43,452 nucleotides of DNA from Micromonosporaceae bacterium (lineage in GTDB: Bacteria; Actinomycetota; Actinomycetes; Mycobacteriales; Micromonosporaceae). Where the stretch lies: positions 1-43,452 of the forward strand of contig JAFGOK010000100.1 in the NCBI GenBank assembly GCA_016926535.1, in the 5' to 3' direction. Below are positions 1 to 43,452 of the stretch, in pieces. Within the stretch, counting starts at the first letter, position 1. Each line of letters begins with the position of its first letter. Both the position numbers and the translations under genes were made by a program. The notes below the pieces were generated by a model. It was not told where the DNA came from. It saw nothing but the letters and a program-made list of their open reading frames with translations, and searched no databases.

Positions 1-720
1 GCCAGGTGCCGTTGCGGGAGATGAAGATCGCGTCATGGTGGTTGCCGGGGGCAGTGATCTTCCTGCTTGGCAGCATTCCGACGGCGAAGCTCGGTAGGAC
101 CACGGTGCGGTAGCCGGCCGGCATCGGTCTTGGTCCAGGGCTGGCGGAAGAATCCTCTGCCCTTCATTCGGAAGGAGGCCGGTCCTCAGGCGTGTGCCCA
201 CCCGGGACCTGGTCCGTCGTTGGGAAGAACCGTTGCGGGAATCGTCCGAAGGTCAGCAGGACGGTCAGGGTCAGGGGAGCGTCGGGCGCGGGGCCGGTGG
301 TGATGCCGAGCAGGAACCGGCAGTATCGCCCCACACACAACGAACTACCCAGCCACACCGCCCTTTGCACGTACGCTCAGAGTCGGATGGTCGAGGACCT
401 CAGGCAACCAACCGTATTCTTTGTCGCGCACACGATCACGTCAAGACCGCTCCGCGGTATCCGCCCGACAGCAGGCGAAAAACCCCGACCAGACCTCTCT
501 GCGTGGACTCTGAATCGTCAGGACCAAAGATGCCTAAAATGCATTGACACTTATAATGATGTGACGGTGATGCCCCGACTCGCCCTCTGGCCTATCCTGT
601 ACCTGCCTACCGCGCGGGTGTGGCATCAGGCCGAAGGATTGGCCGTGCCGGTAGGACGCCATTTCCTTGGCTATCTAGTCTTGGGCCGTCGTGTTTCAGA
701 CTGGCGAGAAGAGGAGCAGG

Positions 721-2067
721 ATGAACCTGGTTTCTCCGCAGGCAGACGAGTACGAGGTGGTCAGGCGGGCACTGCTCCGGTCCACATCGGTCGGCGTCGA
801 CTCAGCCAACGTCTTCATCGAACGCCGCCGCAAGGTGGCCGTGCGATTCGCGGACAGCCGTATCGTGGACCTGGCGGTGAGTCGCCGGGCTGGCAGCTGC
901 GCCCGGTGGATCTCCTCCAGGGATTCCCGGTACCGGGCTGTCGACAGCATCGACCCGTCGACCGTTGCCCTGTGTGTCGGTGGGGACTCGACACAGCTGA
1001 CTCGCCTCCCGACATCGGGGACCGCCGGTGGCGCGATCGAAACGGCCGAGGACGTCAAGAAGCTTGTTGGCGAACTCGATCGGGCCGCTCGGGACACCGA
1101 TTCGCGCGTACGGCAGGTGCTCGTCGACGCGGAGTGGCAGGAGCAGTTGGTAGTCGTGGTTACGCTCGACGGCATCGTCGCCGAGAAGCGCCATCTGCGC
1201 TATTTGACCGTCAGGGTCGTCGCTGGGGAGGGCTGCCGTGTTGCTGCCGGCTTTTATACTCCGGCCAGTTCCGATCCGTCATCCGGCTTGGACCCGGTAC
1301 AGATCGGCCGTGAGGCGGCGCGTCGTGCGGTGACCTCGCTCGCGGGCTGGCCGGTGCCTCCCCGCCGCATGCCTGTCGTGGTCGGTCCGGGGCGAGGCAT
1401 GGTGTTGATTCACGAGGCGTGCTGCCATCCGCTGGAAGCGGACGAGATTTCCCGTGGATCGATCTACGCCGGATGTCTCGGCCAGCGTATTGCGGCGCCG
1501 GGGGTGTCCATCGTCGATGACCCGCTCGTGCCGACCGGGGTCGGAACTTACCAGTGGGACGATGAGGGTACGCCAGCATCGGCGACCATCATGGTCGAGG
1601 ACGGAATTCTGCGGTCATATCTCACGGACGCGGCGACCGCAGTTCAGCTTGGAGTCCGGAAAACGTCGAACGGACGTCGCGAGGGTTTTCTGGACATCCC
1701 GATTCCTCGAATGAGCAACACGTGCGTACGACCTGGCGACCTCGATCCCGAGCAGATCATCGCCAACACCACGTCTGGGCTGTATGCCCAGCATGTCGGC
1801 GGCGGCGAGGTGGTGGAGGCCACCGGCGACTTCGCATTCCGGGTTCTGAACGGTTTTCTCATCGAGGATGGGAAACTCGCCGACCCGGTTCAGGAGACGA
1901 CCGTCCAGGGCAACGGTACCGAGGTTCTCCTCGGAATCGACGCGGTGGGCAACGATGTGCGTCTAGGAGCGGCGAAGTGCGGGAAATTCTCGGCATTGGT
2001 GCCCGTCGGAGTGCAGGGGCCGACGCTCCGCATCCGGTCACTGCTGGTGGGCGGGACCGGCGAATGA
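721..2067 (+). CDS. tldD: TldD-like modulator-of-gyrase metalloprotease subunit
   Basis: HExxxH motif (HEACCHPLEADEISRGSIYAG) and C-terminal GNGTEVLLGIDAVGND region. ATG at 721 preceded by GAGGAGCAGG; chosen over the GTG at 691 in the ORF track. Confidence 0.85.
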   Translation: MNLVSPQADEYEVVRRALLRSTSVGVDSANVFIERRRKVAVRFADSRIVDLAVSRRAGSCARWISSRDSRYRAVDSIDPSTVALCVGGDSTQLTRLPTSGTAGGAIETAEDVKKLVGELDRAARDTDSRVRQVLVDAEWQEQLVVVVTLDGIVAEKRHLRYLTVRVVAGEGCRVAAGFYTPASSDPSSGLDPVQIGREAARRAVTSLAGWPVPPRRMPVVVGPGRGMVLIHEACCHPLEADEISRGSIYAGCLGQRIAAPGVSIVDDPLVPTGVGTYQWDDEGTPASATIMVEDGILRSYLTDAATAVQLGVRKTSNGRREGFLDIPIPRMSNTCVRPGDLDPEQIIANTTSGLYAQHVGGGEVVEATGDFAFRVLNGFLIEDGKLADPVQETTVQGNGTEVLLGIDAVGNDVRLGAAKCGKFSALVPVGVQGPTLRIRSLLVGGTGE

Positions 2068-3374
2068 GCATCGAGGCGTTGCTGGAGACCTATCTGGACG
2101 AGTGCGCACGGCAGGGTGTGCAGGCCGAAGCACGCGCTGTCGCGAGTCGGCGGGAGGAACTGGTTGCCCGCAACGGGGCAGTCGAGTCTGACGGGGTAGC
2201 CGACGATACGGTGGTCAGCCTTGCAATGGGGGAAGGCGACCGCCGAGTGGTTCTTGCGAACGGTGTCGATGCCGACCCGAGAGAGGTGGTCGACGAAGGC
2301 GTCGCAGTCCTGCACGCCATGTCGGCCTTCGACGGCACCGGGCGAGTCGGGATGGTCGCCAACGCCGGGAGCGGGCAGTGTGCGGGGCGCACCGCCGGGT
2401 CTCTTGCCGAGGTGCGCGACGAGCTGCTGGATCGTTCAAGGCTCGCCGAAGCACGAGAGTGCGAACTCCGCTCGACCCAGATCGCACGCAGCGTCCACTT
2501 CGTTTCGTCGAAGACCCGGCTGACATACCGAACCTCGTTGGCATCACTTCTGTTGCGGGCGACTAGATCGAACGAGGATGACGAAGCTGTCCACGTGGAC
2601 TCCTCTGACTCCGGTCCGGACATGCGGGTACTTTTGGACGCTTTCGACACTCGCATCCTGCATAACGTCCGGCGGCAGTTGACCGCACCGGCACTGCCGG
2701 TGGCCAGGGCACTGCCGGTCCGCGTCGTGTTGGACGGGAGGGTGGCGGCCGCGCTGGTCTGGATGCTCGCCGAGTCCCTGTCTGCCGAGGCCGTGGAGCA
2801 GGGGTGGAGTCTGTTCCAGGGACGCCTCGGTCAGACAGTGAGCTCGGACCTAGTCTCAGTCGTCGATGACCCGATGCTGGCCGGTGGTCCCCGCTGCTTC
2901 CCGTTCGACGACGAGGGGGTGCCAGCGTGTCGGAGAACGTTTATCGATCATGGCAAGTTGACGGGTTTCCTCGGCTCGCGAGCCTTCGTCGAGACTGTCG
3001 AGGGCAGCCGTCCAGGCCATGCGCGACAACCCGATGCGACCTCCGCACCTCGACCGGCACCGAGCAACTTCTTCATCGAACCCGCTGAGACCCCCTTGCT
3101 GTTGGATGCGCCAACGCTGCGGATCGTACAGACGCACGGCATTCGATTGGCGAACAACATCACTGGCGAGTTCTCGACCGGTGCCACCGGCCTGGTGGAG
3201 GACGATGGCAAGGTATGGCGGGTGACCGGCCTGAGTATGGCTGGCAACGTTATCGATCTGTTTCGCGGGGTCGAAGGGCTGGGCACCGGGCTCCAGTGGT
3301 CGGTTCCGGACGAGACCGAGGCGTCGTTCGGATCGCCCGACCTGCTGGTCCGTGGTCTGACCATTGGAAGGTGA
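2064..3374 (+). CDS. TldE/PmbA-like protease partner subunit
   Basis: ATGA overlap with tldD; TldD/PmbA-family C-terminal region (FFIEPAETPLLLDAPTLRIVQTHGIRLANNITGEFSTGATG). Confidence 0.75.
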   Translation: MSIEALLETYLDECARQGVQAEARAVASRREELVARNGAVESDGVADDTVVSLAMGEGDRRVVLANGVDADPREVVDEGVAVLHAMSAFDGTGRVGMVANAGSGQCAGRTAGSLAEVRDELLDRSRLAEARECELRSTQIARSVHFVSSKTRLTYRTSLASLLLRATRSNEDDEAVHVDSSDSGPDMRVLLDAFDTRILHNVRRQLTAPALPVARALPVRVVLDGRVAAALVWMLAESLSAEAVEQGWSLFQGRLGQTVSSDLVSVVDDPMLAGGPRCFPFDDEGVPACRRTFIDHGKLTGFLGSRAFVETVEGSRPGHARQPDATSAPRPAPSNFFIEPAETPLLLDAPTLRIVQTHGIRLANNITGEFSTGATGLVEDDGKVWRVTGLSMAGNVIDLFRGVEGLGTGLQWSVPDETEASFGSPDLLVRGLTIGR

Positions 3375-3422
3375 CTTCGCTGGGGATTGGGGCTGCGATA
3401 AGCCGTGACAGTGTGTGCTGCG

Positions 3423-4673
3423 CTAGTTCGAAATCGCTGGACTTGTCGTCGCGACGAGTCTGGTTCGCTCACCCCACTGAACCACTGCCGGTGTGACCAG
3501 GCCAGACAGGGCGAACAGTAGGCCAAGTCCGATCCACCCGACTCGTCCGAGACTCAGCACCAACCCGATCATCAGGACCGGAGACACCGCCGATGCAGCC
3601 GACATGCCGATCCCCAGCAGACCCTGGTACTGACCCTGTGCGTACTCCGGCGCCAAGCCAAAGCTCACGGCATATGAACCCGCCGTGTAATGGAGCTCTC
3701 CGATTGTATGGATGGTCACGGCACCGATCAGAAGTAGAATGGATGTCCATCCTGGAACGCCTGCTGCCAGGCCGATCAGGGAGCAGCTGGCCAGAAATAT
3801 CACGCCTGACCGACGCAGCGCGGCACCTCCACGTCGGACTGTATCGACATTTCGACCCACCCGAGCCTGGAGCAGTACCACTAGTGCGGTGTTTATCACG
3901 AGAAAGATCGATATGATCCATCTCGGGGCGTGAGTGTGATCGACAACCCAGAGTGGTAGCGGTGTCATGATCACCGAGAACTGCATGGAGATCACGGCAT
4001 CCACGATCGTGAAGGCAACGAACGACTTGTCGGTCAGCGCCGTCCAGGGCTTGTGGTGTCCCTCTGGCTTGGGCAGCGGTTCGTAGCGCGGCAGGCGGCC
4101 AAGTATCGCCCAGGTGCACACGAAGGTCAGCGCATTGATGATGATGAGCGACTGGTATGCCTGGGCTGTGCCGATCGCCACGGCCACCCCGCACCCCAGC
4201 GCGCCTACCGAGATCGCGAGGTTGCCGATCGCCGCCAGGACGTTCGGGAAGGCGGCGTTCTCTCTGCCGCCAACCCGTCGGATCAGCGCCCGGTTCACCG
4301 CGACATATGCGGTGAGGCAGATGACCTCCAACGAGGTGACGATCACGAACGGCACAAAGCTGTGGATGAATACGTAGCAGACCGTGATCGCCGCCTCGAT
4401 AAGCAAGATCGTTCGAGCTACTTCACGCGGGCCGAGACGGTCCGCCAGATCCCCGATCAGGGGTGCGCCAGGAAGCCCGACAGCGCCGGCCAACGTCAGA
4501 CCGACGCCGACTTGCCATGTCGACAGGTGCACGACACGGGTGAAGAAGAGCGTCATGGCGGTCAGGACCAGTCCTCCGCCGAAACAGTTGACCAGGGAGG
4601 CTAGTCCGAGAATCCGTGGCGCACCCGGATCGGGAATCAGCGCCTCGCGCATCCCAAAGGAGTGAAGCTTCAA
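3423..4673 (-). CDS. MFS transporter
   Basis: Multiple hydrophobic TM segments; MFS-like loop GDLADRLGPREVART. Confidence 0.85.
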   Translation of the reverse strand: MKLHSFGMREALIPDPGAPRILGLASLVNCFGGGLVLTAMTLFFTRVVHLSTWQVGVGLTLAGAVGLPGAPLIGDLADRLGPREVARTILLIEAAITVCYVFIHSFVPFVIVTSLEVICLTAYVAVNRALIRRVGGRENAAFPNVLAAIGNLAISVGALGCGVAVAIGTAQAYQSLIIINALTFVCTWAILGRLPRYEPLPKPEGHHKPWTALTDKSFVAFTIVDAVISMQFSVIMTPLPLWVVDHTHAPRWIISIFLVINTALVVLLQARVGRNVDTVRRGGAALRRSGVIFLASCSLIGLAAGVPGWTSILLLIGAVTIHTIGELHYTAGSYAVSFGLAPEYAQGQYQGLLGIGMSAASAVSPVLMIGLVLSLGRVGWIGLGLLFALSGLVTPAVVQWGERTRLVATTSPAISN

Positions 4674-4682
4674 CAGGGTCCT

Positions 4683-5450
4683 TCAGTACTTGCTGTTCTG
4701 TTCGGCCGGGCGCAGCCGCAGACCGTGCACGCCGCCGTCCACGGCGAGTATGGTGCCCACCGAAGCGCCCGACAGCGGGCTCGCCAGGTAGGCGACCGCG
4801 TAGGCCACCTCGTCGGCCGTCACCAGCCGACCCATCGGCTGGCGCGCGTTGAGCTTGGCCCGTTCCGCTGCCGGATCATCGGTCTTGTCGAGCAGCCGGT
4901 TCACCCATGGTGTGTCCGCTGAACCGGGGGCGACACAGTTGACCCGGATGCCTTCCCCGAGGTGGTCAGCCGCCATGGCCAGCGTCAGTGCGTACACCGC
5001 ACCTTTGCTGGCCGAATACAGCACTCGCTTCTGCATCCCAGCCCACGCGACGATCGAGCACATGTTGACGATTGCCGCTGCAGGTGAGCGCCGCAGGTGC
5101 GGCAACGCGTGTCTGGCGACCCTGACCATCCCGATCAGGTTGACGTCCAGCACCCGCAGCCACTCCTCATCGGTGTTGCCGGTGACATCTCCGATCGCGC
5201 TGATCCCGGCATTGTTGACCACCACGTCCAGCCTGCCGAACCGCTCGACCACGGTATCCACGGCCGACTTGACCATGGCGTCGTCTGTGACGTCGGTCTT
5301 GATGCCTACGAGGTCGTTCGGGAGGCCGTCCGGGTTCAGGTCGAGCACGGCGACCTCGGCTCCTCTGCTGTGCAGCAGTTTCGCCGTGGCCAGGCCGATT
5401 CCCGACGCACCGCCGGTAACGATTGCGACCAGACCTGCGAAGTCACTCAC
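4683..5450 (-). CDS. SDR-family NAD(P)-dependent oxidoreductase
   Basis: TGGASGIG Rossmann motif, NNAG, YSASK catalytic motif. GTG start at 5450 with AGGAGAG upstream. Confidence 0.9.
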   Translation of the reverse strand: MSDFAGLVAIVTGGASGIGLATAKLLHSRGAEVAVLDLNPDGLPNDLVGIKTDVTDDAMVKSAVDTVVERFGRLDVVVNNAGISAIGDVTGNTDEEWLRVLDVNLIGMVRVARHALPHLRRSPAAAIVNMCSIVAWAGMQKRVLYSASKGAVYALTLAMAADHLGEGIRVNCVAPGSADTPWVNRLLDKTDDPAAERAKLNARQPMGRLVTADEVAYAVAYLASPLSGASVGTILAVDGGVHGLRLRPAEQNSKY

Positions 5451-5512
5451 GAGTTCTCTCCTATTCGCTCTGGGACACCTGGAAAATGACGGTGACGTAG
5501 CGAGGCGTCGGT

Positions 5513-6721
5513 TCACGCCTCGTTACCGTTCGGCTGTGCCGGGAACAAGCATCGGCGGTTCTGGACGAGACTCTCGTGGTCGACCGCCATGTGCACCAGT
5601 GCACCGCCGCGCGACAGGTTGTCTGTCCATCCGGTCGCTTCCGACGCGGTGGTCACGGTGGAGAGGACCACGCCGGAGGCCCATGATCCGTGCGGGTCGG
5701 TAATCCGTAATCCGGCGATCTCGTCGGCGTCGGGAAAGACGACCTCTGCCGCGCCTACCGGTGTGCTGGGCAGCTCGACCGGTCGTCCGCAAGCTATCCG
5801 AACGACCTGCTCAAACAGATCGATACCCCAAGCCGCCCCCACCATGTCCATGATGTAGTCGCCGGGAGTGCGGACGGCCGCCTCCATGACGACCGGTCCG
5901 GTGTCGGTCTGACGCAGCTCCACGTGCGCGATGCCACTGTGCATGCCGAGAGCGTCGAGGACCGCAACAGCCGATGACCGCAGCTGTGCGTAATCGTCCT
6001 CGGCCAGCCTGGCCGGTGCGAGGTGACCGACCTCGACGAAATAGGGCGGGCCAGTCGTTCGTTTGGCGGTCACATTGGCGAACACCGGTTTGCCGGCCTG
6101 GAACAGCACCTCGACGGAGAACTCCGGTCCGTCGACGAACTCCTCCAGCAGGAACGTCGTTGGCCGTTCTGTGCCGTACCAGGCTTTCAGTTCTTCGAGG
6201 CTGGTCACCAACTGGACGCCTTCGCTACCGGCGCGATCGATTGGCTTGACCACCACACGACCGAGCGCAGCCATCCACTGGGCCCCCTCGTCGAAGTCAT
6301 GCACGTGATGCCACCGTGGCTGGTTGATGCCTCGTCGCGCGAAAGCGGCTCGTTGCAGCGTCTTGTCACGAGATGTCAACGCCGCCCGCAGGCCAGTCCC
6401 AGGCCGGTGGTACTCATCGGCGATCAACGCTGCGGGGATCACATGGTCCTCGCTGAACGCGACCACCCCCTCGGGCGGACGGTCGCCGAGGGCCTCGCAG
6501 GCGGCTGTGTACCAGTCCGATGACACCAGGGTGTCGCTCTGCAGCGGGATGGCCCTGACGTCCTCTCCCAGCAATCGCCGTGTCTCCGGTGTGGCGAAGT
6601 TCGCGGCATGGTCGATCACTGTCATGGACAGACCCAGTCGGCGACCCGCAACGAGATACGGTCTCCCCTGACTGCCTAGACCGACCAGCACTAGTCCGTT
6701 CGGCGCGCGAAACCCTGACAC
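5513..6721 (-). CDS. ATP-grasp carboxylate-amine ligase (first of tandem pair)
   Basis: ATP-grasp features (VVVKPIDRAGSEGVQLV, FLLEEFVDGPEFSVEVLF, EAAVRTPGDYIMDMVG). GTG start at 6721 with GGAGGC upstream. Confidence 0.8.
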   Translation of the reverse strand: MSGFRAPNGLVLVGLGSQGRPYLVAGRRLGLSMTVIDHAANFATPETRRLLGEDVRAIPLQSDTLVSSDWYTAACEALGDRPPEGVVAFSEDHVIPAALIADEYHRPGTGLRAALTSRDKTLQRAAFARRGINQPRWHHVHDFDEGAQWMAALGRVVVKPIDRAGSEGVQLVTSLEELKAWYGTERPTTFLLEEFVDGPEFSVEVLFQAGKPVFANVTAKRTTGPPYFVEVGHLAPARLAEDDYAQLRSSAVAVLDALGMHSGIAHVELRQTDTGPVVMEAAVRTPGDYIMDMVGAAWGIDLFEQVVRIACGRPVELPSTPVGAAEVVFPDADEIAGLRITDPHGSWASGVVLSTVTTASEATGWTDNLSRGGALVHMAVDHESLVQNRRCLFPAQPNGNEA

Positions 6722-6738
6722 TGTTGGGCCTCCCAACC

Positions 6739-8040
6739 TTAAGCGACGGGTTTGGTCTGGATGTGGATTGCGGCGGCCAGTCGCCTGCCGTTAGCGATCG
6801 CCTCGGTGGCGGTGGCGCCGCGGGCAATGACGTGACCGATCTTGTCCTCGTTCCAGGTCAGTGGTGGCACCTCATCGCCCGGCGCCACCGCCAGCCTGAG
6901 GTCGACGAATGCCGGGTCGGCGCGCACGGCGTCGATGCCGGTGACCTCCACGACCTGTCCAGGCTCCGGGGTGAGGAACCGGATGGCTGCGCCACCGCGA
7001 GGATCTGGCGACGCGGTCAGCGGCTCCAGTACGCCGAACCCGGAGGCCAGCGCGTAGCGCTCCATGTCGACGCCGTAGACGACCTCGGCCAGCTCGTTGA
7101 TCCGGTCACCGCCGACCCGGTTGTGCGATTCGACGATCCGTGGGCCGCGCGAGGTCAACTTGACCTCGGTGTGGCCTGGGCCATGGCGCAGCCCCACCGC
7201 GTCGAGGAAGTCCGTAACCAGTTGCGTGACCTCGCGCAGCGTCTCTGGCGAGCAACGACTGGGTTGGGAATGTCCGATTTCGACGAAGCCGCCGGGGCCA
7301 CCACACTCCTTGTCCGTCATCGCGACAACCACGTGCCGGCCATCGAAGGTCAGCGTTTCCACGCTGATCTCTGGGCCGTCCAGGTACTCCTCCATGAGAA
7401 AGTCGTCGAAGGAATCGGTGAAGGACAGGTCCTTGGCCTCGAAGCTCCCGTCGAGCGACCTGAACCTGTCGGCAGCGGCGTCCACATCGGTCTGGTCCCG
7501 GATGCAGAAGACCGCGAGACTGCCTGATTCGCGGACCGGCTTGATGATGACGGGGAGGCCGTGCGCCTGGACGAAGTTCCGAACGTCCTGCGCGGTCCGG
7601 CCGACCGCGCAGGCTACCGGACTGATGCCCCGCTCAGCCAGATGCCGGCGCATCTGCCACTTGTCCAGCAGCAGCTGCACGGTGGCGACGGAGTCGCCGT
7701 AGAGGCCGAGCGCCTCGTTGATCCGCGCAGCGGGCAACAGTCCAAGCTCGAACAGCGAGATGGCCGTTTGGAACGGATATGTCGTGTGTAGCGCCCGGAC
7801 CAGTGGTAGAAGTCGGTCAATGTCACCGTAGTCGAGCAGTAGTGCCTGATCGACATATGGCCAGTGACCACGGTCATACTCATCCGGAAACTGGGCGTGA
7901 ATCACGTCCAGGCCGAGTTCCCGTGCTTTGCGTACATGCTGGAGTTTGCCGCCGATCATCAGGATACGAGGCCGTTGGATGGCGACCGTCGAAGACCGTT
8001 GACCGGTGGGTACGACATCGTCGGACAACGTGGCTCCCAT
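6739..8040 (-). CDS. ATP-grasp carboxylate-amine ligase (second of tandem pair)
   Basis: ATP-grasp features (VIIKPVRESGSLAVF, FLMEEYLDGPEISVETLTF, ESHNRVGGDRINELAEVVYG). Internal ATG at 8040 preferred over 8184. Confidence 0.8.
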   Translation of the reverse strand: MGATLSDDVVPTGQRSSTVAIQRPRILMIGGKLQHVRKARELGLDVIHAQFPDEYDRGHWPYVDQALLLDYGDIDRLLPLVRALHTTYPFQTAISLFELGLLPAARINEALGLYGDSVATVQLLLDKWQMRRHLAERGISPVACAVGRTAQDVRNFVQAHGLPVIIKPVRESGSLAVFCIRDQTDVDAAADRFRSLDGSFEAKDLSFTDSFDDFLMEEYLDGPEISVETLTFDGRHVVVAMTDKECGGPGGFVEIGHSQPSRCSPETLREVTQLVTDFLDAVGLRHGPGHTEVKLTSRGPRIVESHNRVGGDRINELAEVVYGVDMERYALASGFGVLEPLTASPDPRGGAAIRFLTPEPGQVVEVTGIDAVRADPAFVDLRLAVAPGDEVPPLTWNEDKIGHVIARGATATEAIANGRRLAAAIHIQTKPVA

Positions 8041-8140
8041 TCTCGTGCTTAACGTTCTGACGACTCTGCGGTCATATGTTCGTGCACATGCGACCGGCGT
8101 CGTCGAGGCAATCGAACCATGGTGCGGCATACCCGATGGT

Positions 8141-8176
8141 GATCCCACCGGTGGGCATCTCACCACCGGTGGGATC
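8141..8176. promoter_or_regulatory. Paired palindromes / long inverted repeat upstream of ATP-grasp operon
   Basis: GATCCCACCGGTG-N10-CACCGGTGGGATC; each arm contains CCACCGGTGG, itself a palindrome. Confidence 0.6.
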
Positions 8177-8335
8177 AGGCGCAATGTGGTACAGGACCAC
8201 CGCCGAGAACCCTACCACGGTACGGCGTCGGTGAGCGGTCATCGTGATTTGCACATGGGTCGGCATTAATGATTATCAATCGAAACGGATGCCAGAGACA
8301 CTGTCATCAGCAGGGATCTGTGACAATGTCTTATG

Positions 8336-9541
<1,206 letters not shown>

Positions 9542-9716
9542 TTCGACAGGCTAGACTCTGTTGGCGATGATTTCAGCCTTTGCAGAATCACAGATGTTTC
9601 CGGATCACTGCTCGGGTTGACTCGACAGTCGCTCGAATCCCATGATGTGTTCCGAAGATATTCGGAACAGTACCGCGATGGTGTCAGACGACTGTGCTCG
9701 ATCGAGACGGAACACA

Positions 9717-10406
9717 ATGACCATTCGAGTGCTCATCTGCGACGAGCTGCCGGTTATTAGGGACGGCTTGCGGACGCTGCTCGATTCCGTGTCGTGCATC
9801 GACGTGATCGACACGACCGATGACGGCATGGATGCCATCGCCCTGACGCGGGCCGCACGACCCGATGTCGTGGTCACCGATCTGAACCTGCGGATCATTT
9901 CCGGCCTGGAAATGATCCGCAGACTCGGCAAAGAGGACGCACCGCCCAACTTCGTGGTTTTCACCAGATCCGTCGGCGACGATACGGTCAGCGACGTGCT
10001 GCACGCCGGCGCCAGCTGTCTGTTGGGAAAGGACGCGAGCCCGCAGGAGCTGGTGGACGCGATTCGGGCGGCGGCCGCCGGCCGGACCCTGCTCGCGTCG
10101 GACGTCGTGCAACGTCTGGTCACCTGGTTCCGTGCGCAGTCGGACACCCGGGAGTTCGCGCCGTGCCCGGAGTTGACCGAACTCACTCCGCGGGAGCGGG
10201 ACGTGACCCAGATGGTGGCGTGGGGCATGTCCATCGAGGAGGTTGCCCGCGAGCTGACCATCGGGGTGGCCACGGTCCGTACCCATCTCTACCGGGTGTG
10301 CACCAAGCTCGGCGTGCGCGACCGCGCGCAACTCGTGTCACTGGCCTACCAGTCTGGACTCATCCAGCCGGTGGAACGCACCCGCGGCGGTGAGCGGTCC
10401 CGATAG
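9717..10406 (+). CDS. LuxR-family (NarL/FixJ) response regulator
   Basis: Receiver domain (RVLICDELPVIRDG, VVVTDLNLR, GKD) and HTH (LTPRERDVTQMVAWGMSIEEVARELTIGVATVRTHLYRVCTKLGVRDRAQLV). Confidence 0.9.
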   Translation: MTIRVLICDELPVIRDGLRTLLDSVSCIDVIDTTDDGMDAIALTRAARPDVVVTDLNLRIISGLEMIRRLGKEDAPPNFVVFTRSVGDDTVSDVLHAGASCLLGKDASPQELVDAIRAAAAGRTLLASDVVQRLVTWFRAQSDTREFAPCPELTELTPRERDVTQMVAWGMSIEEVARELTIGVATVRTHLYRVCTKLGVRDRAQLVSLAYQSGLIQPVERTRGGERSR

Positions 10407-10433
10407 CTGGGGAATCTGCGAACAGGCTGACGC

Positions 10434-11516
10434 TCACCGCGGCTGGGACACTGCCATGACCAAACCTCGCTCGTCGTCATCGGTGACGGCGCGCCTGGCC
10501 GAGTCGAGGCGGGCAGCGCCGGCCAGCCGCCACAGCGCGGCAGGTTCGCCGTACCGATTGGACTCGGCGGCGGCCAGCCGGAAGTACCGGTGCAGACCGA
10601 GTTCCGCCGTCATTGACCATGCTCCGCAGTTCTGCATACACACCCGCACCACGTCGCGCGCGGTCTCGGCGGCCATCGCCAGTGTCACGACCGGTGCGGT
10701 GCCGACCTGATCGTGACCGGCGTCCACCAGCCAGGCCCCCCGGTACACCAAGGCTCTAGTCGCGCGCAGTGCCACCAAGGCACGCGCCAGCGAGAAGGAG
10801 ACGGCCTGCAGGTCACGTAGCGTGGTGTCGAACTGCCGCCGGACACCGGTGTGGCGCACCGTGATCAGGGTTGCGCCGTCGGCGATACCCAGCAGATAGG
10901 CGGCCTGCCGGAGTCGTGCTCGGGCCAGTGGACCCGTGGGCGAGTCGTCCAGCCTCGCCACCACGTCCGTCTCGGCGATCGGGGTGGACGCGAGCTGGAC
11001 GACCGGTGGCCAGCACCCGGTCTCGAGGCTGCGGCCAGGCGCCCCGGGCGGCACCGCAACGAGTGTCGGATGGCCGCCAGCACGAACGGCCACCAAAAGC
11101 GTCCTGGGCTCAGAATCGTCGACGGTGACCGCTCCGGTCAGCTCCCAGCCGCCGGCCCGTGGCGTCGCGATGACACCGGTGCCGATCGGCAGTGCCTCCA
11201 AGCCGGCCAGCGCCGCGCCAGTCGGGAAACCCACATCGGCCGCCATCGCGTCGGCCCGATAGGGGTTGCCGCATGCCGCTCGGCCCAGTTCCTCGCTGAC
11301 CAGCACTCCTGCTGTCAGTCCGAGGTCGAGGCCGCCGGCGGAGCAGGGGCGTTCGAAGTCGGCCGCGCCCAGCTGGTCGAGCATGGCGCGGGCCGGACCG
11401 GAGGCTCCATCGGTCACAGGTGCACCATGCACTTCGAATCGCACAGGCACCCGGGCGAGGGCCGCCCGCAACACCGTGCGCAACTCGTCGATGAGCGGAT
11501 CGGGGGTCAGGTCCAC
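10434..11516 (-). CDS. Acyl-CoA dehydrogenase-like protein, divergent subunit
   Basis: ACAD-like N-terminal arrangement (GGLDLGLTAGVLVSEELGRAACGNPY) and helical C-terminus; GTG start one nt after the preceding ACAD stop. Confidence 0.65.
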   Translation of the reverse strand: MDLTPDPLIDELRTVLRAALARVPVRFEVHGAPVTDGASGPARAMLDQLGAADFERPCSAGGLDLGLTAGVLVSEELGRAACGNPYRADAMAADVGFPTGAALAGLEALPIGTGVIATPRAGGWELTGAVTVDDSEPRTLLVAVRAGGHPTLVAVPPGAPGRSLETGCWPPVVQLASTPIAETDVVARLDDSPTGPLARARLRQAAYLLGIADGATLITVRHTGVRRQFDTTLRDLQAVSFSLARALVALRATRALVYRGAWLVDAGHDQVGTAPVVTLAMAAETARDVVRVCMQNCGAWSMTAELGLHRYFRLAAAESNRYGEPAALWRLAGAARLDSARRAVTDDDERGLVMAVSQPR

Positions 11517-11517
11517 G

Positions 11518-12672
11518 TCAGCACCTCTCCTGTCCCATTGAGTCGAAGGCGGTGGTGATGATCTTCAACATCACTTCGGAGGTCCCCGCGGACAGGGTCA
11601 GCCCAGGCGCCTCCCGGTATGCGGAGTCCAGAATCACGGCCGCCCTGGTGCGGTTCGCGCGCTGCTCTGGGCTTGGGATGTCAGCGGCCCACAGGGCGAT
11701 GCTCTGGGCGAGTTCACTGCTGTGGTACTTGGCGATGGCGGCGACGACCGGATCTATCCGGTCGGCCGCAAGCCCGGTGAGCACTTCCCAGACCAGGACT
11801 TCGTCGGCCGCGAGCGCGCCGTCCCAGCGACCGATCTGTTCGAGGTAGGCGTCGGGCGGCGCGTCCGGCACCCGCTGGATCAGTGCCTCCAGCGCGGCCT
11901 GCAGCCAGCACTCCGACTTGAGGTGGTGGTCGAGCCCGGTGCGCTCGACGGCCAGGGCCTCGTTGAGTAGCGCCCACCCCTGGTCTCTCAGTCCGAGTAG
12001 GTCGTCAGCTGACACCGGTACCGAATCGAGGTCGACCCGGTGGAACTGCTCATCACTGATACCGGGCATCACCGTCACCGTCACGCCGGGGGCGCCCAAG
12101 TCGATCAGGAACAGGCTGATTCCCTGGTACTTTCCGGCTTCCGGTGTGGTGCGGGCTGCGCAAAGTCCAAGATTGGCGAATCGCGTCTTGAGGTTGAGAA
12201 CCTTGGTGCCAGTGATTCGGTAACCGTCGCCGTCCGGTTCGGCCACGGTGCGCAGCGAGCCGAGATCTGATCCCGCGTCCGGTTCGGTGTAGAGCACCGA
12301 AGCGAAGCGCTCGCCGCGAGCCAGCGCGGGCAGGTGCCGTCGCTTCTGCTCCGCACTTCCGGCCATCAGGAGGAACTGGCCGACGATCTGGATGGTGTTG
12401 ACATGCAACGTGTCTGGCACACCCGCACGCACCAGCTCCTCGGCGACGATCGCGGCATCGGTGAGCGGACGGTCTGCCCCGCCGAATTCGGCTGGCCAGT
12501 GCACGGCGAGCAGTCCGAGATCGCCAAGTAGGCAATACAGCGGCCGGGCGTCCGGCTCGACGCAGTCCGTGGCAGTTACGTCCGCCACCGCGGTACGTAT
12601 CTTGGCAGAGCGGAGCGCCTGCCGCACGTCCGTCCGGAACCGTTGTTGGTCTTCGGTGAAGCCGAACCGCAT
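11518..12672 (-). CDS. Acyl-CoA dehydrogenase
   Basis: FTEDQQRFRTDVRQAL, YTEPDAGSDLGSLRTVAEPDGDGYRITGTKVLNLKT, C-terminal LSAGTSEVMLKII. Confidence 0.9.
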   Translation of the reverse strand: MRFGFTEDQQRFRTDVRQALRSAKIRTAVADVTATDCVEPDARPLYCLLGDLGLLAVHWPAEFGGADRPLTDAAIVAEELVRAGVPDTLHVNTIQIVGQFLLMAGSAEQKRRHLPALARGERFASVLYTEPDAGSDLGSLRTVAEPDGDGYRITGTKVLNLKTRFANLGLCAARTTPEAGKYQGISLFLIDLGAPGVTVTVMPGISDEQFHRVDLDSVPVSADDLLGLRDQGWALLNEALAVERTGLDHHLKSECWLQAALEALIQRVPDAPPDAYLEQIGRWDGALAADEVLVWEVLTGLAADRIDPVVAAIAKYHSSELAQSIALWAADIPSPEQRANRTRAAVILDSAYREAPGLTLSAGTSEVMLKIITTAFDSMGQERC

Positions 12673-12682
12673 GTGCGTCTCC

Positions 12683-15600
12683 TCAGGGAGAGAGTATTTG
12701 TTCGATGGTGGCGACGATCTGGCTCAACGCTGGTTCCGTGAACAGTGTGTAGTGGTCTCCGGGCAGGTCGTTACTCTGGAATGGTCCGGTACACACGGCC
12801 CGCCAGCGCTCTTCCAGGGCGGCGCGGGGCGAGGCGGCCAGCAGAGTGACCGGCCCGCCGTATGGGCCCGACGGGTGATAGCACTGCAACGCCAGCGCGC
12901 AACTCCGGAAGATGGCGTAGCGGTCGGTCAGCTCGGCGTCGCTGAGCTCCAGGTGGACGTCAAGTGACGCCAACGTCTTGCGGAGATCGGTCAGGTCGGC
13001 GGCCGGATCGTCCAGCACCGCGTGTACCGGCCGACCGTTCCGACCCGCGAGTCTTGCGACGTCGTGCACGAATCGTCGCCGCACCGTCAGCTCGTCGAGC
13101 GGGTCGGCGTCGCTGCCGTGTTCGGCGTCCAGCAGCACCACCGGCGGACGGGCGCCGGTGTCCTGCTCCAGCTGCCTGGCGATCTCGAAGGCGAGCACGC
13201 CTCCGTAGGACCAGCCGGTCAGACAGTATGACTCCGGCAGGTCTGTCGCGGCGAGCGTCCGCGCGATCCTGGTGGCCGTCGCCGTCAGACCGTCTCGGGC
13301 AGGTACGGTGGCATCTCGGAGATCGGCGGCGAATCCGGCTACGCCGATATCCGAACGCAGCGCTCTGACCAGCGGGATGTAGCAGAACAGCTCGCCGCCT
13401 GACGGGTGCAGCAGGATCACCCGCGCCGGACTGGGCGATCGCATCAGCACCGGGTCACCGCTGCGTTGTGCGGTGCGTACAGTGTCGATGGCGGCGGCCA
13501 GGTGCGCGACGGTGGGGGAGAGAAAGAAGTCGGTGAGCGTGATTTCCACCCCGAACCTGCGCTTGATTGCCGACATCAACTGGGTGGCCTGCAGACTGTT
13601 TCCTCCTGCCTGGAAGAAGTCGTCGTGCACGCCGAGCCGGTCATTGCGCAGCAGCGGGGAGAGCACGTCGTGCAGCAGCACCCTTTCGGTCGGAGTGCGC
13701 GGCTGGTTGCCTGGCCCGTTGTCCGCCGAGTTCAGGCTCGGCGCGGGCAGTCTGCGCCAGTCGACCTTGCCGCTGCTGGTCAGCGGAAGCTCGGGCAGGA
13801 CGACGAAGTACGACGGAATCATGTATGACGGCAGAAGTGCTCCAAGATGCTTACGCACCTCTGGCAGCTGCTGCTCTGTCACTCCGGTCAGGTAACCAAC
13901 CAGGTGCTTGTCTCCGGCGCCGTCGGTCCACGGTTGCACAGTGACCGACTCGACTCCGGTGACACTGGCCAACGCCGACTCCACCTCGCCGAGCTCAATT
14001 CGCAGACCACGGATCTTGACTTGCTGGTCAATCCGACCGAGGAAGACCAGCCGGCCGTCCGGCAACCGCTTCACCAGGTCGCCGGTCCGGTACAACCGCC
14101 CGGTCGGCGCGGTGCCGAATGGGTCGGCGACGAACTTCTCAGCGGTCAGTTCTGCCCGGTCGAGGTAGCCGCGGGCCAGCCCGGCACCGCCGATCACCAG
14201 TTCGCCCGGTACGCCAATCGGCACCTGGCGGAGGTTGCGGTCCAGCACGTGCGCGACGTGGTTGGCCATCGGCAGGCCGATCGGCGGGGAGGCGTCCCAG
14301 CTGCCTGGACACTCCTCGATGATCATTGTCACAGTGCACTCGGTCGGCCCGTAGCCGTTGAACAGTCGCCGGCCGCGATTCCACCGGTTCACCAGTTCGC
14401 CGCTGAACGCCTCGCCGCCAACGAACGCAATCCGCAACTCGGTGAACTTCTCCGGCGCCAGCAGCGGCATCACCGTCGGCGGCAGATCGATGACGGTGAT
14501 GCGGGCCCGCTCCATCAGCGACTGAAGGCGGTCGATGGATCGTCGCTCGTCGTCGGTGGCCAGGCACAATCGCGCTCCGGTCAGTAACGCGGAGAACGTT
14601 TCGAACACCGAGACGTCGAAGGTGACCGATGCGAACCCGAGCACCCGATCGGCCGGGGTCAAATCGAACAGCTCACGCGTGGAGTCAATGAAGTTGACCA
14701 CGCCACGATGTTCGAGCAGCACGCCCTTTGGCCGGCCGGTGCTGCCGGACGTGTAGATGATGTACGCGACGTCGCCGGGATCGGCGGCGAGCGGAGGGTT
14801 GGCGGTGGGCATCGCCATCAGGTCGGCACGAACGTCGTCCAGCACCACGACCGGTGCCGGGACCGCGTTCAGCGGTCCGGCGACCTCGGCATGCGCGAGC
14901 ACCGCACGCACGCCCGCGTCGCAGACGATTTCGGCGATCCTCATCGGGGGATGCGTCGGATCGAGCGGCACATAGGACGCACCGGTCTTGAGCACCGCGA
15001 GCATTGCCGTTGTCAGGTCCACATTCCTGCGCAGGCACAGCCCGATCCGCGTGCCCGGCGCTGCGCCGTGCTGGCGTAGCAGGGCGGCGAGCCTGTTCGT
15101 CCGAGCGTTGAGCTCTGCGTAGCTGGTCTCGACGCCCTCTACCAGGACCGCGACGCTGTCCGGCGACTCCGCCACCCGCGTCTCGAACTGCTCCACGATG
15201 GTAGTCTCGCGGACCGGACGGACCGGTCCACTGCTGACCCTGGCAAGAAACTCCCTGTCCGCAGGGCCCAGCATGTTCACCGCGGACAGGGGAACGTCCG
15301 GTTCTGCGGTCAGGGAACGCAGCAGTCCGTCGTAGTGCCGGGCAAATCTGGCGATGCTCTCCGCATCGAACAGGTCGGTGTTGTATTCGATCTCCAGCCG
15401 TCCATCGGCGCCGGGAACCGTTGCCGCCCGCACGTTCCAGCTCATGTCGAATCGGGAAACCCCAAGGCTAACCTGCTCCTCTGACGTCACAAGTCCCGGT
15501 AGGCCGGTCGGAGGATCGGCGTCCTGCTGGGTGAACACGATCTGGAAGATCGGCGACCTTGAGGGGTCGCTGGGCGGATCCACCGCGTCGATCAGCTTGT

Positions 15601-16708
15601 CGAATGGCAGATCATCGTGCGCGTGCGCGTCCCGCACCACGTGCTTGACCCGTCCGACCAGCTCGCGGAAGGTCGGATCGCCAGAGACGTCCCCGCGCAG
15701 CACCGCCATGCTGGCGAAGCATCCGATCATCCATGACACGGACTCATGCCGCCGGTTGGCGTCCGGCGAACCGATTACGAGGTCGTCCAGACCGGAGTAG
15801 CGGTGCAGCAGGGTGAAGAACGCGGCGACGAGTACGACAAACGGAGTCGCGCACACCTCGCGGGCCAGATCGTTCGCCTGGGACAGTCCCTGGTGTCCGA
15901 CCGTGAACCGGTCGACGGCTCCGGCCAGGGTCACCGTGTCACCCCGTGCCCGGTCGGTCGGGAACTCCAGCGTCTGCGCGTCTGCCAGGCTTTCCCGCCA
16001 GTGCGCTGCAAGGTTGTCCAGCTCAACGGGGCGAAGCCGATCGCGTTGCCACGCCGCGTAGTCCGGGTACTGCAGCTGAAGCGCAGGCAACTCCGGCTCG
16101 TCGCCGTCGCGCAAAGATCGGTAGATCTCGGCCAGCTCACCAGCCAGCACACCGATGGACCAGCGGTCGAACGTGACCAGGTGCGCATCGAACAGGAACA
16201 GGTGGTCGTCGGACTCCACCTTGATCAAAACCGCACGCCACAGCGGCGCCCTGCTCAGGGCGAAGGGGACTGGGATCCGTTCCGCTGCGAGAATTCGTGC
16301 CGCGGCGAGCCGCTGCTCGTGATGGTCGCCGGCCACCTCGATCAGGGGCAGTTCGACCGAGACCTCGGGGACGACGATTTGCACCGGACCGTCCGCGCGC
16401 TCGACGATTGCGGTCCGCAACGACGCGTACCGGGCCACCACTGCGGTCAGTGCCGAACGCAGCGCGCCCACATCCAGGTCACCCAGCAGCCGGGTGCACC
16501 ACGACGTGTGGTGGGCGGGGCCGTCAGGTGCCATGCGGTTGAGGAACCACCAGGTCAGCTGCTGGTGCGACAGCGGTGCCGGACCGGTGTCTCTGCGTGG
16601 CGTCGGGCCCTGACCGGCCACCTCTTGTGCCCGTGCCCGCAGCTGTGCGAGGAACTGCGTCCGGCGCTCTGCGGGCAGCTCTGCGAGGCGCTGAGTCATG
16701 TCGGTCAT
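12683..16708 (-). CDS. Nonribosomal peptide synthetase module, C-A-PCP-TE
   Basis: C-like domain with HLVTFDRWS in place of HHxxxDG; A-domain cores YIIYTSGSTGRPKGV, NGYGPTECT, GRLYRTGDL; PCP motif GGNSLQATQL; TE motif GWSYGG. Confidence 0.93.
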   Translation of the reverse strand: MTDMTQRLAELPAERRTQFLAQLRARAQEVAGQGPTPRRDTGPAPLSHQQLTWWFLNRMAPDGPAHHTSWCTRLLGDLDVGALRSALTAVVARYASLRTAIVERADGPVQIVVPEVSVELPLIEVAGDHHEQRLAAARILAAERIPVPFALSRAPLWRAVLIKVESDDHLFLFDAHLVTFDRWSIGVLAGELAEIYRSLRDGDEPELPALQLQYPDYAAWQRDRLRPVELDNLAAHWRESLADAQTLEFPTDRARGDTVTLAGAVDRFTVGHQGLSQANDLAREVCATPFVVLVAAFFTLLHRYSGLDDLVIGSPDANRRHESVSWMIGCFASMAVLRGDVSGDPTFRELVGRVKHVVRDAHAHDDLPFDKLIDAVDPPSDPSRSPIFQIVFTQQDADPPTGLPGLVTSEEQVSLGVSRFDMSWNVRAATVPGADGRLEIEYNTDLFDAESIARFARHYDGLLRSLTAEPDVPLSAVNMLGPADREFLARVSSGPVRPVRETTIVEQFETRVAESPDSVAVLVEGVETSYAELNARTNRLAALLRQHGAAPGTRIGLCLRRNVDLTTAMLAVLKTGASYVPLDPTHPPMRIAEIVCDAGVRAVLAHAEVAGPLNAVPAPVVVLDDVRADLMAMPTANPPLAADPGDVAYIIYTSGSTGRPKGVLLEHRGVVNFIDSTRELFDLTPADRVLGFASVTFDVSVFETFSALLTGARLCLATDDERRSIDRLQSLMERARITVIDLPPTVMPLLAPEKFTELRIAFVGGEAFSGELVNRWNRGRRLFNGYGPTECTVTMIIEECPGSWDASPPIGLPMANHVAHVLDRNLRQVPIGVPGELVIGGAGLARGYLDRAELTAEKFVADPFGTAPTGRLYRTGDLVKRLPDGRLVFLGRIDQQVKIRGLRIELGEVESALASVTGVESVTVQPWTDGAGDKHLVGYLTGVTEQQLPEVRKHLGALLPSYMIPSYFVVLPELPLTSSGKVDWRRLPAPSLNSADNGPGNQPRTPTERVLLHDVLSPLLRNDRLGVHDDFFQAGGNSLQATQLMSAIKRRFGVEITLTDFFLSPTVAHLAAAIDTVRTAQRSGDPVLMRSPSPARVILLHPSGGELFCYIPLVRALRSDIGVAGFAADLRDATVPARDGLTATATRIARTLAATDLPESYCLTGWSYGGVLAFEIARQLEQDTGARPPVVLLDAEHGSDADPLDELTVRRRFVHDVARLAGRNGRPVHAVLDDPAADLTDLRKTLASLDVHLELSDAELTDRYAIFRSCALALQCYHPSGPYGGPVTLLAASPRAALEERWRAVCTGPFQSNDLPGDHYTLFTEPALSQIVATIEQILSP

Positions 16709-17829
16709 CGGGAGCCCCTTTCGGGACGCGGCGCACCGATCATTTGGCGGTTCGGGCGAACGGGCAGTTGGGCGAGTTCCGAGATGGCAGTGGACAGCAC
16801 CTCGATGCCGCGCAGATAGTCCGACAGCACGATGTACTCGATGTCGGCGTGATCGAGGTGACTGTCACCTGGGCCGTACGTCGCCATCGGGATGTCCCAG
16901 ACTTCGGCGAGGGTGTTCATGTCCGAGGTGGCTGTCCTCACCAGCGACCGGGGTTGGGCGTGCAACCGCCGGATTCCGGACGTCAGCGCGCGGGCCACCG
17001 GGTTGCTCCGGCTCGCCCGGCACGCCTTCACCGAGTTCAGCACGTCGAGGTCACCCATTGGCAAGCGGCTGCGCAGCATGCGTACCAGTGTTTCGGCGTC
17101 GAACCCCGGCGGAGTCCGAACACTGAGGTCCACCGTTGCCGACGTCAGGTCGGCGTCGAGCCGGCAGAGCGTTGCGCCCGGTCGGGTGAACGTGCGGTGG
17201 CCGACGTCCGGTCCGAGCAGGTCGACCAACGCGGTCCAGGCGGTGACGGCCAGCTCGGATGCTTTTGGCGCCGGGTTGCTCGCGTGGGTGGCAGGGCACT
17301 TGACGGTGTAGCGCAGGTCGAGCTTGCCCCGGTACCCCAGTATCACGCTCGACCAACCGCTCGGCTCGCCGATGATGAGCGCATCCGGCCGGTCGTGGGT
17401 GGACCGGATCTCCATCGCCCCGCGGGATCCCGGCGTCTCCTCCTCGACTACGCCGATGACCACGATCCGCCCGGGGAGGTCGACGGCACCGGCCGTTGCG
17501 CAGATCATCGCCGCGAGCGGCCCCTTCGCGTCCACCGCGCCCCGGCCATAGAGCTTGCCGTCTTCGGAGCGGACCGGGAGCTGGCTTGGGACGGTGTCCA
17601 AATGTCCCAACAGCATCAACGTAGGGCCATCTCCGCGCTCGATCACGCCGATGACGTTGCCGACCACGTCGATGTGTGCTCGGAAACCCAGATCCGTCAT
17701 GGTTTCAACCAGGAAGCCGGCCAGCGCGCGTTCCTGATAGGACGGGGAAGGGATCTCCAGCATGCCACGCAGCAGTCCAACGGCGTACGTGTCGGTGACC
17801 GTGCCGGACGAATTGAAGGCCAGGTTCAT
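16705..17829 (-). CDS. M20-family peptidase/deacylase, LysK/ArgE/DapE-like
   Basis: GHLDTVPSQLPVRSEDGKLYGRGAVDAKGPLAAM metal-binding motif; ATG at 17829 overlaps the LysX-like stop; operon with LysX-like gene. Confidence 0.85.
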   Translation of the reverse strand: MNLAFNSSGTVTDTYAVGLLRGMLEIPSPSYQERALAGFLVETMTDLGFRAHIDVVGNVIGVIERGDGPTLMLLGHLDTVPSQLPVRSEDGKLYGRGAVDAKGPLAAMICATAGAVDLPGRIVVIGVVEEETPGSRGAMEIRSTHDRPDALIIGEPSGWSSVILGYRGKLDLRYTVKCPATHASNPAPKASELAVTAWTALVDLLGPDVGHRTFTRPGATLCRLDADLTSATVDLSVRTPPGFDAETLVRMLRSRLPMGDLDVLNSVKACRASRSNPVARALTSGIRRLHAQPRSLVRTATSDMNTLAEVWDIPMATYGPGDSHLDHADIEYIVLSDYLRGIEVLSTAISELAQLPVRPNRQMIGAPRPERGSR

Positions 17830-18704
17830 CGTTGCGTCCGTTCTACCAGGTACTCCACGATGCGGTCCGCGACATCGACCCGGCCGGCGAGCGCTGCTTG
17901 GAAGCCGGTGAACTCGACCCGGTGGTTGACCTCCAGCACCAGCAGTCGTCCGTCGTGGTCCTCGATCAGGTCGACACCGGCGATGTCCGCGCCGACGGCG
18001 GCGGCAGCATCGATCGACAACTTGGTGATCTCCGGTGTCACCTCGCAGGGCTGGGTCCGCGCACCGAGCGCCACGTTGGTTCGCCACAGTTCCCCGGCTC
18101 GGTAGACGGCGCCCAGCAGGTCACCGCCGACCACAATCACTCTGATGTCCCTGCTGGGCTTGTCGATCAGTTCCTGCACGTATCCGAGGTGCGCCTGCGG
18201 GCCGGGCAGTGCGGCGACGTATTCGAACACACCTTCTGCGGAAGCGCGGTCAAACAGTCGGACCACCAGCCGACCCCAGGAGCCGACCAACGGCTTGACC
18301 ACTGCCGGATAGCCGATGGAGTCCAGCGCTGCCAATGCGGCCTGCGGGGTGAGGCCGAGCGCCGTGCGCGGGGTGGCGATTCCAGCCGCCTGCAGCGCCA
18401 TCGTCGTGCGCCACTTGTCACCGCAAACCTCGGTTGCGTCCGCGTTGTTGACCACCTCGACTCCCGTCGAGGCGAGGCAGCGGGCTGCATACGCCGCGCG
18501 GACCTGCCCGATCTCCCGGTTCAATACGAAATTCCAGGAACGACCAGGCCCTCCGGCCAGGAACCATTGTTGTCGGGTGTCGATGTGGTCGAATGGAATA
18601 TTGCGTCGACCGAGTGCGTCGAACAGTCGTTTCTCATCCGCGCCGATCCGGCTGGCAAGGACGCCTATCCGACCGTCGCCCGGGTGCGTCGGTGTCGCTG
18701 ACAC
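17826..18704 (-). CDS. lysX: RimK/LysX-family ATP-grasp ligase (LysW-glutamate ligase-like)
   Basis: ELWRTNVALGARTQPCEVTPEITKLSIDAAAAVGADIAGVDLIEDHDGRLLVLEVNHRVEF is LysX-like. GTG start at 18704 with GGAGG. Confidence 0.85.
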   Translation of the reverse strand: MSATPTHPGDGRIGVLASRIGADEKRLFDALGRRNIPFDHIDTRQQWFLAGGPGRSWNFVLNREIGQVRAAYAARCLASTGVEVVNNADATEVCGDKWRTTMALQAAGIATPRTALGLTPQAALAALDSIGYPAVVKPLVGSWGRLVVRLFDRASAEGVFEYVAALPGPQAHLGYVQELIDKPSRDIRVIVVGGDLLGAVYRAGELWRTNVALGARTQPCEVTPEITKLSIDAAAAVGADIAGVDLIEDHDGRLLVLEVNHRVEFTGFQAALAGRVDVADRIVEYLVERTQR

Positions 18705-18752
18705 GTGACCTCCGTGGTAGCGCTGCTGATTGACCAGACGGCACAGGTGAAT

Positions 18753-18769
18753 TGCCGTGCTGGACGGCA
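18753..18769. promoter_or_regulatory. Inverted repeat TGCCGT-N5-ACGGCA in divergent intergenic region
   Basis: Perfect 6-bp arms about 50 nt upstream of the LysX-like start. Confidence 0.35.
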
Positions 18770-18981
18770 TGGTACGGGGATGTCGACGCCAGGCGCGTCC
18801 GCGACAGGTTCATTGACTGGGACGCATCACGTTGACGCTGTGCTTCGGTGTTGCGTGTTTCGCTTACCCGACCAAGTGTCGTCGATGCCTCGCGCTTGAC
18901 CCGTTTTCGGCCACCTGCCACGGTGATTCTCCGCTCGTTTCGCCCGGCTGCGCCAGCCGCACCAGTGGAAATGGAGAGATC

Positions 18982-19713
18982 ATGGAGCAGATGCCAGATC
19001 GGATACCGGTGATCGCACTATGGAGTGCGCCGCGCTGCCGGTCTACCGCTTTCGCACGGATGATGGCCGAGAGAGGCGACCGCGTCGTGGTGCACGAGCC
19101 GTTATCTCAGGTGGTCGATTTCGGCGAGGTGAAGGTCGACGACCGAATCGCGCACACCGAGCATGACGTACTCGCCGCGCTGCGTGCCATCGCGGCGGAG
19201 AAGCCCGTGTTCTTCAAGGACACCACGGACTTCCATTACCCGGGACTGCTCGCCGATCAGGCATTTCTGGCAGCCGCGACACACACGTTCATCATCCGAC
19301 ACCCTGCCGAGGCCATTGCGTCGCACTACCTGCTCAATCCGGACCTCGGGCGTGACGAGATCGGCTTCGCCCGGTTGCATGAGATCTTCAACGCCGTCCT
19401 GGTCGCCACGGGCACCACACCCGTCGTGATTGACGCAGACGACCTGGTGGACCGGCCAGCCGATACCGTGCGGGCATACTGCTCTGCGGTGGGCATCCCC
19501 TTTGTGCCGGATGCGCTGAGCTGGCAGTCGGGCATGCGACCGGAATGGCAGGCGACCGGTCGGTGGCACGAGTCGACCAGCAGTACCGTCGGCTTCACCC
19601 GGACCACGGACGGGCGGGTTGAGGTGGTCACAGAGAATCCGGTGCTGCGGGCCTACTGCGATTACCACCTTCCGTACTACGAGCAGTTGCGCACCGTAGC
19701 GCTTCGGCCGTGA
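18982..19713 (+). CDS. PAPS-dependent sulfotransferase-family protein
   Basis: 5'-PSB-like SAPRCRSTAFARMM, FKDTTDF, FIIRHPAEAIASHY; ATG with GGAGAG upstream; in-frame TTA codon at 19102-19104. Confidence 0.8.
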   Translation: MEQMPDRIPVIALWSAPRCRSTAFARMMAERGDRVVVHEPLSQVVDFGEVKVDDRIAHTEHDVLAALRAIAAEKPVFFKDTTDFHYPGLLADQAFLAAATHTFIIRHPAEAIASHYLLNPDLGRDEIGFARLHEIFNAVLVATGTTPVVIDADDLVDRPADTVRAYCSAVGIPFVPDALSWQSGMRPEWQATGRWHESTSSTVGFTRTTDGRVEVVTENPVLRAYCDYHLPYYEQLRTVALRP

Positions 19714-19898
19714 TCACCGCACGGTCCCCATGGTTCTCCGGATCGAGATGGCTCGCCCCGATTGGACAGTAGGGACAAGGCCGAGAATTGCGTAAATCGA
19801 CCCGGGGGCGGGCAGTCGCCTTCATGAGCGAATCGGGAACTCGTGTTGTCTTCACGACCTCGTCGTTCTCGCCGCTTATCCGCTTTGGACATGATTCG

Positions 19899-20210
19899 CT
19901 AGACGCCGTAGACGGCGAAGGCGTCGGCGCGGTCATGCAGTCCACGGCGGGCGTGTGCGATGTTCGCCCCTGCCGCAAATCGGATCGTGCTGATCGACAG
20001 GTTACGGAAGGTTGCCAGGAGCACCAGAATCACCCGCCGTCGGTGCCGTTGCCCGCGCGGGTCGCGGAGGTCGGGAACCTGCGCCAACCGGGTCACCAGG
20101 CCCGACGACACCTGGTTGGGGTCGGTGGCGAGTTCGGCTTCCCACATGGCCAGGTCGGCTAGGTGCCCAGCAGCGGGGTTGACCGGCGAAGATGTCGACC
20201 CGGGCACGGC
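19899..20210 (-). pseudogene. ISAs1-like transposase remnant, internally deleted
   Basis: N-terminal-type LVTRLAQVPDLRDPRGQRHRRRVILVLLAT joined directly to C-terminal-type FRNLSISTIRFAAGANIAHARRGLHDRAD. Confidence 0.6.
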
Positions 20211-20394
20211 TCCTGAACACGATTCTCTGGCGTAGACAACCTGAGGATCGGCAGAAGTCATGCTCGTTTGCCACTTTGCGGCAAGAAAAGTGTTTTCGCC
20301 GCGAAACCGATCAAAAAGTGAGAACAACCGGGTCATGGTGTTGTATTCGGCTCTGCCGATGGATACTCTGCGCCAAGCGGGGATTCTGAACGAC

Positions 20395-20413
20395 CTCACG
20401 TTACGCGCGTGAG
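20395..20413. promoter_or_regulatory. Inverted repeat CTCACG-N7-CGTGAG upstream of StrR-like regulator
   Basis: Perfect 6-bp arms, about 87 nt before the GTG start at 20500. Confidence 0.35.
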
Positions 20414-20499
20414 CAGTCGTTAAGCGGCTTTTACCAGAAGCCGGCGTGCAGTCTTGCCCCGTTCGGGAGTGACTACGTCGACTCACACGGAGAGAGCCA

Positions 20500-21582
20500 G
20501 TGGCAGGACACGTGATCGAGCAATCCCTGGTGGATCACACGGCGAATGGACAAGCGAGTAATGCCGCACTTGGGCCATTGTGTCCGTGCGGCGCGGAGGA
20601 GTCGGAGATACGCCAAGTGCCGATTCACTCGCTCTATGCTGCTGACTCACCGAGATTGGGCGGCGAGAATCCCGAACATACCCGGATACTGATGAAGGCG
20701 CAGGTTGAGTTGCCGCCCATCATTGTGCATCGGCAGACAATGCGGGTGATCGATGGAATGCATCGCCTTCGGGCCGCGCTTCTCGCTGAACGGGAAACGA
20801 TCGCGGTCCGGTTTTTCGACGGCAGCGTGGAGGACTCGTTCATCCAGGCGGTCGTGGCGAACAGCAAGCACGGACTGCCACTCTCGCTGGCCGATCGCAA
20901 GGCCGCCGCCGCTCGAATCGTCTCATCCCATCCACATTGTTCAGACCGATCAATAGCGGCCATTACCGGCCTTGCGCCGAAGACCGTCGGGGTCATCCGC
21001 CAGCTCGACGATGCCGGAGCGGCGACGGTGACCCGGATTGGCCGTGACGGCAGGGTGCGATCCTTGAACACCGTCGAACGGCGTCGTGTGGCGAGCGAAA
21101 TGATCACCCGACGGCCGGACGTCTCGCTTCGCACGGTCGCCCGGGAGGCCGGGATATCTCCGGCGACAGCTCGTGATGTGCGGGACAAGATGCGCGCGGA
21201 GGGGCGGTCACAACGGTCGGACGGGACGTTCCAGTCGCCGTCGCAGAAGGATCAGGGCCCGGAGCGCCCGGACCGGGAAAACGACCGCAGCCGTCGATCC
21301 GGGATACGCGACAAGACGGCTGTACTGGGCGGCCTCATGCGCGACCCGTCACTGCGGTTCACCGAATCGGGGCGGGCGTTGCTGCGCTGGCTGGTGTCAC
21401 GAACCGGCGGGCCGGAGGGGTGGAGCGAGTTCGTCGGCACGATCCCGCCGCACTGCCTGTACCAGCTTGCGGATCTTGCCAGGGCGTGTGCGACAGAATG
21501 GTTGCAGCTCGCCGATGACCTGGAGCAACGGACTGGGAAGACAGAGCCCATGGGATCAGTCGGCAGGTGTGCAACTGAGTAA
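20500..21582 (+). CDS. StrR-like transcriptional regulator with ParB/Spo0J N-terminal domain
   Basis: ParB-like block (PPIIVHRQTMRVIDGMHRLRAALLAERETIAVRFFDG) and HTH regions (SDRSIAAITGLAPKTVGVIRQL); GTG start with GGAGAG. Confidence 0.8.
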   Translation: MAGHVIEQSLVDHTANGQASNAALGPLCPCGAEESEIRQVPIHSLYAADSPRLGGENPEHTRILMKAQVELPPIIVHRQTMRVIDGMHRLRAALLAERETIAVRFFDGSVEDSFIQAVVANSKHGLPLSLADRKAAAARIVSSHPHCSDRSIAAITGLAPKTVGVIRQLDDAGAATVTRIGRDGRVRSLNTVERRRVASEMITRRPDVSLRTVAREAGISPATARDVRDKMRAEGRSQRSDGTFQSPSQKDQGPERPDRENDRSRRSGIRDKTAVLGGLMRDPSLRFTESGRALLRWLVSRTGGPEGWSEFVGTIPPHCLYQLADLARACATEWLQLADDLEQRTGKTEPMGSVGRCATE

Positions 21583-21600
21583 AGGAGTCAGTTGCACACC
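21566..21600. terminator. Perfect 13-bp-arm hairpin overlapping the StrR-like stop codon
   Basis: GGTGTGCAACTGA-GTAAAGGAG-TCAGTTGCACACC; TAA stop lies in the loop. Confidence 0.55.
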
Positions 21601-21775
21601 CCAGATCTACACCCACGCGCGCGGTGGAGCCCGGGAATCCCGTTGTCCCTGAGTTCACTCAATACGTCAAAACATCAATTCGGACATTTACGGTAACCAT
21701 TATGCTGACGACCGGGGCGAATTGGTGACCTAGACTGTCGCGATCGAACATCACTTCAGTGAGAGGGCTCACTTG

Positions 21776-22366
21776 ATGGATATATCGGTGACCTCTGTCA
21801 TTACCCGATTCTGTGATCCGGTCGACATCTCCGATCACCGAAACAACACGGCCATTTCAGCGGCAACGAAGACCGAACTGGGACATTTCAATGTCTGGGG
21901 AAACTCGCTCGCCGCCGAGTACCTGCCGGCGGGTGGAAGTCTGGTCCACGTGGCCGGCATTCCGTTTCAATTCCCTCCGGTATGCGACGGACCAGACAAT
22001 ATCCGTTGCGCCGGGCAGTCTCTCAGAGTGTCGACGGGTCGTTACGACTGGATGCACGTGCTGGCGGCGGCGGAACGACGCTGTGAGGACATTGTTGAGC
22101 TAAGCTTCGTCGACGGCTCGGTCGACGCGGAAACACTGCGCGTCTCCGACTTCTGGGCCGCGCCCGCGTGGTTCGGTGAACTCAAGGCGTTTGAAAGCCC
22201 GGTCATGCACTATCCGCACCATGTGCAGCGGTTCGTTCCCGCGGTTATGTGGGCACAGCGAGTGCCGGTAACTCGGCGCGCCGATCTGACTGGTATCCGA
22301 CTGCCTCGCAACATCGCGATGCATGTCTTCGCGGTCACCCTCCAGCGGACGGAGGCCACGGCATGA
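21776..22366 (+). CDS. Hypothetical protein, candidate small subunit of aziridine-forming enzyme (AziU2/Vzb-like)
   Basis: Complete 196-aa ORF with no family motif I recognise; ATGA overlap with next gene; located between StrR-like regulator and aminotransferase. Confidence 0.5.
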   Translation: MDISVTSVITRFCDPVDISDHRNNTAISAATKTELGHFNVWGNSLAAEYLPAGGSLVHVAGIPFQFPPVCDGPDNIRCAGQSLRVSTGRYDWMHVLAAAERRCEDIVELSFVDGSVDAETLRVSDFWAAPAWFGELKAFESPVMHYPHHVQRFVPAVMWAQRVPVTRRADLTGIRLPRNIAMHVFAVTLQRTEATA

Positions 22367-23415
22367 GCACCGACCGACAGCCACAGACGTTCATGATCAC
22401 CGGATCCGAACCCGAGTTGTGGTATCGCGACCTGATCAGCTGCCTTCAGGCCACGTTCGGCTCGCTGTTGATCCGGGAGGGCATCGATCCACTGACCGTG
22501 CTCGGCGCGGGCTGGCGATTCCTGCACCTGCCCGGTGACGTCAGGTCCGAGGAGTTCTACTACCCGTGTGAGCCGGACGAGTCCGGCAACACCGACGTAG
22601 GTGCCGCGCTAGCACCGCACCACGACCTGCACTCGCGCTGGTGGTGCCCTGCCGATACGAACGACCTCTGGCGGGAGGTGCGTGACACGCTGGCCGACGA
22701 CCGATTGGTGATCGCCGCGGTGGACAACTTCCACCTGCCGTTCCGGCCAGCCTACAGCGACGTGCACGCCGCGCACCTCGTGGTGGTATACGGCCTGGAT
22801 GAGGTCCGCGGACTGGTGTACGTCTCGGACGCGATGCCGCCCGCGTTCTGCGGAGTCATCCCGATCGAGGTGTTCTCCCGCAGCTGGGGTTCGGCCAACC
22901 CGACCGACGTCCAGGACGCGTTCTTCAGTGACTCGCAGATCGGCCGGCGCTGCCTCGACGTCCGCCTCTCCGCCAAACCTCCCGTACTGACGCCCGAGTT
23001 GCTCGGCGAATTCCTGCGCGTCAACGTCACCGCCTTCACCACGGCGACCTCGGCGCGCACCGGTCTCGCTGGATTCGGCGAGTTCGCCGCCGAACTCCTC
23101 AACCGGTGCCGTGCCGGCGACGTCACCGTGTTGCGTGAGCTGTACCCGTTCGGCTGGGGCATGCAGGCGCAGGCATCGTTGCACGGGGAACTGCTGCGTC
23201 GCTGCGGTCATGAATGGAGTGACCCGGTGCTTGCCGGGGCTGGCCGGGCGGTCGAAACCGTCGCGCACGCGTGGACCGGACTCCGGATCACCGGCGCGCA
23301 CGGGGTCGACGATCCCGGTGCGGTCTTCGCCGATATCGCGCACCACGTCACGGTGCTGGCCGGTGCGTATGCGAGTGCGGTCGACGCCGTGGGCGCGGCG
23401 GCGGAGCGACTGTGA
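22363..23415 (+). CDS. Protein with BtrH/C39-peptidase-like N-terminal region; candidate AziU3-like partner
   Basis: [15 protein letters not shown] (Cys) ... [26 protein letters not shown] (His/Asp) resembles the BtrH N-terminal layout; coupled to upstream ORF. Confidence 0.5.
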
Positions 23416-23459
23416 CCGCACGACGGTTCGATCGCCGTGACCATGTCGAGAGGACAGTG

Positions 23460-24755
23460 ATGGGCAAACTGGCAGCGTTTGGCGGCCCTGCCGCCGTACC
23501 GAGGAACCGGCGCCGCGTGGACTGGCCGGTGATCGAGGACGCGGACCGCAAGGCCGTCATCGACGCACTCGACGGCGGCAGACTAGTGTCCAACACGGAT
23601 GGAACGAACCCGGTCTCCACCCTGGAGGAGCACTGGGCGCACCGGTTCGGCTTTGAGCACTGCGTTGCGGTGTCCACAGGCACCGCGGCACTGTCTCTCG
23701 CGCTGGCCGCAATCGGAATCGGGCCGGGCGACGAGGTGATCGTGCCCGCGCTCAGCTTCATCGCCACGGGGCTGGCGCCAGTGCACCAGATGGCCGTTCC
23801 GGTGTTCGCGGACATCGATCCGGTCACGTTCAACCTCGACCCGAACGACGTGGAGCGTCGGATCACTCCCCGGACCGCGGCGATCATTCCGGTGCACCTG
23901 CACGGTGCGCCGGCCGATATGGATCGACTGATCAGCATCGCCCGCAAGCACAGCCTCGCCGTGGTTGAGGACGCCGCGCAGGCCCCCGGGGCGACCCATC
24001 GTGGTCGGTCGGTCGGCGGGATCGGCGACGTGGGTGCGTTCAGCCTTCAGACCACCAAGAACATCCCCACCTGTGGTGAAGGCGGCCTGCTGGTGACCAG
24101 CGATGCCGAGTTGGCCCAGTCGATGCGCAGGGGACGGCAGTTCGGCGAAGTGATCGAGAGCGGCCGCGAGCGTGACTACGTGTCCTACGGCCTCGGCTGG
24201 AATCACAAGATGAACGCTGTCCAAGCCGCGTTCACCGACGCCCAGCTCACTCGGTTCGACGACTACGAATGCGCGCGACAACGCAACATCACCGAGTTTC
24301 TGGCGCGACTTGCGATGCTGCCCGGCTTGCAGGTGCCGACCGCCCGCCCGGAGACCACGCACGTCTGGCACATCCTGCGGTTCCGGTTCGACCCCGCCGC
24401 GTTCGATCTGGACCCGGTACGCTCGGAGGCCCTGCGCTCAACCCTGCGGCGGCTGCTGCGCGCCGAGGGCGTTCCGATGTCGCAGTACCAGCTCATGCCG
24501 CTGCCCGACCAGAAGGTGTTCGTCGATCGGATCGGGTTCGGCGCCGGCTACCCATGGTCGGTGATCGGCACCCCTGAACCGGTCAAGGATTCGGACTACC
24601 CGGTGACCCGCACGGTTATCGCCGACTCGCTGACCCTCCAGAAGCGCCATCTCCATCCGGGCTCAGGCGATCTCCTTTGCCGCTACGCGGACGCCTTCGA
24701 GAAGGTGTGGGCTAACGCCGACCTGGTGACCACACTCGTGGCGGCCGCGTCATGA
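23460..24755 (+). CDS. DegT/DnrJ/EryC1/StrS-family PLP aminotransferase
   Basis: [77 protein letters not shown]. Confidence 0.92.
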
Positions 24756-25594
24756 CCGGCGTCCAGGTCCCAGTGCGAGACACCCTGGAATCTCTCGCCG
24801 CACGCATCCGCTCGCACGTCGTCAACATGTGTGCTGGGCCGGAAGGTGGCCATCTCGGCGGCGCGCTGTCATGCATTGAGGTGCTCACCGCACTGTACTT
24901 CTCGGTGCTCAAGGTGGACCCGCAGCGGTCGGACGACCCGGCACGCGACCGCTTTCTGCTCAGCAAGGGCCACGCCGCCATTGCCCTGTACGCGACGCTG
25001 GCCGAGCGGGGTTTCCTTCCGGTCGAGGAACTCGCCGGATACGGACGGCCTGGCAGCAGGCTGATGGGTCATCCGGTCCGCGCGGTGCCCGGTGTGGAGT
25101 TGCCGACCGGGTCGCTCGGCCACGGTCTCGCGCTCGCCTGCGGGCTCGCTCTGGCCGCCCGATACGCCGGCCGTGACTCGCGCAGCTTCGTGCTGCTGGG
25201 CGACGGCGAACTCCAGGAAGGTTCGGTGTGGGAGGCTGCCATCGCGGCCGCGTCGCTCCGGCTGGACCGGCTGGTGGCCGTGGTGGACCGCAACGGCCTT
25301 CAGCTGACCGGTCCGACCGAGCGGATCGCGCCGATGGAGCCGATGGCAGAACGCTGGCGCGCCTTCGGCTGGGCGGTCCGAGACGTCGATGGGCACGACC
25401 TTCCCCAGCTGGCAGATCACCTCGCCGCAGCACCGTGGGAACCTGGTCGGCCGAGCGTTCTGATCGCCCGCACGGTCAAGGGCCATGGACTTCCGTTCCT
25501 CGCCGGTCGGGCAGCCAATCACTATGTGACGCTGTCGCCGCGCAACCACGCGCGGGCCATCGACGCGTTGCACAGCACGGACGCCGTCCGATGA
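24752..25594 (+). CDS. Transketolase N-terminal (TPP-binding) subunit
   Basis: [65 protein letters not shown]. Confidence 0.93.
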
Positions 25595-26559
25595 ACCGGG
25601 CGACCCGGGATGCCTACCGGGACTGTCTGCTGCCCTTGCTGAATCAGCATCCCGATCTGATCTGCCTGGACACAGACACCGGTCTGTTCGGTGCGCAGTT
25701 CGCCGCGGCAGCTGGCGACCAGTACCTGAACCTCGGCATCGCCGAGCACAACCTGATGGGTATCGCGGCCGGACTGGCCGCGGGCGGGCGAATGCCCTTC
25801 GTCAACACGATGGCCAGCTTCGCCGCATGCAGGGCGCTGGAGGCAATCAAGATCGACATTGCTTACAACCAGCTGCCGGTCCGTATCATGGCCACCCACG
25901 GTGGTCTCGCCGCCGGTCACCTCGGTCCGACGCACCAGGCCTTGGAGGACTTGGCCGTGCTTCGGGTACTGCCGGGCATGACGGTGGTGGTGCCGGTCGA
26001 CGCCGCCGCCACGGTGGCCTTCGTCAAGCAGAGCCTGGGTCTTGCTGGACCGCTCTACGTGCGACTCGGCCGTAAACCGTCGCCACCGCTGCCAGTGCTC
26101 CCCGCTCCGGTCATCGGGCAGGCTCAGACGCTGCGACAGGGTGCGGAGGTGCTGCTCGCGTGTTGCGGCCCGTTCGCGGTGCTCGGGTGCCTCACCGCAG
26201 CGGGAGCGCTCGCCGAACAGGGCATTGAAGCCACCGTACTGAACGTGCACACCCTTCGGCCGCTCGACACGGCGACCCTGGTCGCTGCGGCGCAACCGGC
26301 CACCCTTGTGGTGACGGTGGAAGAGCACTGGCGCGCGGGCGGTCTCGGGGGAGCGGTGGCCGAAGCACTGGCGGAGGCGGAGCCCAGGAAAGTGCTCAGG
26401 CTGGGCATGCCGGACCACTTCGTTGACGCCGTCGGCAGCCAGGAGTATCTCGTCACGCACTACGACCTCACCGCGGAGCGGGTCGTGAGGACGGTCAGCA
26501 CCGCTCTCGACAGCGCGGCCCGCTCCGGGACGATCAATCGAAAGGACCCAACGACATGA
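25591..26559 (+). CDS. Transketolase C-terminal subunit
   Basis: FLNLGIAEHNLMGIAAGLAAGGR-type motif (YLNLGIAEHNLMGIAAGLAAGGRMPFVNTMASF), GPTHQALEDLAVLRVLPGMTVVVPVD; ATGA overlap with previous gene. Confidence 0.93.
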   Translation: MNRATRDAYRDCLLPLLNQHPDLICLDTDTGLFGAQFAAAAGDQYLNLGIAEHNLMGIAAGLAAGGRMPFVNTMASFAACRALEAIKIDIAYNQLPVRIMATHGGLAAGHLGPTHQALEDLAVLRVLPGMTVVVPVDAAATVAFVKQSLGLAGPLYVRLGRKPSPPLPVLPAPVIGQAQTLRQGAEVLLACCGPFAVLGCLTAAGALAEQGIEATVLNVHTLRPLDTATLVAAAQPATLVVTVEEHWRAGGLGGAVAEALAEAEPRKVLRLGMPDHFVDAVGSQEYLVTHYDLTAERVVRTVSTALDSAARSGTINRKDPTT

Positions 26560-26729
26560 CCACAGTGCACATCTGTCCGAAGTGCGAGGACCAGGTTCAG
26601 ATCAGCCAACCAGCGCGACTCAATGAGATCGTCGAGTGCGCCGGCTGCCACTGCGAGCTGGAGATCGTGGCGCTGAATCCGCCGGTGCTGGCTCTCGCAC
26701 CCGAGGTCGAAGAGGACTGGGGGGAGTAG
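26556..26729 (+). CDS. lysW: LysW-like amino-group carrier protein
   Basis: Manual translation MTTVHICPKCEDQVQISQPARLNEIVECAGCHCELEIVALNPPVLALAPEVEEDWGE*; Cys pairs plus C-terminal EDWGE; ATGA overlap with the transketolase stop; too short for the ORF track. Confidence 0.93.
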   Translation: MTTVHICPKCEDQVQISQPARLNEIVECAGCHCELEIVALNPPVLALAPEVEEDWGE

Positions 26730-26769
26730 TGGCCGGCTACGCAGGCACGTCATTGACCGGGTCCTGGTC

Positions 26770-27795
26770 GTGATCCGGGTTGTGGTGGTCGGCGCGGCCG
26801 GCTACATCGGTGGGGAACTGCTGCGACTGCTGATCGGTCATCCCGAGGTCGAGACAGTGGCCGCGGTGTCTTCCCGCTTCCCTGGCAGGCGGGTCGATGG
26901 CGTGCATCCGAATTTGCGATCAGCCACCGACCTGCTGTTCTGCTCGGCCGACGACGTGGAAGAGTGCGACACGGCATTCCTAGCCCTGCCGCACCGCACC
27001 GCCATGGCCCAGATCGACCGCTGGATCGCAAGGGCCAAGCAGGTCATTGACCTCACCGGGGACTTCCGGTTGGGCGATCCAGAGGTATATCGGCGCTACT
27101 ACGGGAGCGAGCATGTCGCAACGCACCTAATCGACGCCTTCGTTCCCGGCATACCCGAACTACACCGGGAGAGTCTGCGCAGCGCCGATCTGATCAGTGT
27201 GCCTGGCTGCGTGGCGATGGCGGGCGTGCTCGCGTTGTACCCGCTGGCGGTGCGAGGTCTGGTCGAGCCGACGGCCCAGTTCGACGCGCGCACCGGCTCC
27301 AGCGGCTCCGGTGCCACGGCAGGTGCGGCGAATCTGCACTCCGTACGTAGCGGAGCGATGCGGGTGTTCGCACCGACTGGGCACCGGCACGAGGCGGAGA
27401 TCTCTCGACACCTCGGCATCGCAGCCGCGATGACCGCGACCGGAGTCGAAGCGGTACGAGGTGTGCAAACGATCTGCCACGCCACGCTGCGCCCCGATGT
27501 GGACACGTCGGCGGTGCGGAGAGCATTTCGCGAGCAGTACCGCAACGAGCCATTCGTCCGTCTGGTCGCCCACCAGCGTGGCAACTTCCGCTACCCCGAA
27601 CCGAAGATTTTGGTGGGATCGAACTTCTGCGATGTCGGATACGCCGTCGACGAGGAGGCCGGACGGCTGGTGACGATTGCGGCCCTGGACAACCTGATGA
27701 AGGGCGGTGCGGGCAATGCGGTCCAGTGCCTGAACATCCGGATGGGCTGGCCGGAGACTCTCGGCCTGTCCTTCCCCGGTCTGCATCCCATCTAG
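26770..27795 (+). CDS. lysY: LysY/ArgC-like N-acyl-gamma-glutamyl-phosphate reductase
   Basis: RVVVVGAAGYIGGELLRLLIGHPEVE, PGCVAMAG, GSSGSGATAGAANLHS, FAPTGHRHEAEI. Confidence 0.9.
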   Translation: MIRVVVVGAAGYIGGELLRLLIGHPEVETVAAVSSRFPGRRVDGVHPNLRSATDLLFCSADDVEECDTAFLALPHRTAMAQIDRWIARAKQVIDLTGDFRLGDPEVYRRYYGSEHVATHLIDAFVPGIPELHRESLRSADLISVPGCVAMAGVLALYPLAVRGLVEPTAQFDARTGSSGSGATAGAANLHSVRSGAMRVFAPTGHRHEAEISRHLGIAAAMTATGVEAVRGVQTICHATLRPDVDTSAVRRAFREQYRNEPFVRLVAHQRGNFRYPEPKILVGSNFCDVGYAVDEEAGRLVTIAALDNLMKGGAGNAVQCLNIRMGWPETLGLSFPGLHPI

Positions 27796-27817
27796 GCCCC
27801 AGTGAACTGGAGACACC

Positions 27818-28660
27818 ATGGCCACCAGACCGCTGATCGTCGTCAAGTGCGGCGGGAACCCTGTCGTCGACGCCGCGGGAGTCTGCGCCGACGTAGCCGG
27901 GCTCGTTGGACGGGGACAGCCTGTGCTCCTGGTGCACGGGGGTTCCGGTGAGATCGCACGACTGGCGGCGAGACTCGGCATCCCGCAACGGACCCTGGTC
28001 GCCCCGGACCAGGTGTCCACCAGGTACACCGACCCGGCGACGCTGGAGGCGGTCATCCTCGCGCTGGCCGGTGCTGTCAAACCCAGGATCGTCGCGGAGC
28101 TGTCCCGGCTCGGGGTGCCGGCGGTCGGTCTCACCGGCTTGGACGGCGGCATGCTGCGTGCTCGCCGCAAGTCTGTCGTGCGCTCCGTTGTGGATGGTCG
28201 AAAGACGCTGGTGAGGGACAATTTGAGCGGTCGGCTCAGCGAGGTCGACACCACGCTGGCAAAGACCCTGCTGCGGTGCGGCTTCGTACCGGTGATCTCG
28301 CCACCAGCGATCGACGAGTGTGGTCACCCGGTGAACGTCGATGCCGACCGGGTGGCGGCAGCGCTCGCTGTGGCACTCGGCGCCGGTCATTTGGTGCTGC
28401 TGACCGGAGCACCGGGGGTACTTGCCAATTCGGAAGACGAGAGCAGCGTCTTGGGCGGTTACCAGGTGCCGATGGCCGGTGCGCCTGGCCGGTTCGCCGG
28501 AGGTGGCATGGCACTCAAGCTCGTTGCGGCCCGAGAGGCTTTGACCGGCGGCGTGCCGTCGGTGTGCATAGCGGACGGCCGGGTGTCTGACCCGGTCAGT
28601 CGGGCACTTGCCGGATCCGGGACCGCGGTCACCATGGCCCGCGTACAGCTTTCAGCATGA
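27818..28660 (+). CDS. lysZ: LysZ/ArgB-like acylglutamate kinase
   Basis: VVKCGGNPVVD, LLVHGGSGEIARLAARLG, YTDPATLEAVILALAG, NVDADRVAAALAVALGAGHLVLLTGAPGVL, GGMALKLVAAREAL. Confidence 0.92.
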   Translation: MATRPLIVVKCGGNPVVDAAGVCADVAGLVGRGQPVLLVHGGSGEIARLAARLGIPQRTLVAPDQVSTRYTDPATLEAVILALAGAVKPRIVAELSRLGVPAVGLTGLDGGMLRARRKSVVRSVVDGRKTLVRDNLSGRLSEVDTTLAKTLLRCGFVPVISPPAIDECGHPVNVDADRVAAALAVALGAGHLVLLTGAPGVLANSEDESSVLGGYQVPMAGAPGRFAGGGMALKLVAAREALTGGVPSVCIADGRVSDPVSRALAGSGTAVTMARVQLSA

Positions 28661-28673
28661 GAGGAGCAGTCAG

Positions 28674-29714
28674 GTGAGCTTGGTCAATGTGTATACGGAA
28701 TGGGATCCGCTTGAGGAGATCATTGTTGGAACGATGGCCGGCGCACGGGTGCCAATCGCAGACCGGAGTCTTATTGCCACGGAATACCCGGACCTCAACG
28801 ACCCACAGCAGATTCCCTCCGGACCGTTTCCCGGTCAGGTGGTCGAGGAGACCGAGGCCGAGCTCGCCGAGCTGGCGAACATTCTTACCGATCTCGGCGT
28901 GACCGTACGACGACCCGGCGGTCGTGATCATAAGTCGATGGTGTCCACTCCGGATTGGAGCACGGACGGGTTCTACGACTACTGTCCCCGGGACGGATTT
29001 CTCGCCGTCGGCGACTCGATCATCGAAACACCGATGGTGCTGCGGTCACGGTTCCTCGAGGGGTTCGCCTACAAGGAACTGTTCCTGGAGTACCTCGAAA
29101 GCGGTGCGCGCTGGCTCTCGGCGCCCAAGCCACAGTTGACCGACGACATGTACGAGCCGGGCGCGCCGGCGGGGCAGCGGCTGCGCAATCTGGAACCGGC
29201 CTTCGACGCGGCGAATGTGCTCAGGTTCGGTACGGATCTGCTGTACCAGGTCTCTGACAGCGGAAACGCACTCGGCGCGCGCTGGCTCCAGTCGGCCCTG
29301 GGCGAGCAGTACACCGTGCATCCGTGTGAGAACCTGTACACGGACACCCACATCGACTCGACCTTGGTGCCGCTGCGTTGCGGGTTGGTGCTGGTGAACC
29401 CGGCCCGAGTCAATGACGACAACATGCCGGCGTTCCTGCGCGACTGGGACCGGGTGGTCTGTCCGGAACTGGTGGACACCGGCTTCGTCGGTGACCACCC
29501 GAGGTCCTCGGTGTGGATCGGAATGAACTTCCTGGTCGTCGCGCCCGGGAAGGCTGTTGTGGACAAGCGACAGCTGGAGCTCATCCGGGTGCTGGAACGT
29601 CACGGCGTGGAAGTGATCCCAGCGCAGCTCACCCACACCAGAACCCTAGGCGGTGGCTTCCACTGCGTGACGCTGGACGTGCGCCGTGCTGGTGAGCTTG
29701 CCACATACCGGTAG
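28674..29714 (+). CDS. Glycine/inosamine-type amidinotransferase (StrB1-like)
   Basis: VNVYTEWDPLEEIIVGTM, TDGFYDYCPRDGFLAVGDSIIETPMVLRSRF, CENLYTDTHIDSTLVPLRCGLVLVNP, LGGGFHCVTLDVRR (catalytic Cys region). GTG start with GAGGAG. Confidence 0.9.
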   Translation: MSLVNVYTEWDPLEEIIVGTMAGARVPIADRSLIATEYPDLNDPQQIPSGPFPGQVVEETEAELAELANILTDLGVTVRRPGGRDHKSMVSTPDWSTDGFYDYCPRDGFLAVGDSIIETPMVLRSRFLEGFAYKELFLEYLESGARWLSAPKPQLTDDMYEPGAPAGQRLRNLEPAFDAANVLRFGTDLLYQVSDSGNALGARWLQSALGEQYTVHPCENLYTDTHIDSTLVPLRCGLVLVNPARVNDDNMPAFLRDWDRVVCPELVDTGFVGDHPRSSVWIGMNFLVVAPGKAVVDKRQLELIRVLERHGVEVIPAQLTHTRTLGGGFHCVTLDVRRAGELATYR

Positions 29715-29721
29715 AGGACCC

Positions 29722-29774
29722 GACCTGCCAGCTCTCCGCTGACCGAACACCGATCGGTGGCGAGCTGGGAGGTC
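29722..29774. terminator. Long inverted repeat downstream of amidinotransferase
   Basis: GACCTGCCAGCTC ... GAGCTGGGAGGTC (13-nt arms, one mismatch) starting 8 nt after the stop. Confidence 0.55.
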
Positions 29775-29818
29775 ATCCATCTTGTGCTGTCGATATGTCT
29801 ATGACTTCTCAGGCGAAC

Positions 29819-29845
29819 ACTGGGTTTACTGGGTTTACTGGGTTT
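29819..29845. repeat. Tandem repeat, 3 x ACTGGGTTT
   Basis: Three exact 9-bp copies read directly, 12 nt before the cysD start. Confidence 0.95.
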
Positions 29846-29857
29846 CGGGGGTGATTC

Positions 29858-30766
29858 GTGAGCCGAATGTTGTACCGCGTCTCCCACCTGGATGCGCTCG
29901 AAGCCGAGAGCGTGTTCATCCTGCGTGAGGTGGCCGCCGAGTTCGAACGGCCGGTTCTGCTGTTCTCCGGTGGCAAAGACTCGATTGTGATGCTCAAACT
30001 CGCAGAGAAGGCGTTCACCCCGGCGCGAATACCTTTCCCGGTGATGCATGTTGACACGGGACACAATTTCCCCGAGGTTCTCGCCTGCCGCGATCGGCGC
30101 GTTCGCGAACTCAACGTGCGACTCATCGTGGCCAGTGTGCAGGACGCGATCGACGCCGAGATGGTCCGGGAACCCGCAGACGGGATGCGCAACCGGATCC
30201 AGACACCGGTGCTTCTCGACGCCATTGGGAAGCACCGCTTCGACGCGCTTTTCGGCGGCGCCCGCCGGGACGAGGAGAAGGCCCGGGCCAAGGAACGGGT
30301 TTTCAGCTTCCGAGACGACTTCGGCCAGTGGGACCCGCGCAATCAGCGACCGGAGCTGTGGGCGCTGTACAACGCACGGATCGATCCAGGCGAGTCGATC
30401 CGGGTCTTTCCACTCTCGAACTGGACCGAACTTGACGTCTGGCACTACATCGCCAGAGAGCACATCGAGCTGCCGAGCATCTACTTCGCGCATGACCGCA
30501 AAGTGGTCGAGCGCGACGGCATGCTGTACGCGATCAACGACTTCCTGCCGATTCGGGGCGGAGAGACACCGTTCGTGGAACGGGTGCGATATCGCACGGT
30601 CGGCGATGCCTCATGCACCGCCACGGTGCGTTCCGACGCGGACAGCATCACGAAGGTGATCGACGAGGTCGCCGCGACTCGGATCACCGAACGCGGGGCG
30701 ACTCGTGGTGACGACAGGGTCAGCGAGGCGTCAATGGAAGACCGCAAACGTGAGGGGTACTTCTAG
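29858..30766 (+). CDS. cysD: Sulfate adenylyltransferase subunit 2
   Basis: LLFSGGKDSIVMLKLAEKAF PP-loop, GGARRDEEKARAKERVFSFRD, C-terminal EDRKREGYF. Confidence 0.95.
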   Translation: MSRMLYRVSHLDALEAESVFILREVAAEFERPVLLFSGGKDSIVMLKLAEKAFTPARIPFPVMHVDTGHNFPEVLACRDRRVRELNVRLIVASVQDAIDAEMVREPADGMRNRIQTPVLLDAIGKHRFDALFGGARRDEEKARAKERVFSFRDDFGQWDPRNQRPELWALYNARIDPGESIRVFPLSNWTELDVWHYIAREHIELPSIYFAHDRKVVERDGMLYAINDFLPIRGGETPFVERVRYRTVGDASCTATVRSDADSITKVIDEVAATRITERGATRGDDRVSEASMEDRKREGYF

Positions 30767-30768
30767 TG

Positions 30769-32058
30769 ATGGCCACATGTCAGGAGACGTCGCCGCAGCG
30801 GCCGGTGGACCTGCTGCGGTTTGCCACGGCCGGTTCCGTGGATGACGGCAAGTCGACGCTGATCGGACGGCTGCTGTACGACGCGAAGGCCATCTTCGCA
30901 GACCAGCTGGCAGCTGTAGAGGCGACATCCCGCTCCCGTGGCGACGACTACACCAATCTCGCGCTGCTCACCGATGGCCTGCGCGCGGAGCGGGAGCAGG
31001 GCATCACCATCGACGTGGCGTACCGGTACTTCGCAACGCCACAGCGGAAGTTCATCGTTGCGGACACGCCGGGCCACGTCCAGTACACCCGCAACATGGT
31101 GACCGGCGCATCCACCGCCGATCTGGCGCTGATCCTTCTGGACGCGCGCAAGGGCGTGCTGGAGCAGTCGCGCCGACACGCGTTTCTCTGCTCCCTGCTG
31201 CGCGTGCCGCACATGGTGCTCTGCGTCAACAAGATGGACCTGGTGGACTACTCGCAAGAGGTGTTCGACCGGGTAGTCGGCGACTTCAGCGCCTTCGTCG
31301 CGGAGCTCGACGTCCCGAGCCTGGTCATGATCCCCATCTCGGCCCTGCACGGTGACAACCTGGTCGACCAGAGCGGCAACATGCCGTGGTACGAGGGGCC
31401 AACCCTGCTGCACCACCTGGAACACGTCGCTGTGGCCTCGGACCACAACCTGGTCGACGTGCGCTTTCCGGTACAGTGCGTGATTCGACCGCAATCGACG
31501 TCCGCGTCCGACTACCGCGGGTACGCAGGTCAGATTGCCTCCGGCATCCTGAAGGCCGGCGACGAGGTGATGGTCCTACCATCCGGGTTCACAACGACGA
31601 TCAAGCGCATCGAAGCCGGTGGCAGCGAGGTGCCCGAGGCGTACCCTCCCATGTCGGTGACGATCCACCTGACTGATGAGATCGATGTGGGTCGCGGGGA
31701 CATGATCTGCCGGCCGGACGGTGCTCCGATCGTCGCGCACAACATCGAGGCGATGATCTGCTGGATGGACGAGTACCGCCCGCTGAAAGTCGGTGCCAGG
31801 TACGCGATCAAACACACCACCCGCTCGGTTCGGGCTGTGGCCAGCGATCTGCGGTACTGCCTGAATGTGAACACACTGCACCGGGACGCGTCGGCGATAC
31901 AGCTGTCGCTCAACGAGATCGGTCGGGTACGACTACGCACAGCGGCTCCGCTGCTGGCGGACGAGTACCGCTGCAACCGCACCACGGGTGGGTTCATCGT
32001 CATCGACGAAGGCACCAACCGGACCGTCGGCGCAGGCATGATCATCGGCCTGTCGTGA
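30769..32058 (+). CDS. cysN: Sulfate adenylyltransferase subunit 1 (GTPase), no fused APS kinase
   Basis: GSVDDGKSTLIGRLLYD, DTPGHVQYTRNMVTGAS, NKMDLVDY; about 430 aa with no CysC domain. GTG at 30766 is an alternative start. Confidence 0.95.
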   Translation: MATCQETSPQRPVDLLRFATAGSVDDGKSTLIGRLLYDAKAIFADQLAAVEATSRSRGDDYTNLALLTDGLRAEREQGITIDVAYRYFATPQRKFIVADTPGHVQYTRNMVTGASTADLALILLDARKGVLEQSRRHAFLCSLLRVPHMVLCVNKMDLVDYSQEVFDRVVGDFSAFVAELDVPSLVMIPISALHGDNLVDQSGNMPWYEGPTLLHHLEHVAVASDHNLVDVRFPVQCVIRPQSTSASDYRGYAGQIASGILKAGDEVMVLPSGFTTTIKRIEAGGSEVPEAYPPMSVTIHLTDEIDVGRGDMICRPDGAPIVAHNIEAMICWMDEYRPLKVGARYAIKHTTRSVRAVASDLRYCLNVNTLHRDASAIQLSLNEIGRVRLRTAAPLLADEYRCNRTTGGFIVIDEGTNRTVGAGMIIGLS

Positions 32059-32119
32059 GCGAGGCGCCCGACGTAGACCTGCTGATGCTGGGAAGTCCTC
32101 GGAGATTGGATCATTGGTC

Positions 32120-33181
32120 ATGAGAAGTCGACGGCTTTGCATCCTGGCCCTCCTCGGCCTGCTTGCCACGGCGACGTTCGGCGGCACGGGCTGTGGCGGC
32201 GGTGGGGACGGCAGTCGTGGGTCTGGCACCGCCGGTGACCCGGTCGCGGTGCGCCTCGGGTACTTCCCGAACCTGACCCATGCCCCGGCGCTGGTCGGCG
32301 TGGCGAAGGGCATCTTCGCCGAGAAGCTGGGCAGGGACGTCAGGCTGGAGACGAAGATCTTCAGTGCCGGACCGGCCGAGGTGGAAGCGCTCTTCTCCGG
32401 AGCCGTCGACATCGGCTACATCGGGCCGAACCCCACCATCAACGGCTTCGCACAGTCTGGAGGCGAGGCACTGCGAGTCATCTCCGGCGCTGCGTCCGGT
32501 GGGGCCGCCCTGGTGGTCAGGACCACGATCACCACGGCGGCCGACCTGAAGGGCAAGAAACTGGCAACCCCCCAACTCGGCAATACCCAGGACGTCGCAC
32601 TGCGGTACTGGCTCAAGCAAAACGGTCTCACCGCCACCAGGGAAGGTGGCGGTGACGTATCCATCAAGCCGCAGGAGAACGCCGACACCCTGACCACATT
32701 CACCAGCGGTGCCATCGACGGAGCCTGGGTCCCAGAACCATGGGTGACCCGGCTGCTGGATGCGGGCGGCAAGGTGCTGGTGGACGAGAAGACGCTCTGG
32801 CCAGAGGGTCGATACATACTGACGAATATCGTCGTGAGCACGAAGTTCCTCGACGCGCACCCCGACGTGGTTCGGAAGTTCCTGGCGGGCCAGGTCGCGG
32901 TAAACGACTACCTCCACAGCAACCCGGCAGAGTCGCAGCGAGCGGTCGGCGACCAGATCGGTAGGCTCACCGGCAAGCCGCTGGATGCCAGATTGATCCA
33001 GAAAGCGTGGCCGTCGCTGGAGTTCACCAACGACCCGCTTGCCGCCACACTTTTCGTCGGCGCGAAGCACGCCGAGGAGGTCGGTCTGCTGCAGCCAATG
33101 ATGCTGGACCGGCTGTATGACCTGACGCTGCTCAATGAGGTGCTCAAGGCGAACGGCGCGGCAGAGGTTTCGGTGCCGTGA
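32120..33181 (+). CDS. ABC transporter substrate-binding lipoprotein, sulfonate/nitrate (SsuA-like)
   Basis: Signal peptide with Cys after GGTG; LGYFPNLTHAPALVGVAKGIFAE; DGAWVPEPWVTRLL; follows cysN. Confidence 0.88.
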   Translation: MRSRRLCILALLGLLATATFGGTGCGGGGDGSRGSGTAGDPVAVRLGYFPNLTHAPALVGVAKGIFAEKLGRDVRLETKIFSAGPAEVEALFSGAVDIGYIGPNPTINGFAQSGGEALRVISGAASGGAALVVRTTITTAADLKGKKLATPQLGNTQDVALRYWLKQNGLTATREGGGDVSIKPQENADTLTTFTSGAIDGAWVPEPWVTRLLDAGGKVLVDEKTLWPEGRYILTNIVVSTKFLDAHPDVVRKFLAGQVAVNDYLHSNPAESQRAVGDQIGRLTGKPLDARLIQKAWPSLEFTNDPLAATLFVGAKHAEEVGLLQPMMLDRLYDLTLLNEVLKANGAAEVSVP

Positions 33182-33927
33182 GTACCGCCGTGGCGCTGGA
33201 ATCGGTATCCATGGTGTACGGTCACGGGCGAAACGCGCTGCTCGCGCTGGACCAGATTTCGCTGACCGTACGCACCGGCGAGCTGGTTTGCCTGGTCGGC
33301 GCTTCCGGCTGCGGCAAGAGCACGCTGCTGTCCCTCATCGCCGGCCTGGACCGACCCAGCGGCGGCACGGTATGGGTGGACGGTGCGGGAACGCCGGGTC
33401 TGATGTTCCAGGATCCGGCGCTGTTTCCGTGGTTGAGCGTGGCCGGGAACGTGGAGTTGCCGCTGAAGCTGGGACGGGTGCCGCAGGACGTGCGTCGCCA
33501 GCGGTGCACCGAGTTGCTGGCTACCGTCCACCTGAGCGAGTTCGCCCGAAAGCGACCACACGAGTTGTCTGGCGGCATGCGTCAGCGAGTGGCGCTCGCC
33601 CGCACCCTGGCCCTGCACACACCGGTGTTGCTGATGGACGAGCCGTTCGGCGCGCTGGACGCCATGACCCGCGACCGGCTGCACGACGAGCTGGAACGCA
33701 TCTGGACCGAGCGTGGTCTCACCATCGTGTTCGTCACCCACAATGTCCGGGAGGCGGTGCGGCTGGCCGATCGGGTGGTGCTGCTGTCCAGCCGGCCAGG
33801 CCGGGTGATCTGGGAGCAGGTGGTGGATCTGCCACGACCACGACGCATCGACTCACCAGCTGCGGCAATCCTGGCCGCGGGGATCACCGATCGACTCCGG
33901 GCCGCCGTGGCATGCCATGACGACTGA
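33178..33927 (+). CDS. ABC transporter ATP-binding protein (SsuB-like)
   Basis: GASGCGKSTLLSLIAGL, LSGGMRQRVALARTLA, LLMDEPFGALD; GTGA overlap with SBP. Confidence 0.93.
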   Translation: MSTAVALESVSMVYGHGRNALLALDQISLTVRTGELVCLVGASGCGKSTLLSLIAGLDRPSGGTVWVDGAGTPGLMFQDPALFPWLSVAGNVELPLKLGRVPQDVRRQRCTELLATVHLSEFARKRPHELSGGMRQRVALARTLALHTPVLLMDEPFGALDAMTRDRLHDELERIWTERGLTIVFVTHNVREAVRLADRVVLLSSRPGRVIWEQVVDLPRPRRIDSPAAAILAAGITDRLRAAVACHDD

Positions 33928-34804
33928 CTGCGCGCCGGTGCCCCTGGACGGCACTGATCCCGGCCCGGCTGGCCCGAACGTGCTGCGGACCGCGGCCGGG
34001 CGGGGCATCTCGACCCGCGGTGCGCGGGTGTGGTCGAGTGTGTGGCCAAAACTGCTGGCGATCGGCAGTTTCCTGGCCTTCTGGCAGGTCGTGGTCTGGG
34101 CCGAGTGGCGACCGGACTACATCCTGCCGGGGCCGGGACCGGTCCTCCGGCAACTCGGCCACGACCTGACTACCTGGGAGCTCTGGTGGGCCATCGGCAC
34201 CACGATGCGTCGTGGGCTGGTGGGCTTTGCGCTGGCCGCCGCGATCGGGCTGGTGGTGGGGCTGGCGGTGGCGCGCAACCGCGTCCTTCGCTCGGCCATC
34301 GGTTCGATGATCACAGGACTGCAGACCATGCCGTCGATCGCCTGGTTCCCGTTGGCGATCCTGCTGTTTCAGATCACCGAGAGTGCGATCCTCTTCGTCA
34401 TCGTGCTCGGTGCCGCGCCCTCGATCGCCAACGGAGTGATCGCGGGTGTGGACCACGTGCCACCCCTGCTGCTGCGGGCGGGCCGGAATCTCGGCGCCCG
34501 GGGCATCGCGCTGTACCGGCACGTCATCTGGCCAGCCGCCCTGCCCTGGATAGCCGCAGGACTCAAGCAGGGCTGGGCGTTCGCCTGGCGCAGCCTGATG
34601 GCAGGGGAACTGCTGGTGATCATCGCAGACAGACCCTCGATTGGCGTACGACTCCAACTCTCCCGGGAACTGGTACAAGCTACGAACATGATCGCCACGC
34701 TGATCGTAATCCTGATGATCGGCGTGCTGGTGGACGTCGGCTTCACAGCGATCGACCGGCGACTGCGCGCGCGGCGGGGCGTTCTGGACCAGACCACCCG
34801 GTGA
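33917..34804 (+). CDS. ABC transporter permease (SsuC-like)
   Basis: Inner-membrane component with GAAPSIANGVIAGVDHVPPLLLRAGRNLGARG (EAA loop), QGWAFAWRSLMAGELLV. Confidence 0.92.
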   Translation: MTTDCAPVPLDGTDPGPAGPNVLRTAAGRGISTRGARVWSSVWPKLLAIGSFLAFWQVVVWAEWRPDYILPGPGPVLRQLGHDLTTWELWWAIGTTMRRGLVGFALAAAIGLVVGLAVARNRVLRSAIGSMITGLQTMPSIAWFPLAILLFQITESAILFVIVLGAAPSIANGVIAGVDHVPPLLLRAGRNLGARGIALYRHVIWPAALPWIAAGLKQGWAFAWRSLMAGELLVIIADRPSIGVRLQLSRELVQATNMIATLIVILMIGVLVDVGFTAIDRRLRARRGVLDQTTR

Positions 34805-34817
34805 ACCGTGATCGCGC

Positions 34818-36920
34818 TCAATCCGGACGGATGCCGCGCAGCAGGTACTGGGCGACGTCGATGACTTCGACGTCGGTTTCGGGCTGGGTGGCGACCGCGT
34901 CGGTGAGTACGCTGCGGCAGAACGGGCATCCGGTGGCGATGGTGGTCGCGTTCGTGGCGAGCGCCTCAGCGACCCGGCCCAACTCGATCCGCTTGCCTAC
35001 CGGGTGTTCGAACCACATCCGGCCGCCGCCAGCGCCACAGCAGGTCGAATTGTCTCGCGCGCGTGGCATCTCGTGCAGCCGGGCACCGCTGGCTGCGAGG
35101 ACTGCGCGGGGCGGGTCGTAGACCTGGGTGTGCCGGCCCAGGTAGCACGGGTCGTGAAAGGTCACCGGAGCACCGTCCGGAGCAGGGCGAGGCGCCGGGA
35201 GGCGCTGCTCGTGCAGCAATCGTTCCAGCAGCTGAGTGTGGTGCCAGACCGTGTACTGCCCATCGAGCTGTCGGTAGTCATGGGCGAGGGTGTTGCGGCA
35301 GTGCGGGCATGCGGTGACGATGATCCGCGCGTGGGGTGGCCGGTTGGCGAACGCCTTGTCGAGACGGGCGATGTTGGTGGTCGCGAGGTCCTGATACAGC
35401 ACCTCGTTGCCGGTGCGGCGGGCCGGGTCACCGCAGCATTGCTCGCCGTCGCCGAACATGGCGTACCCGACTCCGGCGCGGTGCAGCAGCTGGGCCACGG
35501 CGCGTGTGGTCTCGCGCGCGTGGTCGTCGAAGGCGCCTGCGCAGCCGACCCAGAGCAGGTACTCGATGTCACTGTCGAGCGGGCCGTCGATGAGGGGAAC
35601 GTCGAAGGGCAGGGTGCGACTCCAGTCGGTCCGCTGGGCGGCGGGCTGCCCCCACGGATTGCCGTGGCGTTCGAGGTTGCGGTAGGCCGTGGTGAGTCCC
35701 CGGGGGAACGCCGAGCGCATGAGGACCTGGTGGCGGCGCAGATCGATGAGGTGGTCGAGGTGTTCGACGTGGATCGGGCAGGACTGCACGCAGGCACCGC
35801 AGGTGGTGCAGGACCACAGGGCATCCGGCCCGATCAGGTCATCCTGCCCGTCGACTGTGCTGCTGGCTGTTGTTGTGGCGGTTGCGGTTGCGGTGGCGGT
35901 TGCGGTGGCGAATATCTGCTCGCGCAGTCCGGTGATCAGGCTCTTCGGTGACAACGGTGCGCCGGCGTTCCACGCCGGACACGCGGCCTGGCAACGGCCA
36001 CAGTCAGTGCAGCTGACCAGGTCGAGGCGGCCCTTCCAGGTGAGGTCGCCGCCGACCGCGAGGCCGAACGTGTCGCGGTCGGGGTCCGCGTCGGCCAGGT
36101 CGAGGACCTTTCCCCGGGACAGCATCGGCCGGACCGCGCCGAGTGCTGGCGTCGCACCAACTTCCCGTTTTGCGTAGATGTTAACGATCGCGGTGAACCG
36201 GTGCCAGGCGACGCCCATCGTCGGTCGGGTTGCGATCGCCGCCAGCCACGCCGTCGCGATCAGTACTTTGGCGGACGCCAGGACGGACACGGCGGTCGGG
36301 TTGACCGGCGCGAAATCGGCGAGCAGATAGGTCACCGGCGTGGCCCAGCGAGGTGGATCGGTCAGACCGGCGGAGAGCGCCGTGGCGCGGATGGCGAGTA
36401 CGGTCAATCCCTCGGCGGCGACGACTGCCTCGACGAAGTACGCATGACGGGCGTTCGACCCGTAGAACCGTGATCGCCGGCCGAGCCACCGCGGGTGCTG
36501 ACCTTGCCGGATGGTGATCAGGACAGCGATACCGACGACCGTGCCGACTGCGGCAACCTCGACGAGCAGCTCGTACGGGCCCCACCCCGCCAGCAGCGGC
36601 AGTCGGGTGGTCGGGTCGACGACCTCGGCATAGGCGAGGACGACATTCGGCAGCAGGGCACAGAATCCGACCATCACCAGCCAGTGGGTCACCCCGACGA
36701 CCCGGGACCGGTGACGTATCCGGCGATGACTGGCGATTTCCCAGAGCGTGGTCAGTGCCCGACGGCACCAGTGTCCGTGACGGGTGGGGTCCGGCTGGCC
36801 GGCGCGGATCAGGGCGACGATCCGAAAAACGCTGCGGGTGAGCATGATGCCGGCGACTGCCGTGGTGAGGGCACAGATCATCGCCAGGAACAGGCGGAAT
36901 TCGAGGTCTGGCACGCGCAT
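34818..36920 (-). CDS. Membrane-anchored Fe-S oxidoreductase, HdrD/EtfD-like
   Basis: N-terminal TM region; two ferredoxin clusters (CTDCGRCQAACP, CTTCGACVQSCP); CCG domains (GEQCCGDPARR, NSTCCGAGGGRMW). Start uncertain (ATG at 36920 or 36986). Confidence 0.88.
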   Translation of the reverse strand: MRVPDLEFRLFLAMICALTTAVAGIMLTRSVFRIVALIRAGQPDPTRHGHWCRRALTTLWEIASHRRIRHRSRVVGVTHWLVMVGFCALLPNVVLAYAEVVDPTTRLPLLAGWGPYELLVEVAAVGTVVGIAVLITIRQGQHPRWLGRRSRFYGSNARHAYFVEAVVAAEGLTVLAIRATALSAGLTDPPRWATPVTYLLADFAPVNPTAVSVLASAKVLIATAWLAAIATRPTMGVAWHRFTAIVNIYAKREVGATPALGAVRPMLSRGKVLDLADADPDRDTFGLAVGGDLTWKGRLDLVSCTDCGRCQAACPAWNAGAPLSPKSLITGLREQIFATATATATATATTTASSTVDGQDDLIGPDALWSCTTCGACVQSCPIHVEHLDHLIDLRRHQVLMRSAFPRGLTTAYRNLERHGNPWGQPAAQRTDWSRTLPFDVPLIDGPLDSDIEYLLWVGCAGAFDDHARETTRAVAQLLHRAGVGYAMFGDGEQCCGDPARRTGNEVLYQDLATTNIARLDKAFANRPPHARIIVTACPHCRNTLAHDYRQLDGQYTVWHHTQLLERLLHEQRLPAPRPAPDGAPVTFHDPCYLGRHTQVYDPPRAVLAASGARLHEMPRARDNSTCCGAGGGRMWFEHPVGKRIELGRVAEALATNATTIATGCPFCRSVLTDAVATQPETDVEVIDVAQYLLRGIRPD
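35875..35910. repeat. Six hexamers GTKGCG encoding an Ala-Thr tract
   Basis: gtggcg-gttgcg-gttgcg-gtggcg-gttgcg-gtggcg read directly; minus strand encodes ATATATATATAT. Confidence 0.9.
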
Positions 36921-37122
36921 GCTCCGTTGCGACCGTGGACACGAATGCCGCATCGTATCAATCCCGGGTGACTCAATCGTGACCATCGTTGATGCCGATC
37001 ACGGATCGCAGACGCGATTGCCTGCCGGCGTTGGCGATGGATGTGAGACAATGATTGCCGATTTCTGGTTCGGGCCAGTGAAGCGTGCTTCCACGGGTGG
37101 GATCATCGATTCGGAGCAGCAT

Positions 37123-38460
37123 ATGAACCGACAGCGCACCGAACGAATTCGGCGCGGCGGTCTGTGGTGGAATCGCGACTTCCGTCTGCTCTGGTCAGGG
37201 GAGACGATTTCCCAGATCGGAGCACAGATTTGGCTGATGGCGATTCCATTGACCGCGATCAGCGCGCTGCACGCCGGGCCCACCGAGGTTTCCTTGCTGA
37301 CCGCACTGCAGTACGCGCCGGTCGTCCTGATCACGCTGTTCGCCGGAGTATGGATGGACCGGCATCGACGTCGACCGGTGCTGGTCGTGACAAACCTCGT
37401 TCGCCTCCTGCTGATCGTGCTGATTCCGATGGCCTACCTGACCGACATGCTTTCGCTCGGTCTGCTGTACCTGGTTACTCTCGTCGTCGGGTTGCTTACG
37501 GCAGTGTCGGACGTCGCGTACTTGGTCTACCTGTCGTCCCTGGTGCCGCGCGGGCAGTTGATCGAGGCGAACGCGAAGCTTGAGGGGGCATATTCGATCG
37601 CGGAGATCGGCGGGCCGGGTATGGGCGGGGTGCTCGTGCAGTGGCTGACCGCGCCGGTGGCACTGGTCGCCAACGCCGGGACGTGCCTGTTCGCCGCCGT
37701 GGCTTTCCTCGGTATCCGCAAACCCGAGGCCGTACCCGAGTCGGTGAACCGACGAGACAACAAGCGCGGGGCGATCTTCCGCGAGATCGTCGACGGGATC
37801 CGAGCTGTCCTTCGACATCGGATCCTGCGGCTGCTGGTGCTCCAGGGCGCCGTCTTCAACCTGTTCGAGCGGATCGTGCTCACGCTGTACCTGCTGTTCG
37901 GTGTCCGCGAGCTTGGGCTCGATGCGGGTCACATCGGCCTCATCCTCACCACGGCCAGCTTTGGTGGCCTGATCGGAGCGTTGGTCGCCGACCGGGCGGC
38001 GTCGGCGATCGGTGTCGGCCGAAGCATCGTCGTCTCGATGGTGATCAGCGCCGTTGGACTGGTGGTGATTCCACTGGCCCCGCCGACGCGGTCAATCGCG
38101 ATCGCCGTGTTGATCACAGGCTTCGTGTTGCACGGCTTCGGGCTAAGCGTCTTCCATGTGCACGCATTGAGCGTGCGCATCGCGGTTGCCCCACCCGAAC
38201 TGCTTGGCAGGATCCAGGCGACCTTCCGTCTGGTGCTCTACGGCATGGTCCCGATTGGCGCACTGTTCGCCGGCCTGTTCGGGAATCTGGTCGGCATTCG
38301 CGCAGCGATGATGCTGGGTGCGGTGCCGCTGTTGGCACTGTCCATTATGTTCTGGTTCAGTGCGTTGCGTCATGCCGACGTCTCGGCAGTCGAGCCGGGC
38401 GACGACGGCGCCACCGCCTCCGGCAGCCGTGAACCCGGGAAGTTCGTCGGCGTGACCTGA
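37123..38460 (+). CDS. MFS transporter
   Basis: WWNRDFRLLWSGETISQIGAQIWLMAIPL, FAGVWMDRHRRRPVLVVTNLVR; ATG at 37123 preceded by GGAG. Confidence 0.9.
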   Translation: MNRQRTERIRRGGLWWNRDFRLLWSGETISQIGAQIWLMAIPLTAISALHAGPTEVSLLTALQYAPVVLITLFAGVWMDRHRRRPVLVVTNLVRLLLIVLIPMAYLTDMLSLGLLYLVTLVVGLLTAVSDVAYLVYLSSLVPRGQLIEANAKLEGAYSIAEIGGPGMGGVLVQWLTAPVALVANAGTCLFAAVAFLGIRKPEAVPESVNRRDNKRGAIFREIVDGIRAVLRHRILRLLVLQGAVFNLFERIVLTLYLLFGVRELGLDAGHIGLILTTASFGGLIGALVADRAASAIGVGRSIVVSMVISAVGLVVIPLAPPTRSIAIAVLITGFVLHGFGLSVFHVHALSVRIAVAPPELLGRIQATFRLVLYGMVPIGALFAGLFGNLVGIRAAMMLGAVPLLALSIMFWFSALRHADVSAVEPGDDGATASGSREPGKFVGVT

Positions 38461-38472
38461 GCCGGACAAGGG

Positions 38473-39597
38473 TCAGGGTTGGCTGTGCCACTCGGTGCGA
38501 TCGGCGATGGCATGAGCGAGTGTGCGGTCGGTCAGCAGTTCGTCGATGAACGCCGCATTGTGCTGGTGTACTTCCCGTTGTGCCGCCACGAGTGGACTGT
38601 GGGCCGCGAGATCCAGCAACCAGAGCGGACGAATGACGGCACCGCGCCACACCTTGGCCCTGGTGGCCTTGATTCCAGCGTGTATCCAACGGATCTCCCG
38701 GTCGGCCGCCCAGCGAAACTGCTCGTAGTAGAGCAGGTTGAAATACTCGTAGGCGTTGCGTAGCCGCGAATAGTCGAGCCCGCTCCAGCGCAGGAATATC
38801 GTGTCGTGCCACACGTAGTACAGGCAGAAACCGACGGGAGTGTTTTCCAGCGTGCACAGGGCGACCATGGCGGCATCGCCGAGACATTGTTCGTGATTGT
38901 GAAACGAGACCAGGTCTTCGGCCACCGTGGCCTCGAAGCCGTACTTGGACTCCGTGCGCAGCGCAAGCGGCACGATAGCCTCGATGCATTCCCGCAGCGG
39001 CAGGTGTTGGATTCGGTAGCCAGCCGAGGTGAACGCGGCAATCTCTCTCTTGATGGAGATCCGCCTCTTGGCGCTCATGGCGGCGAGCCAGGCGTCGAAC
39101 CCGCCTTCGGGGACTGGCAGCCAGGCATCGCATTCCAGCAGCACGGCGGGAGCTGGGACGCCTGCCGTCCGGAACAGTCGAACGTCCTCGGTGGTCAGGT
39201 ACATAGCTACGCATGCCTCGCCGGACGCCTGCGCCCGGAGCTCGGTAACCAGTTGAGTGACCGCGTCAGGTTTCGGCTGGGCAGTGACCCGCAGCAGGTG
39301 TGTCTGGTAGCCCTCACACGGGCCGACCAGCAGACCGTCCCGCGAGAGCTGCGGCAGCGACCGGCAGGACAGTTGGGTGTTCCAGTCGTACGACGAACTC
39401 GCAAGGCCCGCCCCGCTGAACACCGGAACCGCGACCTCAGCAGCCGTGTCGTTGCCGGCGACGACCACTGCGTCGACCGCCGTGCCATGTTCGGTGGCGC
39501 AGAAATCGAGCCAGTTCGCGCTGGAGTAGAAGTTGCGGCCCACCAGTTCGTCCCACGTGGCTCGCGAGATGGTGCTGGGCTTCAGATGGACAGACAT
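38473..39597 (-). CDS. FemAB/GNAT-like (peptidogalycan-type) acyl/aminoacyl transferase
   Basis: SAKRRISIKREIAAFTSAGYRI, WSGLDYSRLRNAYEYFNLLYYEQFRWAADREIRWIHAGIKATRAKVWRG arrangement typical of the FemAB/peptidogalycan GNAT superfamily. Confidence 0.65.
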   Translation of the reverse strand: MSVHLKPSTISRATWDELVGRNFYSSANWLDFCATEHGTAVDAVVVAGNDTAAEVAVPVFSGAGLASSSYDWNTQLSCRSLPQLSRDGLLVGPCEGYQTHLLRVTAQPKPDAVTQLVTELRAQASGEACVAMYLTTEDVRLFRTAGVPAPAVLLECDAWLPVPEGGFDAWLAAMSAKRRISIKREIAAFTSAGYRIQHLPLRECIEAIVPLALRTESKYGFEATVAEDLVSFHNHEQCLGDAAMVALCTLENTPVGFCLYYVWHDTIFLRWSGLDYSRLRNAYEYFNLLYYEQFRWAADREIRWIHAGIKATRAKVWRGAVIRPLWLLDLAAHSPLVAAQREVHQHNAAFIDELLTDRTLAHAIADRTEWHSQP

Positions 39598-39812
39598 GCT
39601 CCGACTCCCCGGTCAGCGACACGTGACGGCAGTCGACCCCGTTGACGAATGCCATGAACGCCACAGTATCTGCCGATCCGCCAGTCATCTACTGCGACCC
39701 GCGTCGAGATATGCCCGTGTCGATCCAGTTCGACCAGAAACCTTTGTTGGGTTCAGGGCAATTGCACCCATGGAACTCTCCGTGTAGTTTGTCTACGACG
39801 TTAGGGAGGAGC

Positions 39813-40592
39813 ATGAAAGTAGTCGTCTTGGTAAAGTGCGTTCCTGATTCGCAACTCGCGAGAAGCCTGGTCGCGCCAAAATGGAACATGAAACGCTGCG
39901 ATGTGAGTGAGATTGTCTCCGAGTTGGATGAGTACGCCCTTGAAGAGGCGCTCCGACTTGCCGAGACGCACAGCGGTTCCGTGACTGCCGTGACTGTCGG
40001 TCCCGCCCGTGCAGTAAAGGCGGTGGAGACCGCGTTGCAGCGTGGTGCTGAGTCGGGCGTGCATATCATGGACGATGCGTTGGCCGGTTCAGACGTTGTC
40101 GCAACCGCAGTAGTATTGTCAGCCGCCGTGAGGCGACTGTGCCCGGATGTCGTGATCGCTGGTATGGCTTCCACGGACAGCGGGACGAGTCTTGTGCCGT
40201 CCATGATTGCGGAGATGCTTGGCTGGCCGTTGCTGGGTTGCGTCGACGAGGTCTTGACGGATGGTTCGGTACTCCGGGTACGGCGTGAACGCGATCATGG
40301 TCTGGAGGTTCTCGAAGCTTCCATGCCGGTGATTGTCACCGTGACGGACCGGGCCAGCGAGCCGCGTTTCCCGTCTTTCCGGACCATTCTGGCGGCGAAG
40401 AGGAAGACCATTCACAGCTGGTCGCTTTCTGATCTCGGAATCTGCTCCAGCGAGGTCGGGTGGGACGCCGCGCGAACCTCGGTGGAGTCGGCTGTGGAGC
40501 GCCCATCACGTGGTGCCGGACACATTGAGAAGGATGAGGGGCACGGTGGCATTCGGCTGGCTGAGTTCCTGTTGGAGAGAAACCTGTTGTGA
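39813..40592 (+). CDS. fixA: Electron transfer flavoprotein beta subunit
   Basis: MKVVVLVKCVPDSQ, DEYALEEALRLAE, DVVIAGMASTDSGTSLVPSMIAEMLGWP; GGGAGGAG RBS. Confidence 0.93.
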   Translation: MKVVVLVKCVPDSQLARSLVAPKWNMKRCDVSEIVSELDEYALEEALRLAETHSGSVTAVTVGPARAVKAVETALQRGAESGVHIMDDALAGSDVVATAVVLSAAVRRLCPDVVIAGMASTDSGTSLVPSMIAEMLGWPLLGCVDEVLTDGSVLRVRRERDHGLEVLEASMPVIVTVTDRASEPRFPSFRTILAAKRKTIHSWSLSDLGICSSEVGWDAARTSVESAVERPSRGAGHIEKDEGHGGIRLAEFLLERNLL

Positions 40593-40640
40593 GTGGGTCG
40601 CAGACCTCCGGGTCTTCCTCGGGGTGCTTGGAGGTTCCAG

Positions 40641-41714
40641 TTGTCGAGCGTCTATGTACTAATTGATCGTCCGCACGGTGAGGTTTCCGAGGCGGCATTG
40701 GGACTGCTCACCCTTGCTGGACAATGGGGCGACCCCGTTGCGATCGTCCTGAGCGAACGCGCTTCGGATGAGGGATGCGACCGCGACAGCGCGGGTATCG
40801 AACCGTCGGAAATGGTTGCCCTGTCGAGAGCTGGAGCGGTCGAGATCATCGTTGCTCGGCCAGTTGGCGTCTCTCCGGAGTCTGGCTGCGTGGTCCACTC
40901 GGGCGAACTGATGACCGACGCCGCCACTGCTGCACTCTCCGAGCGGCGTACGGCAGCCGAACTAGCCGATGTCGTTCTGGCCAGCGGCACTCCTGAGGGT
41001 CGAGAGATCGCAGGCAGACTCGCGGTGAGGTTGAAGGCAGCAGTCATCACGGATGTCGTCGCGCTCTTGCCGGTCACCTCGGACTCCGGATTTCGTGTCA
41101 AGAAGACAGCGCTCGCTGACGCATTCGAAGTGATCGTTCGCAGCACCCGAAGGGCGGCGGTCATCGTCGTTGCGCCTGAAGTGGCGTCGGCGGTATGGGC
41201 GAAGACCTGCGAGACGGCTGTCTTCCGTGACGTGGTGCCGCGGGTTCGTCCGCTGAAGTGCCCCCTCCGTATGGGAACTTCAGCGATTCGAGTCGTTGAA
41301 CGTCGGGCAAGAGACATGTCGGAACGTCCGGATCTCTCCAAAGCAAAAGTCGTCGTGGCTGGCGGTCGGGGCACTCGAGGGGATTTCACATCGATCGAGG
41401 CTCTCGCCGACGCACTGGGCGGAGCCACCGCGGCGTCGTGGGCAGCAGTGAGTGCGGGCTGGTGCAGCGCCGATCGGCAAGTGGGGCAGACAGGTCAACG
41501 GGTGTCGCCGCGCCTGTATGTGGCCGCTGGCATCTCTGGATCCGTTCACCACAGGGTCGGAATGCAAGACTCACAGGTTGTCGTTGCCGTGAACAAGGAT
41601 CCCGACGCACCCATTTTCGGGATCGCTGACTTCGGTATCGTAGGTGACCTGTTCACTGTCCTGCCGCAGGCCGTCGAGGAGATTGCGAGGATCAGGGGAA
41701 GGATAGGTACCTAA
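40641..41714 (+). CDS. fixB: Electron transfer flavoprotein alpha subunit
   Basis: VYVLIDRPHGEVSEAALGLLTLA; C-terminal YVAAGISGSVHHRVGMQDSQVVVAVNKDPDAPIFGIADFGIVGDLFTVLPQ; TTG start with GGAGG. Confidence 0.93.
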   Translation: MSSVYVLIDRPHGEVSEAALGLLTLAGQWGDPVAIVLSERASDEGCDRDSAGIEPSEMVALSRAGAVEIIVARPVGVSPESGCVVHSGELMTDAATAALSERRTAAELADVVLASGTPEGREIAGRLAVRLKAAVITDVVALLPVTSDSGFRVKKTALADAFEVIVRSTRRAAVIVVAPEVASAVWAKTCETAVFRDVVPRVRPLKCPLRMGTSAIRVVERRARDMSERPDLSKAKVVVAGGRGTRGDFTSIEALADALGGATAASWAAVSAGWCSADRQVGQTGQRVSPRLYVAAGISGSVHHRVGMQDSQVVVAVNKDPDAPIFGIADFGIVGDLFTVLPQAVEEIARIRGRIGT

Positions 41715-42299
41715 CTCGCGTCCCGTCGACGCACCGGGACCGACCGGTTGTGAGCCTCTGAATACAACCGCGGAGGGGGAACAGAGACGGAGAGACATTC
41801 TGACATTGTCGAATCGTTCGTTGTCAACTTCAATGACATTTGGCTGCCTTCCCCACTCCGCGAACCCCAGGTGCTGATAGAGTTCAATAGCCGCATGATT
41901 GTTGCCACGAACACTGAGCGAGAGCATCTCAAGGTCGGTCTTGCTGGCCGACTGAATTAGGCGCTGGACAATCTCCTTTCCGATACCCCTGCCTTGACAG
42001 GTCGGGAGTACCATGACTTTCTCAACCTCGGCGGAATGGGCAAGATAGGGCTCCGTTCGGCGTCTCCAGTGTCCCATTCCTACGACGGTCTCGTCGTACA
42101 GGGATACGAAGAAACAGGAGTGACCACGATGGACAGTATCGAGAAGGCTGTTCAGCCAGATGGCGACCTCATCTCGTGAGGGTGGCTGAGAGTAGCCGAT
42201 CGCCCCACCGGTCATCACTACTTCTCTGAGGAGATTATGGATACCATCCACCAATTCAGTTGTCGCATTCCGCGTCTCGACACAGATCCGTCTCTCCAT
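41571..42299 (-). CDS. GNAT N-acetyltransferase
   Basis: VEKVMVLPTCQGRGIGKEIVQRLI acetyl-CoA motif, HAAIELYQHLGFAEWG; C-terminal extension antisense to fixB is doubtful. Confidence 0.8.
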   Translation of the reverse strand: MERRICVETRNATTELVDGIHNLLREVVMTGGAIGYSQPPSRDEVAIWLNSLLDTVHRGHSCFFVSLYDETVVGMGHWRRRTEPYLAHSAEVEKVMVLPTCQGRGIGKEIVQRLIQSASKTDLEMLSLSVRGNNHAAIELYQHLGFAEWGRQPNVIEVDNERFDNVRMSLRLCSPSAVVFRGSQPVGPGASTGRELGTYPSPDPRNLLDGLRQDSEQVTYDTEVSDPENGCVGILVHGNDNL

Positions 42300-42543
42300 C
42301 AGTACCCCAGCCTCTCGTGACTTGCAACATCGGCCCCAATTTCCTGCGATGCTGCCGATCTGGAGGCCAAAGGATATCGCTGAACCCGGTAGTGTGCAGG
42401 TCCACAGGTCTGGCGTAACTATCGTGATAAATATCTGTTAATGCCGCATAAGCTTCGAAAGGAGCTAATGGGGTCTGGGGCGAACGTACTGGGTCGCCAG
42501 GCGCGCATGCAGGGGGATTCCATAGTCGGCAATAGCTTGTTGA

Positions 42544-42900
42544 TCAACGTTTGAGTGCCGCAGACAGGACCGGCAGGATCCGCATCCGGTCCGCCGCGAT
42601 ACTCTCGGTCAACCGTTTGACCTGGGAGATCCCCGCCATCCGGAACAAAGACAAGACCAGGTTCCGCAGGAGCGCCATGGACTGCGGGCCGTTGCCGATG
42701 TAGGCACCCTGGGCATCCTCGCCGAAAACAACGTCGCGGGACCAGTGCACAAGATTCTCTATGTCCCAGTGTTTCCTGACGAATCCGGCGATCCGGGCAG
42801 GTGTGGCCCGGCGGGCCGGCAGGCTCGTGACCCCGTAGACGACCTCCTTGCTGACCCGCACCCCGAACGCATCGAAGCGCTCCCGGAGCATCCGGAACAG
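42544..42900 (-). pseudogene. ISAs1-family transposase, 3' remnant
   Basis: RKHWDIENLVHWSRDVVFGEDAQGAYIGNGPQSMALLRNLVLSLFRMAG is the ISAs1 C-terminal signature; N-terminal part absent. Confidence 0.8.
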
Positions 42901-43184
42901 GGTGTGTCAAGTAGGTGTAGCCAGATATCTACAGAGCGTTATCTGGAAATTGCAGTGTGGAGTTTGCGCAGGTCCGTGCTCTGTTGAGCTGCTCCTGGCT
43001 TCCTGCAAATACACCCGCAAGCCTGCCCGTTCACGGGCGGGTAGTTGACAGGAATCGGGTTTTTGATCTCCCTGGCCGCGATGGCCGAGGGTGCGTCCCT
43101 TGGCGAGGGCCGCCTGCTGGCGGGTCCCGGCCGATGGTGCACGGAGCGTGATGGCCAAGCGGGGCCTGGCCGGTCGGACTCGGA

Positions 43185-43203
43185 GTGCTAGCATTGATAG
43201 CAC
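43185..43203. promoter_or_regulatory. Operator-like inverted repeat GTGCTA-N7-TAGCAC
   Basis: Perfect 6-bp arms 16 nt upstream of the antitoxin ATG. Confidence 0.6.
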
Positions 43204-43218
43204 TAGGGGGTGGTCGTC

Positions 43219-43452
43219 ATGGCCGCAGTCACCATCCGCAATCTCGACGATCGGATCAGGGAGCGTCTCCGGGTCCGTGCCGCGATGAATGGCCGGTCGA
43301 TGGAGGCGGAGATTCGGGTGATCCTCGCCGACGCCGTTGCCGACTCCCCTGAGGGGAGTGATCTTTTCTCGACCCTGCTGGACCGGTTCGGCCAGGTTGG
43401 TGGGGTCGACCTTGAGTTGCCCCGGCGGGCCACTCCGGCCAGGGCCGCGGAC
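43219..43452 (+). CDS. FitA/VapB-type (RHH) antitoxin, truncated by window edge
   Basis: MAAVTIRNLDDRIRERLRVRAAMNGRSMEAEIRVILADAV matches FitA-like antitoxin; no stop before window end. Confidence 0.8.
   Translation, partial: MAAVTIRNLDDRIRERLRVRAAMNGRSMEAEIRVILADAVADSPEGSDLFSTLLDRFGQVGGVDLELPRRATPARAAD

Follow-up and report, generated by a model that had tools for sequence, protein, structure and literature searches.

The closest described relatives of the gene pair considered here are AziU3 and AziU2 of azinomycin biosynthesis (also termed Azi29 and Azi28), represented in the Protein Data Bank (PDB) by entries 7WUW, 7WUX and 8GS1. In one review AziU3/U2 is regarded as an aziridine synthase in function (PMC12559475). 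A second sets out a sequence in which diamino-dihydroxy-heptanoate (‘DADH’) is sulfated and an amine then attacks (PMC9570651). The ligand that accompanies AziU3/U2 in 7WUX is given as O7-sulfo-DADH (PMC11168924). This is a free amino acid, and it displaces the sulfated intermediate bound to an amino-group carrier protein (AmCP) that the original prediction had suggested as assay substrate. Two further systems serve as references. One is the butirosin acyltransferase, BtrH. The other is a ficellomycin-type cluster in the genome designated G173, in which two proteins are 100% identical, across alignments of 383 and 360 residues, to the two chains of the 8hk0 oxidase. We infer that 8hk0 and G173 both belong to ficellomycin, and that G173 is a ficellomycin producer.

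The window, by which we mean the whole stretch of DNA analysed, comprises 43,452 nucleotides of contig JAFGOK010000100.1 (GCA_016926535.1), from a fragmented, 4.9 Mb assembly of the family Micromonosporaceae; its features are listed in Table 1. Two of its genes, referred to below as ‘U2’ and ‘U3’, very probably encode the two subunits of an AziU3/U2-type aziridine synthase in a ficellomycin-type cluster, as judged by sequence comparison. U2 begins with ATG at 21776 and stops at 22366; U3 begins with ATG at 22363, within the ATGA that the two genes share (22363–22366), and stops at 23415. The start of a DegT/StrS aminotransferase gene (23463) follows 48 bp downstream, and then the N- and C-terminal halves of a transketolase (24752 and 25588). 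The frames originally described, of 196 and 350 amino acids, overlapping by ATGA and situated upstream of an aminotransferase and a transketolase, are therefore confirmed by their coordinates, and both are intact. They are not chance open reading frames (ORFs), since both are kept as proteins across related loci, with protein identities of 71–82% in about 20 loci and of 33–65% in the remainder.

Table 1. Principal genes of the window, in order of position, with the evidence for each assignment (percentages are protein identities)
Feature	Position	Strand	Evidence
Short-chain dehydrogenase (SDR), probable ring-OH oxidation before amination	4683–5516	−	Pfam; 81% in G173
Second ATP-grasp ligase, beside L-amino-acid ligase	5513–6736	−	Pfam
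L-amino-acid ligase, ATP-grasp with LAL_C2	6739–8184	−	Pfam; 71% in G173
Class III aminotransferase, probable ring amination	8336–9541	−	Pfam; 79% in G173
Oxidase partner subunit, acyl-CoA-dehydrogenase-like, 8hk0_C orthologue	10434–11516	−	PDB E 4e-148, 71% identity
Oxidase subunit, acyl-CoA-dehydrogenase-like, 8hk0_A orthologue	11518–12672	−	PDB E 2.8e-206, 81% identity
NRPS, C-A-T-TE	12683–16708	−	Pfam
M20 peptidase-family AmCP hydrolase, LysK-like	16705–18087	−	Pfam PF01546 from residue 158
LysX-type ATP-grasp ligase on AmCP	17826–18770	−	Pfam LysX_preATP_grasp, RimK; TIGR02144 just below cut-off
Sulfotransferase, 243 aa, candidate O7-sulfate installer	18982–19713	+	PF19798
U2, AziU2 orthologue, small subunit, 196 aa	21776–22366	+	phmmer vs PDB
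U3, AziU3 orthologue, large subunit, 350 aa, N-terminal BtrH_N	22363–23415	+	phmmer, PF14399
DegT/StrS aminotransferase	23463–24755	+	Pfam E 1.5e-82
Transketolase N-terminal half, two-carbon extension to DADH skeleton	24752–25594	+	Pfam
Transketolase C-terminal half	25588–26559	+	Pfam
AmCP, LysW-type amino-group carrier protein, C-terminal EDWGE	26556–26729	+	Motif; TIGR01206 lysW above cut-off
LysY-type semialdehyde dehydrogenase	26770–27795	+	Pfam
LysZ-type amino acid kinase	27818–28660	+	Pfam
StrB1-type amidinotransferase, guanidino group	28608–29714	+	PDB 1bwd inosamine-phosphate amidinotransferase, E 2.6e-168
CysD-like sulfate adenylyltransferase subunit, sulfate activation	29858–30766	+	Pfam PAPS_reduct
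CysN-like GTPase subunit, sulfate activation	30766–32058	+	Pfam
MFS exporter, paired with FemAB-like gene in related clusters	36784–38460	+	Pfam
FemAB-like aminoacyltransferase	38473–39597	−	Pfam FemAB_like

When all PDB chains are searched with phmmer, U2 matches Azi28 (8gs1_A; E 4.6e-47) and AziU2 (7wuw_A; E 5.4e-47), its residues 16–193 aligning with residues 46–223 of AziU2, and the next match, at E 1.2, is not credible. U3 behaves in the same way. It matches AziU3 (7wuw_C; E 1.4e-72) and Azi29 (8gs1_B; E 2.3e-72), residues 12–348 aligning with 18–349 of AziU3, and the next match, at E 0.99, is again not credible. Identities are 44.5% between U3 and AziU3, and 45.5% between U2 and AziU2. 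The orthology of the two proteins, their pairing, the content of the cluster and the conserved residues are established here. The earlier statement that the smaller protein has no recognizable family holds for Pfam, NCBIfam and PADLOC, where a family search with U2 found none, but not for the PDB, where AziU2 and Azi28 are matched. The proposal of a two-subunit aziridine-forming enzyme is borne out by the comparison with AziU3/AziU2, made here by sequence: both subunits match, at E-values from 1e-46 to 1e-72, rather than U3 alone matching BtrH. Single-sequence AlphaFold models of the two proteins, with pLDDT values of 46 and 31, are too poor for comparison of folds. Overall, the evidence supports U2/U3 as a predicted enzyme of the AziU3/U2 family, a known one to which the pair adds a new member.

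The N-terminal part of U3 deserves separate discussion. A BtrH/C39-like layout had been noted in this protein; that layout is real (BtrH_N, PF14399, E 3.3e-26), with the match to C39_2 lying below the cut-off. An acyl-transfer or peptidase-like role had been put forward as an alternative to the aziridine role. On such a reading, U3 would be a BtrH-type acyltransferase, or a peptidase of the C39 kind, working on an intermediate attached to a carrier; U2 would be accessory to it, and some other enzyme would make the aziridine. Beyond the domain match, three residues of U3 could be cited in favor of this reading: Cys27, His135 and Asp156 do not vary in any of the 80 sequences compared, AziU3 included, and their order fits the layout of a papain-like site. 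However, the U3 protein of one related locus (L060) is 95% identical to the structurally characterized AziU3 and likewise scores as BtrH_N, so the domain is part of the aziridine synthase family and not a competing identity. Furthermore, the constant partner, U2, matches AziU2 and Azi28 only, and a profile built from 16 diverse U3 relatives finds AziU3 and Azi29 as its sole matches in the PDB (E 1e-140). DUF4872, which occurs alongside BtrH_N in some relatives (weakly, in L067 and L070), gives no match in the window U3 up to E 1 in Pfam. We consider an acyltransferase or peptidase identity very improbable. BtrH itself shares with U3 the whole of the BtrH_N profile (residues 27–156 of U3) and the conserved Cys, His and Asp; the window protein differs from it in having U2 as a constant partner and no detected DUF4872, and AziU3, its close homologue, binds a sulfated amino acid. 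Asp121, Asn122, Arg128, Asp133, His138, Arg196, His274 and Arg308 are likewise invariant among the 80 U3 sequences. For U3 as an aziridine synthase subunit, the invariant Cys–His–Asp set opens the role of the BtrH-like domain to testing with single mutants.

How constant the partnership is can be judged from related loci, of which 77 were found when a single genome was scanned for each species. U2 is present in 76 of these, the exception sitting on a contig of 3.5 kb, and wherever both genes are readable (76/76) U2 lies directly 5′ of U3 on the same strand. The gap between them ranges from about −30 to +95 bp, excluding two loci (L059 and L092) with a larger overlap whose length varies with the choice of U3 start, and coupled ATGA or GTGA motifs occur at the U2 stop codon in 41 of 76. 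Pairwise distances among U2 proteins follow those among U3 proteins closely, with a Mantel r of 0.935 that none of 2000 permutations reaches and that is due in part to the common descent of one operon. Adjacency and correlated divergence together lend support, at the level of sequence, to a two-subunit enzyme. One organism, Streptomyces sp. NRRL F-6131 (G397), carries two separate U2/U3 loci (L048 and L066) that belong to different clades.

Identity of only about 45% to the characterized enzyme, and a GC content of U2 (0.61) below the window average, might suggest instead a remnant, diverged or inactive, that no longer makes an aziridine. Yet both frames are intact, and wherever a column of the family alignments (79 sequences for U2, 80 for U3) reaches 95% identity or more, the window proteins have the most common residue. 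The remaining pathway is intact, too, and orthologues of ~80% identity occur in several genera. Decay of the pair is, we believe, scarcely credible.

Genes for steps that surround aziridine formation are found across most of the family. In most loci a Sulfotransfer_5 gene lies within 10 kb of U2/U3. Twenty-six seem to be without one at this distance, but 21 of them have one 10–35 kb away on the same contig and four (L044, L045, L088 and L090) have one on another contig; the last, L048, has no clear Sulfotransfer_5 gene near its U2/U3 locus, and a weak match elsewhere. A division of the family by presence or absence of the sulfotransferase was considered, and rejected because it arose for the most part from limiting the flanks to 10 kb. 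The apparent absence of AmCP from many loci proved, likewise, to be mostly a flank artefact, with three genomes excepted: AmCP was found in 20 of the 23 genomes checked, and none was found in the whole draft genomes of G396 (L045), G398 (L052) and G406 (L078), profile search included. U2/U3 are accompanied by NRPS and oxidase-like genes in these three despite the absence of AmCP; their precursor amino acid may come from another route, or the drafts may be incomplete. The aziridine synthase can now be viewed family-wide as a constant two-gene pair with a sulfotransferase almost always in reach.

In the window, the azabicyclohexane set is complete, consisting of the AmCP route, sulfotransferase, U2/U3, NRPS and oxidase pair. 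A few of these genes call for comment. The sulfotransferase match (Sulfotransfer_5, E 2.3e-18) was obtained with a longer ORF, 18832–19713, and the start at 18982 was picked by frame and conservation; searched against the PDB, this protein returns spurious antibody matches alone. The true start of the M20 hydrolase probably lies downstream of the start of its ORF. A code scan of the NRPS gives D-V-F-D..G..V-T for the A-domain pocket, which is common to relatives in the clade.

For the order of steps from release off AmCP to closure on the NRPS, and for the route to the guanidino group, the following scheme is a proposal; the reactions assigned to U2/U3 and to the oxidase are those that published work on AziU3/U2 and on the oxidase would suggest by analogy. 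AmCP would carry glutamate, which LysX, LysY, LysZ, the split transketolase and the DegT aminotransferase would convert to DADH. The M20 hydrolase would release DADH from AmCP, and the sulfotransferase would then sulfate its C7 hydroxyl. O7-sulfo-DADH would be bound by U3/U2, where the C6 amine would displace the sulfate, in an intramolecular SN2 reaction, to form the aziridine. The oxidase pair would dehydrogenate the NRPS-bound unit, and addition of the aziridine nitrogen to the β-carbon would produce the 1-azabicyclo[3.1.0]hexane. Finally, the SDR, class III aminotransferase and amidinotransferase would install the guanidino group, and the pathway would end in ficellomycin or a close congener.

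Several neighboring genes may contribute. The CysD and CysN homologues (29858–32058) may be the source of activated sulfate. They are followed, within 29858–34804, by genes for a sulfonate/nitrate-type ABC transporter (substrate-binding protein, ATPase and permease), and the two groups together may help to activate the sulfate that the sulfotransferase uses. A 360-aa protein (20500–21582), ParB/StrR-like on inspection and weakly matched to helix-turn-helix domains, is a probable pathway regulator; none of the 77 related loci matches it. A 222-aa protein of no known family (9605–10273) has counterparts of ~75% identity in G173, G431 and Herbidospora, and of 32–46% in some distant U2/U3 loci, and is a candidate tailoring or self-resistance gene. 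Two TldD/PmbA-like proteins occupy the left edge (691–3374), and were not found in the examined stretches of G173, G444 and G431.

The window also has a guanidino tailoring set (amidinotransferase, SDR and class III aminotransferase) with counterparts in G173. Nearly all of the pathway genes lie in a syntenic block in that genome, at ~70–85% identity (CysD 66%; CysN 54%). Because the G173 oxidase is a 100% match to 8hk0, and the clusters are syntenic, ficellomycin or a close congener is the most likely product. U2/U3 could be an aziridine synthase in a pathway to an azinomycin- or vazabitide-type product instead, as both biosyntheses are described as sharing the DADH-to-azabicycle logic (PMC9570651). 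But the pair groups with G173, the source of 8hk0, and not with the azinomycin-like clade (L058–L062), and the amidinotransferase, SDR, class III aminotransferase and ligase, 71–84% identical to those of G173, fit a guanidino-bearing product; on this comparison with G173 and the azinomycin-like clade, a product of either of those types is unlikely. With a ficellomycin-type assignment, the window places a complete pathway for a DNA-alkylating azabicyclohexane in a Micromonosporaceae genome.

Some genes set the window apart from G173. The FemAB-like gene and its MFS partner occur together also in Micromonospora sp. NBRC 107566 and in two Herbidospora clusters (L031 and L035); in Herbidospora they are flanked by LysZ and the class III aminotransferase. 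No FemAB match was found in the whole genome of G173. The second ATP-grasp ligase has a 76% orthologue in Micromonospora sp. NBRC 107566 only, among the nine genomes checked, and none was found in G173. Tentatively, and with more doubt than confidence, we suggest that the FemAB-like protein and this ligase might add at least one amino acid to the azabicycle dipeptide, and that the product might be an undescribed, extended congener of ficellomycin. The FemAB-bearing subgroup is, in any event, a concrete lead to new congeners. Flanking the MFS and FemAB-like genes are those for an iron–sulfur CCG-domain protein (34818–36986) and for ETF β and α subunits (39642–41714), which probably serve housekeeping electron transfer at the edge of the cluster, or else act as an electron sink for the oxidase pair.

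Compared with the described systems, then, what is new here is the Micromonosporaceae host, the invariant Cys–His–Asp of U3 and the FemAB-like gene common to four clusters. The pair resembles AziU3/AziU2 of azinomycin biosynthesis in the full-length homology of both subunits, in the adjacency of their genes, and in the sulfotransferase and AmCP-route genes alongside. It differs in being only about 45% identical and in belonging to the presumed ficellomycin-producer clade rather than the azinomycin clade. The window has in common with the ficellomycin-type cluster of G173 the amidinotransferase, oxidase pair, NRPS, SDR, aminotransferase and ligase. It departs from that cluster by the addition of the FemAB-like, MFS and second ATP-grasp genes, by a partly rearranged gene order, and by its Micromonosporaceae host.
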